Of a DNA stretch of 64,000 nt, positions 1 through 64,000 are shown one piece after another. The translations under genes were made by a program, and so were the position numbers. The stretch is from Saccharicrinis carchari (GTDB lineage: Bacteria > Bacteroidota > Bacteroidia > Bacteroidales > Marinilabiliaceae), in assembly GCF_900182605.1 (NCBI RefSeq), contig NZ_FXTB01000001.1, forward strand, positions 744,001 through 808,000. The letters run 5' to 3'. The notes below the pieces were generated by a model. The model was not told the DNA's origin, did not search any database, and saw only the letters and a list, made by a program, of their open reading frames with translations. Positions within the stretch are counted from its first letter, which is position 1. Every line of letters begins with the position of its first letter.

Positions 1-601
1 AAATATGATGAATGACTGCGATAATAATTAAAGCGGTCCATATTATACCAAAAGCAGGAATCAATTTCCCCAACCAGTCCAATTCAATATCACTGGAGGA
101 AAAATTATGGTTAAACACTTTGGTTTTGCGTAACTGCCTTTGTGCCAGCACAAAATAAACCGGTCCGGAAAGTGCGGTTAAAGCAAGGAAAAACAAAAAT
201 AGTATGGGTTGTCCACCTCCCCCCTCAGCAACATGATCTACCCTAATCGCCGCGGAATAGGCGGGAAAGCCCGATGCAATTAACAAATACAGAATAAAGG
301 CCACAAAAGGGGCAAAATGCCAGCTATTTTTGATTTTAAGTTTGTTGTGGTTAAAAGCAAGTGTAGAAACATACAGATATAAAAAAGGGCCGTGCAATAG
401 GAACAAAGCGATAATACCTCCGGATAAAACAGGGGTACTGGCGAAGGATTCCATTGAGAAAGCATAAATAGCCGTGATACCACCCAAATAAAAAAGCCAA
501 AAAATAAAGATGCGATCGTGCAGTAATCTTGGTTTTTTCTGAAGAAGAAGCACCAAAAAGAAAAATGCATTGAATGAGGCTATAAAGAGAATATATTTCA
601 T
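1..601 (-). CDS. AraC-type regulator with membrane N-terminal domain (partial, 3' end outside window)
   Basis: An open frame runs on the minus strand from an ATG at 601 off the left edge, giving about 200 residues without a stop. The protein starts MKYILFIASFNAFFFLVLLL and is very hydrophobic, with about six membrane segments separated by short loops; QKKPRLLHDRIF follows the first helix. This layout matches the seven-helix sensor half of Bacteroidota regulators that carry a cytoplasmic AraC-type HTH at the C-terminus. The HTH itself would lie outside the window, so the DNA-binding role is inferred from the family. It is divergent from the cardiolipin synthase gene. An overlapping frame-shifted ORF at 280-570 is a shadow of it. 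Confidence 0.7.
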   Translation of the reverse strand, partial: MKYILFIASFNAFFFLVLLLQKKPRLLHDRIFIFWLFYLGGITAIYAFSMESFASTPVLSGGIIALFLLHGPFLYLYVSTLAFNHNKLKIKNSWHFAPFVAFILYLLIASGFPAYSAAIRVDHVAEGGGGQPILFLFFLALTALSGPVYFVLAQRQLRKTKVFNHNFSSSDIELDWLGKLIPAFGIIWTALIIIAVIHHI

Positions 602-942
602 CGTCGTGATATTTAGTACAATACAGCTAATAAGCTGATTAATTCATATGCTCAAATATTAAAAAAAATTTCATGTAAAACCAATTTGATTTTTTCACCT
701 ATACAGGGGTAAGCTATTCTGGCTAAGTTACACACTAAGCTATTGTATTCATGTTGCTTAATATTATTAACATCCGGATTACTCAAAATAGGACGGCTGC
801 TTTCTGGTTGGTTACAGAATTATTTTTTATTATTGCTAATGAGATGTTTGATTTGAACCCGCTGATAATATGAACACTTTAGCGTATTTCAGGAGAATAA
901 CATCCCCTTTTCAATAATAATTCAGGCCTAATAACGCATTCA
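602..942. other. intergenic region between divergent genes
   Basis: This 341-base AT-rich stretch separates the membrane regulator (minus) from the cardiolipin synthase (plus). It must hold both promoters. I see no ORF with coding character, no clear hairpin and no RNA gene. An AGGAGAAT string near 890 lies too far from the 943 start to be its ribosome binding site. Confidence 0.5.
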
Positions 943-2397
943 ATGAAATGGTTCTTATTATTCGAAATCGTGTACCTTATTACCATACTCGTGGTTGTTT
1001 TCCGGGTACTGTACGATACACGCAGCGGAGTCAAAGCACTGGCTTATATTCTACTCATTATCTTAGTACCATTTTTGGGTATGTTTTTTTATTTTTTCTT
1101 CGGTATAAACTATCGAAAACGCAAATTGTACAGCCGAAAGATAGTTGAAGACGAAATACTCCATCAAAGAATCCTTAGCCATATTTGGAATTATTCGGAG
1201 CAGGTGATACATTCAGGTTTGTTATCTGCTGAGCACTTTAATTTAACCCGGTTTATACGCAACTCAAGTACGAGCCCATTAACGGGGAACAATGCTGTAA
1301 AACTGCTTTTAAACGGGGAGGAAAAGTTTCCGGAACTTTTGAATGCCATAGAAAATGCAAAATCGCACATCCATTTAGAATACTATATTTATGAAAATGA
1401 TGATACAGGAAACGCCATAGCAGATATGCTGATTAAAAAAGCACAACAGGGCGTAGAAGTACGTTTTATGTACGATGATTTTGGAAGCCATAATCTGGGC
1501 AGAGATTTTATTAGAAAATTAGAGGAAAATGGTGTGGAAACAGCACCGTTCTATAAAATAAAATGGTATGCCTTAGTCAATAGGCTGAACTATAGAAACC
1601 ACAGGAAGATCATTGTAATTGACGGTGAAAAATCCTTTATCGGTGGTATTAATGTAAGCGATAAATACAGAAATGACAATCCGGCTAAAAATGATTTATA
1701 CTGGCGCGACACCCATTTAATGATTGAGGGCCCTGCTACCTTTTACTTGCAATATATTTTTCTGTGCGATTGGAATTTTTGTGCCAGAAACAAGATGCAG
1801 TTTGGAGTAAATTATTTTCCTATAGACTCCCAAAAAGCAAAAATAACGGATGAATTGGTGCAGATAGCACCCTCCGGTCCCGACTCTAAATTGCCTGTTA
1901 TTTTTTATTCTCTCCTGGAAGCCATTGGGTCGGCAAAAAAACAAGTACTTATAACAAGTCCGTATTTTATTCCGGGCGAAAGCTTGATGGATGCCCTGCT
2001 AATTGCTGCAAAAAGTGGCATTACAATAAAACTGCTGATACCGGGAAAATCAGACTCGAGGATTGTGAATTCCGCAGCACGTTCGTACTACAAAGAACTA
2101 CTGCGCCATGGGGTAAAAATATTTGAGTATAAAAAAGGCTTTGTACATTCTAAAGTGATGATTATCGACGATAGTCTGTCCGTTGTAGGATCGGCCAATA
2201 TGGACTACCGAAGCTTTGACCTTAATTTTGAGGTTAATGCAATGCTGTACAGTAAAACCCTTACACAGCAGCTACAACAGGCGTTTAACAATGACCTAAA
2301 GCAATCGAGTGAGATCAACCCAATGGATTGGATAAACAGACCCAAGTACATCCATCTTTATGAAAAGGTGGTGGGGCTCTTTGCTCCTATATTTTAG
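943..2397 (+). CDS. cls: cardiolipin synthase, phospholipase D family
   Basis: This membrane enzyme joins two phosphatidylglycerol molecules into cardiolipin and releases glycerol. The 484 residues are the normal length for bacterial ClsA. Two N-terminal membrane helices (about 3-22 and 31-53) are followed by two phospholipase D domains. Each has its HKD motif: HRKIIVID at 220-227 with the GG-N tail, and HSKVMIIDD starting at 402 followed by GSANMDYRSF. Both catalytic histidines are present, so it should be active. The ATG at 943 begins directly at the first helix. It stands alone: its upstream neighbour is divergent and its downstream neighbour convergent. Other PLD-type transferases are possible, but the helices plus two HKD motifs fit Cls best. 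Confidence 0.92.
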   Translation: MKWFLLFEIVYLITILVVVFRVLYDTRSGVKALAYILLIILVPFLGMFFYFFFGINYRKRKLYSRKIVEDEILHQRILSHIWNYSEQVIHSGLLSAEHFNLTRFIRNSSTSPLTGNNAVKLLLNGEEKFPELLNAIENAKSHIHLEYYIYENDDTGNAIADMLIKKAQQGVEVRFMYDDFGSHNLGRDFIRKLEENGVETAPFYKIKWYALVNRLNYRNHRKIIVIDGEKSFIGGINVSDKYRNDNPAKNDLYWRDTHLMIEGPATFYLQYIFLCDWNFCARNKMQFGVNYFPIDSQKAKITDELVQIAPSGPDSKLPVIFYSLLEAIGSAKKQVLITSPYFIPGESLMDALLIAAKSGITIKLLIPGKSDSRIVNSAARSYYKELLRHGVKIFEYKKGFVHSKVMIIDDSLSVVGSANMDYRSFDLNFEVNAMLYSKTLTQQLQQAFNNDLKQSSEINPMDWINRPKYIHLYEKVVGLFAPIF

Positions 2398-2509
2398 TTT
2401 TTGTTTAACTTACCATCGTTGTTAAATGTTTTTAATCATCTCCATCTACATAGCCAGATAAGTATCGCAGACCTCAATTCGTAATATTGTGTCATATTGT
2501 TTTCTGTGG

Positions 2510-4360
2510 CTAAAGTGATAACTTCAAACGATCGGCCTCCTCCAACTTTGGTAAATGCATTTGTTTTTTATAGCCATGTTTTTGCATTTTTTTCAAGATA
2601 CTATCCAGCACGTTCACAGTTTTTTCGATATAAGCCCCTTTGTTTAACATCACACATTCGGCACGCTGCGCCAGTACGGCATCAGTTATTTCTGACCGGG
2701 TGGGCACGCCATTTTTGGCCATGCTCTCCAGCACTTGTGTTGCCCATACGGCGGGAATGTGAGCCGCATCCCCCACACGCATAATCTCCTCCTGGATAGA
2801 TGCAAAATTCTTCCATCCTGTTTCTATGGCTAAATCACCACGCGCAATCATAATACCCACTGGGTATATTTGCATGGCACAAAGCAGTATCTCCGGCAGA
2901 TTTCTGAATCCATTAAAAGTTTCAATTTTTACGATAAGACCAGGCTTTTCCTTTATTTTACCTAATACGGTAAGATAAGCTTCCACATCGGAAGCTTGGT
3001 TTACAAACGATAAGTTGACTACATCGGCCCATTGTCCCACAAAATTCATATCTTCCTTATCCTTTGCTGTTAAGCCATTTATATTAAGATGGCTATCCGG
3101 AAAATTAATGCCTTTACCCCCTCTTAGCTTGCTGCCCATTTTTTTGGCATGGGTAATTTTCACCCGGAGCCTCCCCTCCTCTTTGGCTTCAATGACACCT
3201 TCTATTTTACCATCGTTAAAAAACACAGCTTCACCCGGTTTAACATCATCAAATACTTCGGGCAGAGTACACGAAATGTGGGCATGCGCTATTAATTTAC
3301 CTTTGCGGTCATATTTGGCGGGTTCGCCTGGTATGGGTTCTTTGTGAACAATTAGCAGGTCGTTCTTACAAAGTAAAATAAACTGTTCCAGGGCCAACAG
3401 TTCACCCACAAAACTCTTTTCGCGTCCGGTTTGCTTTACCTTGTTCAGCTTCAACTCGGTACCTGTTTTTAAATAAGCTGAATAATGGCATAATCCCCAT
3501 TTTCCTTCGCCTTGCTTTCGGTCTATCAAAATCTGATTCTTTTTACCCCGTGCATCGGTAAAATGAATTGTGTCGCCCCGTTTAATTTTTTTAAGCAGAC
3601 GTGCATCCACCGGAATTATGGCATCCGCCGTGTCATCAGGTGGAAACACATCAGGTGGAGCAATCCACAATTTGGCCGGTTTAGTCACCTTCCCCGAGAG
3701 ATCCCGCTCGGGTTTAAAACGCAATATCTGCGGTCCCGGCTTCATGGCTCCGGTACGTAATTTCGGACCCGCCAGATCCATCACTATTTTACAGTTTTTT
3801 TTGGAAGCTTTATTGGATTGTTTAATATGATTAATCATTTGAATCCAAACAGCCGGGTGGTCATGGGCACAATTAATCCGGGCACTGTTCATGCCCAGCT
3901 TAACCAAACGGTTTATAAAAGTATAATCCCGTGCGGCAATCGTTGGTAAGGTGACCATAATACGTGTCCACCGGTTGGTCGATTTATAGCCAAATAGTAA
4001 ATTGGTATTAGTTTTAAGTAGATTTTCGCTTTTTTTTATGGAGATAGTACCCGCCGGGTTTTGAGCAACCGGCATACCACACATTAACCGTACAATGGTT
4101 TGCACCGATAGCAGACTGCTCATCACATGTGCCTCGGCATTATCCATACCGGGCAATCCCAAGTAGCGCAATTGGGTCTGCAATTTCTCTATATCGAAAC
4201 TTCGCAAGGCCAAATAATGCACTAAGTTGAGTGCACTCTTGCTATAAATGGGATGAACGCGACCAATCAAGTCGCTATATATGTTTTCCATTTCGCGGGC
4301 TTTGACAATAATATCCCGTATCTGATGGCCTATTTGTCGCAATTTATCCTGTCTGTTCAT
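2510..4360 (-). CDS. atypical pyruvate kinase-like protein with N-terminal extension
   Basis: The 616-residue protein has recognisable pyruvate kinase landmarks from residue 131 on: ARINCAHD (160-167), DLAGPKLRTG (195-204), the catalytic-lysine strand VKIE (477-480), GIMIARGDLAIE (502-513) and ATQVLESM (540-547). It differs from ordinary pyruvate kinase in three ways. It has a helical extension of about 130 residues. Its B-domain region is enlarged (about 210-430). It lacks the usual C-terminal regulatory domain, ending about 45 residues after VMLNKGAY. Residues that help bind K+ in classical enzymes look replaced: the serine of N-x-S-H-G is alanine (165), and the threonine of the D-T-x-G-P strand is leucine. 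It may transfer phosphate from phosphoenolpyruvate to ADP or may have another role. It has no operon partner. Confidence 0.8.
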   Translation of the reverse strand: MNRQDKLRQIGHQIRDIIVKAREMENIYSDLIGRVHPIYSKSALNLVHYLALRSFDIEKLQTQLRYLGLPGMDNAEAHVMSSLLSVQTIVRLMCGMPVAQNPAGTISIKKSENLLKTNTNLLFGYKSTNRWTRIMVTLPTIAARDYTFINRLVKLGMNSARINCAHDHPAVWIQMINHIKQSNKASKKNCKIVMDLAGPKLRTGAMKPGPQILRFKPERDLSGKVTKPAKLWIAPPDVFPPDDTADAIIPVDARLLKKIKRGDTIHFTDARGKKNQILIDRKQGEGKWGLCHYSAYLKTGTELKLNKVKQTGREKSFVGELLALEQFILLCKNDLLIVHKEPIPGEPAKYDRKGKLIAHAHISCTLPEVFDDVKPGEAVFFNDGKIEGVIEAKEEGRLRVKITHAKKMGSKLRGGKGINFPDSHLNINGLTAKDKEDMNFVGQWADVVNLSFVNQASDVEAYLTVLGKIKEKPGLIVKIETFNGFRNLPEILLCAMQIYPVGIMIARGDLAIETGWKNFASIQEEIMRVGDAAHIPAVWATQVLESMAKNGVPTRSEITDAVLAQRAECVMLNKGAYIEKTVNVLDSILKKMQKHGYKKQMHLPKLEEADRLKLSL

Positions 4361-4927
4361 TACAATATTTTATCCTATATTTGATGAAAGTGCGCATTGT
4401 AAATCTACACAAAAAAACCCGATATCCCCTGCCTGTTAATAAACAAGTACTTCATATTTTGAGTAATACAAAAAATATTAATGCAACCCACAATGTGCCT
4501 TTTAAAGCATTCACTGTTAATAAGGCTTCTACTTAACCAGATACTTTGTATTTATAGATAAAATTAAGTGCGATACTAAAGCAATAAGGTACCAAAGCCC
4601 AATGGAGTATACGGCTGACGGTCTTTTTACCATCATTGCGCCTCGCACAACACCGCACGTAAGGGTAGTTAGCTTGGTCCTCTGCTACAAATACTCCACC
4701 GGAATATTCATTGGAGTATATACGGTAGTTCCCTGCACCAGGGAGAATTGAAACCTGATATATATCAATAGATTATTAAAATTTAAACTAGCTAAGATCA
4801 ACACGTGGTCCTAAAACATTGCATGCATAGTTGTGCTTTGAACGAAATAACATTTAATCAACTGCTTTAATATTATCCATATTAAAGTATCTTCGTAAGC
4901 ACTCATGTTTAAAAAGATACATTGATT
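4361..4927. other. intergenic region with possible mobile-element relic
   Basis: About 570 bases between divergent genes hold no convincing ORF. Positions 4603-4614 (TGGAGTATACGG) and 4712-4725 (TGGAGTATATACGG) form an imperfect direct repeat around a more GC-rich block. The rest is AT-rich and presumably carries the promoters of both neighbours. Confidence 0.45.
4560..4740 (-). mobile_element. possible remnant of a group II intron 3' end
   Basis: On the minus strand, positions 4664 down to 4639 read TACGTGCGGTGTTGTGCGAG followed by GCGC. From memory, this resembles the conserved end found after many bacterial group II intron reverse transcriptase genes. No reverse transcriptase ORF or complete domain V fold is present, so at most this is a decayed tail. 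It could also be unrelated intergenic sequence. Confidence is low. Confidence 0.22.
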
Positions 4928-6517
4928 ATGAAAAATTATATTATAGTATTTATTGGTCTGTTTTTGTTTCAAAACATATTATCTCAGCATAAAAAAATTC
5001 ATGGTTATGTTTATTGGGACGAGAATATAAATGCCGTTTTCGACGAGGGGGAGAAACCCATTCCCAACGTGGCTATTTCCAATGGACGGGATGTGGTGTT
5101 GACGAACCATAAAGGAAGGTACAGTTTGAAAATTAGCAATGGCGAAACCGTGTTTTTAATAAAACCAGCAGGCTACATCGCCAAACTTTCGGAAGACAAT
5201 GTGCCGTTAAACTACGCTTTCAACAAGCCAGAAGGCTCACCCGACTTCTTCTTTCCGGGCATTGAACCGCAAACAATAGAAAAGCCTTTAAATTTTCCAC
5301 TTTATAAGAATGAAGGTGAAAACAACTTGAAAATTGCACTTTTAGGAGATATCCAACCCAAAACAATCGATGAAGTGTATTATATGAGTAAAGTGGTTTC
5401 GGAGAAAATGCTTGGCGAGGACTATGATTTTATCGTACCCCTGGGAGATATTAGCTATGATAACCTGCGTTTGTTCGATCCCATAAAAATAGTGCTGGGC
5501 AAAATTGGTGCACCGGTTTATTACGTGTACGGTAACCACGATAGAAACTACGATGCAAAGGAATTGAAATATCGGGATGAGACTTACAAATCACATTTTG
5601 GCCCGTCGTATTATGCCTTCACCTACGGAATGCATAGCTTTATAACGCTCAATAACGTTTTCCCAAAACCGCACCATCGTTACAAGGCCTTTATTGATGA
5701 AGATCAAATGCAGTTTGTAAAGGAATTATTAAAGACAATACCAAGCGAGAACCATGTCCATTTACTCATGCATATTCCTTTGGAGCAACTCATTAACATA
5801 AAGGAATTTTCGGCATTATTTAAAAAGCACCCCATGGTATCGGCCTATGCCGGGCACACGCATATTCAATTTTTTGAAACGATTGGCGAAAAAGAAGGAT
5901 GGATAACCAACGACCCGGTAGAAGAGTTGGTTGCCGGGGCAGTTTCGGGTTCCTTTTGGCATGGCGAAAAAGATATGTTCGGCATTCCCGGGGCTATGAT
6001 GGCGGATGGAACGCCGAGAGGTTTTTGGATAATGAATTTGCAGGGGAACAAAAAAAATTATGATTATATAGTTTCCGAACCGGATATGCGGCAAATGCAC
6101 ATTTGGACCCCTTTCCATCACGAAAGGGAGCTGGTGACGGTAGACAGCGATAGTATTTTTGTGAACATTTATGCCGGCAATAAAGACACAAAGGTAGAAG
6201 TAAAAATAGGCAAGGGAGAATGGCAGACAATGAATTATACCGAAGATTTTGACCCCTACTTTTTACGTTTAAATATACTTCAGCAAAAGGGAATAACACC
6301 TACCGAAAATAGCATTAAACTAGGGAAGCCAAGAAAAAGCATGCATCTTTGGTCGTATCCCATCCCGGACAATTTACCCCAGGGAATACACATCGTTTCG
6401 GTGCGGGCCAGCAACCAATACGGCTTGGATGCATGGTCAAATACGATGCTTTTTAATACCGATAATACCCCGTATTTTAGAAGCAAAAAATTAAAAACAG
6501 AACGACTAATTAATTAA
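4928..6517 (+). CDS. secreted calcineurin-like phosphoesterase (MetallophosN-Metallophos-MetallophosC type)
   Basis: A two-metal phosphoesterase exported across the inner membrane. Residues 1-19 form a signal peptide. Residues 22-100 are a beta-sandwich N-terminal domain. The catalytic fold carries GD at 140-141, GD at 173-174, GNHD at 202-205, a metal-binding H282 and GHTH at 309-312. The first motif is D-x-Q rather than D-x-H. A C-terminal beta domain covers about 365-510. At 529 residues it is full length for this Bacteroidota family. The ATG at 4928 is preferred to an in-frame TTG at 4922 because it starts the signal peptide directly. The substrate is unknown. Its position beside a PUL with two more phosphoesterase domains suggests phosphate release from a glycan or lipid product. 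Confidence 0.85.
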   Translation: MKNYIIVFIGLFLFQNILSQHKKIHGYVYWDENINAVFDEGEKPIPNVAISNGRDVVLTNHKGRYSLKISNGETVFLIKPAGYIAKLSEDNVPLNYAFNKPEGSPDFFFPGIEPQTIEKPLNFPLYKNEGENNLKIALLGDIQPKTIDEVYYMSKVVSEKMLGEDYDFIVPLGDISYDNLRLFDPIKIVLGKIGAPVYYVYGNHDRNYDAKELKYRDETYKSHFGPSYYAFTYGMHSFITLNNVFPKPHHRYKAFIDEDQMQFVKELLKTIPSENHVHLLMHIPLEQLINIKEFSALFKKHPMVSAYAGHTHIQFFETIGEKEGWITNDPVEELVAGAVSGSFWHGEKDMFGIPGAMMADGTPRGFWIMNLQGNKKNYDYIVSEPDMRQMHIWTPFHHERELVTVDSDSIFVNIYAGNKDTKVEVKIGKGEWQTMNYTEDFDPYFLRLNILQQKGITPTENSIKLGKPRKSMHLWSYPIPDNLPQGIHIVSVRASNQYGLDAWSNTMLFNTDNTPYFRSKKLKTERLIN

Positions 6518-6528
6518 AACACCAGAAT

Positions 6529-6578
6529 TCTTAAATAAAGAAATCGTTATTTAAGATATTTGCTTATTTCTTAAATAA
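6529..6578. promoter_or_regulatory. three copies of TCTTAAATAA upstream of the Fic gene
   Basis: TCTTAAATAA occurs at 6529-6538, inverted at 6547-6556, and again in direct orientation at 6569-6578. The last copy lies 30 bases before the Fic start. The spacing and symmetry suggest an operator for a dimeric repressor, possibly autoregulation by the Fic protein's own C-terminal HTH-like region. This is inference; the AT-rich background makes chance repeats more likely. Confidence 0.4.
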
Positions 6579-6608
6579 GGCTTAGCTTTGATTAAGAATG
6601 TATAGAAA

Positions 6609-7501
6609 ATGAAAAACTTCAAAGCAGGTCGATATATAAATCAAGGAACTTTTAAAAGTTTTCAACCCGAAAAAATAAATAAACAATGGGTTCTTGAAAA
6701 TATGGAATTAGTCAATCTTCTGAGTCAGGCAGATAGGCAACTTGGAAAATTAGATATGTATTCTGAATATATACCCAATATTGATCTATTCATCAGTATG
6801 CATATTGCAAAAGAAGCAACAAAATCTAGCAAAATTGAAGGGACAAAAACCAATATTGAAGAGGTCTTGCTTGATAAGGATGATGTTAACGAAGAAAAAA
6901 GAAATGATTGGGAAGAAGTTCAGAATTATATATCTGCATTAAATTCAGCAATTGAGAATCTGAAAAAATTGCTTTAATTCATTATCAATTTGAAACAATA
7001 CATCCTTTCTTGGACGGAAATGGTAGAGTTGGCCGACTGATTATAACATTATATTTAGTTGAAAAAGGAATACTTAAAAAACCAATATTATACCTTTCTG
7101 ATTTCTTTGAAAGAAACAGGACTTTGTATTATGATAACTTAATGCGGGTTAGAGAAAAAAATGACATCACTCAATGGTTTAAATTCTTTTTAGTTGGGGT
7201 GATTGAGACAGCCAAAAATAGTATTGAAACATTTGATGGTATCTTAAAGTTACAGAAGGAAATTGAAATAAAGATACAAAGTTTAGGAAGCCGTTCGAGC
7301 AACGCAATGACAATAATCAATCATTTGTTTCATAAGCCAATAATAGATGCACAATTAACTAAGCTAATAACAAAACTATCTCTTCCATCTGTTTATAAAT
7401 TAATTAACGAATTGGAAGAATTAAAAATTTTGGAAGAGATTACAGGTGGTAAACGAGGAAAGCTGTTTGCATTTAAGGAGTATCTTGACCTATTTAAATA
7501 A
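6609..7501 (+). pseudogene. Fic-family AMP-transferase, broken by internal deletion and frame change
   Basis: Two pieces of one Fic gene are present. The first (6609-6977, 122 aa) carries the N-terminal domain with the inhibitory-helix motif SSKIEG at residues 73-78. The second frame resumes at about 6968 and reads ALIHYQFETIHPFLDGNGRV, which is the catalytic HPFxxGNGR core. It ends with a winged-helix-like tail (ORF 7010-7501). About 75 residues normally lie between them, including the flap with the PGEFR and QNWIGG segments; these are missing and the reading frame shifts. The string AAAATTGC at the junction could be deletion microhomology. Intact relatives transfer AMP from ATP to target proteins. 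This copy can hardly be active. It is more AT-rich than its neighbours, which suggests recent transfer. Confidence 0.85.
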
Positions 7502-7655
7502 TGCTTGCTAACATTTTGCTTAAGTAATGGCAGGTTTGTTGCGGGTTTGAGCGTTTCGTAGCCGCTTGTACTTCATCTCGGTTTGACAGGAAACTGCTCA
7601 TACGGTTTACCGATATACACAACACGTGTAACTATAGATTCGTACAACCCCATCA

Positions 7656-7710
7656 CCTCTCCCCGTTTCCGCCAAAAGAAAAGCTTTTTTTTGGCGGAAA
7701 CGGGGAGAGG
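7656..7710. terminator. 22-bp perfect inverted repeat, probable bidirectional terminator
   Basis: The arms 7656-7677 and 7689-7710 are exact reverse complements (22 bp, starting CCTCTCCCCGTTTCCGCC) around an 11-base loop that includes AAAAGCTTTT. It sits between the convergent Fic remnant and the EEP-GH3 gene. The stem is longer and more GC-rich than other terminators here, so a mobile hairpin element is an alternative. Confidence 0.6.
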
Positions 7711-7756
7711 GTACTTGATGCTTTATTCCCTAAGCTAAAGCGTAGGGCTAGTGAAC

Positions 7757-10700
7757 CTACTCCCTAACAACAAACGATGCCTTTAACTTTGCCTGTGAAT
7801 CGCCACCGATAAAAACCCTAAAGTCGCCCGGTTCCACTTCCCATTTTTTATTGATGGTATAAAACCGGAGCATGTCGGCATTTATGGTAAGGCTTAGGGT
7901 CTTGGTTTCACCTGCCCGTATCATTACCTTTTCAAAGCCTTTTAACTCCCTTATGGGTCGTGTTATACTGCCCACCATATCTCTGATGTACAGTTGAACC
8001 ACTTCCTCGCCATCCACGGAGCCCGTGTTTGTAACATCAACGGATACGCTTATTTGACCATCTTTGGCTATTTCGGTCTTATCCAATCTCAAATTTTCAT
8101 ACGCAAAAGTAGTATAACTGAGTCCATGGCCAAAAGGATATAAGGCAGTTTTTGGTGCATCGGTATAACCCGAATAGGTAATGTGCTTTTTACTATAGGG
8201 CCTTCCGGTATTTTTTTTATTGTAATACAAAGGCTCCTGTCCCACATTATGTGGAAAGGAAACGGGTAGCTTGCCCGAGGGGTTGTAATCGCCAAACACA
8301 ACATCGGCTATCGCATTGCCCGACTCGGAGCCTAAAAACCAACACTCCAGGATGGAAGGCACATGCTCCGCCGCCCAGGAAATATCCATGGGTCTGCCGT
8401 TCATTAAAACAATTACTACGTTTTTGTTTACTTCGAGCACAGCTTCGAGTAATTGCTGCTGCACACCAAACAGTCCAATATCGGTTTGGCTTCGCCCCTC
8501 TCCTGTTTGATAGGCATCTTCGCCTATAGCCAGCAATACCACTTCGGCTTTTTTTGCCGCTTGAACAGCAGCATTTATTCCGGATACATCCGTAGTGTTG
8601 AATTTTAGCGGATGCAAAAATTGATTTTGTCCTTCCCTTAAAGTAGGCACCGTTAAATCTGCACCTTTTTCGTAATATATTGTTGTGCTGCTGCCAACCG
8701 CTTTTTTAACACCATCCAACAAAGAAACTGCGGAATTATACCTACCCTTAGCTCTCCAGTTTCCCAGCGGGGTATCTTTGTCATTGGCCAGGGGGCCAAT
8801 CACCGCTATACTTTTTAGGTTTTTATTGAGCGGAAGTAAGTCGTTTTCATTTTTCAACAGAACGATTGACTTTTTTGCCGCATCGCGGGCAATAGCCAAA
8901 TGCTCTTTGCTATAAACTTCGTTCTTTTCTCTGTCTTCGTTGCAATACCTATACGGATCATCGAACAAACCCAATCTGAATTTCACCCGCAACACCCGCC
9001 TCACGGCATGGTCCAAATGTGCCATCGAAATTTTATTTTCGTTTAATAAAGCCTCAAGATGTGCCTCATAGGCATAAGATTCCATATCCATGTCGCTGCC
9101 TGCGCTCAGGGCAATTTGGGCGGCATGTTTTTTATCTTTGGCATATCCATGCGCAATCATCTCCCCTATCGATCCCCAGTCCGAAACCACAAATCCATCC
9201 CAGCCCCAAGAACCCTTAAGCAAATCTCTTTGTAAAGCTTTGCTCCCTGTTGCCGGCACGCCATCAATTTCGTTAAATGCATTCATAAAAGTAGCCACTC
9301 CGGCTTCTGCAGCTGCCTTAAACGGGGGCAAGATAACATTATGCAACTCGTGCTCACCAATATTTACGGTGTTATAATCGCGGCCTGCTTCGGCAAAACC
9401 GTAACCGGCAAAATGTTTGGCACATGCCGCAAGAGTGTGGGGCAGCGACAGATCATCGCCCTGAAAGCCTTTTATCCGGGCAAGTCCTATTACGGTATTT
9501 AAGTAGGTATCTTCGCCGGCCCCTTCCATACCTCTGCCCCAACGGGCATCCCTCGACACATCGATCATGGGTGCAAAGGTCCATTGCAGACCGGAAGCCG
9601 ATGCTTCTTTTGCCGCTATGGAAGCCGATTGTTCCATAATATTCAAATCCCAACTGGCACTTTCGCCCAGGGGTATAGGAAAAATGGTTTTATATCCGTG
9701 TATCACATCATAGCCAAAAATCAAAGGGATTTTTAAGCGCGAATTTTCCATCACAATTTTCTGTGTTTCGCGAACAGATGCCACAGAAGTAATATTGAGC
9801 ATGGAACCTACTTCTCCGTTCTTAAGTTTATCAAGCTTATGCTGATCGCCTTTGGAGGACGACGGGCCGGTTGCATCCCACTTTCCGCTGTATTGCACCA
9901 GTTGCCCGATTTTTTCGTTGAGATGCATCAGGGCCAAAACGGAATCGACCTTGTGCTCTAAGGCCGGGTCAAAATCAGTTCCCTGGTGCAAATTATCCCT
10001 GTTATCTGTATTTTGATCAAAACCATAAATTTCTGCGTAAACAGGAAAGTGATCGGATGGATACCTTAAGTTTTCAGAATCGCTCAACACCGCATATTTT
10101 TTTACTTTTAAACCATTATTTTGGGAGATGAAAATATAATCAATGGTCCGTGTTACAGGCGCATTAAATTTAAAAGCATTGAACGTACCTTTGGGACCAT
10201 GGGTTAATTCGGCCACCGTTTCCGTATTCAGCATTTGCTCCGATAGCTTTTCGATTAGTAGGTTATTGGGTTCCACATTAAAATCGCCCGTTAAAATTAC
10301 CGGATAACCATGGCTGTTGATTTCGGCTATTTTTTGTTGGATGAGCTTCATTCCTTGTAGCCTGGCCTCCTGCCCCACATGATCCAGGTGCGTATTGAAA
10401 ACCCATATTTTTTGGGAGGTTTTTACATCCGTGAACAAGCCATAGGTACAAATCCGCGGATATGCGGCATCCCATCCCTTCGAAAATTTTTCGGGCGTTT
10501 CCGATAGCCAGAATGTACCGTCTTCCTCCAACCTAAATTTTGCTTTTTTGTAAAATATAGCCGAATACTCGCCCTTGTTGCCGCCATCGCGCCCGTGACC
10601 TATATAGTCATACCCCTTCAGTGTTTCTTTCATATCTGCAATTTGATTGGGGCGTCCTTCTTGCGTCCCCAAAAAATCAGGCGCATGGAATTGTATCTGG

Positions 10701-10852
10701 GAAAGTAAAAAATCTTTCCTATTGGACCAGGCATTTTCGCCATCCGAAGCTATGTCTAAACGTATGTTATAGGTCATAACGGAAACATCCTGTGACCTGG
10801 CCGTGGTAAAAAATAGACATGCGAGTACAAAAAGTATTAGTGTATTTTTCAT
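7757..10852 (-). CDS. secreted fusion: endonuclease/exonuclease/phosphatase domain + GH3 beta-glucosidase
   Basis: One uninterrupted 1031-residue frame joins two enzymes. Residues 1-20 are a signal peptide. Residues 22-276 are an EEP-fold phosphodiesterase or phosphatase with MTYNIR (26-31), Q64-E65, NTHLDH (153-158), GDFN (189-192) and SDHFP (266-270). After a 15-residue linker, residues 293-1031 form a complete BglX-like GH3 enzyme: KHFAGYG (479-485), nucleophile D558 in VSDWG, probable acid/base E785 in TGEGRS, and a C-terminal fibronectin-III-like domain (about 930-1025). Family knowledge: GH3 removes glucose from non-reducing ends of beta-glucans, and EEP enzymes cleave phosphoesters. 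It lies downstream of the GDPD-GH16 gene on the same strand. The fusion suggests that one substrate carries both bonds, perhaps in the periplasm. Confidence 0.9.
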   Translation of the reverse strand: MKNTLILFVLACLFFTTARSQDVSVMTYNIRLDIASDGENAWSNRKDFLLSQIQFHAPDFLGTQEGRPNQIADMKETLKGYDYIGHGRDGGNKGEYSAIFYKKAKFRLEEDGTFWLSETPEKFSKGWDAAYPRICTYGLFTDVKTSQKIWVFNTHLDHVGQEARLQGMKLIQQKIAEINSHGYPVILTGDFNVEPNNLLIEKLSEQMLNTETVAELTHGPKGTFNAFKFNAPVTRTIDYIFISQNNGLKVKKYAVLSDSENLRYPSDHFPVYAEIYGFDQNTDNRDNLHQGTDFDPALEHKVDSVLALMHLNEKIGQLVQYSGKWDATGPSSSKGDQHKLDKLKNGEVGSMLNITSVASVRETQKIVMENSRLKIPLIFGYDVIHGYKTIFPIPLGESASWDLNIMEQSASIAAKEASASGLQWTFAPMIDVSRDARWGRGMEGAGEDTYLNTVIGLARIKGFQGDDLSLPHTLAACAKHFAGYGFAEAGRDYNTVNIGEHELHNVILPPFKAAAEAGVATFMNAFNEIDGVPATGSKALQRDLLKGSWGWDGFVVSDWGSIGEMIAHGYAKDKKHAAQIALSAGSDMDMESYAYEAHLEALLNENKISMAHLDHAVRRVLRVKFRLGLFDDPYRYCNEDREKNEVYSKEHLAIARDAAKKSIVLLKNENDLLPLNKNLKSIAVIGPLANDKDTPLGNWRAKGRYNSAVSLLDGVKKAVGSSTTIYYEKGADLTVPTLREGQNQFLHPLKFNTTDVSGINAAVQAAKKAEVVLLAIGEDAYQTGEGRSQTDIGLFGVQQQLLEAVLEVNKNVVIVLMNGRPMDISWAAEHVPSILECWFLGSESGNAIADVVFGDYNPSGKLPVSFPHNVGQEPLYYNKKNTGRPYSKKHITYSGYTDAPKTALYPFGHGLSYTTFAYENLRLDKTEIAKDGQISVSVDVTNTGSVDGEEVVQLYIRDMVGSITRPIRELKGFEKVMIRAGETKTLSLTINADMLRFYTINKKWEVEPGDFRVFIGGDSQAKLKASFVVRE

Positions 10853-11306
10853 CTCATTATAATTATTGATTTATGTGGTCCCGATGCATCGGGAGAACTG
10901 GCCGATAATGTTTTCCCTCCCGCTTGTGCGGGACGGGTTTCCGCTACAGCGGAACAAGTAATGTGAGAGGCTACTCTCATAACCTGTCCCGATCTTTCAT
11001 CGGGAGCCTGATCCGACCATTCGGGGGCTCGCTTCATTTTGTTGAATATATATATTAAGACTACGGGATAAGAGACAGTAGATATGGAACCATACGACAC
11101 CCCGCAGCATTGTGAGAAGAAACTTCAAAAAAAGAAACTATGAACACAACTTGTTCTGCTTATGCGGAATATACGCAGAGCACAGCGTTTTAATTTTCAA
11201 CCAAATGTACACAAAGGCGCACAATGTTCACAATATTTCTTAGTGGCCGTTGTGCATCCATCGTATTCTCTGTGGTTGCTTTATAAAGCACTGTGTTGAA
11301 TTAGTT
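10853..11306. other. intergenic region with hairpin-rich repeat
   Basis: About 450 bases between the two fusion genes contain a block of short palindromes (10880-11032, listed separately). A stretch after it shares no visible features. The only ORF here, on the minus strand across 10849-11100, has no coding character and overlaps the repeat. The gap is long enough that EEP-GH3 may have its own promoter. Confidence 0.5.
10880..11032. repeat. palindrome-rich dispersed repeat, copy A
   Basis: It contains CCCGATGCATCGGG (10880-10893), CCCGCTTGTGCGGG, and CCCGAT...ATCGGG (10988-11004). The core AATGTGAGAGGCTAC, followed by TCATAACCTGTCCCGA, recurs in diverged form at 26431-26500. The arrangement resembles REP or small non-autonomous repeat elements. 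Confidence 0.55.
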
Positions 11307-12893
11307 TCAAAAATCATTTTCTTTTTGAAATACCCGTACATAATCCACCAACATTTGCTGCGGAAAAACACTGTTGTCGATTCCCTTTTTGCCGCCGAGC
11401 ATGCCACCTACCGCTGTGTTTATAATCAGGTAAAACTTTTGATCAAAAGGCCATTCTGCGGTGGTTTTATTTTCGTTTAGTATCTGGTTGTAAACGATGC
11501 CGTTCAGTAAAAAGTCCATTTTTTCGGGTGTCCATTCCAAGGCAAACACATTGAAGGTATCATAAGGGCGGTCGATAAAAATCTTTTTTCCTTTGTGCGT
11601 TCCTTTCATGTGATTGTAGGCTTTGGTATGGATGGTGGCAAATACAGAATCCGGATTAAAGCCCACATGTTCCATAATATCTATCTCGCCACACTCGGGC
11701 CATCCCACTTCCTTTCGGTTGTCGCCCAGCATCCAAATGGCAGGCCAAAGCCCCACACCCCTGGGCAACTTTGCCCTTACCTCTATGCGCCCGTATTTCC
11801 ACGAAGCCAAATTTTTAGTATTCACCCGACCCGAGGTGTAAGCAGCTGTTTTTCTTTCGGCAGCATATTTCATCCAGCTTTTCTTTAAAAGATCCGGATT
11901 GCCATAGTCTTTATTCGCGATTTCTTCTTTGTGTGTTTCAATAATCAAATGGCCACCCTGTACCCGAACATTTTTCAGGCTATCGGTGTAATACTGATCT
12001 TCGCGGTTGGCTATAAAGCCATAAGCATATCCCCACTTGGTACTGTCGGGTTTGCCCCTGTAGTTAAACTCATCGCTCCAAACCAATTTATACCCATCCT
12101 TTACAGGGCTTGCTGCAATACGGGTAAACAACAGTTCAGGCTCGTCGGTGGTGATGTAATCAAAATCGTTGGCCAGCAACCAATCCATATCGTCGGGTTT
12201 ATTTACGGTCCAGGCATTTAGACTTAAACCCAAGTCTTTGGCGCTTTTAATCCATTCCGGATTTCTTTTGAAAATATTAAAATGATAGTCCAGGCCCCAA
12301 ATTCCGTCCTCCTTTAACTGTTGCGGTGTTTTGTTACCGTTCAGATACTGTGTTTTGGCTGTAGCGTCTATCTCAACAATTTTTTTAAGTATATCATACC
12401 CAAAGCTGATATATGAATGAATATAGGGTTCGGCCTTTAGCTCTTTAACCAACTGGATTGTTTTTTCGGCCATTTTCAGATTCAGCTCTTTATTTCTTGT
12501 GGGCTTAATTTCGCAAACCAATCCGGTACCCTTGTTATTTTCCATCCCGGCAAGCAAATAATCCTTTAAGGTGGGTAACAACTCGCCATTGGCAAGCTTA
12601 TGTTTTGCCAGCTCCTGATATGTAGTTTCCACTATCAATAAATCGTGGTAATCTTTATCGTGGGTTACAATCAACACACTATCTGCCGTAATCCTTACAT
12701 CAAACTCAGCCCCCGTGCAATTTAGCTCAATAGCATGTTTTAATGAGGCTATAGAGTTTTGAGGAAGCTTATATTTTTTCCAGGCACCACGATGCGCCAC
12801 AACAGGATTATTGGCAAAAGTACGGTTGTTTTGAGTTGTAGGTGTGCATGAAATAAATCCTGTAATCATTAATATTAGAAATAGATATCGCAT
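11307..12893 (-). CDS. lipoprotein fusion: glycerophosphodiester phosphodiesterase + GH16 beta-glucanase
   Basis: A 528-residue protein with a lipobox ending at C16 (GFISC), so it is likely membrane-anchored. Residues 30-258 are a GDPD-type TIM barrel: HRGAW at 34-38, E63 and D65 in GAEFDV as metal ligands, THD at 77-79 with general-acid H78, and CEIK at 127-130. Residues 265-525 are a GH16 jelly roll with catalytic ExDxxE at 403-408 (EIDIME, nucleophile E403, acid/base E408), as in laminarinases. GDPD enzymes release alcohols from glycerophosphodiesters; GH16 enzymes of this type cut beta-1,3 or mixed beta-glucans. It follows susD on the same strand after 118 bases, so it probably belongs to the same operon. 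Both active sites look intact. Confidence 0.9.
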   Translation of the reverse strand: MRYLFLILMITGFISCTPTTQNNRTFANNPVVAHRGAWKKYKLPQNSIASLKHAIELNCTGAEFDVRITADSVLIVTHDKDYHDLLIVETTYQELAKHKLANGELLPTLKDYLLAGMENNKGTGLVCEIKPTRNKELNLKMAEKTIQLVKELKAEPYIHSYISFGYDILKKIVEIDATAKTQYLNGNKTPQQLKEDGIWGLDYHFNIFKRNPEWIKSAKDLGLSLNAWTVNKPDDMDWLLANDFDYITTDEPELLFTRIAASPVKDGYKLVWSDEFNYRGKPDSTKWGYAYGFIANREDQYYTDSLKNVRVQGGHLIIETHKEEIANKDYGNPDLLKKSWMKYAAERKTAAYTSGRVNTKNLASWKYGRIEVRAKLPRGVGLWPAIWMLGDNRKEVGWPECGEIDIMEHVGFNPDSVFATIHTKAYNHMKGTHKGKKIFIDRPYDTFNVFALEWTPEKMDFLLNGIVYNQILNENKTTAEWPFDQKFYLIINTAVGGMLGGKKGIDNSVFPQQMLVDYVRVFQKENDF

Positions 12894-13011
12894 AATTATT
12901 TGTATTGAGGCTCATTGTTTAACAATATACAAGGACAATAAATTGCCCTTGTATACTTAAATGCTGCTATGACTTTTAATATTACCAATTTTTTAACAAT
13001 ACGACAAATCA

Positions 13012-14643
13012 TTAGTAACCATTATTCTGAGGATAATCGGGTCCTAGTAAATCCAGATCTTCCTGAAAAATCGGAAAGTTAATAAAATGATCTTGCCAGT
13101 TCTCTCTCGGGTCTTTTATACCCCCATAATTAGCGGGGAAATAAGGGCCATCACCAGCATAATTCTTCATTTGCCTGTTCATCACCGTTGCTCCCATCCG
13201 CTTTAGGGTAAACCAGCGCTGTCCTTCAAAAGCTAACTCCCGGGCTCGCTCATCCAAAATGGCTTGCTCGTCCACATTGCTTAAAACAGCCGCACCTGCC
13301 CGTTCTCGAATGGCATTGATATAGGGCAAAGGATCACCGTTGCCCGATCTCATAATAGCCTCTGCTGCAATCAAATAAGTTTCAGCTAAACGATACACTA
13401 AAATATTGCTCCTTTGTTGGTATGAGTTCGGATCGTCATCTTCTTGCGCAAATTTTAAACATGATGGATGCAAGTTTTGATAATATTTTTTATAGGTTTT
13501 ACTGGGATTATCCAGATCGGTGATAGGCTCATAAATATCAATGATATCGCCTACCTTTTTACCTTCGGGTAAATTATCCACATCATTGTAATAATACTTT
13601 AATCTAAAATATGTATTGTCATCTCTTGTATCATTTTCATCCTCTGCCAAAAGGTTTAATAAATACAGATTGGGTAATATTCTCGAAAAACCTTTTCCTC
13701 CTTGAGATACATCGCCTTCAATTCCTTTTATGTGAAAATACTGTGTGATGTAGTTGGCATTCAGCATACTTGTATTTCCACCTCCCAATACATTGTCTTT
13801 TGCTTGTACTACAAACAATTGCTCCGCATGGTTTCTTTCTCCTTTAAAAACATCAGCTGTGTTTGGCAGTAAACCATGTGGACTATCGGGATCTTCGATG
13901 ACGGACAAGGCTTGCGTTTTGGCTTCTAACCAATCCCCCTCCCACAGGGCCAATTGTGCCTTAACATGTTTGGCGGTTCCCTTTGAAACACGGCCAAAGG
14001 TTACATCCCAATTTAAATGTTCAATGGCAAAATCCAAATCACTATTTATCAAGGCCAATATTTCTTCATCCGAAGATTTATCCAGTATCAAATCGAAAGC
14101 ATTGTCAACAGTAACCGATTCGGTACTTACATAGATGTTATTATACATCCGGTACAGATAAAAATAAGCTTCTGCCCTAAAGAATTTTGCTTCTGCAATA
14201 ATTTGATTCTTTGTTGCTTGGTCAATACCATTTGCCACTTCGGCAGCATTGATTATATCGGTGGCTTTACTGGATATTTTATAATAGTGTTTCCAGAACA
14301 AAGAAGAGATAAAATTTGAGCCCAGATCGATAGGCGATACTCCACGTTGATACCTGCCAATCAAACCTAAATATCCGGAACGGTTAAAGGCCAAATCGCT
14401 TCGCGACGGCAATATCAGACCGCCCATATAATCCTGTATATTGGTATCATATCTATCGCGGTTAAATTTATATAAACTGACCACGCCCGATTTTAATCCT
14501 TCCTCAGTAGTATATACATAATCCGAATCGATTAATGTACTTGGCTGCTCTGCCAAAAAATCGTCGCATGATGCCGCTAACAACAGAACCATACAAGCCA
14601 GCAGGCCGCCTATTGTCTTTTTATAATAATATTTTATATTCAT
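13012..14643 (-). CDS. SusD/RagB-family glycan-binding outer-membrane lipoprotein
   Basis: The 543-residue lipoprotein has a signal peptide ending in AASC (C26) followed by DD. Its TPR-rich helical body is typical of SusD, including YLYRMYNN-type helices, the FRAEAYFYLYR segment near 155, and late features such as YRLAETYLIAAEAIMRSG and ERARELAFEGQRWFTLKRMG. SusD forms a lid over the SusC transporter and captures oligosaccharides on the cell surface. Its start lies 18 bases after the susC stop, so the two are cotranscribed. The neighbouring GH16 and GH3 domains suggest a beta-glucan ligand, but nothing in the sequence itself fixes specificity. Confidence 0.93.
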   Translation of the reverse strand: MNIKYYYKKTIGGLLACMVLLLAASCDDFLAEQPSTLIDSDYVYTTEEGLKSGVVSLYKFNRDRYDTNIQDYMGGLILPSRSDLAFNRSGYLGLIGRYQRGVSPIDLGSNFISSLFWKHYYKISSKATDIINAAEVANGIDQATKNQIIAEAKFFRAEAYFYLYRMYNNIYVSTESVTVDNAFDLILDKSSDEEILALINSDLDFAIEHLNWDVTFGRVSKGTAKHVKAQLALWEGDWLEAKTQALSVIEDPDSPHGLLPNTADVFKGERNHAEQLFVVQAKDNVLGGGNTSMLNANYITQYFHIKGIEGDVSQGGKGFSRILPNLYLLNLLAEDENDTRDDNTYFRLKYYYNDVDNLPEGKKVGDIIDIYEPITDLDNPSKTYKKYYQNLHPSCLKFAQEDDDPNSYQQRSNILVYRLAETYLIAAEAIMRSGNGDPLPYINAIRERAGAAVLSNVDEQAILDERARELAFEGQRWFTLKRMGATVMNRQMKNYAGDGPYFPANYGGIKDPRENWQDHFINFPIFQEDLDLLGPDYPQNNGY

Positions 14644-14661
14644 CGCATTTATATTTTAAAA

Positions 14662-17600
14662 TTACAAATTAACTTTTACACCAAACGTAAAACTTCTTGC
14701 ATCCGGATAACCCGTATCTGCATTAGAATAGGTGCTCCTGATATTTACTTCCGGGCTATATCCAATATAATCGGTACTGGTAAATAAATTTGTACCGGTT
14801 ACATAAAACTTAACCATATCGATATTAACCCTGTTTAAAATTGATTTTGGTAAGGTGTAACCTAAACTTAGTGTACGGAGCCTAATATAAGAGGCATCTT
14901 TAATGGCCAAGGAATTTAAGTACTGCGGAGCAGAATCAAAATTTGGCCTTGGGAATGTTGTGGACGGATTTTCAGGTGTGTAGTAAGGTACTTTTACCCC
15001 GTTTAATTTGCCCTGAAGGGTACCTCCGTTATTATAGGCGGATAAAAATGGATTTACTTTGGTAGCACCTTCAACTACATAGAAATCAACGAACAAATCA
15101 AAGCCTAAATACGACAGATTTGTGGAAAAAGAACCAAACCAATCCGGATTGGGATCAATAAATACCCTGTCGTCCTGCGTTATCATACCATCCTTGTTGG
15201 TATCTTTGATTTTAATATCACCAGGTCGGAGGTCGGCTTGGGTAATGGTTGATTCAGGATTGGCTTGTGGTGCATTGGCAAAGTCTTCACCTTCTTGCCA
15301 AATACCATCAAACTGATACTGCCTGATAACACCAATGGGCTGACCAACGTAATAGTTATAGGCATCGTCTTCAAGAATTGCATTCCCGCTACCGTCGTTA
15401 TAAAGGTCGATCAACTTATTTTTGTTGTTTGACCAGTTGGTGGAAACAGACCATTTAAATTTATGTGTATTGATAATGTTTGCCGTCAGGTTTAACTCGA
15501 TACCCTTGTTTTGCAACTCGCCCGCATTAAAGTAGGTGTATTTGTAACCTGTTATTGAGGGCACACCCCTTCTCAACAATAAATCTTTCGTGCGCGAATC
15601 GTAGTATTCAATATTACCTGCCAGCAGGTTGCCAAAAGCAGCAAAATCAAGACCAATGTTAAGGGTGGTTATCGTTTCGTGCTTTAAATTTACATTGGGC
15701 AAAACCACCGATGGCGAGTAGCCCGAAGCCGATTCGCCATCGAACATATAGTTTTGACCATCAGCTGTAAAAAGTGAGGTGTAAGGTAACTTAAGTGCAT
15801 TTGCCAGCGCACCGTAGCTCACCCTTAACTTCAACTCCCTTACGGCATCTACATATTGCAGAAAAGGTTCGTTATGCAATTTCCAGGCGAAAGCTGCGGC
15901 TGGGTTATAAGTCCATTTATTATCCTCAGAGTTAACTGACGAACCATCTCCCCTTAGGGTGGCCGTAAGCAGATATTTATCCATTAAATTATAACGCGCT
16001 CTGCCCATGTAGGAGGCTGTGCGTATTTTGGTTTTATAACGCTCCACTGTAACATTGCCTATGGCGTTAGTAATACCATCGTAGCCTAAACTTTCATTGA
16101 TAAAGCCGCGCCCCTCCGTAAAGGTTTTGGTATATTTATTCTCGTCAACTGCCTGTACCAATGTTAAGTTAAAGAGGTTATTTTCGTCGAACCTTTTATT
16201 GTAGGTCAAGATATTCTCAACCAGGAAGGCCTCCCTTAATTGATTATCGATGCGGGCAATTCCTTTGTCCGTATTCCCGGCCGAGCTCAATGAAGATTGA
16301 TATTGTCCCCTTTCCGAATTTTTTCGTGTCATGGAACCCTTAAACTGATAGGTTAAATCTTTTGTGATTTGCCATTTGGGTAAAACATTAATTACAAAAT
16401 CATTACCTTTTGTATCGTTATCCGATTCCCTCAAATTCCATAATGGACTTGTGGCCGACAGCTCTTCGCCACTTGGGTATCTTGTTATAGAACCATCTTC
16501 ATGATATGCACTACCCAACGGCGAAACGGTTATAACATTTACATTGGCCGCTCTTTCGGTATCATCGTTGAGCAAATTGACGTCAAAGGCAACCGAAAAC
16601 TTATCATTAATCTCTTGATCGACATTCAGCCTTAGGTTTTTACGTGTATAGCTCGAGGTGGGTATAATTCCATCTTCCCTAAAGTAGTTTAAACTTCCAT
16701 ATATTTTTGTACGCTCAGTTCCGCCGGCAACACTAATTGACTGGCTGTGTACCGTTCCGTTTCTCATCAGCTCGTCTTCCCAATCCACAAATTTATTGTT
16801 GGCAATATTTTCCAGTTCCCCCACCGAAAAAACATCCACATCATCTGAATAGCTGTCGTCCGCATTTGTTGCACGAACCGCCTCCCTTTTTAGCTGGGCG
16901 AACTCCTGTCCACTATAAACATCAAAATTCTTTTCTATTGACTTTGTGGTTATGTATCCGTGGTAGGATACACTCACCTTGTCCTTTTTACCCCTTTTAG
17001 TGGTAATCAGTACAACACCGTTAACCGCTCTTGATCCATAAATAGCCTGTGCCGAAGCATCTTTGAGGAATTCTACCGATTCAATGTCGTCCGGGTTAAT
17101 ATCCTCAATGCCTCCATCCCTAACTACACCATCAACCACATAAATACCGCTTACATTACCTTCTATAGAACCTCTACCCCTGAATAAAATCTCCGATGAT
17201 CCCCCGGGTCGCAGGGTTCCCCCGCCTACATCCACCTTTAATCCCGATATTCTACCTCTTAACATTTCATTTACATCCGACGTAGGTGTTACGGTAGCTT
17301 TACCAAGATCGGCTTTTGCAACGGCGCTTACCAAATCGCTTTTCTTTTGGGTACCATAACCCACTACAACCACCTCTTCTAATACATCGGTATCCGGCTG
17401 TAAACTAACCCTTATATTATCTGTAATGGCCACTTCTAAATTTTGATAACCAATAAAAGACACGCGTAAAGTAGTTGCGTCCGACTTAACATTTAACGAA
17501 AACTTACCGTCTAAGTTGGTGGATGTACCATTAAGGGTACCCTTTACCACAACGGATGCACCAGGTAAGGGGGTTCCAGTTTCATCTAATACAGTTCCTT

Positions 17601-17700
17601 TTACAGTTTTTTGTACTTGAGCCGAAATAACAACCGTTGTCAAAAAAAACAATAGTGTAAATAGGATCCTAAAATTTTGTTTCACTAGCTTTTGTTTCAT
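14662..17700 (-). CDS. SusC/RagA-family TonB-dependent transporter
   Basis: A 1012-residue outer-membrane transporter that imports glycan fragments using TonB energy. Residues 1-27 form a signal peptide. Residues 30-110 are a carboxypeptidase-like regulatory domain (KGTVLDETGTPLPGASVVVK). VVVVGYGTQKKSDLVSA marks the start of the plug, followed by IYGSRAVNGVVLITTK at the plug end. A long beta-barrel ends in aromatic and hydrophobic strands (FTFGVKVNL). Length and order match the SusC family exactly. It is first in the minus-strand series susC, susD, GDPD-GH16, EEP-GH3. The three 11-bp repeats about 250 bases upstream are the likely control site. Confidence 0.95.
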   Translation of the reverse strand: MKQKLVKQNFRILFTLLFFLTTVVISAQVQKTVKGTVLDETGTPLPGASVVVKGTLNGTSTNLDGKFSLNVKSDATTLRVSFIGYQNLEVAITDNIRVSLQPDTDVLEEVVVVGYGTQKKSDLVSAVAKADLGKATVTPTSDVNEMLRGRISGLKVDVGGGTLRPGGSSEILFRGRGSIEGNVSGIYVVDGVVRDGGIEDINPDDIESVEFLKDASAQAIYGSRAVNGVVLITTKRGKKDKVSVSYHGYITTKSIEKNFDVYSGQEFAQLKREAVRATNADDSYSDDVDVFSVGELENIANNKFVDWEDELMRNGTVHSQSISVAGGTERTKIYGSLNYFREDGIIPTSSYTRKNLRLNVDQEINDKFSVAFDVNLLNDDTERAANVNVITVSPLGSAYHEDGSITRYPSGEELSATSPLWNLRESDNDTKGNDFVINVLPKWQITKDLTYQFKGSMTRKNSERGQYQSSLSSAGNTDKGIARIDNQLREAFLVENILTYNKRFDENNLFNLTLVQAVDENKYTKTFTEGRGFINESLGYDGITNAIGNVTVERYKTKIRTASYMGRARYNLMDKYLLTATLRGDGSSVNSEDNKWTYNPAAAFAWKLHNEPFLQYVDAVRELKLRVSYGALANALKLPYTSLFTADGQNYMFDGESASGYSPSVVLPNVNLKHETITTLNIGLDFAAFGNLLAGNIEYYDSRTKDLLLRRGVPSITGYKYTYFNAGELQNKGIELNLTANIINTHKFKWSVSTNWSNNKNKLIDLYNDGSGNAILEDDAYNYYVGQPIGVIRQYQFDGIWQEGEDFANAPQANPESTITQADLRPGDIKIKDTNKDGMITQDDRVFIDPNPDWFGSFSTNLSYLGFDLFVDFYVVEGATKVNPFLSAYNNGGTLQGKLNGVKVPYYTPENPSTTFPRPNFDSAPQYLNSLAIKDASYIRLRTLSLGYTLPKSILNRVNIDMVKFYVTGTNLFTSTDYIGYSPEVNIRSTYSNADTGYPDARSFTFGVKVNL

Positions 17701-18010
17701 ATCATGTTATTTAAATTTAGTTTAAAAAGCACGCGCCATTATAGCATTGCAAATACTATAAATTTTTTACACTTATAAACTTACATCCTGCACATGATAA
17801 TTCCATATTTTATACCCCGACAAAAATCGAACAAATTATTGTAAAGACTAATAAGGGTGCATAAAAACAATTAAACATCTATATATCAGCGTATTTAAAT
17901 TTGAATTAATTTACTTATGAATAACAAAAAAAGTTAATTTGCTATCGTTGTAGTAGTATTGTAGTGGTATTGTTGTGGTAGATTTAATTAAAAATCCTTT
18001 AGCTGTGTTA
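17701..18010. other. susC upstream region
   Basis: This 310-base region separates the regulator's stop from the susC start and holds the susC promoter. It is AT-rich and contains the 11-bp tandem repeat at 17948-17980. I see no terminator hairpin for the regulator gene. Confidence 0.5.
17948..17981 (-). promoter_or_regulatory. three tandem 11-bp repeats, candidate operator of the PUL regulator
   Basis: On the plus strand the units are TTGTAGTAGTA, TTGTAGTGGTA and TTGTTGTGGTA. Read toward susC, the first unit gives CTACCACAACAATA. A spacing of 11 bp places the repeats on one face of the helix, as expected for cooperative binding. The matching motif CTACCACCACAATA lies upstream of the glycan-binding gene at 21065-21078, in the same orientation relative to that gene. 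This is a candidate binding site for the LuxR-type regulator encoded between them. Confidence 0.5.
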
Positions 18011-20791
18011 TCAAAAACTTAAGATATAATCGATAAGACCCATATCGTGTTGTAAATCCAGTTTTTTCCTTAACCTGTAACGCTTGGTCTCCACACTTTT
18101 TACCGAAATATTGAGTAAGGGAGCCATTTCTTTTGATGATAAATTAAGCCGCATATAAGCACAAAAACGTAAGTCATTAGAGTTTAAGTCGGGGTGCGCC
18201 AGCTTCATCTTATTTAAAAAATCCTGATTGGCATTATTAAATGCTTGTTCAAAAAACGACCAATCATCATCGTCATTTAAATTGCTATCTATCAATTTTA
18301 GTGTGGATTTGTTATCACGATGGTTAGTTTTCTTAAGTTCCTTTTTAATACTGTTCAACACTTCGTTTTTTTTAATAATACTCATTGTTGATATAGCCAG
18401 TTGTTTATTTTTACTTTCAATGTCTTGGCTTAACTTTTCGTTTTTAAGGTTTACAATCAATTGTTCACTTTCCAGCTGTTTGCGCTCGCTCTGCTTTTTA
18501 TAATGTTTTTTATACGCTCTATGCATTAGGGTTAAAAGAAAAAACAGTACCGCCAGATATAGCATGATGGCTGTATTTGATAGTAGCAAAGGCTTATTTA
18601 TTATAAAATTGTAGTTTATCGTATTGCTCGACAGGCGGTTTCCAACTTTCGCCCGAATATTTAAGCTGTAATCACCAAATGGCAAATTATCGAACGTGAG
18701 TTCAGATTTATCGTCCCATTCGCTCCATTGATTATATCGCCCATCGAGTTTATACTGAAACTGCACCACGCTATATTTATCGTAATTAGGAACACTAAAA
18801 CGAAACCGAATTGAATTATTTGCGTACTTAAAATTACCCGGATTCTCAATATCAACAAGTTTGTTACTTTCCCCAACAAGGCTCAACTCAATGGCATTTA
18901 ATACGATAGGCTCATTGCTGTTATTATTTGTTCGCGAAATATCTATGGTAAGGTAACCATCCGTTATTCCAATGAGATAATTACTTTGCTTAATTGGCGC
19001 AATATTTTCATAACCTACTTGCCCCTTACGTAATTGATAAGGCAATGCAATCCTATGTGTTAGTAACTGGTTTGTTAAATCATTTACATCAACATAGCTA
19101 ATGTTGTCATCCGAAAAAGCCCAAAGCTTTTGCGTTTCATCAACAACTAATTTACCCGATACATACTCCGATTGTGTAACTAAAGGGCTAAGAACAGTGT
19201 CTTTTTTAAAGCTGTTTTTTGTTGTATCATAGGCCAATACCCCATCTTTGGAGGCATAAATAATTCTATTTTTAAACTTTGCCAAACTTGAGTTTTTGTC
19301 GATCGGCGCTATGGAATCGAGCATTACCTCTTTTACCTCTGTAAAATCTTCGTTTATGGTAAGCCTAAAAACACCTTTATAGGCATGACTCACCCATACC
19401 TCATTATTTTTTACAAGTTCAAAATATCTGGCAGAGTTATTAAACCCCTGAATTTTGTTACGGAGTTTCCAATTTCCGTTTTCTTTATGTAATACATTTA
19501 AGCCGTTATAGTTGCCTTCAAGCAGCATATTCTCCTTACCCAACAAGGATTTAAAAAGCCAAGTTCCTGGCGTACTACTCACTAAAATTGCTTTATTGTC
19601 GGTATTAATTAAATAAGTACCGGCATGATGGCCACAAAAAAGTTCATTATTGTATTTAAATAAAGTCCATACTTGTCCGGCCGTACCGTCCATAAATGTT
19701 AATTCTTCGTTATGCGAAACTCTTTTGTAAAACAAGCCCTGATTGGTTCCCAAATACAAAAAATCGTTATAAACAATGGAGGCATAAACGGTCCCTATCT
19801 TGCCCTCATCATCATTAAAAACTCGTATTGGCGATTTTAAATTAATACAATTGATTCCATTATCGAGGCCAGCCCATAAATTATTGTCCACATCTTCGTA
19901 AAGGCACAACACTGTATTATTACCAAGTCCGCAACTTCTGTCTATTTGGTATTCTAAACGCCCGTTTTTACTTAAAATAATTACTCCGTTTTTAATGGTT
20001 CCAATCACAAAGCTTTTATCCTTGAGCTGGATGCTACTAAAAATATTCATGTCTTGCAGCATTTCTTCGGCAGGGATTTTCCATTTGATAAATTTATCGT
20101 TAATTAGCTTGTAAAAACCATGTACCTTTGTGTGGATAAGTAATCCCTCCGGAATAGAATATACATTTATCACTTTGTCGTTTTTGACAATAGAATTGCT
20201 TATAAATAATTTTGACTCCCCTGCTTCAATTTTATAAATACCTTCGTTATTAACGTGGTAATATATAACACTATTGACATTGAAAACTTTTGAGACCGGG
20301 TTTTTGGGTTTTACAATTAATTGATCTCCACTAATTGGATTATAAAAATAAATTCGATCAAAAGATTGGAATAGTATCCATTCATCATAGGTTGCAATAT
20401 TCCATATGTGCTCATCTTCAACCATGGCCTCATTAAACTTTGATACTAAGCTTTGATACAATAGTTTGCCAAATTCGTTTCTCTCCCAATAGCCAAACTC
20501 CATATAGCATCCGGTATATATTTTGTTGTTCACCGCTTTTACTGCCCTTATAATTGTATTATTTGGCGAGGGATACATAGTCCATTTGGCACCATTATAC
20601 TCCAATAGTCCTTCATTGTTGGCTACGTAAATAAATTTATCGGGTGCTTGCGAAATCTTCCAATTTTGATTCTCACCATCATAATCCATTGGGGTAAATC
20701 GTTGTATGGGTGGCAGTTCCTGCCCGAATATAGTATTATTTCCAAGCCATAAAGAGATACAAAATAGGATAATATAAAATTTTCTATTCAT
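18011..20791 (-). CDS. membrane-spanning PUL regulator: propeller sensor, Y_Y_Y domain, LuxR-type HTH
   Basis: This 926-residue one-component regulator probably senses a glucan fragment in the periplasm and activates the PUL. It begins with a signal peptide (1-23). A long beta-propeller sensor of repeated two-component-propeller-like blades follows (for example SSLAKFKNRIIYASKDGVLAY), then a Y_Y_Y domain (YKLDGRYNQWSEWD region). One membrane helix lies at about 738-757, then a coiled coil at about 763-825. The C-terminal HTH at about 865-926 contains SSKEMAPLLNISVKSVETKR. There is no histidine kinase or receiver domain, so the signal must pass directly to the HTH, as proposed for SusR-like proteins. 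It sits between the two transcription units it probably controls. Confidence 0.88.
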   Translation of the reverse strand: MNRKFYIILFCISLWLGNNTIFGQELPPIQRFTPMDYDGENQNWKISQAPDKFIYVANNEGLLEYNGAKWTMYPSPNNTIIRAVKAVNNKIYTGCYMEFGYWERNEFGKLLYQSLVSKFNEAMVEDEHIWNIATYDEWILFQSFDRIYFYNPISGDQLIVKPKNPVSKVFNVNSVIYYHVNNEGIYKIEAGESKLFISNSIVKNDKVINVYSIPEGLLIHTKVHGFYKLINDKFIKWKIPAEEMLQDMNIFSSIQLKDKSFVIGTIKNGVIILSKNGRLEYQIDRSCGLGNNTVLCLYEDVDNNLWAGLDNGINCINLKSPIRVFNDDEGKIGTVYASIVYNDFLYLGTNQGLFYKRVSHNEELTFMDGTAGQVWTLFKYNNELFCGHHAGTYLINTDNKAILVSSTPGTWLFKSLLGKENMLLEGNYNGLNVLHKENGNWKLRNKIQGFNNSARYFELVKNNEVWVSHAYKGVFRLTINEDFTEVKEVMLDSIAPIDKNSSLAKFKNRIIYASKDGVLAYDTTKNSFKKDTVLSPLVTQSEYVSGKLVVDETQKLWAFSDDNISYVDVNDLTNQLLTHRIALPYQLRKGQVGYENIAPIKQSNYLIGITDGYLTIDISRTNNNSNEPIVLNAIELSLVGESNKLVDIENPGNFKYANNSIRFRFSVPNYDKYSVVQFQYKLDGRYNQWSEWDDKSELTFDNLPFGDYSLNIRAKVGNRLSSNTINYNFIINKPLLLSNTAIMLYLAVLFFLLTLMHRAYKKHYKKQSERKQLESEQLIVNLKNEKLSQDIESKNKQLAISTMSIIKKNEVLNSIKKELKKTNHRDNKSTLKLIDSNLNDDDDWSFFEQAFNNANQDFLNKMKLAHPDLNSNDLRFCAYMRLNLSSKEMAPLLNISVKSVETKRYRLRKKLDLQHDMGLIDYILSF

Positions 20792-21064
20792 TATAAATAC
20801 CTGGGGTAAGACAAAAACAAATGAGAATTAAAAAACAACTACAGTAATAAAAATGAAAATACAAAGATATGGCTGAAAAACAAAAGACACTGATAAATAG
20901 AAGCCTTAATCAAATATTATTATTAAAGTTTTAATTTAAGATTTTTCTTTAACAATCATAGGCGACTGGGTGAGGTCGGAAATAAACTGCTCCGAACTGA
21001 ATTAATATGCCAACAGGGAATAAACTCTTATCCGAAAAAACGTCGCGAGCACAGTTTAAGGGAC

Positions 21065-21078
21065 CTACCACCACAATA
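21065..21078 (+). promoter_or_regulatory. single copy of candidate PUL operator
   Basis: CTACCACCACAATA differs at one position from CTACCACAACAATA upstream of susC and points toward its downstream gene in the same way. It is about 420 bases before the glycan-binding gene start, which implies a long leader or action at a distance. Confidence 0.42.
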
Positions 21079-21277
21079 GTTGGTTGCAAGTTTCCAACCC
21101 GTTGCTTTTTTAATGAGGTCTATATTGCCCGGCTACTCCTTTAACATGCGAAACTGTTCCACTTAGTTTTATCTTCCAATTGCTTCAAAGGTTCTTTTAT
21201 TGCAACACTTATTAGCAATAATTATTTAATTATCACTTGGTCTGGCAAGCGTTTTTCTTACATGTGTTAAATAAAAA

Positions 21278-21295
21278 GTGATTTTACAAAATCAC
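21278..21295. promoter_or_regulatory. palindrome GTGATTTTACAAAATCAC
   Basis: An exact 8-bp inverted repeat around AC, about 205 bases upstream of the glycan-binding gene. The symmetry is typical of a dimer operator. CRP/FNR-like sites have a similar shape, but no specific factor can be assigned. Confidence 0.35.
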
Positions 21296-21499
21296 AATCC
21301 GCTTATTTACAGATGAATAAGTTTTTAAATGTGAGTATTATATGAGGTGCTTATTTAACGAGGGTGAGGAATTAGTGCGTACAAATATTTGGCTTAACCT
21401 ATAAAGGTGATTAAAATTGTTAAAAATATGTCAACTCAAGTTAACAAATAAGGCGTATTCATAAATCTTTTGTATTCTATTAATTTTTAAAACAAAAAC

Positions 21500-23562
21500 A
21501 TGAAAAAATTATTTACTCTAAGTTTAATGATGCTTTTTATCGCATCAATTGCTCATGCCCAAACAGTACCTTTAGATTTCGAATCTTCATCTGTAGTTTA
21601 TACTTTTACCAACTTTGATGGAGGGGATGCAAGCGTTATCAACAATCCGTACCCTACGGGAATTAACCCGAGTGCCAAAGTAGGGCAAATGATAAAAAAC
21701 ACAGGACAGCATTGGGCGGGGAGTTTAATTGTTCTTGAAAATGCTATAGATTTTTCATTAGGCAAAACATTTAAAATGAAGGTGTATTCACCAAAAGTGG
21801 GAGCTAAAGTTTTACTTAAAGTAGAAAATAATTCTGACCCTAATCTATTTTTCGAAAAGGAAGTAGCTACTACATTGGCCAACGAATGGGAAGAATTAGT
21901 ATTTGATTATGGCGCAATAAATTCCGGGCAATCGTATCAGAAGATAGTTATTATTTTTGAGTTAGGAACTGTGGGAGATGGCAGTGCTGATTTTACATAT
22001 TTATTTGACGATATTATTTTAGAGGAAGGGGCTATTGTTGCGGATGATGCACCAACTACCCCAGCACCCACACCACCTTCGTACGACGCTTCAAAAGTGA
22101 TATCAATTTTTAGCGACGCTTTTACCGATATTGATGGAACCAATTTTAATCCTTACTGGGATTTTTATCAAACTACTGTTGGAAGTATAGAAGCTGTTGA
22201 AGGTAATGAAATGGTTAAGCTCCGGACGCTTAATTTCCACGGCTTCGAATTAGCTCAAGATGTTAATGCCGCCGGAATGAAATACATGCATATTGATGTA
22301 TGGACCGCCAACGAAACATCTTTAGATATTTATCCTATCTGTCAAACCACTGGTGAAAAAAAATAAGTCTAACACCACTCCACCTGAACACATGGAATAG
22401 CTTTGATATCAGGGTATCAGATTTAACATCGCCAAGTTTTAATTTGGCTGATATCTATCAGTTTAAGTTTATCGGAGCGGGCGGAAATACAGTATATATA
22501 GATAATTTATATTTCTATGATGATGATCCCGCACCAGATACGGAGGCACCACAAAATTTTTCTGCAACAGTAAGTACTATAACTTATAATAGTATTAAAC
22601 TACTTCTTAATGCCACCGACAATTCAGGTGCGGTAAGCTATGCAATAAGCGTTGATGGAACAACAACTAACCTGGGTGCAGCATCCGGTTTCGAGAAATC
22701 ATACGAATTCACAAGATTACCGTCTTCCACGGAATTTACCTTCTCAATTTCTGTACAAGACGCCTCCGGTAATCAGGCAGCTAACAGTCCCATTCAGCTT
22801 GTGACCAGTACCGCCGAAGCTTTTCCCGCACCGCTTGTTTCGTCTCCAACTCCACCCGAGCGCGCAATTGATGATGTAATTTCTATATTTAGCGACGCTT
22901 ACACCAATATTCCGAACACCAATTTTAATCCTTATTGGCAACAAAACACATGGTTCTATTCCGAACAAGTAGGAGGTAATGAAGTGGTGAAATACGAAAA
23001 CTTCAATTATCAGGGAATAGAAATCGGAAGCAGCGTTAACGCCTCAGAAATGCACTTTTTGCATTTGGATGTATGGACACCTAACGAAACCTCTCTAAGT
23101 ATAGCACCAATTAGCCTATCAACGGGCGAAAAGGCAGTGCAACTTACTCCGCTAAACCTTAACCAATGGAACAGCTTCGATATACCCCTAACTAACTTTA
23201 CCATACAGGGATTATCGTTAACTGATATATTTCAATTGAAATTTGTTGGGTCGGGAAAATCCATTGTTTATTTCGACAATATATACTTCCATAAAGGTAC
23301 GCCAACTTCTACCGAAGATATTAATTCGATAGATGCTATAAAATACTATCCAAACCCTACCGCCGGCACACTTAATATTTTATCTGCTTCGGCCATACGC
23401 GCTGTTGAGGTATCTAATTTGGCAGGACAACTGATGCAATCTTATGTGGTTGGTGGATTCAACTCTGCCGTTGACTTAAGTGCAGTTAATAGTGGTTATT
23501 ATATTATTTCTGTTACGCTTGAAAATGGAAAACAATACACTCAAAAAATTCTGAAGTTATAA
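21500..23562 (+). CDS. T9SS-secreted surface glycan-binding protein, frameshifted in an A8 run
   Basis: Two frames (21500-22366 and 22444-23562) together encode one protein of about 687 residues. The first stops at TAA right after the A8 run 22356-22363. Adding one A restores TGEKKISLTPLHLNTWNSFD, which matches the paralogous repeat TGEKAVQLTPLNLNQWNSFD later in the same gene. Layout: signal peptide 1-20; jelly-roll CBM-like domain (about 22-175); a Pro/Thr linker; repeat domain 1 starting KVISIFSDAFTDI; a fibronectin-III-like domain (DTEAPQNFSA); repeat domain 2 starting DVISIFSDAYTNI; and a C-terminal T9SS sorting domain (KYYPNPTAGTLNI to QKILKL). No catalytic domain is visible. It should bind beta-glucan at the cell surface for the adjacent SusC/D system. 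The indel may be real, phase-variable, or a sequencing error. Confidence 0.85.
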
Positions 23563-23567
23563 AATAG

Positions 23568-23603
23568 AAGAGCTCATTGGTGTTTTTACTCCAATGAGCT
23601 CTT
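23568..23603 (+). terminator. terminator hairpin after the glycan-binding gene
   Basis: A perfect 13-bp inverted repeat, AAGAGCTCATTGG / CCAATGAGCTCTT, around a 10-base loop begins 5 bases after the stop codon at 23562. The T-tract is poor, so termination may be weak or the hairpin may protect the mRNA end. Confidence 0.6.
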
Positions 23604-23922
23604 AGTTATGTAGTGCCCCAAATAAAGTGTTCGTAAGGCCAATAAGTTTAACCTTTATGAAAATCCATTTAATTTGGGTTTCCACTTGTTTTTGGCTTCA
23701 GTATCTGTTGAAAGTATAGGTATTTAACTATAACCAAGTTAGCTATAACGCTACTTTATAAACCGGATACACCCGAATATTACAAAATAAATTATTAGCC
23801 AAAATCCCGTCCAGGAATTGATTTATAAGGGATTAAAGCACCTACATGTGAACTAAAATGTACCTCGTGCTTTTATCATTCACTCCAGTGCTGATTACAA
23901 TTGCATCTCTTTTTCTCAAAAT
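23604..23922. other. intergenic region downstream of glycan-binding gene
   Basis: About 320 bases between convergent genes with no convincing ORF, repeat or RNA gene. A terminator hairpin bounds it on each side. Confidence 0.5.
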
Positions 23923-23958
23923 AAAAAACCATCTCTAAATAAGCAGAGATGGTTTTTT
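23923..23958 (-). terminator. gyrB terminator (bidirectional)
   Basis: AAAAAACCATCTCT (23923-23936) pairs exactly with AGAGATGGTTTTTT (23945-23958). Read from the minus strand, a stem of AGAGATGG is followed by six T, a standard Rho-independent terminator 21 bases after the gyrB stop. Confidence 0.8.
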
Positions 23959-23978
23959 TATATGAATTTTCGCAAAAG

Positions 23979-26505
<2,527 letters not shown>

Positions 26506-28245
26506 TTAAAACGAATATCCTACGCCGGCCCTAATGTTCAGCCCCTGGCTGGGATAGCCATTCCATTGATAGTATTTGTTAATGAGCAGGTTATTTACAT
26601 TGGCAAACATGGTCCATTTGGAGCTCAGGTAGTAGTTGACACCCAAATTTAAGTCGATAACACCTTTTAGTTCTTTAACGCCCGTGTCGCTTACGTTTAG
26701 TGCGTATCTTTTGCTAATAGAATACAGCCCTGCATTTACCCAAATATCGCTTAGGAGCTCATAATTTCCGGTAAACCCCAGCTCTAACTCGGGCTTATGC
26801 CATGCTTGTTTTAAATTATCCATGTCCCAGCCGTTGTACTTTCCTTTTAGCAGAAGGTTAAATCCGGGCGACGGTTCGTATTTTAATTCACCTGATAATT
26901 GCAGCAGCCTGCCATCATCGTACACCACATCAAAAATGTTATTTTGGTGCACTTCTGCAGTCAAAAAAACGGTATCTGCCCTATTCACAAAAAAGTGCTC
27001 ATTGTCGAAGGCAGCGTAATCCAGCCGTGCGGTAAAACTAGTTTGTGAGCTAAAGTTCCCTCGCAAGCCGGCGAAAAGATGAATACCATGAAAACTATTT
27101 TTTACGTTTTGATCGGCTCTTATATATCTATTCTCGCGCTGTACGCTTTCGTAGTTGTTCACCTTATAATCACCTTTTACTCCACCAAAAGCCGTTACCA
27201 CACCTTCGGCAATCACCAGGTCGGCCTCAATGTGCGGAGCGATATTAAAATCATCGTCCTGTCCGCCTATCTGCGCAAAAACATCCATGCCTACTTTTAA
27301 ATTAGCTTCCTCCCACTGAAAACCTACTGCCGGCGAAAAATTAATGATGGTCATGTTGCGATCCACAAACTGATACAAAGGTGAAGTAAAATTGGGCACC
27401 GAAGTTCCATAGTAATCAAAACCACCTGCTACGTCCAGAAACATGTCGTTGATATAGGTTCGCACCTTGCCATTGAGCCCGAAGTGGCTTTCATTTATGC
27501 CGGTAAGGTTACCAAACGTGCCAAAGGTAAAGCTAGCATCAAAGGGTACGGACGAGTCGTCGAGTACTTTATTGTTAAGACCAATACTCAGGTCGAAAGC
27601 ACTTAAGCGTTGCCTCTCGTCCACCATTAAATCAGCACCTGATACCATAGCTCCTGAATAAGGCTCAACATATCCCATTTCATCCTCAAGGTTCTGAAAT
27701 CCGTAGTAATTGTAGATATTATGCAAAAAATCTGCATCTATTGCGAGGGTATAATCCTTCCAGAATCTGCGAAAATACAGCGACGCCCAGGTATCGTGAA
27801 AGGGAGCATCTACTTTACTGTCGTCCTGGAGCTTCACCTTACCGCCCGAAGTAAGGTGACCCACGTTGAGTCCCAGCGCATAATCCTCGGAGCGCAACAC
27901 GTTGTAATACAATTCGCCAAATACAGTCACGTAATTCCCCAATCCTCCTTTAACATAGGATTTGTCGAGCACCGTTTTACGCTCAGGGGTAAGGCGGGCG
28001 GCACTGATAGGTTCCACGGCCAAACCGGACGAAAGAGCTTTAGAAAGTATATTATAGGTAAAATTGGGGTTAAAAGACGATTCGTCTACCTCATTTACCG
28101 GAAGCTGGTTAATTTTAAAAGCATCAGATATAATGGGGTTATATTCCCTTACTACCTTTACATCTTTGTTTAGTTGCTGCCCGCTTGCGGCAACTGTGCA
28201 AAAAAACGCCGTTGTTAGTACAAGGATTGCATTAATATTCTTCAT
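26506..28245 (-). CDS. outer-membrane beta-barrel protein, TonB-receptor-like barrel without plug
   Basis: About 579 residues with a signal peptide ending AASGQ, a short periplasmic segment (DVKVVREYNPIISDAFKINQLP), then repeated amphipathic beta strands up to a C-terminal strand ending in F (LNIRAGVGYSF). No plug domain or SusC signature is present. The ATG at 28245 is preferred because it starts the signal peptide directly; the longer frame from 28263 would need TTG. It lies 35 bases downstream of the large TPR protein and is surely cotranscribed with it. Such TPR-barrel pairs recur in Bacteroidota. A role in envelope assembly or export is possible but unproven. Confidence 0.75.
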   Translation of the reverse strand: MKNINAILVLTTAFFCTVAASGQQLNKDVKVVREYNPIISDAFKINQLPVNEVDESSFNPNFTYNILSKALSSGLAVEPISAARLTPERKTVLDKSYVKGGLGNYVTVFGELYYNVLRSEDYALGLNVGHLTSGGKVKLQDDSKVDAPFHDTWASLYFRRFWKDYTLAIDADFLHNIYNYYGFQNLEDEMGYVEPYSGAMVSGADLMVDERQRLSAFDLSIGLNNKVLDDSSVPFDASFTFGTFGNLTGINESHFGLNGKVRTYINDMFLDVAGGFDYYGTSVPNFTSPLYQFVDRNMTIINFSPAVGFQWEEANLKVGMDVFAQIGGQDDDFNIAPHIEADLVIAEGVVTAFGGVKGDYKVNNYESVQRENRYIRADQNVKNSFHGIHLFAGLRGNFSSQTSFTARLDYAAFDNEHFFVNRADTVFLTAEVHQNNIFDVVYDDGRLLQLSGELKYEPSPGFNLLLKGKYNGWDMDNLKQAWHKPELELGFTGNYELLSDIWVNAGLYSISKRYALNVSDTGVKELKGVIDLNLGVNYYLSSKWTMFANVNNLLINKYYQWNGYPSQGLNIRAGVGYSF

Positions 28246-28280
28246 CTCAATGGTGTTAATCAAAGTAAGAAAATGGTTGC

Positions 28281-31200
28281 TTATTGTTGAATTTTTAATG
28301 AGTCGGCTGACTCGGCGGCGGTTGAAACGGCCATTTTTTGTTTGATGATAGCCAGCCTTTGGTTTACCATTTCCATAATATCATCGTCGCCGGTATAGTT
28401 TTCAGCAATGCTTTGCAAATACTGCTTAGCCTGAAAATTCTCCCCTCTATCCTGATAAATATCCGCCAATACTATAAAACTTCGGGCCAGCCAATACTGG
28501 TGTGAGGTGCCTTTGTTGGCAAAGTCGAACACTTCGTCTTCGGCTCTTTTGGTATCGCCCGAGTCGTAATAATGCTTCGCCACAATATATTTGGCTTCGG
28601 CACCCTCAGCACTCTGCGTGTTTTTGGCCAGTACTTTATATTCGGCAAGCGCGTTTTGCAGGTCTCCCTTTATCATATGGGCACCTGCTTTTATGTATTG
28701 TGCCTCACGCACAATTTCGCCCGCTGCCTTGGGATCGTTTATTATTGTTTGCGCCGCTTCAATAGAGTTGTCGCCATCTTTTAATTGATAGTAACTGCGC
28801 AAAACACCGATGCGTGCCTCTATTCTGTTCTCTTGTATCTCAGCTACTTTCTCTAAACGTTGAAAATTAACGAGAGCCGCCCGGTAGTTCTCCATTCCAT
28901 AATTGATTTCGCCGGAACGGATAAGTGCATCTTCGGTAAAAATGTTTTTACTCCGGTTGGTTACTTCCTGATAGGCACGTAATGCTTCTTTTTTGTTACC
29001 TTGTTTATATAGGCAATCGGCCATGTAGTAATTGGCATTAAGCACAAACATGCCTTTTGGATGTTTTTTTAAATACTGTTTTAAATTCCTAACGGCCACA
29101 TCGCAATTTCCCTCCATATAATACCGTTCGGCAGAAACATAACTTAAAGAATCCTGCTCTCTTTCGTCCACTTGTGCAAAACTACCCAGCCCCTTGGTAT
29201 ATCTCACATAACCGTCCAAATCGCCCCTATCCATATATATATTTCGTATACCCAGCAAGGATTCTGTGGCTTCTTGTGTACCCGGAAACTCATTGACTAC
29301 ACGCTTATAAAAAGCCATAGAGTTATTGTAATCAGACGCATTATAATACACCAAGCCCAACTGCAACATGGCTTTTTTTGAATAACTGCTGGTAGGGTGT
29401 TTTTCCTTAATAGTTTTATACTGCCTGATGGCATTGTCTAAATCGTTAATTGCGAGATAGGAGTTACCCATTTCGAACAGCGCATCATCTACGTAAGCTG
29501 AATTAGGGTACCTGTTTATTAAGTCTTTCAGCTCTGCTATTTTATCCTCATGCTGTTTTACTATTCCCAAAGAAATACCTTTCTGATACATGGCATAATC
29601 GGGAGAACCATCTGAAAAGCTACTCCCCAGCTCATAAAAACTCATGGCCTGATCAAAGTTACGCTCTACAAAATAGCAGTCTCCTATTCTATTATAAGCA
29701 TCGCCAATGGTAGGCGCATCCTTATCCATTTCCATTTTAATATATTTTCGCCACCACGAACGGGCTTTTTCGTAGTTTTTTAGCTTAAACTCGGCATAGC
29801 CTATGTTATAATGTGCTATAGCAAAATAAGTAGTCTCAAAGCTTCCCGGCATCAAAATAAAACTGTTGTAGTCCTTCACTGCTTCGGCGTATTGGTTTTG
29901 ACGATATTTGGCCTCGCCCCGCCAGTAATAGGCCTTTACCTTTAGTTGATTGTCGTAGCTTTGATATTGCAAGCTATAATCGAAAAAGCTAATGGCCTCA
30001 TCAAAACGCAGGTTAGTAAACAAATCGATGGCATGGTAGTAAGCCACTCTTTGAATGGCCTTGTAAATGCCTGCACTTTTAATTTTTATTTGCTCCAAAG
30101 CTCCTAAGGCCTGTTTGTAATTTTTGGTAGAAAGAAATACCTTACCCAGGTAATCGTAGGCCAAATCAATCTTGTCGCTTTCAGGGAACATTTCTATAAA
30201 ACTCATAAAGGAGTTGATAATCTCGTTAAACGGCGAATAAGAAAGTTCGTAATTGAGCTTGATGGTATTAAACAATGCATCTTCCTGGATATCCTTGTCA
30301 AAATTTAATTTAGAAGCGGCCTCAAAAGCCACCCGTGCTCTTTTTTTATCGCTCAACTTAAGATGGCAATCGGCCAAATGATAATAGGCATTCTGCGCCA
30401 TTTTATCGTTAGCGCTGGTAACCATGCTAAGGTACTCTGCCGCCTTATCGTATTTTTTTTGATAGTAATAAGCAAATCCCAGATGATAATAATCTTCGCG
30501 GCGCGCTTTTTCTGATAAGGCAATGGTTTTTTCAAAGAAGGTAATAGAATTGGCATAATCTTTTTTGGCAAAATACGATTCACCCACTATACGAGCCATA
30601 TCTGCCCTGCGTTTTTGGGTACCTTCCTCCATTAAGGGCAGCGCATAGGTTATGGCTGCATCGTAATCGCCCTTTAAATAATGAATCTGGGCTATATAAA
30701 AGGGCACCACTTTTTCAAATGCTTTTACATTGGCCAGGCGTTCAAATCCCATTAATGCCGTTTCGTAATTTTCCTTTTGGTATTGTATATGGGCATAATA
30801 ATAGTTGGATGCCTCATAATATTTATTGTCAATATCTTTTAAATCGTAGAAGTAACCATTGGCTACATCATATTCTTCCTGCATAAAATGACAATAACCT
30901 TTTTTAAACTTAAAAGCCAGTTGGGTGTCCTTATCGAGTTTACGCTCATTTACGTTTTTAAACTCACGTAAAGCCTGGCGGTATTTTTTTCGGTTCATCT
31001 GCATGTCGCCCAAATGAAAATAGGTGTAAGCTCCTTTATTGCTCTCCGGATGTTCTATCGCAAATTGCTCAAAAAGATATTCGGCATCTCCATTTTCCAA
31101 CTCTTTGGCGCACAAAGCTCTATAATAATAAGCTTCCGAAATCAGGTTTGATTCGGCACGCACGGAGTTGGAGATAAATTTCTCAAATTGCTCACGAGCC

Positions 31201-31346
31201 GAGCCAAATTTGTTGAGATAAAATAGCTCCATAGCCTTGTCAAAGTCTTTTTCGGGCTGCTTAAAACCGATAGATTGCTGGGATACAACACTGATGCTTA
31301 TCAATAAAGCAAGTATAGTTAGGGAAAGCTTATTCGTATGTATCAT
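28281..31346 (-). CDS. large periplasmic TPR-repeat protein
   Basis: A 1021-residue protein with a signal peptide (1-23, ending VVSQQ) and TPR repeats over nearly its whole length. Examples are KGAYTYFHLGDMQMNRKKYR, PSAYVDDALFEMGNSYLAIN-like units and FVLNANYYMADCLYKQGNKK. TPR solenoids bind other proteins. The repeats and the partner barrel gene directly downstream suggest a periplasmic scaffold for an outer-membrane complex. No catalytic motif or lipobox is seen. The ATG at 31346 starts the signal peptide. The divergent ftsE promoter lies on its other side. Confidence 0.8.
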   Translation of the reverse strand: MIHTNKLSLTILALLISISVVSQQSIGFKQPEKDFDKAMELFYLNKFGSAREQFEKFISNSVRAESNLISEAYYYRALCAKELENGDAEYLFEQFAIEHPESNKGAYTYFHLGDMQMNRKKYRQALREFKNVNERKLDKDTQLAFKFKKGYCHFMQEEYDVANGYFYDLKDIDNKYYEASNYYYAHIQYQKENYETALMGFERLANVKAFEKVVPFYIAQIHYLKGDYDAAITYALPLMEEGTQKRRADMARIVGESYFAKKDYANSITFFEKTIALSEKARREDYYHLGFAYYYQKKYDKAAEYLSMVTSANDKMAQNAYYHLADCHLKLSDKKRARVAFEAASKLNFDKDIQEDALFNTIKLNYELSYSPFNEIINSFMSFIEMFPESDKIDLAYDYLGKVFLSTKNYKQALGALEQIKIKSAGIYKAIQRVAYYHAIDLFTNLRFDEAISFFDYSLQYQSYDNQLKVKAYYWRGEAKYRQNQYAEAVKDYNSFILMPGSFETTYFAIAHYNIGYAEFKLKNYEKARSWWRKYIKMEMDKDAPTIGDAYNRIGDCYFVERNFDQAMSFYELGSSFSDGSPDYAMYQKGISLGIVKQHEDKIAELKDLINRYPNSAYVDDALFEMGNSYLAINDLDNAIRQYKTIKEKHPTSSYSKKAMLQLGLVYYNASDYNNSMAFYKRVVNEFPGTQEATESLLGIRNIYMDRGDLDGYVRYTKGLGSFAQVDEREQDSLSYVSAERYYMEGNCDVAVRNLKQYLKKHPKGMFVLNANYYMADCLYKQGNKKEALRAYQEVTNRSKNIFTEDALIRSGEINYGMENYRAALVNFQRLEKVAEIQENRIEARIGVLRSYYQLKDGDNSIEAAQTIINDPKAAGEIVREAQYIKAGAHMIKGDLQNALAEYKVLAKNTQSAEGAEAKYIVAKHYYDSGDTKRAEDEVFDFANKGTSHQYWLARSFIVLADIYQDRGENFQAKQYLQSIAENYTGDDDIMEMVNQRLAIIKQKMAVSTAAESADSLKIQQ

Positions 31347-31569
31347 TCAATATTACTTTTTTACTGCCAAAAATTTTTATAATGGATTTTTTATTTTCGG
31401 GGCATAAAGATAAAAAATTTAAGCTGAAAAGGTGATCTAATGATAATGCCCCTAAATACTGATATTTATTTCTACCTATTCAAACGTAAGCGATTCACAA
31501 TTTATTTTTTTACTTTCACACATTATTATCAGACCGCATTAGCCGATACAAAAATAAATTCAATAAGAG

Positions 31570-32286
31570 ATGAGCAAAAATAAAGCTGTAGAAACCGAAA
31601 ACATTCAAAACAATGTAGTAGAACTTAAAAATGCCGTTATCCGCCATCAGGAAAATATTGTACTAAAGGATGTTAACGTAGAAGTAGCCAAAGGCGAATT
31701 TATTTATTTGATAGGAAAAGTAGGAAGCGGTAAATCGAGCTTATTGAAAGCACTTTACGGCGAAGTGAATGTTACCGAGGGGTATGTGTTTGCCGTTGGC
31801 TACGATCTGGGTAAGATAAAATCGAAACAAATACCGTTTTTGAGACGGAAAATGGGAATTATCTTTCAGGATTTTCAGTTATTGAGCGACCGGTCGGTGT
31901 ACGAGAACCTAAGCTTTGTACTAAAGGCTACCGGCTGGAAAAACAAAAAAGCAATGGACGCACGTATTCGCGAGGTACTTACGCAAGTAGATATGGTGCA
32001 TAAAGGCTATAAGATGCCGCACCAGCTATCCGGAGGCGAACAGCAACGTATCGGTATTGCTCGTGCCCTACTCAACGAACCCGAGTTAATATTAGCCGAC
32101 GAGCCCACCGGTAACCTGGATCCTGAAACCACCAATGACCTAATGCAATTGCTACTCAAAATTTCGGAAAGTGGCAAAACGGTAATCATGGCCACGCATA
32201 ACTATGGCATGGTGGACAAATACAAAGGACGGATATTAAAATGCGAAGATGCCCGACTTAAAGAAGAAAGCAGCGTGGAGGTTTAA
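31570..32286 (+). CDS. ftsE: FtsE-like cell-division ABC ATPase
   Basis: A cytoplasmic ATPase that, with the membrane protein FtsX, controls peptidoglycan hydrolases at the division site. The 238 residues carry Walker A GKVGSGKS (49-56), Q-loop FQDFQLL (99-105), signature LSGGEQQR (153-160), Walker [13 protein letters not shown] (173-184) and the switch histidine in ATHNY. The Q-loop and DEPTGNLD form are those of FtsE and LolD, and Bacteroidota FtsE often stands apart from FtsX as here. No ftsX is in the window. LolD-type lipoprotein export is the alternative. Confidence 0.85.
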
Positions 32287-32504
32287 ATTGGAATAAGCAT
32301 GTATAGCCAACATTTAGCTTTGATGGCAGGCATGGCCTTGGAGTAATTGTTGCGATTCGGATATCACCTAAACCATTTGATACACAGATGAATTATTGGG
32401 CAGTTGATCAAAAAAGTCAATCGAAGTACTTTATTTGTATAACCATTAACGCTATCAAAAAAAATAACATAACCAGACAGGGCTACTCCGCCATATTGCA
32501 GGTT

Positions 32505-33845
32505 TTAAAGCATTGGTGCCGATCGATACACAAAACTACCGTCGGCATGTTTGGGGTAAAACGATTCGCCGTTGTACATCATGCGCCCTTTTGCAAAAAC
32601 AAAATCGGGTCGCCCTTTCAATTTGTACTTTTTAAAAGATTGGCGGTCGGCGGAAAGGATAGAGCAATACAAATTTCTGTCGAAGGTAGGGTTCCATACA
32701 ACAAAATCGGCATCGGCCCCGGGCTGTAACACTCCCTTTTGAGGCCATAGCCCCATTATTTTGGCGGGACGGGCCGAAACAATATCTACCATGTCTAAAA
32801 TATTGATTTGGCCTTCGCTCACACCTACGGTAAACAGCATGCTTAAATAATTACGCAAATAAAAAAACTTATCCGGTCGGTTATAAACCAAGCCCTCCTC
32901 AACGCTATCCTCTATAGCTATATTATAAGGCGGTGGATTAATTAAGAAGCGTTTATTTTTTACCAATTGCCAAACCTCCCCGGCGCTAATCGGACTCAGC
33001 GGTTGGCGGGTGCTTAAGCCGCTTAATTTATCCGGACGAGCCAGTCCTGTTATGTCAGATATATCAATAGAGAAAGGCATGTTAATGCTCACAAAAAACT
33101 CCCCCCCTTTCTTAATTCCCTCCTGTATCCTGTTCAACTCTTCTTTAAACTCAACATTTAAAAACATTAGCGGACACTTATGTTTTAAGCCCATTTGCAA
33201 CAATTCGGTAAGCGACTGTAAATGACGATTTAAAACGTTGGTGCCATTAAGCTCAGCCTGATCTTCCTCATTTTTACCGGCCTCGGGAATTATCAAGTCA
33301 CAAATAATGAGTAAAGGATAGCTTGAGGCAGCACGAAGTGTAGATTCAAGAATATTAATATTGAAATTATCCCACGACGATATATTTACCAGAATGGTAG
33401 ATATTCCTTCGTGTATATAGCTATGATCCAATGCCCCAACCATGTTTTTTTTGGCGTCGGCAAAGGACAGATGGAATCCGTAATCAATTAAATTGTAATG
33501 CGCCATTTCCTTGGCATTACTTATGTTATGCAGATAGTTTTTTCCATGAAAACTATCAACAGCATCAAGCATAGTAGTAGTCCCGTTATATATTTCTGCC
33601 TGGTTCAATTTTTTCAACTCTTTCTTTGTCTTTTCATTTTTCCCGAGGTACAAAAAATGACGATTCATATCCACCGCACCGGGCAGCACATATTTACCCG
33701 TGGCGTCAATTACGGGCGTTTCGCTATTCGGACGTGGCAGATTTTGACCTATTTGCAAAACTTTATTGCCCCCAACCAAAATGTCTTCGGTTATAATAGC
33801 CGATTCTTTTACCACAAAACCATTTTTTATAACGATATAATTCAT
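32505..33845 (-). CDS. dihydropyrimidinase/dihydroorotase-like protein lacking metal ligands
   Basis: A 446-residue amidohydrolase-fold protein. The N-terminal strand and hinge (VIDATGKYVLPGAVD, 45-59) and the C-terminal block (VSARPAKIMGLWPQKGVLQP and ADADFVVWNP) are clearly of the cyclic amidohydrolase family. The metal motif DxHxH is D59-M-N61-R-H63, so the first histidine is asparagine. The segment where carboxylated lysine normally sits (near STILVNISSW) has no lysine, and the later histidine positions also appear changed (FLNVEF, FVSINMPF). It is probably a pseudoenzyme, comparable to eukaryotic CRMPs or inactive dihydroorotase partners, with a structural or regulatory role. Its partner is unknown. 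It is transcribed alone. Confidence 0.82.
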   Translation of the reverse strand: MNYIVIKNGFVVKESAIITEDILVGGNKVLQIGQNLPRPNSETPVIDATGKYVLPGAVDMNRHFLYLGKNEKTKKELKKLNQAEIYNGTTTMLDAVDSFHGKNYLHNISNAKEMAHYNLIDYGFHLSFADAKKNMVGALDHSYIHEGISTILVNISSWDNFNINILESTLRAASSYPLLIICDLIIPEAGKNEEDQAELNGTNVLNRHLQSLTELLQMGLKHKCPLMFLNVEFKEELNRIQEGIKKGGEFFVSINMPFSIDISDITGLARPDKLSGLSTRQPLSPISAGEVWQLVKNKRFLINPPPYNIAIEDSVEEGLVYNRPDKFFYLRNYLSMLFTVGVSEGQINILDMVDIVSARPAKIMGLWPQKGVLQPGADADFVVWNPTFDRNLYCSILSADRQSFKKYKLKGRPDFVFAKGRMMYNGESFYPKHADGSFVYRSAPML

Positions 33846-34027
33846 CGAAAGACTTTTTTAATGCTTTGTATAATACAGCTCACTATTTTGTCAAAAAAAA
33901 AATAATTACATTTGCTCTATCCTTTAAAATTACATTAAATATTTTTATTGTACAAAAGAAAATGACAATAAGTATAAGCGATGTCGGAGAAAGAACATTT
34001 AGCGCATTGATCAACTAAAACACAATA

Positions 34028-34576
34028 ATGAAGCGGACAAATCTTTCAAAATATAACAACAATTGGTACAATCCCGGTAACACCATTAAAAGAACACTTT
34101 GGTATTTTGTAAACGCAGTTTTTTTCATCTGTCCTTTGAATCCTTCGTCAGGAATAAAAAAAATATTGTTAAAATTATTTGGTGCCAATATTGGCGCCGG
34201 CGTGGTAATAAAGCCCGGCATAAACATAAAATATCCATGGAAGCTTAATATCGGTGAAAACACCTGGATTGGTGAGAAGGTTTGGATAGACAACCTGGAA
34301 CAGGTAAACATTGGTAGCAATTGCTGCCTGTCGCAAGGTGCCGTATTGCTATGTGGCAACCACAATTACAAAAAGGAGACTTTTGATTTGATGGTAGGAA
34401 ACATAACACTTGAGGATGGAGTTTGGATAGGTGCCCAGGCCATGCTAACCCCGGGTACGCTGTGTAAAACACATGCGGTTCTGTCGGTGCAATCGGTTGG
34501 TTCGGGAATTTTGGAATCCTACTCGGTGTATAGGGGTAATCCGGCAGTAAAGGTAAAAGACAGGATAATAGAATAA
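34028..34576 (+). CDS. WcaF-like hexapeptide acetyltransferase
   Basis: This 182-residue enzyme of the left-handed beta-helix acyltransferase family transfers acetyl from acetyl-CoA to a sugar of an exopolysaccharide precursor or lipopolysaccharide. The N-terminus (NLSKYNNNWYNPG) and hexapeptide repeats (GANIGAGVVIKPGINIKYPW, IGENTWIGEKVWIDNL) are typical of WcaF of the colanic acid group. Catalytic H112 stands in CGNHNY. The C-terminal RGNPAVKVK is the usual coA-side loop. It is alone here, without glycosyltransferases, so the true acceptor is unclear. Confidence 0.85.
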   Translation: MKRTNLSKYNNNWYNPGNTIKRTLWYFVNAVFFICPLNPSSGIKKILLKLFGANIGAGVVIKPGINIKYPWKLNIGENTWIGEKVWIDNLEQVNIGSNCCLSQGAVLLCGNHNYKKETFDLMVGNITLEDGVWIGAQAMLTPGTLCKTHAVLSVQSVGSGILESYSVYRGNPAVKVKDRIIE

Positions 34577-34970
34577 AGGGTTAAACTACTGCCCTAAAAA
34601 GAAATAAATTCTTTGGCTCCAATGCGTTTTACTCAGAAAGAAAGCGATGCAGACCGGCCATGCTATCGGAGAGGATAGTAAAAATCAATTGCAAGCTTTA
34701 AACCTTACCTAACAATTCCGGTACGGATAACCTTTTTGTATTTTAACCATTGCAATGCCATTCACACCTAACAAATTCTCCATTTTTTGCTTACTGTGGC
34801 CATCTCACCTTTTTTTTCGTTTTATCTGCGTTCTACAACTACATGGGTTAAGGCGGGGTTAAAGTCCGTTAAGGAATAGTTAAAGTAAAAAGGCTTACAA
34901 CTAAAAATATTTATCTTTACTTGTTGAATAACTATAAACCAAATAATTGGCATTTTGAACTTACAAAAAA
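34577..34970. other. intergenic region before the two-component system
   Basis: About 390 bases with no coding frame. The stretch near 34850-34890 has repeated GTTAA strings (GGGTTAAGG, GGGTTAAAG, CGTTAAGG, AGTTAAAG), possibly sites for the response regulator encoded downstream. This reading is tentative. Confidence 0.35.
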
Positions 34971-36590
34971 ATGAAGAATAAATCGTTCACTGGACTTGTA
35001 ATTTTGATGGGCTTTTCGCTGTTGGGTATTATCACCGTTCAGTTTTTTTGGATGAACAATGCCATAAAAGTTCGTAAGGAGAAGTTTGATGCTACCGTTT
35101 ACGATGCACTGCAAGCTACCGTACACAGAGCACAGCGTGAGCGCGCGGCCAGTCACTTTATTGAGCGCTTGATACCCTCGCCTTATGCGCAAAATATAGC
35201 CACGGACACCTTACCCCGGGAACTGCCCTATTTTCCGGATGCCAGCCCCAGGCAAAACCGATATTCGCCCGGCGACATAGAAAAAGACAAAAACCCAACT
35301 GTACCCTACCGCAGCAGCCATGTGGAAGGTTATATAGAAATCCAACGCAACGGCAAATCGCAGCAGGTAATTATATCGGAACACAACTTTAATTTTGAGG
35401 ACAATAAGCAAACAAATCGGGCCGAGCAGCTGATCCGACAATGGCAGGATTCCTTAAAACAGGTACTATCAAAAGGGGGCAATATAAATCCACTTAGCAT
35501 ATTAAATCAATTCAGTTACGAAATTGAGATGCGTTCCTCCGACGTGAGTAACAGGATTGATACCAAAAACCTGACACGCATTCTGAACTATGAACTGAAG
35601 GCACGGGGTATCGACTTAGGGTATGAATATGCAGTGATAAATCGGAATAATGGTGCCATTAGTAAACTGGTCTCCAACAACTACAAAAAGGAAAAAAGTA
35701 ATTTTAGCTTTGTAGTTAACTTATTTCCGGATGATTTTTTCAGAAACTGGACACCAATGGCTTTAGATGTATATTTTCCCAAGGAAGATATTTTTATCTA
35801 TAAATCCTTGCATCTGCTTCTGGGCTCATCTTTTATATTTACCCTTTTTATACTTATTACCTTTTATTTTACCCTGCGTACCATACTAAACCAAAAGAAA
35901 CTCTCTGAAATAAAATCGGACTTTATTAGTAACATGACACATGAGTTTAAAACCCCCATAGCCACCATCAATTTGGCAACCGATAATATTGCTAATCCGA
36001 TGATTATTGACAAACCCGCACATATTTCGCCATTTTTGAAAATAATTAAGGAAGAAAATAAAAGAATGAACAACCAGGTAGAGCGGGTGCTGCAAATGTC
36101 GCTGATCGAAAAAAAAGACTTTCAAGTAGTCCGGGTTAAAACAGATTTACATGCTTTGATTAACGATGCGGTTGGAAATATGCAACTGCTGGCCGAACAA
36201 AAACAAGCCCAAATAATTACCAAATTACAAGCACAACGTACGATTTTAAAGGTTGATGAAGTTCATTTTACCAATGTAATTATGAACTTAGTAGAAAACG
36301 CCTTAAAATACAGTAAAGAAAACCCGGTGATAGAACTGACTACGCAGAACAGCAAAACGGGGATAGAAATTAATGTGATAGACAATGGTATAGGTATGAC
36401 CAAGGAGCAACAAAACAAGGTGTTCGATAAGTTTTTCCGTGCCACCAGAGGAAACATCCATAACGTAAAAGGTTTTGGCTTGGGTTTAAGTTACGTAAAG
36501 GCCATAGTAGATGAACATAAGGGGAGTATTATTGTAAAGAGTAAACCGGGTGAGGGTTCTACCTTTAAATTACTTTTACCATATGCGTGA
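34971..36590 (+). CDS. rprX: RprX-like sensor histidine kinase
   Basis: A 539-residue inner-membrane sensor kinase. Membrane helices lie at about 8-28 and 281-303 and enclose a periplasmic sensor of about 250 residues. The cytoplasmic part has the H-box SNMTHEFKTPIATINLATDN with phospho-acceptor H324, N-box NLVENALKYS (439-448, key N443), G1 DNGIGM (471-476) and G2 GFGLGLS (501-507). The N-terminus resembles RprX of Bacteroides. It phosphorylates the response regulator encoded 100 bases downstream. The signal is unknown; RprXY is linked in the literature to envelope and stress responses. Confidence 0.85.
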   Translation: MKNKSFTGLVILMGFSLLGIITVQFFWMNNAIKVRKEKFDATVYDALQATVHRAQRERAASHFIERLIPSPYAQNIATDTLPRELPYFPDASPRQNRYSPGDIEKDKNPTVPYRSSHVEGYIEIQRNGKSQQVIISEHNFNFEDNKQTNRAEQLIRQWQDSLKQVLSKGGNINPLSILNQFSYEIEMRSSDVSNRIDTKNLTRILNYELKARGIDLGYEYAVINRNNGAISKLVSNNYKKEKSNFSFVVNLFPDDFFRNWTPMALDVYFPKEDIFIYKSLHLLLGSSFIFTLFILITFYFTLRTILNQKKLSEIKSDFISNMTHEFKTPIATINLATDNIANPMIIDKPAHISPFLKIIKEENKRMNNQVERVLQMSLIEKKDFQVVRVKTDLHALINDAVGNMQLLAEQKQAQIITKLQAQRTILKVDEVHFTNVIMNLVENALKYSKENPVIELTTQNSKTGIEINVIDNGIGMTKEQQNKVFDKFFRATRGNIHNVKGFGLGLSYVKAIVDEHKGSIIVKSKPGEGSTFKLLLPYA

Positions 36591-36691
36591 TTTCTAAAAA
36601 AGAAATTAAGCTACTTAAAGGTATGGATGCATCGAAGTTTAATGGCATAAGTTTTATAAATTAGTGCTTCACAGAATAAAACAAAAATATA

Positions 36692-37387
36692 ATGAGCGTT
36701 AAGAAAAAAGTATTTATGGTTGAAGACGACCAAAATTTTGGTACTGTCATGAAATCCTACCTCGAAATAAACGGCTTTGAAGTAACCTGGGTAAAAGATG
36801 GAGCCAATGCCCTTAAAACTTTTGTGCCGGCTCATTTTGATATATGCATCCTGGATGTGATGCTTCCGCATGTGGATGGTTTTACCATAGGCAAAGAAAT
36901 AAAAAATAAGGAGGAAGATATACCGTTGATTTTCCTGACGGCCAAAACACTCAAGGATGATGTACTACAGGGCTTCGGTATCGGCGCCGATGATTATGTA
37001 ACCAAACCATTTGATTCGGAAATCTTAATAGCAAAAATAAATGCCATCCTCAACCGTAGTGCCAATAAGGATGACGAAAGTATACAAAATATATTTACAC
37101 TGGGTCGAATAGAGTTTAACGTGGAGATGCGTACACTCACTTCGCCGGGCAAGGTGGAACAACTCTCACCTAAAGAAGCCGAACTTTTAAGAATGTTATG
37201 CCTGGATATGAACCGGGTGATGCCCCGCGAAAAAGCCCTTAACAAAATATGGGGCGAAAACAGCTACTTTACCACGCGAAGCATGGACGTGTACATCACC
37301 AAACTGCGCAAGTATTTGCGCGCGGATCCCCGCATTGAAATTGTGAATATTCATGGCAGCGGTTATCTCTTAAAACTAGAAGAATAG
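36692..37387 (+). CDS. rprY: RprY-like OmpR-family response regulator
   Basis: A 231-residue DNA-binding regulator. The receiver domain (1-122) has the acidic pair EDD (11-13), phosphorylated D55 in ILDVMLP, T in FLTAKT and K in YVTKPF. The winged-helix output domain (about 132-231) has LSPKEAELLRMLCLDMNRVM and TTRSMDVYITKLRKYLRADP. It lies directly downstream of, and in the same direction as, its cognate sensor kinase, giving an RprX/RprY-like pair. All residues needed for phosphorylation are present. Confidence 0.9.
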   Translation: MSVKKKVFMVEDDQNFGTVMKSYLEINGFEVTWVKDGANALKTFVPAHFDICILDVMLPHVDGFTIGKEIKNKEEDIPLIFLTAKTLKDDVLQGFGIGADDYVTKPFDSEILIAKINAILNRSANKDDESIQNIFTLGRIEFNVEMRTLTSPGKVEQLSPKEAELLRMLCLDMNRVMPREKALNKIWGENSYFTTRSMDVYITKLRKYLRADPRIEIVNIHGSGYLLKLEE

Positions 37388-37465
37388 ATACTTATAGCCG
37401 GTACTGCGTCAGGCTCAGGTCACTTATTTAATATTCATTGTTTACCGCGCTACCGAGTACCTCTG

Positions 37466-38359
37466 TTATTCGTAGAGCGTGGCAATATTTTCCATGCGGG
37501 TACTAATATCGGAGCTTATTCCCATTATTTTAAATATCTTAGTTATGCCTAGGCTACTATTGAATAAGGGGATACGATACTTGCCATTGAGCATATACGC
37601 TTTATTTCCCTGTACCAGAATTTCAAGAGGCAAAGAAGGGATACATTCTACACCCATTAAGGTCAGCATCTGTTTCTCGGGGCAGTTATCACCTTTAAAA
37701 GCAAGTCCGAATAAGGCTATTTCCTTATCGTGAAAATTTAATTCGTACACCAGCCTGCTACTATCAACGCCTTGCAACAAATTCTTTTTAATGGTGGCCA
37801 CTGCTTCTAAGTACTCATCGAATTCGTTTAGCTCCACCACATCCCTGTAACGTGGCATTGTAGGTAAAAACTGATATTTGCCCAATTCTTCGTTGGGGAT
37901 ATCTTTACCATAATATTCCATTTCCGAAACCAAGGGCAACAGTGCCTTTTTGATTAAAGAATCGGTCAATGCAGTCATCTTTTGCGCTTCATGTGCATTG
38001 GTACTTCCACCATAAAAGGCATGATTGATATAATTCGGATTCAGCAGGGAAATATCAGTGCTATTTTCCATACCTATTAATCCTATTTTAAGGGTAGCGC
38101 CAAAAGCACCTTTATCGGCAACACTGGTTGCCATGCTGGTTAATTCATCGCGTGTAAAAACAATTACCTGCAAATTTTTGTTGCCATGTGGATGATACAT
38201 TCCCAACACTTCAAAATCACTATCCATCAACAACTTAACTACTTCTACCGTTAAAACACCCACCGTTTTATTCGATTGCCCAATCCTGTAATAAGGCTTG
38301 GCTGCCCACATCGAAAAAAACAAACCTAAACATATAGCGGTGGTTAACCCTCTCTTCAT
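37466..38359 (-). CDS. secreted hypothetical protein
   Basis: I do not recognise this 297-residue protein with confidence. It has a signal peptide (about 1-19, ending MWAAK), then a soluble alpha/beta region. The segment GVLTVEVVKLLMDSDFEVLGMYHPHG followed by LQVIVFTRDEL resembles the fold pattern of DUF302-like proteins. There is no lipobox, transmembrane helix or catalytic motif. Only two cysteines occur in the mature part, C-x25-C apart around CPEKQML and VECIPS. It is probably periplasmic. It is transcribed alone, convergent with the rprY-like gene. Confidence 0.6.
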   Translation of the reverse strand: MKRGLTTAICLGLFFSMWAAKPYYRIGQSNKTVGVLTVEVVKLLMDSDFEVLGMYHPHGNKNLQVIVFTRDELTSMATSVADKGAFGATLKIGLIGMENSTDISLLNPNYINHAFYGGSTNAHEAQKMTALTDSLIKKALLPLVSEMEYYGKDIPNEELGKYQFLPTMPRYRDVVELNEFDEYLEAVATIKKNLLQGVDSSRLVYELNFHDKEIALFGLAFKGDNCPEKQMLTLMGVECIPSLPLEILVQGNKAYMLNGKYRIPLFNSSLGITKIFKIMGISSDISTRMENIATLYE

Positions 38360-38486
38360 TATTAGCCTATCTAAAATTTACCAAATAAGGGCTGCAAGAT
38401 AATAAAGAAATTTTAAATTAACAGTTGTTAACAGATAAGCTTTTGCAATATTTTGCAAATGATTAAAGCTTCCCTACCAATAAAAA

Positions 38487-38517
38487 AAGTCGCCTCAAAT
38501 TATTATTGAGACGACTT
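38487..38517 (-). terminator. Rho-independent terminator of the acidic lipoprotein gene
   Basis: On the minus strand, AAGTCGTCTCAA and TTGAGGCGACTT form a 12-bp stem with one mismatch, followed by a run of seven T. It starts 24 bases after the stop of the 38541-39320 gene. Confidence 0.8.
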
Positions 38518-38540
38518 ACTTATTATATTAAATTTATGAA

Positions 38541-39320
38541 TTAATTATCCTCCTCATCGTCATCGTCACTGTCTTCAAATGCGTCAAAAGCCGTTTCAAC
38601 CGCCTCTTCAAACTTATGGAGTATCGTTTTATTTTTATTTTTAGAAATTAGAATAGATCCATCCTCTTCGCGAGTAGCGTTAGCAAAATCAGCACCTGCA
38701 TTTGCAACTAATTTTTGTAACAATACATGAAGATTTAGGTCAACAAAAATTTTTGAGTCTGTTCCATCCAGTACGATACCACCGCCTTCATATTCCAACT
38801 CAAACTCATAGTCCTCGTCACTTTTTATTACAATGTCAACCAATTCGTCACCCATTGCATAAGTTCCGGCTGCATAAAGGGTATTACCATTCATCAACTC
38901 ATTATCCTTACCTTCGTACACATCAAAATCAAACTCTATTTCTTCGTAGGTAGCATTGGGTATATTGGTTATTGCCAGATCAATTCCTGTTGCTGAATTC
39001 GGATCCAAAAGATCTACCAAGAAAGGTCCTTGTAACTCAATATCTCCATAAACCGGTGCATTTCCAGGCAGTTTGTCTTCCGCATCATCGTCCACATCAA
39101 ATTCAATTTCAGCCATATTGATATAAAATTTGCTTAGTTGTAATGGAGACTCCGCAACGGAAGCATTTTTTAAAGAAGCAGTACCCGCCGGGGCTGTTTT
39201 ACTTGTTTTAATGGCCACCTTTACGCGGCTCGTGTCCACTTTCACCACATCATCATTGTTACAACTTGCCAATACGGCAAGGCTCAAGCATACAAAAAAT
39301 AAATTTTTTAGCATTTTCAT
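38541..39320 (-). CDS. acidic DUF4382-like lipoprotein
   Basis: A 259-residue lipoprotein with lipobox LASC (C20) followed by NNDD. The mature part is a beta-rich domain with many Asp/Glu and ends in a 15-residue acidic tail (AFEDSDDDDEEDN). The segment ITNIPNATYEEIEFDFDVYE resembles FDIPQGVYSRMEWSFELDE of the lipoprotein at 41639-42370, so the two look like distant paralogues of the DUF4382 type. Calcium binding by the acidic tail is possible. It sits 200 bases downstream of the sigma-factor operon, on the same strand but separated by a probable promoter region. Function unknown. Confidence 0.7.
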   Translation of the reverse strand: MKMLKNLFFVCLSLAVLASCNNDDVVKVDTSRVKVAIKTSKTAPAGTASLKNASVAESPLQLSKFYINMAEIEFDVDDDAEDKLPGNAPVYGDIELQGPFLVDLLDPNSATGIDLAITNIPNATYEEIEFDFDVYEGKDNELMNGNTLYAAGTYAMGDELVDIVIKSDEDYEFELEYEGGGIVLDGTDSKIFVDLNLHVLLQKLVANAGADFANATREEDGSILISKNKNKTILHKFEEAVETAFDAFEDSDDDDEEDN

Positions 39321-39525
39321 AATAAATTGTGTTTTTAAAATTAATAGTGTTAGTTGTTTCTATACTCTCTTGACGAAGACGCTTCCGTAAAGGTTGGAAT
39401 GAACTTTAATTAATTATAGGATTTCTTTTCTAAACAAGCCTATCGTACTATAAATCAACGATGTAAAAATTAACTGAAGAAAGTAAAATATTTCAGAATA
39501 GCGTATAGAAGCAACTCTGGTTAAA

Positions 39526-41085
39526 TTATTTACCAATCAAAAATGAGAGGTAATGATCGATTCCTTTATTGGTTTTCCATTGATAGGCAATACCCACACG
39601 GAACTCGAAGGAGGCATTATGCGTTTGGTTCAGGTTACCAGGAAGAGCGCTGTCGCCGGCATATACATTAGGCAAACCGTATTTAAAGGTCAGTCCGCTG
39701 GATACCGTGATGGGGCCATGGGAAACAAATTCTATTTCCTGTCCCAGAACAAGCCCATAATCGAACCTGGTATATTTTGAAGTGATGTCGGTAGGTTCGT
39801 TTACAATTTTTTGGGATGCCGAACGCAGCGCAGCCACATAAAAACCTACAATATTGCGTCGCACTATCTTTTCAGAACTAAAAATATTGTTTCGGGCATT
39901 TTGCTTAATAGCCAACTCGCTTGCCCAATAATCTAATTGCAACTGTTTGCTCACATATTCGCCATAACTGTAGGTGTTGTATTTTTGCTTTAAGCTGGAA
40001 GTAAAAAAAAGGTTTGTACTTAAAACATAACGCGGGCTAAGCGCATATTGCACGTTTAAACCGATATCCGGCATTACCGTAATTTTGGATTCGTTCATGC
40101 CTGTGGCCGAAAAGCCATCTTTGGTTTCTGAATTGAGCAGATAAGTATTTTTTACGGCTGTGACCACACCGGTGGACCACTTACTGTATTTTTTATTGTA
40201 TGCCGTTAAGCTTGGTTCTTCGACCCTAGCAAATGGCAAGTCAAAACCATTGATTACATTAGGGCTTAGTATTTTTTGATCAGGATGAATGGCTTTCAGT
40301 TCGGGTTTAAATTGCTGTTGTTGTGTTACAAAAGCATCTTTACCTATTAAATAAGCATCTTTGGAATACGAAGCCACATCCTCCCTTTTCTTGTCACTTA
40401 GGTTTAATCGCTGCTGTTCCCGGCTTTCATCCTTACGGGTTTTCATTGTTGCCGGTACATAAGCCATTAAATTACGCTTGCCTTCATTTTGTTTTAGGCT
40501 ATGGCTCTTTTCGTTTATCCTGTTGGTTTCTTTATTTGCTTTTGGGTGAGTTTTTATATCCCTAGCTTTTTCCTCGTTTCCAAACTTTGTCGACACGTCT
40601 GTAAGCGTTGTATCGTTTATAACAGTTGCTAAGGAAAGTTGATTTGATTTGTTTTCGTTTTGTTCTTCCACCGTAGCATGTGTAGAATACTTTGAGGAAT
40701 CGCCTCCAGCCGTTAATTGTACATCAGCCAATTGCTCAGGGCTTGAGCCAAGGTTCAAGTATCGCACTAAACCGGTATCGCCCATCAATATCAGCAGCAA
40801 AATGGCGGCAGCTACTGCCCAATAAGGAAACTTTGTTTTAGGGGATAGGACTTTCTCCTCGTCTTTGTCTAACTCACCCGAAATACCATTCCATACCTGG
40901 TCAATATCTAGCTGGACATCCAGGTCTTGCCAAACCTCCTCAATCATATTTTTCTCCTGCTCATTCAGGCGCATTTCGGCTGCATCCAAATCCAGCTGCG
41001 ACGATAGCTTTTTCCATACGTCGTCCGGTGCTTTGGGCGCATCCTGCCTCAACAATTCACGATATTTTTTATTAAAGCGTTTCAC
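39526..41085 (-). CDS. anti-sigma-like membrane protein with C-terminal outer-membrane-barrel-like region
   Basis: A 519-residue protein. Residues 1-80 are cytoplasmic and charged, with two repeated units (DDVWKKLSSQLDLD and IDQVWNGISGELD) that probably hold the sigma factor. One membrane helix is at about 87-102. A long polar linker follows. Residues about 320-519 are strand-rich, with porin-like pairs (GLNVQYALSPRYVLSTNLFF, EFRVGIAYQW). A barrel-like region behind an inner-membrane helix is topologically odd. The start is GTG at 41085, two bases after the stop of the ECF sigma gene, with AAAGG overlapping as ribosome binding site. The tight coupling supports the sigma/anti-sigma pairing. 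Confidence 0.75.
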   Translation of the reverse strand: MKRFNKKYRELLRQDAPKAPDDVWKKLSSQLDLDAAEMRLNEQEKNMIEEVWQDLDVQLDIDQVWNGISGELDKDEEKVLSPKTKFPYWAVAAAILLLILMGDTGLVRYLNLGSSPEQLADVQLTAGGDSSKYSTHATVEEQNENKSNQLSLATVINDTTLTDVSTKFGNEEKARDIKTHPKANKETNRINEKSHSLKQNEGKRNLMAYVPATMKTRKDESREQQRLNLSDKKREDVASYSKDAYLIGKDAFVTQQQQFKPELKAIHPDQKILSPNVINGFDLPFARVEEPSLTAYNKKYSKWSTGVVTAVKNTYLLNSETKDGFSATGMNESKITVMPDIGLNVQYALSPRYVLSTNLFFTSSLKQKYNTYSYGEYVSKQLQLDYWASELAIKQNARNNIFSSEKIVRRNIVGFYVAALRSASQKIVNEPTDITSKYTRFDYGLVLGQEIEFVSHGPITVSSGLTFKYGLPNVYAGDSALPGNLNQTHNASFEFRVGIAYQWKTNKGIDHYLSFLIGK

Positions 41086-41087
41086 CT

Positions 41088-41624
41088 TTATGTGCTATCC
41101 ATATTGTTTAACTGTTCATTCAATATTTTTCGGGCTCTATTGAGCTGCGACTTAGATGTTCCCTCCGATATTTGCAGCTTCTCCCCTATTTCTTTATGCG
41201 TATATCCTTCAATGGCATACAAATTAAAAACCATGCGGGCACCATCGGGCAACTGCTCCACCTGGCGAAGCAAATCCTGACATACCAGCGGATCCGAAAA
41301 CTCTTCGGCCGGTTCGGCGTACTGGCTTACATCATCTATTCTTAAGGTTTGGTTTTGTTGCTTTTTACGATAGGCATCAATAGCGGTATTGGTAATAATA
41401 CGTCGTATCCACGCTTTAAGTGCACCTTTTCCGTTGTATGCCTCAATATTTCTGAACACCTTTAAAAAGGCATTTTGCAAAATATCCTTTGCTTCGTCTC
41501 TATCGGGTTCATAAGCCAAACATATGCGTAGCATCTCCCCCGCATATAAACGGTAAAGCTGTTCCTGTGCTTTACGTTGATGTTGCCTGCACCCCTTTAA
41601 CAACGCTTCGTCATTGGTCTCCAT
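41088..41624 (-). CDS. ECF-type RNA polymerase sigma factor
   Basis: This 178-residue sigma-70 factor has only regions 2 and 4. Region 2 is seen in AGEMLRICLAYEPDRDEAKD with ILQNAFLKVFRN, and region 2.3-2.4 in ALKAWIRRIITNTAIDAYRK. Region 4 (about 112-170) has LPDGARMVFNLYAIEGYTHK and EISEGTSKSQL-like recognition helix text (QISEGTSKSQLNRARKIL). It directs RNA polymerase to its own regulon, probably including this operon. ATG at 41624 is chosen over an in-frame TTG two codons upstream. It is the middle gene of lipoprotein, sigma factor, anti-sigma-like protein. Confidence 0.92.
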   Translation of the reverse strand: METNDEALLKGCRQHQRKAQEQLYRLYAGEMLRICLAYEPDRDEAKDILQNAFLKVFRNIEAYNGKGALKAWIRRIITNTAIDAYRKKQQNQTLRIDDVSQYAEPAEEFSDPLVCQDLLRQVEQLPDGARMVFNLYAIEGYTHKEIGEKLQISEGTSKSQLNRARKILNEQLNNMDST

Positions 41625-41638
41625 AGACAAAAAATGAC

Positions 41639-42370
41639 TTATTTGATAATCACTTTTACCGATTTTTCGAACCTGAAGATTATGCTTTCGTAAAGCGATT
41701 TATTCTCATCCGACGAAATTTCGATATAGGGATTATCTACATCATCCTCCTCTATATCAGTAGCCTGCAACGATGCCAGTGTTACTGGTTGAAAAGCATA
41801 ATATGGGTCAAGAATTAGCTGTGCCTCATAACTTTTGTTGGCAAGCAAGGTGATGTTTTCGGACTCACTTGCCCCTTGCGATATGGCTGCAATACGTTCA
41901 TCTTCATCTACAACAAAATAAATCGGAATTAAAATTCCTCCGGGTCTACGATAACTACCTGTAATTACCAAGCCCCCATCAAAATCATCCGGCATATCAT
42001 TGTCGTCTTCGTCCAATTCATCTAACTCAAAACTCCACTCCATCCGAGAATAAACGCCCTGCGGAATATCAAAACGCTTAACATAACCGGCCTCTTTTGC
42101 CGAAAAATTTAAGGACTGAATTTGTCTGTCTTTATTTGTAGTAAAATACACATTACCGCCTTGATTCCTCTGCCCATCAAACCAAATTTGTTTGAAACGA
42201 ACCATGCCCCCGTTAAAACTAACATGTGCATGGGTGCCTTCGGCTATGCCAACCTTTAAATCTACAGAAACAGGCTCCGTAAAATCCTCCTTTTCGCAAG
42301 CTGCACCAGCTAACATACTAAGGATAAGCAACAGGTAAAACCACTTAAAAGTGTAAAAAATGTTATTCAT
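41639..42370 (-). CDS. DUF4382-like lipoprotein, first gene of the sigma operon
   Basis: A 243-residue lipoprotein with signal peptide and lipobox GAAC (C25) before EKED. The mature protein is beta-rich: FDIPQGVYSRMEWSFELDEL, GGLVITGSYRRPGGILIPIY, then LLANKSYEAQLILDPYYAFQ. It resembles the acidic lipoprotein at 38541-39320. It is upstream of the ECF sigma factor with a gap of about 14 bases, so it is cotranscribed. It may be a surface or periplasmic sensor or the target protein of the stress circuit. No enzyme motif is present. Confidence 0.7.
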   Translation of the reverse strand: MNNIFYTFKWFYLLLILSMLAGAACEKEDFTEPVSVDLKVGIAEGTHAHVSFNGGMVRFKQIWFDGQRNQGGNVYFTTNKDRQIQSLNFSAKEAGYVKRFDIPQGVYSRMEWSFELDELDEDDNDMPDDFDGGLVITGSYRRPGGILIPIYFVVDEDERIAAISQGASESENITLLANKSYEAQLILDPYYAFQPVTLASLQATDIEEDDVDNPYIEISSDENKSLYESIIFRFEKSVKVIIK

Positions 42371-42679
42371 ACAAGGGGTATATCTTTGTTACCGTAATAA
42401 CTTTGGCTGCTAATATGACGATGCGCAGAAGCAAAAGGTTGGAATGGTACTTTATTTTTTTATTAGCGTTTTTATATCAAACCCTATTAAGAAGCCAAGT
42501 AAAGATGGGTTTGTGTTTAAACAAAGTAAATTAAATGATAGCGCAGTGAATACTGTGTTCGGCTAAAAACGCAATATTTATTCACTTTTGCATATTGATA
42601 GCTAAAAAAACAGGAAGACTGCGTTGCAAAAACAGGGCAACGCAGCATAAATTCATTCATGCCCTTTTCTTTACCACAC
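42371..42679. other. intergenic region upstream of the sigma operon
   Basis: About 310 bases. It holds the promoter of the lipoprotein-sigma operon near 42371 and the terminator hairpin at 42619-42645. No ORF is credible. Confidence 0.5.
42619..42645 (-). terminator. terminator of the DUF1080 gene
   Basis: CTGCGTTGC (42619-42627) pairs with GCAACGCAG (42637-42645). On the minus strand the stem is followed within ten bases by a run of seven T. It lies 35 bases past the DUF1080 stop. Confidence 0.6.
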
Positions 42680-43381
42680 CTACAGTCGCCTGATTTTAAT
42701 ATTGCGAAACATAGTCAATCCGCCATGATCCTGTAAACCAATCCTACCTTTTTTGGCCATACCATAGTTGGGAAATTCCGCCCATTTGCTATTGGCTTTA
42801 TCCTGATACCATTGTGGACTCCATAGTTCGTACTCTACTACTTTTTTCCCATTCAGCCAATGCTCAACATGTGGGCCATCCACAATGATACGTGTAACGT
42901 TAAACTCGTCCAAGGGCTTTACCTCGGCGCCTACAGGCGGATTCATATCGTAATTGGCACCCGAATATTGCGAAGGGGAGAGTTCCGTAGGCCAGCCCTT
43001 GTCGTCCAGTAATTGATACTCAGGGCCTGTTTCGTATATAACATCACTAAATTTTTCATCGGCCAAATAAAAAATACCGCTGTTACTTTCGTTGGTTGCT
43101 TTCCATTCTAAATACAACTCAAAACTATCGTACACTTCATCCGTTGCAATATCGCCACCAGAATCGCTCCCTATGCCTGAATTATGAAGAACACCGTCCT
43201 TTACCGTCCATCCGGAGATGGATTTTTTTCCAAAGGTATGCCATCCTTTGGTCGTTTTACCGTCGAATAAAAGCTCCCATCCTTCTTGTTTTTCTTGTTC
43301 TGTTAAAGTGTTCATTTTATTTTGCGATACACATGAAGTAATTAATACTGCAGCCAACGCTACGGAAAAAAATTGTTTCAT
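42680..43381 (-). CDS. DUF1080 lipoprotein, probable 3-keto-glycoside hydrolase
   Basis: A concanavalin-like jelly-roll protein of the DUF1080 family (3-keto-disaccharide hydrolase). After a signal peptide with lipobox ITSC (C17), it reads GWELLFDGKTTKGWHTFGKK, DSFELYLEWKATNESNSGIF, QLLDDKGWPTE and GLQDHGGLTMFRNIKIRRL, all family hallmarks. ATG 43381 is preferred to a TTG at 43426 because it starts the signal peptide. Characterised relatives cleave glycosides that have been oxidised at C3. It follows two Gfo/Idh oxidoreductases after about 340 bases on the same strand, which supports a shared oxidise-then-cleave pathway. Confidence 0.88.
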   Translation of the reverse strand: MKQFFSVALAAVLITSCVSQNKMNTLTEQEKQEGWELLFDGKTTKGWHTFGKKSISGWTVKDGVLHNSGIGSDSGGDIATDEVYDSFELYLEWKATNESNSGIFYLADEKFSDVIYETGPEYQLLDDKGWPTELSPSQYSGANYDMNPPVGAEVKPLDEFNVTRIIVDGPHVEHWLNGKKVVEYELWSPQWYQDKANSKWAEFPNYGMAKKGRIGLQDHGGLTMFRNIKIRRL

Positions 43382-43725
43382 CTTACTATTATTATTTGTT
43401 GTTTTGTCAAACTTAACACTTTTCAAAGAACAAGCCTATTGATCCGGACTAATTTGTATAATGTTGTGTAAACTAATTAAGTGTACAATTGGTCGAATTG
43501 CAACAGAAGGGGGAATACTTACCTATGGTTTGCCATAGAAAAAGGCAGACCGCGGCTAATAACCCCGCCATTTGTACGAACACTGCCATTACCATACTAA
43601 AAACATTGTACCTCTGTTTCCTTAATGTTTCCTGAATTCAGGATGATAGGCACCCTTTCTGAGGAAAACAAACAATAGAACCCCATAAATCGCCGGGGAC
43701 ATTCCTGTTTTTATTTGTCCGCATT
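43382..43725. other. gap between Gfo/Idh and DUF1080 genes
   Basis: About 345 bases with no coding frame, clear hairpin or RNA gene. Its length suggests that the DUF1080 gene has its own promoter. Confidence 0.4.
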
Positions 43726-44775
43726 TCAAAGCTTCACTACCTGCATTTTCTCATGGCTCTCGATTGCTTTTTCTATAATAAGAATATTTAAATACGCTTG
43801 TTCGGGTGTTACCGCTGGCTCCCTATCATCCACAATACAATGATACACATCGTTAAAATAAGAATGATAATTACCCGCTTGTGTTTCTACTTTTCCGCGA
43901 AAATTAAGACCATTTATTTGAGTATTTAAAATACCCCAATCTTCTTCGGGTTGTTTTCCCCAGTCATCACCAATGGGCATACCCCCATTGCGCAGGATGG
44001 CTTCCTGCGGATCGATACCGTATTTTACGAAGGAACCCTTTTTGCCGTGTATAGCAATTCTGGGTCCTTGTTCCTTTACAAACACGCCTGCTTTAAGGGT
44101 GACATTCAGCAGGGGATAAATTAGTTTCAGATCAAAACTGTCGTCCACAGCACTGCCCATGCGTTGGTTAAAGAGGCGGCAAAAAACAGCCTCAGGTTTT
44201 CCAAACAGATCTACGGCTTGATCAATCAGGTGCACACCTAAATCGTAAAGTGTACCCCCACCCACCGGGTTGCCATATTTCCATTCTTTTCCTTTAATTT
44301 CAGGTACAAACCGATCGAAGTGCAGTTCACAGTCCCATACCTCTCCCAATAAATTATCTTTTAAAATTTGTTTAACCGTACGGGCATCACCATTCCACCG
44401 TAAATTATGATAAGGCAGCAGTTTTTTATTACATCGCCTGGCTATTTCAATCAGTCGCAGCACCTCATTGGAGGAAGGTGCGATGGGTTTTTCAACAATC
44501 ACGTGTTTACCGGCTTCCAATGCTTTTTTAGCCTGCTCAAAATGCAGTTGATTGGGGGTGCTCACAATAACCAGTTCAATATCCTCCCTCTTTAACAAAT
44601 CATCAAAATCTCTGATTATTTCCACGTCGGGATATATTTCCCGGGCATCATTTTTTGACGAAACGATGACAGACAAATTAAAGTGGGGATTGGTGTGGAT
44701 AAAAGGCGAATGGAACACCCGGCCCGAAAGACCGAAGCCGACTACCCCAACATTTATTTTTTTTATACTTTCCAT
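43726..44775 (-). CDS. Gfo/Idh/MocA-family oxidoreductase (cytoplasmic)
   Basis: A 349-residue NAD(P)-dependent sugar dehydrogenase. The N-terminal Rossmann fold has GVVGFGLSGRVFH, where G-x-G-x-x-G binds the cofactor. VSTPNQLHFEQAKKALEAGK and the lysine-bearing VIVEKPIA follow; the EKP lysine is the usual catalytic or cofactor residue. The C-terminal domain has GGGTLYDLGVHLIDQAVDLF, where the histidine marks the active site. ATG 44775 is used; it lies 5 bases past the stop of the upstream gene with AAGG before it. The alternative at 44787 needs TTG. It has no signal peptide. The substrate is unknown, but the DUF1080 neighbour suggests a 3-keto sugar or its glycoside. Confidence 0.88.
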   Translation of the reverse strand: MESIKKINVGVVGFGLSGRVFHSPFIHTNPHFNLSVIVSSKNDAREIYPDVEIIRDFDDLLKREDIELVIVSTPNQLHFEQAKKALEAGKHVIVEKPIAPSSNEVLRLIEIARRCNKKLLPYHNLRWNGDARTVKQILKDNLLGEVWDCELHFDRFVPEIKGKEWKYGNPVGGGTLYDLGVHLIDQAVDLFGKPEAVFCRLFNQRMGSAVDDSFDLKLIYPLLNVTLKAGVFVKEQGPRIAIHGKKGSFVKYGIDPQEAILRNGGMPIGDDWGKQPEEDWGILNTQINGLNFRGKVETQAGNYHSYFNDVYHCIVDDREPAVTPEQAYLNILIIEKAIESHEKMQVVKL

Positions 44776-44779
44776 GGCC

Positions 44780-46360
44780 TTAAACAATTTTTTCCTTTTC
44801 GTAATCCCAATAAGCCCTGCGTCCCTCTTTGTATGATATGGTTCCCATGTGGGCTGTCATAGCTTCCTCAAAACCCCGATGAATATCGCAACTGGGCTGG
44901 GTACCATTATCTAATCGAACACAATCGAGCCATTCTCTAAGGTGCAGATGTGCCGTATCCACCTGTTTTCCATTGCGATGCGTATAAAGCAGTCCGCGAC
45001 CGGCAAAATATTTCTCTGTGGCTGTGGTAACCGCATCCACCTTGTTTTTACCAGGAGTATAAGTAAATATAGGTTTGCTGGGGTCTATCAGGCCACTTTT
45101 TATCTTATCGCTATATTTGGTTGAATTGGCATCCGCCACTATTTCTAAGGTATTGCTTACTTTCATAGTTGCATCATGCCCCATGATAAGCTTGGGGCGT
45201 TCGTGCTGACTGGCCAGAGTAGCGGTATACAGCAAGGTAAGATCTCTGTTGGCAAACTCAAATGCCATGTTAAGCACATCGGGTACGGTACGTCCATCCT
45301 TAAAAAAGTATACCCCACCCGAAGCCATTGCCGATGAAGGAATACCCAGTTGCAGTATCTGATTCATGGCATCGTATTCATGGGTAAATAAATCGCCACT
45401 CAGGCCGGTACTATAATCCCACCAGCAACGCCACCGGAAAAAGCGCTCCAGACTAAAATCGTGCCAGGGAGCCGGTCCTATGAACTGCTTCCAGTCGATG
45501 TTACTTGAGTTGGCTTTGGGATGAATGGGATAAACCCATGCACCGTTGGGAGTATTGCGGTTGGTACAAGTTTCAATCAGCGATATTTTTCCCAAGGCAC
45601 CTTTTTCGATGATGCTCTTGGCCACGTGATAACTGTCCGTTTGCCTGTTCTGGTGCCCTAACTGAAACACGATACCCGAATCTACAACCGCTTGGCGTAC
45701 CTGATACGTCTCCTCCACGGTCCACGAAAGGGGTTTTTCGCAATATACGTGCTTACCGTATTTTGCCGCTTCTATAACTACAGGAGAGTGCAAATGATCG
45801 GGTGTGCCAATAATAATGGCGTCCACATCATCCGCCTGTATCAATTCCTGATAAGTGCGGTATCTACGGGGAGCTTTACCCATTTTTCCTTTTGAACCCT
45901 GACGGTAAATGTTTTGTCCGGATTTTATGGCCTCTTCGGCATGTATATCAAACACATCGCATATGGCAGTTATCTCCACTCCCATATCCTCCTGATCGAT
46001 AAAATTTTGTAATCTCTCCTGCCACCCCTTATCTTTTTTTGCCCATTCAATCTGGTTGTCAATATAGGAGGGATGAGCAAAACCCAGCGAACGCATCAAA
46101 TAGGAAGACCTGCCCCCGCATCCTACAACGCCAATTCTTATTTTTTTGTTGGTGGGCACATTTAGGCCATGCTGTTGCTTTATATCAAAATCGAGCTCCT
46201 CTAACAGCTTACTATTCAAGGTTTCGTAATACCTGTTTTTTTTATACATACCGTAGGCAAAAGCACCCACAACAGGTACTGTTGCCAGACTTTTAAGTAC
46301 ATCCCTGCGACCCATTTTCATGGATGAGGTCTTTATTTCTGTATTCTTTTTTTCCTCCAT
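44780..46360 (-). CDS. Tat-exported Gfo/Idh/MocA-family oxidoreductase
   Basis: A 526-residue dehydrogenase with a twin-arginine signal (GRRDVLKSLATVPVVGAFAY, about 17-36), so it is probably folded with its cofactor before export to the periplasm. Cofactor motif RIGVVGCGGRSSYLM begins near residue 75. GTPDHLHSPVVIEAAKYGKH and CEKPLSWTVEE are the family signatures. It continues with WRCWWDYSTGLSGDLFTHEY, typical of the long periplasmic Gfo/Idh subfamily. It overlaps no gene but is 4 bases from both its DoxX neighbour upstream and the second Gfo/Idh gene downstream, so the three form one operon. It probably oxidises a glycoside at C3 before cleavage by DUF1080 protein. Confidence 0.88.
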   Translation of the reverse strand: MEEKKNTEIKTSSMKMGRRDVLKSLATVPVVGAFAYGMYKKNRYYETLNSKLLEELDFDIKQQHGLNVPTNKKIRIGVVGCGGRSSYLMRSLGFAHPSYIDNQIEWAKKDKGWQERLQNFIDQEDMGVEITAICDVFDIHAEEAIKSGQNIYRQGSKGKMGKAPRRYRTYQELIQADDVDAIIIGTPDHLHSPVVIEAAKYGKHVYCEKPLSWTVEETYQVRQAVVDSGIVFQLGHQNRQTDSYHVAKSIIEKGALGKISLIETCTNRNTPNGAWVYPIHPKANSSNIDWKQFIGPAPWHDFSLERFFRWRCWWDYSTGLSGDLFTHEYDAMNQILQLGIPSSAMASGGVYFFKDGRTVPDVLNMAFEFANRDLTLLYTATLASQHERPKLIMGHDATMKVSNTLEIVADANSTKYSDKIKSGLIDPSKPIFTYTPGKNKVDAVTTATEKYFAGRGLLYTHRNGKQVDTAHLHLREWLDCVRLDNGTQPSCDIHRGFEEAMTAHMGTISYKEGRRAYWDYEKEKIV

Positions 46361-46364
46361 GGTC

Positions 46365-46856
46365 TTATTTCTTCCGGCTATTACATATTAATCTGTCCAG
46401 GCCAATACGCTGACTTGTGGGGATAAGTGCCAAAACAATGAGCATAGCCATTTCAATCAGGTTTTTGTTTACAATCAGATAACTACCTTCCGAAGGCAAC
46501 ATATATTCAACACCAATCAAAGGTGGATGCGAAAGGTAATATAAGGCCAAAACGACGGCTCCCGCAATGGATGCCATACGCGAAAATAAGCCTAAAATCA
46601 GAGATGCACCGATGAATACAAGGCCCCATTGATTTAAAAAATCCAACGATTGAAGTATCATTTCGTTATTGGCCATCCATATAAACCAGGATTTAAACCA
46701 ACCTTGTGAATCTAACAAGAATATTTTTGCACTCCAATTGGGGTTTAAAATCTTAACAAAGCCCTCGTACAAAAAATGCCATCCAATAAGTACACGGCAG
46801 ACCACCAAAGCCAGTAACTGAGGCCTTTGTAATAATCCGTCTGATTTTTTAGTCAT
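46365..46856 (-). CDS. DoxX-family membrane protein
   Basis: The 163-residue protein has four predicted membrane helices: about 14-34, 65-90, 95-115 and 131-150. The N-terminal helix reads VVCRVLIGWHFLYEGFVKIL, as in DoxX proteins. DoxX members are thought to pass electrons between quinones and partner oxidoreductases. It is the first gene of the operon with two Gfo/Idh enzymes and fits as the membrane electron acceptor for the Tat-exported one. That link is inferred from gene order, which recurs in Bacteroidota. Confidence 0.82.
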   Translation of the reverse strand: MTKKSDGLLQRPQLLALVVCRVLIGWHFLYEGFVKILNPNWSAKIFLLDSQGWFKSWFIWMANNEMILQSLDFLNQWGLVFIGASLILGLFSRMASIAGAVVLALYYLSHPPLIGVEYMLPSEGSYLIVNKNLIEMAMLIVLALIPTSQRIGLDRLICNSRKK

Positions 46857-47137
46857 ATAAGTTTAATTGATTGTGAAATTAATAAATTCCGTCTCAAATG
46901 AATTAAGGACAAATTATCCCGCAACATTGCGGAAAACGATAAATTGAATAATAATGTAAAAGCGCCTGCTAGATAAAAAACACCCGTGCAATACTAATTT
47001 TCGCCTAATTCATTCAAATAATGTCGAAAGATAGTATGTTATTACCTATTTTCAGAATTTTTTAATTTTAAATTCTCTATGTGACTTGAAGGCTTGGCAG
47101 AGGAGGACAATTATAATGATGTCCTTATTGAAGTTAA

Positions 47138-47947
47138 TTATTGAAACGACGAATTGGGTTCTTTGGCCATGTGTTTGTAAGTAAATCTGTCAAGGGTTCT
47201 GGGCATCCATTTTTTAAGCCATACGGTCAGTTTTCCTTCTACAAACGTTAGCACGAGGGTTGACTTGCGCTTTTGGATCGCATGGGCCACATGACGGGCT
47301 ACTTTGGGGGCACTCATCATCTTTTCTTCCTTACGTGGTGTTTCGCCCTGTTGCGAACCATCATTTGTGAGGGCTGTTTTGCGAATGTTGGATGCCGTAA
47401 AGCCGGGTGCTGCAATCAATACATGTAATCCGGTTTTTAAATTTTCTACGCGCAATGCCTCCAGAAAGCCATGCATGGCAAACTTGCTGGCCGAGTAACC
47501 CGTGCGGCCGGGAAGACCAACGAAACCGGCTATGGACGAGATGCCCGTTACCGTTCCTTTAGATTTTAACAGATAAGGCAAGGCATATTTGGTGCAATAT
47601 ACTGTTCCCCAAAAGTTTACTTCCATTAATTGTTTCAATACCGATAATTCCACATCTTTAAAAAGGGCACGCATCGAAAGTCCGGCATTATTGATTAGAA
47701 TATCTATGCATCCAAACTTCTCCACCGCCGTGTCCACCATATTTTTGCACTCGCGTTCAATACTAACATCCGTTGTGACTGTAATAACTTCCGTGCCATG
47801 TTTTTTCAACTCTTCCTCAATGTCGTGCAGTTTGTCTGAAGAGCGCGCTGCCAGCACCAATTTACTTCCCCTTTGCGCGAACTCTTTGGCCAGAGCCAAT
47901 CCTATTCCGGACGATGCTCCGGTAATAATCACTACTTTGTTTTGCAT
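47138..47947 (-). CDS. short-chain dehydrogenase/reductase
   Basis: The 269-residue protein is a classical SDR with all key residues: cofactor loop TGASSGIG (9-16), NNAG (86-89), catalytic S138, Y151 and K155 in YSASK. The extended C-terminus (MSAPKVARHVAHAIQKRKST, then LTVWLKKWMPRTLDRF) resembles the DHRS7B-like group acting on lipids or sterol-like ketones. The substrate is unknown. It is NADPH-preferring by similarity to that group, though no residue settles this. It stands alone. Confidence 0.9.
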   Translation of the reverse strand: MQNKVVIITGASSGIGLALAKEFAQRGSKLVLAARSSDKLHDIEEELKKHGTEVITVTTDVSIERECKNMVDTAVEKFGCIDILINNAGLSMRALFKDVELSVLKQLMEVNFWGTVYCTKYALPYLLKSKGTVTGISSIAGFVGLPGRTGYSASKFAMHGFLEALRVENLKTGLHVLIAAPGFTASNIRKTALTNDGSQQGETPRKEEKMMSAPKVARHVAHAIQKRKSTLVLTFVEGKLTVWLKKWMPRTLDRFTYKHMAKEPNSSFQ

Positions 47948-48269
47948 GATAAGTATTGCGTGGTATTAAATTTCGGGAACAAATTTAGAAAAATATCAAA
48001 ACGATTGGTAAAATTTTTTACTCAATAATTTCGGGAAAGTGTACCGTTAAAAGCTTAGGGCAGGAAGTGCAGCATGCAATGGAAACGTGAATTACCAAAG
48101 AAATATAAAGGCAAAAAATAAAATACAGATATATTTATTACCTAAATTTAAAAGCCCTTCAACCCTTCCTGAGTAAAACATCAACAAGATAAAGAAACAA
48201 CTCAAAAGCGGTATAAACAGTAATGCAAGCTACAATAGAATTATCTATAACTACTCCAATCCATACCTG
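47948..48269. other. intergenic region between SDR and recN
   Basis: About 320 AT-rich bases on the 3' side of recN and the 5' side of the SDR gene. I see no ORF, hairpin with T-tract or RNA gene. Confidence 0.4.
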
Positions 48270-49931
48270 TTACACTTCTTCGCCCAACAGCTCTTTGGCG
48301 TTAATCAATGCGGCTGCGGTTAAATTACTTCCGCTCAGCATTTTGGCTATTTCTGTAATCCGCGATTCATAATCGAGTTTTTGTATACTCGTTTGGGTAT
48401 CACTGCGGCTATCGGTTTTGTAAACCTTATAATGATGTTTCCCTTTTACCGCTATCTGTGGCAGATGCGTAATACTAATTACTTGAATGTTTTGGGCTAT
48501 CTGTTGCATAATGTCGCCCATTTTATCGGCTACCTCGCCCGATACCCCGGTATCTATCTCATCAAATATAATGGTGGGTAAGCCCTTTGACTCCGATAGT
48601 AAAGCTTTTATGCACAGCATCACCCGCGACATTTCGCCACCTGAGGCTACCTTGGGTATAGCCGACAGCTCCCCTTTTTTATTGGCTGAGAATTGGAAGT
48701 CGATGTGGTCGTGCCCATTCTCGGTAAATTCTTTAAGTGAACTACACTCCACCACCAAACGCGCATTAGGCATACCTAATTCCGCTAACTGACTAACAAT
48801 TTGTTTTTCAATGGCCGGTATCACCTTTTTACGTGATTGGCTTACGGCTTTGCCCGATATTTGAAGCACTTTTATTGCAGCTTCAATATCTTTATTCAGC
48901 TGTTTCAAGTCCTCTTCGAATGAAGATATTTGGCTAAGTTGTTGGGCCAGGCTGTCCCTGATTTCAATTAAAGCCTGCAGGTTATCCACCCGGTGCTTTT
49001 GTTGTAAGGCATATATCTGATCGAGTCTGGAACTTACCAAATCAAGCCGTTCGGGATCATGATCAACCTGTTCCATTTTATCTTCGAGTTCTTTAGCCAG
49101 CTCATCCAAATCTATAAAAGCCGATTCGGAACGTGAGCGCCACTCCTCTCCCTGGGGAATAAAGGCGGCAATTTTCTCGATATTACGTGTCACATCTTTT
49201 AAGGCGGCCAGTAACGGCGCTTCCTCACCATTGAGTAATTGAAAACCGGCAAAAAGATGACCTTTTATCTCTTCGGCATGCGCCAGCATCTCCCTTTCCT
49301 GTTCTAATTCCTCCTGCTCTCCATTTACAAGTTTAAGACTTTCGAGCTCATTGTACTGAAACTGCATGTAATCAGCCTCCTGAGCCAGTTTGGCATTTTT
49401 ATCGGCCAATTGGTTTTTTTTCTGTACCAAGGCTTTATACGCCTTATAATCCAATAAATATTTATCTCTGAGTGCAGCGTTATTGGCTACTGTATCCACC
49501 ACATTAAGCTGAAAACCACTTTCGCCGAGTAACAGATTTTGATGTTGCGAATGAATATCGATGAGCTTTAACGATATGCTTTTTAAAAACCCAAGATTAA
49601 CCGGTGTGTCGTTAACAAAAGCACGTGATTTTCCAGTACTAAGTATTTCGCGACGTATGGTGGTTTCTTCGGCATAATCCACATCTTCACGATCAAACAA
49701 GCTTTTAAAACCGTAGCCGGTAATATTAAAACAAGCCTCAATAACGCTTTTCTTATCTTTATTCTTCAGTACCGACATATCGCTGCGTTGGCCGAGTACC
49801 AGAGAAAGGGCTCCTAATATAATAGATTTTCCGGCACCTGTTTCACCGGTCATTACCGAAAAACCGGTGCTAAAATCTATTTCTACCTGATCTATTAAAG
49901 CGTAATTAGAAACGTATAGCGATTTAAGCAT
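48270..49931 (-). CDS. recN: DNA repair protein RecN
   Basis: An SMC-like ATPase for recombinational repair of double-strand breaks. The 553 residues give MLKSLYVSNYALIDQVEIDF at the start, Walker A GETGAGKS (29-36), a central coiled coil (about 150-370), then VASGGEMSRVMLCIKALLSE and IIFDEIDTGVSGEVADKMGD with the Walker B and D-loop, and SITHLPQIA. Length and order match RecN. It is the last gene of the block bamD, rpoZ, coaBC, DUF4835, recN, an arrangement conserved across Bacteroidota. Confidence 0.95.
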   Translation of the reverse strand: MLKSLYVSNYALIDQVEIDFSTGFSVMTGETGAGKSIILGALSLVLGQRSDMSVLKNKDKKSVIEACFNITGYGFKSLFDREDVDYAEETTIRREILSTGKSRAFVNDTPVNLGFLKSISLKLIDIHSQHQNLLLGESGFQLNVVDTVANNAALRDKYLLDYKAYKALVQKKNQLADKNAKLAQEADYMQFQYNELESLKLVNGEQEELEQEREMLAHAEEIKGHLFAGFQLLNGEEAPLLAALKDVTRNIEKIAAFIPQGEEWRSRSESAFIDLDELAKELEDKMEQVDHDPERLDLVSSRLDQIYALQQKHRVDNLQALIEIRDSLAQQLSQISSFEEDLKQLNKDIEAAIKVLQISGKAVSQSRKKVIPAIEKQIVSQLAELGMPNARLVVECSSLKEFTENGHDHIDFQFSANKKGELSAIPKVASGGEMSRVMLCIKALLSESKGLPTIIFDEIDTGVSGEVADKMGDIMQQIAQNIQVISITHLPQIAVKGKHHYKVYKTDSRSDTQTSIQKLDYESRITEIAKMLSGSNLTAAALINAKELLGEEV

Positions 49932-49946
49932 ATTTGGATGAGCTAA

Positions 49947-50852
49947 TTATTGATTACCCGTTAACGATTTACTGTATTTGCTGGCGTTGGCCGGATCAAC
50001 TTCCGAAAGCACTTCAATTGCCCGTCCTTTTTCCATAGAAAAAGATTCGGAAAAAATATTGATCAGCTCCTCGGATTTGGCATCAAAAAACACCTGTACA
50101 GCAAAGGAACCGGGCTTTGCACGATGCACTTTCTGCAGTTTTTCGATGGCAGAAAGTACCTCCTTACGGCCTTCCTCCGGTTTATTGCTCATCATATCCA
50201 GGCCTTTACGATGGTATTGGTACATACATTCGCGCAGGGGGCGGTGTTGCTGATTCAAATAGTTCTCCACCAACCAATAGCGATTTCGTGTACTCTCGAA
50301 CGAGCGCCAGCCTTTCTGTGGTGAGTTTTGCGCCTGATTAACAATATCCTGTGCCTTCTCCATATAAGTGCTGCCACCCAACTTTGAGAACGAATCGTAG
50401 TCGAAGCCCAATATCACATAGGCATAGTAGGCCAATACGCCTACAAGGTTGCTCTCGAACGAATTAGGATTGTATATCAAGGGCTCAAACTCAACATAGC
50501 GGAAATCAAAATCCTGATCGAGGTAATTAAACAGTATGGAACTGTAGGCCGAATTATAAACAGGTCGGCGGGCTTGTATCTGTATGGTCCCTGAAAAATC
50601 ATCTACCGATTTTATCTCTTTGATGTTAATCATCACACTGCATTGAATCCTTTCCTCGGGACTATAAACGTTATCGGTCCATTTTTGGCCATTCAAAAAT
50701 TCAATGATGGCGGTTTGCAAGGTTTCAAAAACCTGTTTATTGGTGCCCTGAACGCTGGGTGCAACAACCGAAACGGAACATTGTAACTCCTGTGCACCAC
50801 CCAAACGGAACAGTACGAGCATAAAACCTAAGAGGGCAATTTTTTTTATCAT
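49947..50852 (-). CDS. DUF4835 family protein (T9SS PorD-type)
   Basis: A 301-residue secreted protein with signal peptide ending LGGAQ. It matches the DUF4835 family: LQCSVSVVAPSVQGTNKQVF, FLNGQKWTDNVYSPEERIQC, LDQDFDFRYVEFEPLIYNP and GVLAYYAYVILGFDYDSFSK. Family members are annotated as the type IX secretion protein PorD. This fits the T9SS sorting domain on the glycan-binding protein in this window, but the assignment is from memory of family naming. Its start overlaps the coaBC stop by four bases, so the two are translationally coupled. Confidence 0.85.
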   Translation of the reverse strand: MIKKIALLGFMLVLFRLGGAQELQCSVSVVAPSVQGTNKQVFETLQTAIIEFLNGQKWTDNVYSPEERIQCSVMINIKEIKSVDDFSGTIQIQARRPVYNSAYSSILFNYLDQDFDFRYVEFEPLIYNPNSFESNLVGVLAYYAYVILGFDYDSFSKLGGSTYMEKAQDIVNQAQNSPQKGWRSFESTRNRYWLVENYLNQQHRPLRECMYQYHRKGLDMMSNKPEEGRKEVLSAIEKLQKVHRAKPGSFAVQVFFDAKSEELINIFSESFSMEKGRAIEVLSEVDPANASKYSKSLTGNQ

Positions 50853-52081
50853 GTTGATTTACTTATAGAAAATGAAATCACCGTATCCACGATATCTTCG
50901 GCCACCTGGCGTTTACTTTTTAACGCAAACTCTTTTGCTTTATTATTTTTATCAATAATTGTAACCTGGTTTGTATCTACTCCAAAACCGGCACCTGGGT
51001 TTTCTAATGAATTCAACACGATGAAATCGAGGTTCTTTTTTGCCAGTTTTTTAGCGGCATTTTGTATTGCATTGTCCGTTTCCAAAGCAAAACCTACAAG
51101 CAACTGAGTTTTAGTTTTTATCTTTCCCAGGTTTTGGGCTATATCCTCGGTTGCTTTTAACGTCAGGTTAAGTTCCGGGTTGTTGCTTTTTATTTTATTA
51201 TCTGCTTTAACCTTTGGCGTATAATCGGCTACGGCAGCACAAAGTATAGCGCCATGGCAGCTTGGGTAATGTTTTAAACAAGCCTCGTTCATTTCCTTTG
51301 CCGACAGCACCGGTAACACCTGAATTCTCGGATGTTCGGTTTTTATATTAACCGGACCTGAAACCAAAGTAACCTCGGCACCTTTTTCGGCCAACACCTC
51401 TGCAATATGGAAGCCCATTTTTCCGCTCGAATAATTACCAATATATCGCACCGGGTCAATTTTTTCGTAGGTTGGTCCGGCGTTAACCAAAAACTTTTGT
51501 CCCTTAAGTTCTCCGCCGGCCATCTCCATTTGGCCACTAAAAAACGCCTTTACTTTTTCCACTATACTTTCCGGCTCTTCCATCCTTCCTTTACCGTGTA
51601 GTCCGCTGGCCAGCTCACCCACTCCGGGCTCAATAATTTGTGCTCCGTAATTGGCCAGGGTTTCTATGTTTTTAAGGTTAGCCGGATGACGGTACATGTC
51701 CAGATCCATCGCCGGAGCAATAAAAACCGGACATTTAGCCGAAAGGTAGGTTGTGAGTAAGAGGTTATCGCAAATGGCCGAAGCCATCTTTGCCATACTG
51801 TTTGCCGAGGCGGGCGCAATTAGCATTAAATCGGCCCACATTCCTAAATCAACATGGCTGTGCCAGGTGCCATCGGTAGTTTCAAAAAAGCTGCCCAGCA
51901 CGGGTTTTCCGGATAGAGCTGACATGGTTACAGGTGAAATGAATTCTTTGGCGGCCCGTGTCATTAAAACCTGTACATCGGCACCTTCTTTTACCAAAAA
52001 CCGTAATAAATAAGCCGATTTATAAGCGGCAATACTGCCTGTAAGCCCAAGTATGATCTTTTTATTCTTTAATATCATCAT
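50849..52081 (-). CDS. coaBC: bifunctional phosphopantothenoylcysteine decarboxylase/phosphopantothenate-cysteine ligase
   Basis: Two steps of coenzyme A synthesis in one chain of 410 residues. The N-terminal flavoprotein domain carries GSIAAYKSAYLLRFLVKEGA, the H-bearing WHSHVDLG, APASANSMAKMASAICDNLL and PAMDLDMYRHP. The C-terminal ligase domain starts near 192 and contains NAGPTYEKIDPVRYIGNYSS, AAVADYTP and KATEDIAQNLG. Gene overlap with DUF4835 downstream is four bases. Between coaBC and rpoZ there are about 120 bases. Confidence 0.95.
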   Translation of the reverse strand: MMILKNKKIILGLTGSIAAYKSAYLLRFLVKEGADVQVLMTRAAKEFISPVTMSALSGKPVLGSFFETTDGTWHSHVDLGMWADLMLIAPASANSMAKMASAICDNLLLTTYLSAKCPVFIAPAMDLDMYRHPANLKNIETLANYGAQIIEPGVGELASGLHGKGRMEEPESIVEKVKAFFSGQMEMAGGELKGQKFLVNAGPTYEKIDPVRYIGNYSSGKMGFHIAEVLAEKGAEVTLVSGPVNIKTEHPRIQVLPVLSAKEMNEACLKHYPSCHGAILCAAVADYTPKVKADNKIKSNNPELNLTLKATEDIAQNLGKIKTKTQLLVGFALETDNAIQNAAKKLAKKNLDFIVLNSLENPGAGFGVDTNQVTIIDKNNKAKEFALKSKRQVAEDIVDTVISFSISKST

Positions 52082-52202
52082 GCTTAAAAATAAAAAAAGA
52101 TAAAAGAAATATAAAACAACCTCCTTTACCTTTTTGTTTTTAATGCGATCATCCGGTTGGTTGACTCAAGCAAGGTCAACATTACCGACTGCTGGAAATG
52201 TG

Positions 52203-52529
52203 TTATGCTTCCTCTGTATTGGGGTTGCGGTAATACACATTTTTATCCACAAATTCTTGCGTAGCGATAGAAGAAGGTTTTGGCAAACGTTCGTAAAACC
52301 TCGAAATTTCTATTTGTTCGCGATTCTCAAATACCTCCTCCAAGTTATCGGTATAAGAAGCAAACTCCTGGAGTTTCTTGTTTAACTCCTCTTTCATTTC
52401 AACACTAATTTGATTTGCTCTTTTGGCAATAATATTAACCGACTCGTAAATATTTCCGGTATCCTCCGAGAGTTTTTTTGTATCCCAGGTGATGGTAGTG
52501 CCCGGAGCATTTGATTTTTTATAATCCAT
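52203..52529 (-). CDS. rpoZ: RNA polymerase omega subunit (Bacteroidota type)
   Basis: A 108-residue protein with the Rpb6/omega fold: NIYESVNIIAKRANQISVEM is the conserved helix that clamps the beta-prime subunit. Bacteroidota omega is longer than the proteobacterial form. Its position between bamD and coaBC is standard in this phylum. The 23-base gap to bamD upstream suggests cotranscription. Confidence 0.88.
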   Translation of the reverse strand: MDYKKSNAPGTTITWDTKKLSEDTGNIYESVNIIAKRANQISVEMKEELNKKLQEFASYTDNLEEVFENREQIEISRFYERLPKPSSIATQEFVDKNVYYRNPNTEEA

Positions 52530-52552
52530 GGTTTATTATTAAGTATCCGTTT

Positions 52553-53365
52553 TTAATTCGTTTCTTCAAAATTGATGTTCTTGGCGGCATCGTTGTATAT
52601 TTTAACCGCCCTGTTAAGGTACTGACTCTCAGGAAACTCGTTGATAAACGAGAAATACTCGTCTATGGCATCCCGCATCCTCTCTTCCTTTTTACTGATT
52701 ACACTGTTTACGGCCTGAATATATTTGGCTTCTAAAATAAGGAATGATAACTCCTCGCGATACTTGGTATCCGGAAATTCCTTTAAACTGTTTTGTGCCG
52801 CTATTACCGCCGATAGATAATTATTACCCATATAATCGCCAAGGCCAAAATAAAGTTTGGCACTTAAATAAGATTTATATACCAGTTTATCACGAAGTTC
52901 GTCCATCAACCTGTTGGCTTCGGCTACTCTTTCACTCCTGGGATAGAGGTTAACAAAAAGCTGAAATTCGTTAATGGCATTGTAGGTATCTGTTTGATCC
53001 AAACGGGGTTTTGGCGATGTCATATAATAACAATATCCACTCATAAACTGACACTCTTCGTTCCGTTGGCTTGAGGGAAAGGTTTTTACAAACTGGCGGT
53101 AGTAATGCCCCGCCATGATGTAATCATTTAAACCATACAGACAGCTGGCATAGGTATAATTAATAGTTTCTGCTTTGTCGGTACCTCGATAAACACCTTG
53201 CAACTCGTTTAAGAGTGTTGCTGCGCGCATGAAATCTTCTTTTTCGAAATATTCCATCGCCTTAGCATATTTAAACTCGTAATCGGTGCTTTTTAACACC
53301 TTTTGGTATTGACTACAGCTTAGTAATAAGGGGATAAGGATTAAGGCAGCAAGAAATTTTCTCAT
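52553..53365 (-). CDS. bamD: outer-membrane assembly lipoprotein BamD
   Basis: A 270-residue lipoprotein with lipobox LLSC followed by SQYQKVLKSTD. The rest is TPR helices typical of BamD: YFEKEDFMRAATLLNELQGV, GHYYRQFVKTFPSSQRNEEC, and AINEFQLFVNLYPRSERVAE. It supports BamA in inserting beta-barrels, which this window encodes in numbers. ATG 53365 is preferred over the TTG codon immediately upstream. Family and block position both support the call. Confidence 0.92.
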   Translation of the reverse strand: MRKFLAALILIPLLLSCSQYQKVLKSTDYEFKYAKAMEYFEKEDFMRAATLLNELQGVYRGTDKAETINYTYASCLYGLNDYIMAGHYYRQFVKTFPSSQRNEECQFMSGYCYYMTSPKPRLDQTDTYNAINEFQLFVNLYPRSERVAEANRLMDELRDKLVYKSYLSAKLYFGLGDYMGNNYLSAVIAAQNSLKEFPDTKYREELSFLILEAKYIQAVNSVISKKEERMRDAIDEYFSFINEFPESQYLNRAVKIYNDAAKNINFEETN

Positions 53366-53638
53366 CAATTGAATGATTATTTTTTGTAATTAAAAAAGAT
53401 GTAATGCGTTAAAATTAAACAATATAACAAAGCTAAAACATCCGGTTTCTGCAATATTTTATTCTAAATAACGTGCAAAGATAACTTTTTAATGTCAAAA
53501 AAAAAAGAAACATGTAACACCACAGCGTTTCAGTATAGGTCTTTTTTGGGCCGCGCATCCAAATAAATTATAACTGCATACTTTTGCCATATTTTATTAG
53601 TTTTGCAGATTGTACAAATCAGAAAAAAAGTCCAGCAT

Positions 53639-55075
53639 ATGGAACAAGATAAAATTCAATTGTTGATGACCATGTTTACCGAACATACCGGCAAACAAGT
53701 TGAATCAATGAAACTATTGCCCCAATCCGGTTCGTATCGCGAATACATTCGCTTGAGTAGTGAGGGATTCAGTGCAGTGGGTGCCTACAATGCCGACAAA
53801 AAAGAAAACGATGCTTTTTTAGGTTTTTCCGATCATTTTAATTCTAAAGGCTTAAGGGTTCCGAAAGTTTTAAGTGCGGATCGCGAAAACGATGTGTATC
53901 TGTTAGAAGATTTGGGTAGTATCACTTTATTTGATTTTTTACAGAAAAACAGAACAGAAGATGAATTTTCGGATAAGCTAATCGATATCTATAAAAAAAC
54001 TATCGAAGAACTGGTTTTGTTTCAACTCAAAGGAACCGAAGGGCTGGATTTTGACCTGTGTTACCCCCGCAAGGCTTTCGATCGACAGTCGATGCAGTGG
54101 GATTTGCATTATTTTAAATACTATTTTTTAAAGCTGGCACAAATCCCCTTCGACGAACAATTACTGGAAGAGGATTTTCAGCGTTTGATAGATTTTTTAT
54201 TGGAAGCCGATGATCATTATTTTCTGTATCGTGATTTCCAGTCGCGCAATGTTATGATAAAAAATGGGGAGCCATGGTTTATCGACTATCAAGGAGGCAG
54301 AAAAGGTGCATTACAGTACGATTTGGCCTCGCTCTTGTACGATGGCAAAGCGGATATACCGGTAGCACTGCGCCAAATGCTCTATAATCATTACATCCAT
54401 ACCTTAAAAACACATATGGAGGTAGATGAAGAATTATTTAAAAATCATTATGTGGGGTTTGTTTACATCCGCATCATGCAAGCAATGGGGGCTTACGGCT
54501 TCAGAGGCTTTTACGAAAAAAAGGAGCACTTTTTAAAAAGTATCCCCTATGCTCTCAAAAATATCACCTACCTTTTGCGTGAGCATCCTTTACCCATCCA
54601 CATCCCCGAACTAAACAAGGTGCTGGACGCTTTGACACATAATCAGCAGTTGCAGAAAATAAACGCACTAACGGTGACCATCAACAGTTTTTCGTATAAA
54701 CGAGGCATCCCTTACGATATGAGTGGCAACGGCGGTGGTTTTGTTTTTGATTGCAGAGCCGTACACAACCCCGGAAAATATCCTGAATACGCTAAGGCAA
54801 CAGGCAAAGATGAGAGTGTAATCAAATTTTTTGAAAAAGAACCCGAAATGGATGACTTTTTAAATGCTGTGTACCCTTTGGTATCCAAATCGGTAGAAAA
54901 ATATATTAAGCGGAACTTTAAACATTTAATGGTAAATTTTGGTTGTACAGGAGGACAACATCGCTCGGTTTACAGTGCGGAACGCCTAAGCGAATACATC
55001 CAAAACAATTACCCCGTTACGGTAAAACTTCATCACATTGAGCAGGAGTTGAATCCCATCGGACTTAGAAAGTAA
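53639..55075 (+). CDS. sugar kinase (APH fold) fused to RapZ C-terminal domain
   Basis: A 478-residue cytoplasmic fusion. Residues 20-320 form an aminoglycoside-phosphotransferase-fold kinase with the catalytic loop YRDFQSRNVM (197-206) and metal-binding D216 in IDYQGG. Residues about 342-478 match the C-terminal domain of RapZ, including GCTGGQHRS (435-443). AmgK kinases of this fold phosphorylate MurNAc or GlcNAc at C1, and the MurU-like gene downstream fits the AmgK-MurU cell-wall recycling route. RapZ domains bind glucosamine-6-phosphate in Enterobacteria. A kinase with a built-in amino-sugar sensor is therefore plausible. ATG 53639 is preferred to a TTG at 53603. Confidence 0.85.
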   Translation: MEQDKIQLLMTMFTEHTGKQVESMKLLPQSGSYREYIRLSSEGFSAVGAYNADKKENDAFLGFSDHFNSKGLRVPKVLSADRENDVYLLEDLGSITLFDFLQKNRTEDEFSDKLIDIYKKTIEELVLFQLKGTEGLDFDLCYPRKAFDRQSMQWDLHYFKYYFLKLAQIPFDEQLLEEDFQRLIDFLLEADDHYFLYRDFQSRNVMIKNGEPWFIDYQGGRKGALQYDLASLLYDGKADIPVALRQMLYNHYIHTLKTHMEVDEELFKNHYVGFVYIRIMQAMGAYGFRGFYEKKEHFLKSIPYALKNITYLLREHPLPIHIPELNKVLDALTHNQQLQKINALTVTINSFSYKRGIPYDMSGNGGGFVFDCRAVHNPGKYPEYAKATGKDESVIKFFEKEPEMDDFLNAVYPLVSKSVEKYIKRNFKHLMVNFGCTGGQHRSVYSAERLSEYIQNNYPVTVKLHHIEQELNPIGLRK

Positions 55076-55122
55076 ACATGGGGGTTTTTGTACTTAATTT
55101 ATCATTTAAAACAGCTTGAACC

Positions 55123-55263
55123 ATGGGGAAAACAAAATGTAAAACGGAAAAAAAGCGTGACATAGACCCTGTAAAGCAAAAGGAAAACAAGTACAAATGC
55201 AAAAAGTGCGACCGAACGGCCAACAAAGAACGTAAACTCTGTAAGCCAATCAACAACAAATAA
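55123..55263 (+). CDS. 46-residue zinc-ribbon-like small protein
   Basis: A short ORF lies between the kinase-RapZ gene and the nucleotidyltransferase gene. It encodes MGKTKCKTEKKRDID and later YKCKKCDRTANKERKLCKP: a CxxC pair and a further cysteine 11 residues on, in a very lysine-rich chain. It starts 47 bases after the kinase stop and ends 8 bases before the next start, which supports translation as part of the operon. Zinc binding is plausible, but only four cysteines are present (C6, C26, C29, C40). Nucleic acid binding is a guess based on charge. Confidence 0.6.
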   Translation: MGKTKCKTEKKRDIDPVKQKENKYKCKKCDRTANKERKLCKPINNK

Positions 55264-55271
55264 TCAACGCG

Positions 55272-55988
55272 ATGAATGCTCTTATTTTTGCCGCAGGGTT
55301 GGGTACCCGTTTGGGTAATTTAACCCAAAACAAACCCAAAGCATTAGTTAAGGTAGCAGGTAAAACTATGCTGCTCCATGCCATCGAAAAGCTCAGGGAA
55401 ACAGGGGTCAAGCATATTGTTATCAATGTACATCATCACGCTCAGTTGGTAAAAGATTATGTAGCTACACTACGCTTTCCGAATATCCAGCTGCTAATAT
55501 CCGACGAAAGCGATCAACTGTTAGAAACCGGCGGCGGACTGCTAAAAGCTGCTCCCCTATTTTCACCGGATCATCCCATTATCATGTACAACGCAGATGT
55601 ACTTACGGGCGCAAACCTAAAGCAGATGATTACTTACCACCGCAAAAAAAAGGGAATAGCCACTTTAATGGTAAAGGACAGAGACACCGCACGCTATTTT
55701 TTGTTCGATGATGATATGCGCCTCTCGGGATGGAAAAACGTAAGCACGCAGGAGAAACAAATTACACGTAAAACCAATGGGCATACCAACTTGGCTTTTT
55801 CGGGGATACACATTGTTGAGCCCGACATTATACCCCTTCTGGGAGACTTGCGTAAATTTTCGATCACACAAGGCTATCTCAAGCTTTCGACTCATCATGC
55901 CATATATGGATGGAAAGATTGGAACGAATACTGGTTTGATATAGGAACACCCGAAAAATTGCAAACAGCCAATAAATATTTTCATTAA
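55272..55988 (+). CDS. MurU-like nucleotidyltransferase
   Basis: This 238-residue sugar-1-phosphate nucleotidyltransferase has the NTP-binding start FAAGLGTRLGNLTQNKPKAL (6-25), HHHAQLVKDYV, ETGGGLLKAAPLF and metal-binding aspartate in MYNADVL. It lacks the left-handed helix acetyltransferase domain of GlmU. MurU makes UDP-MurNAc from MurNAc-1-phosphate during cell-wall recycling, and the AmgK-like kinase upstream would supply the substrate. Mannose-1-phosphate or other sugars remain possible. It is the last gene of the three-gene operon. Confidence 0.85.
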   Translation: MNALIFAAGLGTRLGNLTQNKPKALVKVAGKTMLLHAIEKLRETGVKHIVINVHHHAQLVKDYVATLRFPNIQLLISDESDQLLETGGGLLKAAPLFSPDHPIIMYNADVLTGANLKQMITYHRKKKGIATLMVKDRDTARYFLFDDDMRLSGWKNVSTQEKQITRKTNGHTNLAFSGIHIVEPDIIPLLGDLRKFSITQGYLKLSTHHAIYGWKDWNEYWFDIGTPEKLQTANKYFH

Positions 55989-56050
55989 ATAAAATCCAAC
56001 TTAAATTTCGACATAAAATTCAACATTTTTGACAAACAAGCAATTACACG

Positions 56051-57412
56051 ATGACAAAGACCGATATGAAAAACGATTCGAGTTATTTTAAGAGATTCTT
56101 CAAAGCCATTACCGGCGGAAGTGCACTTTTAATGATAGCTACCTTTGTGGCCGTTGTTTGGGCCAATATTGACCACACCCTGTACGAACACACCTGGCAC
56201 GACATGCTCACCATTGATGTGGGGAAGTTTCATTTAAAGATGAGCTGGCACCACTGGATAAATGACGGCCTGATGGCCATATTCTTTTTTGTGGTGGGGC
56301 TGGAGATAAAACGAGAAATAATAGCTGGTGAGCTGAGTTCTATCAAACAAGCCTCCCTGCCCATTTTTGGTGCCATTGGTGGTATGGTAGTGCCTATTTT
56401 ATTTTTCTTTTTGTTTGGACTTAGCGAAGCAGCCAACAAAGGTTGGGGTGTTCCCATGGCCACCGACATTGCCTTTTCACTCGGTATTTTAAGCATGCTG
56501 GGCAAGCGCGTACCGTTGAGCCTGAAGGTATTTTTAACTGCCCTGGCCATTGTTGATGATTTAGGTGCGGTACTGATTATTGCCTTGTTTTATGGCGGTG
56601 AGCTACAATGGACTTATTTAATTATTGCAGGTGTGTTATTAGGCGTTTTGGTTATTGCCAATATGCGTAATATTCAGGACTTACGATTATATACTTTCCT
56701 GGGATTTGTTATCTGGTATTTATTTCTGGAATCAGGAACGGCAGGTCCAGGTTCCGGCTTGCACGCCACCATTGCCGGCGTATTAATTGCCTTTACTATT
56801 CCGGCCAGACCAAAGGTACATGTAGACAGCTTTTTACCACGAGTAAATACCGGACTTAAACATTTTGGCGAAATACCCCGGAGTGCCCACGAAATAGTTT
56901 TATCAGACGAACAAATGCATGCGGTTTCCAAAATAGAATATGCAGTACGCAAAGTACGCAGTCCACTACAATACATCGAACACCAGTTTCATGGCTTTAT
57001 CAGTTTGTTTGTGCTGCCCGTATTTGCTCTGGCCAACGCCGGGGTAGTGCTGAGCGCGGGTCAGGACGGCGCAGATGTTCTCGGAAAGGTTTCTTTTGCT
57101 ATTGCCTTTAGTTTGGTGTTCGGGAAAGTAATTGGCATTACGGCATTTGCCTGGTTGGGAGTCAGGCTCGGTTTTTCCATTAAACCGGTAGGCTCCTCGT
57201 GGATGTCTTTTGCCGGTTTGGGTCTACTGGGTGGTATTGGTTTTACCATGTCAATTTTCATTGCCAGCTTGGCCTACAAAGGTCTACCCGACATTCTGAA
57301 TCAGGCCAAAATTGGCATTTTTATCGGTTCCATAGTGGCAGGTGTGGTCGGTTTTTATCTACTAAAATATTCGCTTAAAAAAGACGAAGATATGGTGAAG
57401 AATCGGCGATAA
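56051..57412 (+). CDS. nhaA: Na+/H+ antiporter NhaA
   Basis: A 453-residue inner-membrane antiporter with 12 predicted helices. It exchanges cytoplasmic Na+ for external protons. The ion-binding aspartates are in PMATDIAFSLG and ALAIVDDLGAV. Other signatures are GLEIKREIIAGEL, VGLGLLGGIGFTMSIFIASL-like text (GLGLLGGIGFTMSIFIASLA) and a long C-terminal tail. NhaA usually responds to Na+ and alkaline pH. The window's organism may therefore face salt stress. It is transcribed alone; a bidirectional terminator follows at 57518. Confidence 0.95.
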   Translation: MTKTDMKNDSSYFKRFFKAITGGSALLMIATFVAVVWANIDHTLYEHTWHDMLTIDVGKFHLKMSWHHWINDGLMAIFFFVVGLEIKREIIAGELSSIKQASLPIFGAIGGMVVPILFFFLFGLSEAANKGWGVPMATDIAFSLGILSMLGKRVPLSLKVFLTALAIVDDLGAVLIIALFYGGELQWTYLIIAGVLLGVLVIANMRNIQDLRLYTFLGFVIWYLFLESGTAGPGSGLHATIAGVLIAFTIPARPKVHVDSFLPRVNTGLKHFGEIPRSAHEIVLSDEQMHAVSKIEYAVRKVRSPLQYIEHQFHGFISLFVLPVFALANAGVVLSAGQDGADVLGKVSFAIAFSLVFGKVIGITAFAWLGVRLGFSIKPVGSSWMSFAGLGLLGGIGFTMSIFIASLAYKGLPDILNQAKIGIFIGSIVAGVVGFYLLKYSLKKDEDMVKNRR

Positions 57413-57454
57413 TCCCCCGCCCTCCTCAATAAACCGGAAAAAGTATATCAAAGC

Positions 57455-57479
57455 CTGCCTGCCGCTTTGCGGCAGGCAG
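57455..57479. repeat. GC-rich hairpin repeat
   Basis: CTGCCTGCCGC (57455-57465) and GCGGCAGGCAG (57469-57479) form an 11-bp stem with a TTT loop. Part of it recurs as CAGGCAGGCAGCGG near 58815-58828. Both are much richer in GC than the surrounding sequence, resembling REP-type elements. Confidence 0.5.
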
Positions 57480-57517
57480 CTGCTTATATTGCGGGGATAC
57501 GTATATGATAAGAGCTT

Positions 57518-57559
57518 AAAACAAAAAAAGGTGCTAATAAAAGCACCTTTTTTTGTTTT
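57518..57559. terminator. bidirectional terminator
   Basis: AAAACAAAAAAAGGTGCT (57518-57535) and its exact complement (57542-57559) form an 18-bp hairpin. It has T-runs on both strands and lies between the convergent nhaA and HTH genes. Confidence 0.8.
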
Positions 57560-57579
57560 ACGTCTATTAACTCCTACTA

Positions 57580-57849
57580 CTAAGAGAATACCTCCACCTG
57601 TTTTTTTCCTTCTAAAATATCTTTGGCGTAATCTAAAATAGTAGTGTCATCGAGTTCTACAATTCCTCCATCAGGGCCGGGTTCTAAATGTATACCGACA
57701 CTTTTACCTCTTTCATAATTTTTCCCTCCAAAATAATTCCGAACGGTTTCAACATTTAAATCTAATTCTTTGGCGATAGTTCTCATGCTGCCGTCTGGCA
57801 AGCTGTCTTTAAGCTTTCTCAGCTGATTAAATGTGATTGTAGTGCTCAT
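57580..57849 (-). CDS. small HTH DNA-binding protein
   Basis: An 89-residue protein with an N-terminal helix-turn-helix: SMRTIAKELDLNVETVRNYF (about 21-40) is the recognition region. A short C-terminal helical tail follows (TTILDYAKDILEGKKQVEV). This form is frequent in Bacteroidota but uncharacterised. It may be a regulator or a nucleoid-type protein. It has no operon partner and shares a terminator with nhaA. Confidence 0.75.
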   Translation of the reverse strand: MSTTITFNQLRKLKDSLPDGSMRTIAKELDLNVETVRNYFGGKNYERGKSVGIHLEPGPDGGIVELDDTTILDYAKDILEGKKQVEVFS

Positions 57850-58218
57850 AAGCGATATGATTTAAAATTAGAAGCGATTTAAATATAGACATTATATTCT
57901 GATAAAAAAAACATTTAAACTTTATGCAACATCCTTTAACAATATCAAAAAACCAGGCCCCTGTACCTACCTACTTCACAGTTCTGTTTCTCTATTCAAC
58001 ACGATTAATTATTTTATAGCTTTTAATCTTCACGATTAACCATTAGCGCTAACAAAAAGCATAGGGCTTTAACAGCGCTTAGTACAACCGATTTTGTTCT
58101 TTCCCCTCTCCTAAAATAAACACTATCCTCTATTCGCCAATTGAAACCTCCCAACAAAACTCACCATATTTAGGTATTGGATATGAATAAGGAAAAATTC
58201 ATTTTTGCAGCGTAAAAT
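57850..58218. other. intergenic region before the His-rich gene
   Basis: About 370 bases. It contains the promoters of the divergent HTH gene and His-rich gene. I see no ORF or RNA gene. Confidence 0.4.
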
Positions 58219-58575
58219 ATGAAAAAGACAAACCAAATATTATCGTCCGGATTTTTATTACTGGTACTGTTCCTAAATATAGGTCTAACACTCAGTTTAA
58301 ACAATGGGTTGCATGCACACATCCTTAGCGATAATCAAATTCTTGTCCACTTTCATCATTCGCAAAGCGGCAAACATACGCACAACAGCATGGATGGCGA
58401 AGCTGCAAGCAATTTCGTATTTTCGACTACATTTACTTATCTAAACAACGCCTTATCCATATCCATTGAATCCAAGTTTAGCTTTGTTTTCAACAAAACT
58501 AATTTCATTTGGAAGAATAATTATCACAACCGAACAAACCACCATTCGCAATGGCGTGGCCCACCTTTAGCATAA
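58219..58575 (+). CDS. His-rich secreted small protein, probably metal-related
   Basis: The 118-residue protein has a hydrophobic signal segment (about 8-28) and many histidines (HAHILSD, VHFHHSQSGKHTHNS, NHHSQWRGPPLA). The mature part is otherwise polar, with no known domain. Such His-rich secreted proteins in Bacteroidota often sit beside a TonB receptor for Cu or Zn. Metal binding is a reasonable inference from composition alone. The TonB-dependent receptor gene starts 334 bases downstream. Confidence 0.6.
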   Translation: MKKTNQILSSGFLLLVLFLNIGLTLSLNNGLHAHILSDNQILVHFHHSQSGKHTHNSMDGEAASNFVFSTTFTYLNNALSISIESKFSFVFNKTNFIWKNNYHNRTNHHSQWRGPPLA

Positions 58576-58909
58576 CCCATCTTTTTTAATGGTAATCACA
58601 AAGTAAGTTTACCTGCTCATCTATAAGCATTTATATTCTATTTTTATTTAATTCATAGATAAATTGGCAAAATTGGCTTGCTGTTTTTTCACCTGCCTAA
58701 ATTTTAAACGCGAGATTATAAACCCGAATAATTAAATAGTTATATCTCTCGCGCAACAACTACTATTCACTAATATTTTACTCAAAATATTAAGTTGGAC
58801 ACCGTCGCCTGAATACAGGCAGGCAGCGGTTAAAGCTAAAAAAAGTTGTTGCGTTTACACTTAGCCTTTATTTTATCTATTTGCACCTTATGCATTATAA
58901 TATAATCTT
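58576..58909. other. gap between His-rich gene and TonB receptor
   Basis: About 334 bases. CGCGAGA (58709-58715) and TCTCGCG (58747-58753) form an inverted repeat with a 31-base spacer. A CAGGCAGGCAGCGG segment near 58815 resembles the hairpin at 57455. A metal-responsive operator could lie here, but none is recognisable. Confidence 0.4.
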
Positions 58910-61303
58910 ATGTTCAAATTAAAAATAATCTTCTTACTCTCATTTTTACTTTTAGTTTTACCTGTTACGGCAATAAATATGGCTCCACCGCCCTTGCAGG
59001 GAGAAATAAAAGCCCACGGTCAACCTGTGCCTTTTGCTACCGTTCAACTAAAATCCACCACTATCGGTTCTGCATCCAACATAAACGGTAAGTTCTTTTT
59101 TGAACACCTTCCCGAAGGTGACCATACCCTTGTAGTTAAATCATTAGGTCATAAAACCAAAGAAGTAAAAATTCATTTTAAGGATTCTAAGCCTTTGTCG
59201 ATAGATATTGCTCTTGAGGAGGATGTACTTGGATTGGAACAAGTTGTGGTAACGGCCGATAAAACCCAGAAACGCAGGGTGGATGCTTCAATGATTGTAA
59301 ACACCATGAATCCCAAGCAGCTGGCGCAAGTTCAGGCCGTCACCCTTAGCGAGGGGCTAAATTTTACCACCGGCTTACGCATGGAAAACAACTGCCAAAA
59401 CTGTGGTGCCAACCAGGTACGGATGAACGGTATGGAAGGCAGCTATTCGCAAGTTTTGGTGAACGGACGTCCTATTTTTAGCGGACTGGCCAGCGTGTAC
59501 GGTCTGGAGATAATACCGGCCAATATGATACAGCAGATAGAAGTGGTAAAAGGGGGTGGCTCAGCCTTATACGGCAGCAATGCCATTGCCGGCACCATTA
59601 ACCTTATAACCAGCGAACCCATTAATAATAAAATTGAAGCAGGCATCAACAACGGCATTATTGGTATTAGTAAAAACCCCAGCAACGATTTAAATCTTAA
59701 TTTAAACGCTTCAATTGTCTCGCAAAGTAAAAACTCAGGCATAAACGTTTACGGAACCCACAGAAACAGGGAAGCGTATGATGCCAATGGTGATACGTTT
59801 ACTGAGCTGGCACAATTGAACAGCAAAACCATTGGCACCAGCATCTATCAACGTATAGGCTACCGCAACAAAATAACAATGGATTATTTCCATATCAGGG
59901 AAGAGCGACGGGGTGGCGATCTTTTGGATATGCCTGAACATTTGGCCAACATAGCCGAATCCGTTGACCATAAGATAAATACAGGATCGCTCAAATACAC
60001 CCGTTTTGTGGGTGCCAATAGCGGCCAACTCTCCATGTATGCTTCTGCACAACATGTAAACAGAGGCTCATATTATGGGGCCCGATCTTATCCCGAGGGC
60101 TATGTTTTTAGCCGCCCCATGGACGACCCCGCACAATTAGCCGACGGCACACCGGATAAAAGTGCCTATGGGGCAACAACAGACCTTTCCTTCTCCTATG
60201 GTGTGCAATATAAAGGTGGTGCAGGCAAGCATAATTACATTACAGGAATTGAAAATACGGGCAGCAGGCTGGAGGATAATAAGCTAGGCTACACCGAGGA
60301 TGGGATCACTTATCCTAAGGTGGCGATTTCGGATCAAAAGGTAAGTACCTGGGGAGCATTTGGACAATATGATTACACACTAAACAAACTAACAGTGTCG
60401 GCAGGAGTACGAATGGATCATTACAATATTACAGACAATGAAAGCAGTAATGCCGAACTCTCAAACACGGTTTTGAGCCCGCGTTTAAACCTTCTGTACA
60501 AACCCACAAAACAGCTTCAACTGAGAGGGAGTTATGCCAACGGCTATCGTGCTCCGCAAATTTATGACGAGGATTTACATATCGAAGTAGCCGGCAAAAG
60601 AAAGGTAATTCATCAAAATGGTGCCAACCTTAAACAGGAGAGCAGCAACAGCTTAATGGCTTCACTGTGTTATCAGGCAACAATTGGCTCTGCTGCTTTT
60701 GAGTTTATGGCCGAAGGATTCTATACGCACTTAAACGATGCTTTTGCCAATGAACAAAGTGCACCCGATGCAAATAATGTAGTAATTTACACGCGCATTA
60801 ACGGTGGCGATGCCAAGGTAAAAGGAATCAATCTGGAAGCCAAATATTATCCATCGGTGAAATGGAACATTGATTTAGGCATGACTATTCAGACTAGCAA
60901 ATACACTGAAGAGCAGGAATATGGCAACGGAAACTTTACCAAAGATTTTTTAAGAACACCCGATAATTATGGATACTTTACTTTTAATCTATTACCTATC
61001 CGTAATTTAACTCTATCTGCAAATGGCAGCTACACAGGTACTATGAAACTGGAGTATTACGGTAACAGTGAGGGTGGTGAGATAAAAGTATCGCCGGAAT
61101 TTTTTGATGCAGGCATCAAGGGCGAATATAAAATTAAAATGATAAAAGGATTTGACATGAGCATTAGTGCCGGAATAAAAAATGTATTTAACTCCTATCA
61201 AGACGATTTTGACAAAGGCATTAACCGCGACCCGGCCTATATCTATGGCCCGAGCCTGCCACGCAGTGTTTATTTTGGTATTAAAGTGGGTAATTGGTTG
61301 TAA
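58910..61303 (+). CDS. TonB-dependent outer-membrane receptor
   Basis: A 797-residue transporter. A signal peptide (1-21) precedes a carboxypeptidase-like domain (about 30-110, HGQPVPFATVQLK). The plug starts near VVVTADKTQKRRVDASMIVN and includes CQNCGANQVRMNGMEGSYSQ and GGGSALYGSNAIAGTINLIT. A long beta-barrel ends with VYFGIKVGNWL. The pair of cysteines in CQNC is typical of a receptor group linked to heavy metals or cofactors. Together with the His-rich protein upstream, copper, zinc or another metal complex is the best guess; iron siderophore or cobalamin uptake remains possible. Confidence 0.9.
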   Translation: MFKLKIIFLLSFLLLVLPVTAINMAPPPLQGEIKAHGQPVPFATVQLKSTTIGSASNINGKFFFEHLPEGDHTLVVKSLGHKTKEVKIHFKDSKPLSIDIALEEDVLGLEQVVVTADKTQKRRVDASMIVNTMNPKQLAQVQAVTLSEGLNFTTGLRMENNCQNCGANQVRMNGMEGSYSQVLVNGRPIFSGLASVYGLEIIPANMIQQIEVVKGGGSALYGSNAIAGTINLITSEPINNKIEAGINNGIIGISKNPSNDLNLNLNASIVSQSKNSGINVYGTHRNREAYDANGDTFTELAQLNSKTIGTSIYQRIGYRNKITMDYFHIREERRGGDLLDMPEHLANIAESVDHKINTGSLKYTRFVGANSGQLSMYASAQHVNRGSYYGARSYPEGYVFSRPMDDPAQLADGTPDKSAYGATTDLSFSYGVQYKGGAGKHNYITGIENTGSRLEDNKLGYTEDGITYPKVAISDQKVSTWGAFGQYDYTLNKLTVSAGVRMDHYNITDNESSNAELSNTVLSPRLNLLYKPTKQLQLRGSYANGYRAPQIYDEDLHIEVAGKRKVIHQNGANLKQESSNSLMASLCYQATIGSAAFEFMAEGFYTHLNDAFANEQSAPDANNVVIYTRINGGDAKVKGINLEAKYYPSVKWNIDLGMTIQTSKYTEEQEYGNGNFTKDFLRTPDNYGYFTFNLLPIRNLTLSANGSYTGTMKLEYYGNSEGGEIKVSPEFFDAGIKGEYKIKMIKGFDMSISAGIKNVFNSYQDDFDKGINRDPAYIYGPSLPRSVYFGIKVGNWL

Positions 61304-61509
61304 TTCCGAAATACACCTGACTTTCATATACAGGATGGATGTTGTTACCATGGTAGTATTTCCTAACATAGCATGAATACCAAAACTGTACTTTAGCAAA
61401 TATAAAAGGGGAGGACTAGTCGGAAACGGGTTTATATGGTATAGTTCTATTGACGATAAAACACAATCGGACCGCACCAAATATGGTAAATACCAATAGT
61501 GCTGGCTAG

Positions 61510-61548
61510 AGCAGAGAGGTCAACAATTTAATTGTTGACCTCTCTGCT
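61510..61548. terminator. bidirectional terminator hairpin
   Basis: AGCAGAGAGGTCAACAAT (61510-61527) and its exact complement (61531-61548) with a TTA loop. It lies between the convergent TonB receptor and DUF2807 genes. Confidence 0.75.
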
Positions 61549-61599
61549 CTTTAAGAATCAACTTTCATCTCAAGCCTATGGGTAAGAAGTAGTGCCCAG

Positions 61600-62349
61600 C
61601 TATGGATTGTTTTTCACTACTTCTCCCAACTTTACCTCGTAAGTCGGTAGTTGCTTATCAACACTTACCTGCGGATTGCCCCATAAATAAATACTTCCGG
61701 CAGCAGCCATCTCCACCACTAACTGTTCGGTGGCAAAAACATAAGCCGGATTTACCGATCGTTGGGTATAGTTTACTTTGTGGGCAAGCAGATTCCGTGC
61801 ATCTATTGAGGTGAGTCCCTCAGAAATTACCCTAAACGTTTCTACCTCTCCCCTAAAAACGTGTGTGCCGGCATTGCTGCCGTAAGCTGCAATGGACAAG
61901 CTATTGGCTTTAATGGTAATATCACTAGCGGTAAATGCACCTCGTCCATTAATCACCATCGAAAAATGGTTCAGCCTTAAGGTATCTTTTGTTACAATCT
62001 CAGCAGGCCAGTTAGAGGTCAATATTTTAAACGAAGGAGCATGCAGTATCACTTCGGCTGCCTGTTTTTTTCTAAAACCGGCACCATCGGCTTCAAGGTA
62101 AATAATTTTTCCCACCTGCTTTATATTTAGCCTCGACAGCACAAAACCAAGTCCCTGAAGCCTGGCATGGTAAACACTGTCGTTTTTTAATATCAATTTC
62201 ACTGAAGTGTCTATCACCACCTCATCAAAGGGTTTTAACGGTAATGTAGAAAATAGTATCTCATCTTCACTGGTGAGTGCATCAATATAATCGCAGCCCA
62301 AAATACTTCCCAGTAAAAATATTATTAAGGCAAAACCATAAGTTTTCAT
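61600..62349 (-). CDS. DUF2807-type lipoprotein
   Basis: A 249-residue lipoprotein with lipobox ILGC (C19). It reads FDEVVIDTSVKLILKNDSVY, LYLEADG-like strands (IIYLEADGAGF), then repeated strands of a right-handed beta-helix (VINGRGAFTASDITIKANSL, VEMAAAGSIYLWGNPQ). These match the DUF2807 'head GIN' adhesin-like family. No catalytic residue is evident. Its ATG overlaps the end of the upstream PagL-like gene by four bases, so both are cotranslated and probably act at the outer membrane. Confidence 0.8.
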   Translation of the reverse strand: MKTYGFALIIFLLGSILGCDYIDALTSEDEILFSTLPLKPFDEVVIDTSVKLILKNDSVYHARLQGLGFVLSRLNIKQVGKIIYLEADGAGFRKKQAAEVILHAPSFKILTSNWPAEIVTKDTLRLNHFSMVINGRGAFTASDITIKANSLSIAAYGSNAGTHVFRGEVETFRVISEGLTSIDARNLLAHKVNYTQRSVNPAYVFATEQLVVEMAAAGSIYLWGNPQVSVDKQLPTYEVKLGEVVKNNP

Positions 62350-63515
62350 AAAACATTTTTTTTGTAATTAAAGCGGTATCCTAAGCCAAACTCCAAAAAT
62401 TCGGCTCTGAAGAAACTGCCTTTGATACTAAAGTTTGCAACAAAATTTGAGGTAATACTTTGCCGCAGACCCACACGGGGATAAAAAGCTTGTGGCGTAT
62501 CAATTTGAGAATAAAGATAAGCACCCACATACACAAAAGCAGTAGTTGAGCCCATTATCCACTGCTTTCCGCCACTGACTCCGTAAAATAGCCGCTGTGC
62601 TCCTGTATCCTGATGATTAAACTCTTGATAAACAAAGGGAGCTGCACCAAAATAAATCATATCCAGCCCGGCACCCCAAGCCGATTTTACCGAACGATGC
62701 CATATATGGTGTATACTGAGACTGCCAGATGAATACAGGTTGAAGTTATAATCGGCCGCCTGACTACGACCATAATTCATAAATACTTCTACATCCCGCC
62801 GGTTGCTTGGCAGGGCAACCTTTCTGCTTAACCTTGGCGATAAATGAGGTTCAAAATGATAACTGGCCCCTAAACTTAATGTAAACGTATTAATGCCGTT
62901 ATTGGGCTTACGACTGGCTCCGTTCGACATATGATTTAATGAAGCAGAAGCACTTACAGACCAATCTTTTAATACTCGATAAGAGGAGTACAATCCCAAA
63001 CCAACGTAGGCATTCAGGTAGGTGCCAAAAATTTGATTTTCAGGATTATGTTGGTAATCAAATGGCCGGTTGGTATACCCCAGGCCTAATGCCAACTTAT
63101 TTTTCAACGAAAAGCGAGGTGTGCGCACGATAGGAAAATGAAGGTATGGATATAGTGTTAATCCTTGACCGTAGATATGCGGATTACCGTACGAATTGTA
63201 AAAGAATCCTATACCCACCTCCGGAAAATTATACCACTGCTGCCAGCCGCTTTTATCAAATCGCAATAAGGCATAGTTGACCTCAACTCCTCTCGAAAAA
63301 TCATCGATAAAGTAAATCATATTGGCATGATGTGGAATCACAATTCCATGATGATAAAGCACCGATACTGAGTGTTGGTTTGGTGGAGTTGAATTGTTGG
63401 GTACTTGTCCAAAAACTTCGGTGCTACGCAATATTCCGGCACCCATTATGCATATCAAAACAAGCGAAAGTCTGCAGATATATATATTTATTCTCAAGGT
63501 TAGCTGTAGTGGCAT
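62346..63515 (-). CDS. PagL-like lipid A deacylase (acyloxyacyl hydrolase family)
   Basis: A 389-residue outer-membrane beta-barrel after a signal peptide (about 18-36). Strands include YFIDDFSRGVEVNYALLRFD, GGIGFFYNSYGNPHIYGQGL-like sequence and FEPHLSPRLSRKVALPSN. The catalytic motif of PagL-type enzymes, H-x-S-N, is present as NHMSNG. PagL removes an acyl chain from lipid A in the outer leaflet, which changes LPS properties. It ends in YRFNYKKNVL and overlaps the DUF2807 gene by four bases. The extra length over classical PagL is normal for the Bacteroidota form. Confidence 0.8.
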   Translation of the reverse strand: MPLQLTLRINIYICRLSLVLICIMGAGILRSTEVFGQVPNNSTPPNQHSVSVLYHHGIVIPHHANMIYFIDDFSRGVEVNYALLRFDKSGWQQWYNFPEVGIGFFYNSYGNPHIYGQGLTLYPYLHFPIVRTPRFSLKNKLALGLGYTNRPFDYQHNPENQIFGTYLNAYVGLGLYSSYRVLKDWSVSASASLNHMSNGASRKPNNGINTFTLSLGASYHFEPHLSPRLSRKVALPSNRRDVEVFMNYGRSQAADYNFNLYSSGSLSIHHIWHRSVKSAWGAGLDMIYFGAAPFVYQEFNHQDTGAQRLFYGVSGGKQWIMGSTTAFVYVGAYLYSQIDTPQAFYPRVGLRQSITSNFVANFSIKGSFFRAEFLEFGLGYRFNYKKNVL

Positions 63516-63825
63516 ACTCGTAATAGCTGTTTAGGTTTTACGCTGCAAAAATGCAAAACTCTACTTAATCATCCCTTCTTTTTTACCTGTATTTATTTTC
63601 CAAGTCAGCTTCCCTTAGATTTTCATCTGGCTTTTTGATTTTAACATTTTCTATTGCGACGACCTTTTTGCGCCTTTTGTTTAAATTAGTTTGCACGTCA
63701 TAATTATCTTAAATAAAAAAAGAAGTACCCGTATGGCATAAACAATAAAATTGGATGTTACAGTTTTAGCCAAACCATAATGGTACTTTATCCGTAGCGC
63801 TTAAGAGATCGGCCCACCACACGAA
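63516..63825. other. intergenic region upstream of the PagL-like gene
   Basis: About 310 AT-rich bases containing the PagL operon promoter and the 3' flank of the partial gene at the edge. No feature is recognised. Confidence 0.4.
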
Positions 63826-64000
63826 TTACCTCTTTTCTAAATAAGTAGATAAAGTAACCTTCATTGGTATTTCCATACCCTGAGGCATCTGGGCATTTCC
63901 TTTCATAGATACAACACCTTGAATTTGTTGTTTCTGTTTACCACTCACAAACCAGCCATCGTTTTGACTAAGCACAAACTCAGAATCTTGATTCCCTGTT
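63826..64000 (-). CDS. C-terminal end of a secreted protein (partial, 5' end outside window)
   Basis: An open minus-strand frame enters from the right edge and stops with TAA at 63826-63828, giving 57 residues. It contains FVLSQNDGWFVSGKQ and MPQGMEIPMKVTLSTYLEKR. The pattern of a Gly-x-Val strand followed by polar and Met-rich strands resembles the C-terminus of the DUF6263 group, but the sequence is too short for a firm call. Its start and signal peptide lie outside the window. Confidence 0.45.
   Translation of the reverse strand, partial: TGNQDSEFVLSQNDGWFVSGKQKQQIQGVVSMKGNAQMPQGMEIPMKVTLSTYLEKR

Follow-up and report, generated by a model that had tools for sequence, protein, structure and literature searches.

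Four variants of the laminarin polysaccharide utilization locus (PUL), termed A through D, have been described from North Sea Flavobacteriia (PMC6298971). In the part of that account available to us, variant A consists of a GH3 gene framed by two GH16 genes, variant B adds GH30 and GH17, and variants C and D carry GH5, GH16, and GH30. GDPD, EEP, and glycerol genes are not described there for any of these variants, and the terms phosphodiesterase, phosphatase, glycerol, GDPD, and endonuclease do not occur in the main text (PMC6298971). The accessible portion of a second paper likewise has zero occurrences of phosphodiesterase, phosphatase, and glycerol (PMC6246565), and the available excerpt of a third places a GDPD gene beside GH65, GH97, and GH13 genes in a fucoidan-specific PUL region (PMC9131120).

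Here we examine a 64,000-nucleotide stretch of the Saccharicrinis carchari genome (the window). Its locus has SusC/D and GH16 in common with all four laminarin variants and GH3 in common with variant A, but it matches none of them because it carries one GH16 and one GH3 together with GDPD and EEP domains. At the protein level, a multidomain beta-1,3(4)-glucanase of known structure (7WW4 and 7WWC, the latter titled as a laminaritriose complex) has the GDPD-GH16 architecture of the window protein over its whole length (E 3.7e-141 by sequence; TM 0.83/0.91; 46% identity). It differs in its source, since Pedobacter is a soil genus. Bt3783 (4C1R; 3MPR), which we take to belong to the yeast mannan PUL of Bacteroides thetaiotaomicron, resembles the EEP half of the other fusion, which in the window is instead joined to GH3 in a beta-glucan PUL.

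Some bacterial periplasmic glucans had been offered in an earlier, sequence-only reading of the locus as an example target. We rejected osmoregulated periplasmic glucans, which are beta-1,2/1,6-linked with a beta-1,2 backbone, because such linkages are unfit as a substrate for a laminarinase-type GH16. They do provide a precedent for phosphoglycerol on a glucan, as proposed below for the window substrate (OpgB, in the sections available of PMC10514313).

Organization of the locus

The GH3, GH16, SusD, SusC, and Y_Y_Y regulator genes are co-directional between 7757 and 20791 (Table 1), which identifies a Sus-type PUL. The sequence-only reading had reported adjacent EEP-GH3 and GDPD-GH16 fusions beside SusC/D, and each is confirmed as a single open reading frame with Pfam matches to both domains. 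Its assignment of a beta-1,3-glucan-type PUL with phosphoesterases, intact at the level of sequence, is also supported.

Table 1. Features of the locus, with positions in the window
Feature	Coordinates	Strand	Remarks
EEP-GH3 fusion	7757..10852	-	1031 aa; predicted periplasmic, with a signal peptide recognized by eye; Pfam, NCBIfam BglX, PDB 4c1r/3mpr for EEP
EEP domain, Bt3783-like phosphatase fold	10028..10783	-	About residues 24-275 of EEP-GH3
GH3 exo-beta-glucosidase part	7772..9964	-	About residues 297-1027 of EEP-GH3; own signal peptide absent; D558/E785 present
GDPD-GH16 fusion	11307..12893	-	528 aa; lipobox-like Cys16
GDPD domain	12123..12812	-	About residues 28-257 of GDPD-GH16
GH16 laminarinase-type domain	11322..12104	-	About residues 264-524 of GDPD-GH16; ExDxxE = E403/D405/E408
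SusD-like protein	13012..14643	-	Pfam
SusC-like TonB-dependent transporter	14662..17700	-	Pfam; TIGR04056 790.6 bits vs cut-off 368.25
Y_Y_Y/propeller regulator	18011..20791	-	Pfam; weak LuxR-type helix-turn-helix match at C-terminus
Secreted calcineurin-like phosphoesterase (MetallophosN/C)	4922..6517	+	PF16370, PF16371, PF00149; probable accessory
Two pieces, apparently one T9SS-secreted glycan-binding-like protein	21500-22366 + 22444-23562	+	Membership uncertain

The calcineurin-like enzyme had been counted as a third phosphoesterase of the system. It is indeed present, and homologs flank two related loci (66% identity beside L037 and 64% beside L045). However, none was recovered from 388 sampled Flavobacteriaceae at E<=1e-130 among the best three candidates per genome, in a search that had no built-in positive control; the same query recovered the window's own copy elsewhere. 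No solved structure was matched by its sequence. Separately, the N-terminal piece of the T9SS-type protein is 31-42% identical to a gene located shortly after SusC in L047, L048, L053, and G537.

The GDPD-GH16 fusion

The GDPD domain (PF03009) spans residues 34-253 with 88.5 bits against a cut-off of 23.6 (9.6e-25), and GH16 (PF00722) spans residues 347-500 (6.1e-20). The HR, ExD, H, and ExK residues of GDPD (H34, R35, E63, D65, H78, E128, and K130) are present, which makes this half a candidate phosphodiesterase. They are invariant in all 31 distinct fusions, window included, as are E403, D405, and E408 of GH16. The roles of these residues, and of those tested in EEP and GH3, are presumed from family knowledge.

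The best solved matches of the GH16 half are 7WW4/7WWC, followed by laminarinases. It is therefore predicted to be a laminarinase-type glucanase, with a fold closest to those of beta-1,3-glucanases bearing ExDxxE. An additional Pfam match to KRE6/SKN1 was put down to general GH16 homology.

This fusion is not unique, since a structure of the same architecture has been deposited and the fusion recurs in Flavobacteriia. The deposited protein is named as Pedobacter terrae A0A1G7XNR7 in the available part of one paper (PMC12448869). That account is inconsistent: in one place 7WWC is the P. terrae glucanase and has no accompanying publication, and in another 7WWC is tied to a xylanase and the glucanase is credited to Tandrup et al. 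2025, so it is uncertain whether the structure has a paper.

The EEP-GH3 fusion

In the 1031-aa reading frame, EEP (PF03372) occupies residues 26-268 (5.9e-16), and the GH3 N, GH3 C, and Fn3-like domains occupy residues 311-1019 (3.8e-68, 5.6e-60, and 2e-24). The GH3 half passes the NCBIfam equivalog NF011678 (BglX) with 775.8 bits against a cut-off of 666, and its catalytic Asp/Glu pair is kept in 26 of 26 sequences. For EEP, N29, E65, H155, D190, N192, D267, and H268 are each at least 97% conserved among 39 sequences. Thus the earlier statement that all catalytic motifs are intact holds at the level of sequence for the residues tested in all four domains.

Both fusions had been described as carrying phosphodiesterase-type domains, a description that fits GDPD but not EEP. 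The nearest resemblance of the EEP half is to the mannosyl-6-phosphatase Bt3783 (41% identity; TMq 0.89), and therefore EEP is probably a phosphomonoesterase. We rejected a role as a second phosphodiesterase because Bt3783, the nearest relative with both a solved structure and a named activity, is a phosphomonoesterase.

Among the loci compared, EEP-GH3 forms a single open frame in the window only. In a survey of 296 genomes (E<=1e-280), just one further match, that in G355, extended across both domains, and there a stop separates EEP from GH3; two candidates were scored per genome, so more diverged fusions could escape. No other match spanning both domains was among the matches listed for 71 genomes of the family. 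In four loci the two genes lie in the same frame separated by one stop, and thus a fusion needs little. In the other loci seen, EEP and GH3 are encoded separately, and the fusion in the window is therefore a derived local event. The sequence-only reading had presented the PUL as built with two fusions. Given these separate genes and the deposited GDPD-GH16 structure, they are not the defining trait, and we discarded the double fusion as a signature of the system.

Related loci and origin

Each of the 28 GDPD-GH16 fusions counted has EEP in its locus, at most 46 bp away in 27 and 878 bp away in one. This count includes L031 (Saprospiraceae) and G228 (another family); it excludes the window, G051, G208, the duplicates L005, L026, and L029, and L039, where GDPD and GH16 are in two overlapping frames. 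The best-scoring EEP of G051 is encoded on a different contig from the fusion. EEP is also found in PULs where we saw no GDPD like that of the window, namely those of G355, L044, L045, and L050 and a second locus in G173. Score thresholds were our own choice, and genome surveys scored the best few candidates per genome (e.g., five or three). Absences are not firm, since about 10 kb is all that many of the stretches cover.

The SusD partner is 64-76% identical in most fusion loci and 39-44% in L039 and L055; its solved relatives are distant (best 75.7 bits). For SusC, identity is 68-79% in most loci and about 45% in L039, L055, and G494, and the match is only partial in G177, G688, G513, and G051. 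A homolog of the Y_Y_Y regulator occurs in 25 of the 28 loci (45-70% identity). In the sister loci L041 and L042, GH3 is followed by a further GDPD gene, 25-28% identical to the window GDPD. In the tree, the window is nested among flavobacterial rows with moderate support, which suggests that the cluster was probably acquired by transfer from Flavobacteriia, apparently marine ones.

Linked glycerol genes

Of 12 sampled flavobacterial GDPD-GH16 fusions with about 19 kb of flanking sequence, 8 have a GlpD-GlpK-MIP block within 11 kb, upstream in seven loci and downstream in one; the distance is at most 9.1 kb for GlpK and at most 10.7 kb for GlpD. This figure omits G410 (a 7.9-kb contig) and G537 (GH16 only 41% identical, no glp genes), the latter of which would make it 8 of 13, and GlpK genes cut by the end of a stretch (L030 and L036) were not counted. 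In G580 and G296, GlpK-MIP lies beside an unfused GDPD as well. In all 10 of these genomes, no GlpK apart from the linked one exceeds the family cut-off.

As a control, we took 20 GlpK loci from genomes that lack the fusion, and not one had GDPD, GH16, EEP, or GH3 nearby. Several of these loci (L120, L123, L124, and L129) are near contig ends, and the control is partly circular because its genomes were picked for lacking the fusion. For the latter reason, and because kinship is uncorrected, the Fisher p of 4.7e-5 for fusion loci against controls is a rough figure. Of the four sampled fusions without a linked block, G676 and G688 have GlpK elsewhere, and none was found in the G530 and G513 genomes. 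The block also has other settings: in G410 a glp block with the same type of GlpK has GH36, PhoD, GH3, and two esterases as neighbors, whereas such a block in L119 and L121 occurs without the GDPD, GH16, EEP, and GH3 enzymes of the PUL.

The linked block specifically favors phosphoglycerol among the substituents suggested for a phosphodiester-decorated target. Against that idea, we found no glycerol kinase at E<=1e-100 and no GlpD at E<=1e-20 in the window genome or in G051.

A model for the substrate

The reading we prefer, to which we give about an even chance, is that of a Sus-type PUL, probably from Flavobacteriia, that degrades a beta-1,3-glucan bearing phosphate esters, of which glycerophosphoryl (phosphoglycerol) groups are the likeliest. 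From the observed domains, residue conservation, gene linkage, and nesting, we infer enzyme activities, locations, an order of steps, and the identity of the substituent. The lipoprotein GDPD-GH16 would cut the backbone and hydrolyze glycerophosphodiesters on the same chain, and SusC/SusD would import the fragments. Periplasmic EEP may then take off the leftover phosphate monoester, from sugar-phosphate or glycerol-phosphate, freeing chain ends from which the fused GH3 would release glucose. The metallophosphoesterase may act as an accessory phosphatase. Flavobacteria could pass the released glycerol through GlpF-GlpK-GlpD, whereas the window organism, in which GlpK and GlpD were not found, would gain glucose and phosphate only.

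A rather unlikely alternative is a plain laminarin PUL combined with phosphorus scavenging, in which the phosphoesterases have targets other than the glucan (glycerophosphodiesters and, likewise from lysed algae, sugar phosphates that co-occur with laminarin) and the fusions only co-deliver enzymes. GH16, GH3, and SusC/D are components of laminarin-type PULs, and glycerophosphodiesters would account for the Glp block as well. A type I sulfatase (CSPSR), present in 9 of the 28 loci and left unexplained by a phosphate-bearing glucan, would be one further scavenging hydrolase. However, the union of GDPD and an endo-glucanase in one protein, the constant presence of EEP in the counted loci, and the joining of EEP to an exo-glucosidase in the window all suggest one shared substrate, and small phosphodiesters should need no SusC/D oligosaccharide importer.

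More doubtful still is a different phosphate group, either phosphocholine, as in Bradyrhizobium cyclic beta-1,3/1,6-glucans, phosphoethanolamine, a plain 6-phosphate, as in oomycete mycolaminarans, or a teichoic-like polymer of glucosyl-glycerol-phosphate. A sugar-6-phosphatase is the nearest match of EEP, GDPD-fold enzymes act on several diesters, and the window organism has no detected GlpK or GlpD, but such groups do not explain why the genes for a glycerol channel, a kinase, and a dehydrogenase are linked to the locus in many relatives. It is highly improbable that the GDPD and EEP halves no longer cleave phosphate esters and now serve as binding or structural modules: at the Glu position of the usual PENT motif, 12 of 31 fusions have Q, 12 have E, and 7 have K, yet the seven tested GDPD residues never vary and those of EEP hardly do.

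Taken as a whole, the earlier interpretation is partly supported. The literature searched contained no description of a GDPD-GH16/EEP beta-glucan PUL and no phosphoglycerol-substituted beta-1,3-glucan, and we know of no such glucan.

Implications

Beta-1,3-glucan is among the largest marine carbon pools, and its bacterial breakdown is usually viewed as a carbon-only process. Diatom chrysolaminarin is reported to amount to petagrams of carbon a year. We consider it possible, at somewhat less than an even chance, that an undescribed glycerophosphoryl beta-1,3-glucan is widespread in marine and saline habitats and that Flavobacteriia (and, by transfer, Saccharicrinis-like Bacteroidales) have a dedicated PUL that takes glucose, glycerol, and phosphate from it via a bifunctional phosphodiesterase-glucanase. 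If this is true, a phosphorus-bearing glucan would serve as a combined source of carbon and phosphorus. A conserved PUL would then join glucanases, phosphoesterases, and glycerol catabolism, and its enzymes could be used to find the glucan and prove its existence.

Operon layout and predicted enzyme location

ORF calling and domain profile searches confirm the two fusion genes, domains, and neighbors described in the sequence-only reading. The minus-strand operon runs from a regulator through SusC and SusD to GDPD-GH16 and then EEP-GH3. The GDPD-GH16 protein has a lipobox-like start whose Cys16 is at least 90% conserved among 15 aligned sequences, while EEP-GH3 appears by eye to carry an ordinary signal peptide, with none belonging to the GH3 half itself. 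Given these starts, GDPD-GH16 would be expected to serve as an outer-membrane endo-enzyme and EEP-GH3 as a periplasmic exo-enzyme, as in other Sus systems.

Features of the window and of related loci (L, retrieved loci; G, sampled genomes)
Feature	Source	Position	Strand	Remarks
Secreted metallophosphoesterase	Window	4922-6517	+	Faces the operon
Fic-family gene, first part	Window	6609-6977	+	Looks broken; Fic_N match (1e-27, Pfam)
Fic-family gene, second part	Window	7010-7501	+	DGNGR stretch by eye; no Fic match in Pfam
EEP-GH3	Window	7757-10852	-	
Spacer between fusions	Window	10853-11306		Small palindromes by eye; no inverted repeat >=12 on search
GDPD-GH16	Window	11307-12893	-	
Regulator	Window	18011-20791	-	
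Apparent T9SS-secreted protein	Window	21500-22366, 22444-23562	+	Apparently one interrupted gene; repeated glycan-binding-like domains, Por tail
Sulfatase, formylglycine type (CSPSR)	L027	11209-12696		Beside or within the PUL; homologs in 8 others of 28 loci; below cut-offs of arylsulfatase and choline-sulfatase models
FGE-sulfatase-family protein	L028, Algibacter amylolyticus	14827-15960	-	Directly after GH3
GDPD and GH16	L039, Mariniflexile fucanivorans	9947-11579		Two overlapping frames; true split, frameshift, or sequencing error
Glycerol block	L138, G410	212-13689		With GH36 alpha-galactosidase, two SASA esterases, PhoD-like phosphatase, GH3
EEP and GH3	G355	L145 18599 to L146 1772		One frame, one stop between; PUL with GH5-CBM and two GH30 genes

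Catalytic residues are well preserved. GDPD residues H34, R35, E63, D65, H78, E128, and K130 and GH16 residues E403, D405, and E408 are invariant in 31 distinct fusions, conservation reaches at least 97% at the EEP motif residues (39 sequences), and GH3 residues D558 and E785 are present in 26 of 26. The AlphaFold model of EEP (pLDDT 87) best matches 3MPR and 4C1R (41% identity), structures of the mannosyl-6-phosphatase Bt3783, and that of GDPD-GH16 (pLDDT 79) best matches 7WW4/7WWC (46% identity). A dead half in each fusion would have refuted the original proposal; at the level of sequence, these residues and model matches argue against one.

Conservation and origin of the fusions

The GDPD-GH16 architecture is shared by 7WW4/7WWC, which is titled a multidomain beta-1,3(4)-glucanase and contains laminaritriose in 7WWC. 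One part of PMC12448869 calls it a Pedobacter terrae glucanase, without accompanying publication, and another links 7WWC to a xylanase, which is inconsistent with that naming. A pattern scan of species genomes, able to detect just close relatives, gave 30 loci. The match spans nearly the whole protein in 16, of which 14 carry the label of a Flavobacteriaceae genus. Full-length fusions occur in five of 296 genomes drawn from the phylum (the window's own included), in 13 of 397 drawn Flavobacteriaceae, and, at E<=1e-60, in two of 71 from the window's family, namely the window's own genome and G051.

Gene order was compared in 28 loci (30 distinct loci minus those of G051 and G208) using thresholds of our own, and because many stretches extend only ~10 kb per side, the counts should be read accordingly: EEP in 28, regulator in 25, SusC in 24, SusD in 23, a close GH3 in 18, the MIP glycerol channel in 15, glycerol kinase (GlpK) in 13, GlpD in 10, sulfatase in nine, and metallophosphoesterase in one. 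EEP lies at most 46 bp from the fusion in 27 of the 28, compared with 454 bp in the window, and 10 of 15 fusion-bearing genomes searched have a single EEP match (E<=1e-30). These relatives encode EEP and GH3 as separate genes, so the EEP-GH3 fusion of the window is a local derivative. In G669, G494, G493, and L028 the two share a frame with one stop between them. Of the two fusions, GDPD-GH16 is already known and conserved.

In a tree of 31 GDPD-GH16 fusions, the window and G051 sequences are joined (100/99) and nested among flavobacterial rows (81/92, 82/93). Some fusion loci have other SusC/D pairs; in most flavobacterial loci the partners are 64-79% identical to the window's SusC and SusD. 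The nesting and these identities point to horizontal transfer of the window PUL.

A link to glycerol genes

Many of these PULs are flanked by GlpK (755 bits; cut-off 590), MIP (185 bits; cut-off 171), and a GlpD-like dehydrogenase that contains a DAO_C domain and scores 302 bits, below its cut-off of 360. All three occur in eight of 12 Flavobacteriaceae fusion loci (~19 kb each side), seven times upstream of the PUL and once downstream. These 12 fusions represent eight genera, six with the linkage. By our arithmetic, a given gene would fall by chance in a 40-kb stretch of a 4-Mb genome about once in 100 cases. Two further genomes, G580 and G296, have the linkage beside an unfused GDPD, and the linked GlpK is the sole one over cut-off in all 10 linkage genomes.

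GlpK exceeds the cut-off in 23 of 60 Flavobacteriaceae in the control pool, of which 20 served as controls (G177, G410, and G252 were left out). No GDPD, GH16, EEP, or GH3 lies beside GlpK in the 20 control loci, a comparison that is partly circular because absence of the fusion was the criterion for choosing these genomes. A distant SusC is present in three, once with SusD. Two controls (L119 and L121) have a PUL-type GlpK (82-87%) without the PUL, and the G410 block is perhaps a locus for a different glycerol-bearing glycan. Because the block occurs in these other settings, its association with this PUL is not an exclusive one.

The likely substrate

Additional phosphoesterases recur near these loci. 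A GDPD 25-28% like the window's follows GH3 in L041 and L042, and PhoD lies directly past GH3 on the opposite strand in Formosa algae. Metallophosphoesterases resembling the window's occur beside the fusion locus of Cellulophaga baltica (66% identical) and beside a Galbibacter mesophilus locus (L045; 64%) where GH16 and EEP are present without a fused GDPD. None was found at E<=1e-130 in 388 sampled Flavobacteriaceae; at E<=1e-60, the 15 fusion-bearing genomes gave two besides the window's match, both 35%. Recurring, partly unrelated phosphoesterases are the pattern expected for a phosphate-carrying substrate.

The proposal of a phosphodiester-decorated glucan is thus partly supported, by these phosphoesterases and the glycerol link, and can be sharpened. 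Some observations count against it. Searches of the window's genome found neither GlpK nor GlpD. Sulfatases (CSPSR in all 12 listed, two being the same gene) suggest that some component is sulfated or that a hydrolase is promiscuous. Finally, other PULs of beta-glucan type carry EEP but no GDPD like the window's; these are the one in G355, with GH5 and two GH30, a further G173 locus, and L044, L045, and L050. Cells that scavenge free glycerophosphodiesters while feeding on laminarin would also account for much of this evidence. The likeliest reading, which we hold with about even confidence, is a PUL for glycerophosphoryl-substituted beta-1,3-glucan. That some phosphate ester belongs to the same substrate is quite probable; phosphoglycerol as the substituent is the weaker step. 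GDPD-GH16 would unmask and cut this glucan at the cell surface, EEP would take off the phosphate monoester that is left, clearing the way for GH3, and glycerol would pass to GlpFKD where present.

The literature searched gave no published account that places GDPD or EEP in a PUL for beta-glucan. The novelty lies with the probable substrate and with its tie to glycerol, rather than with the fusions.
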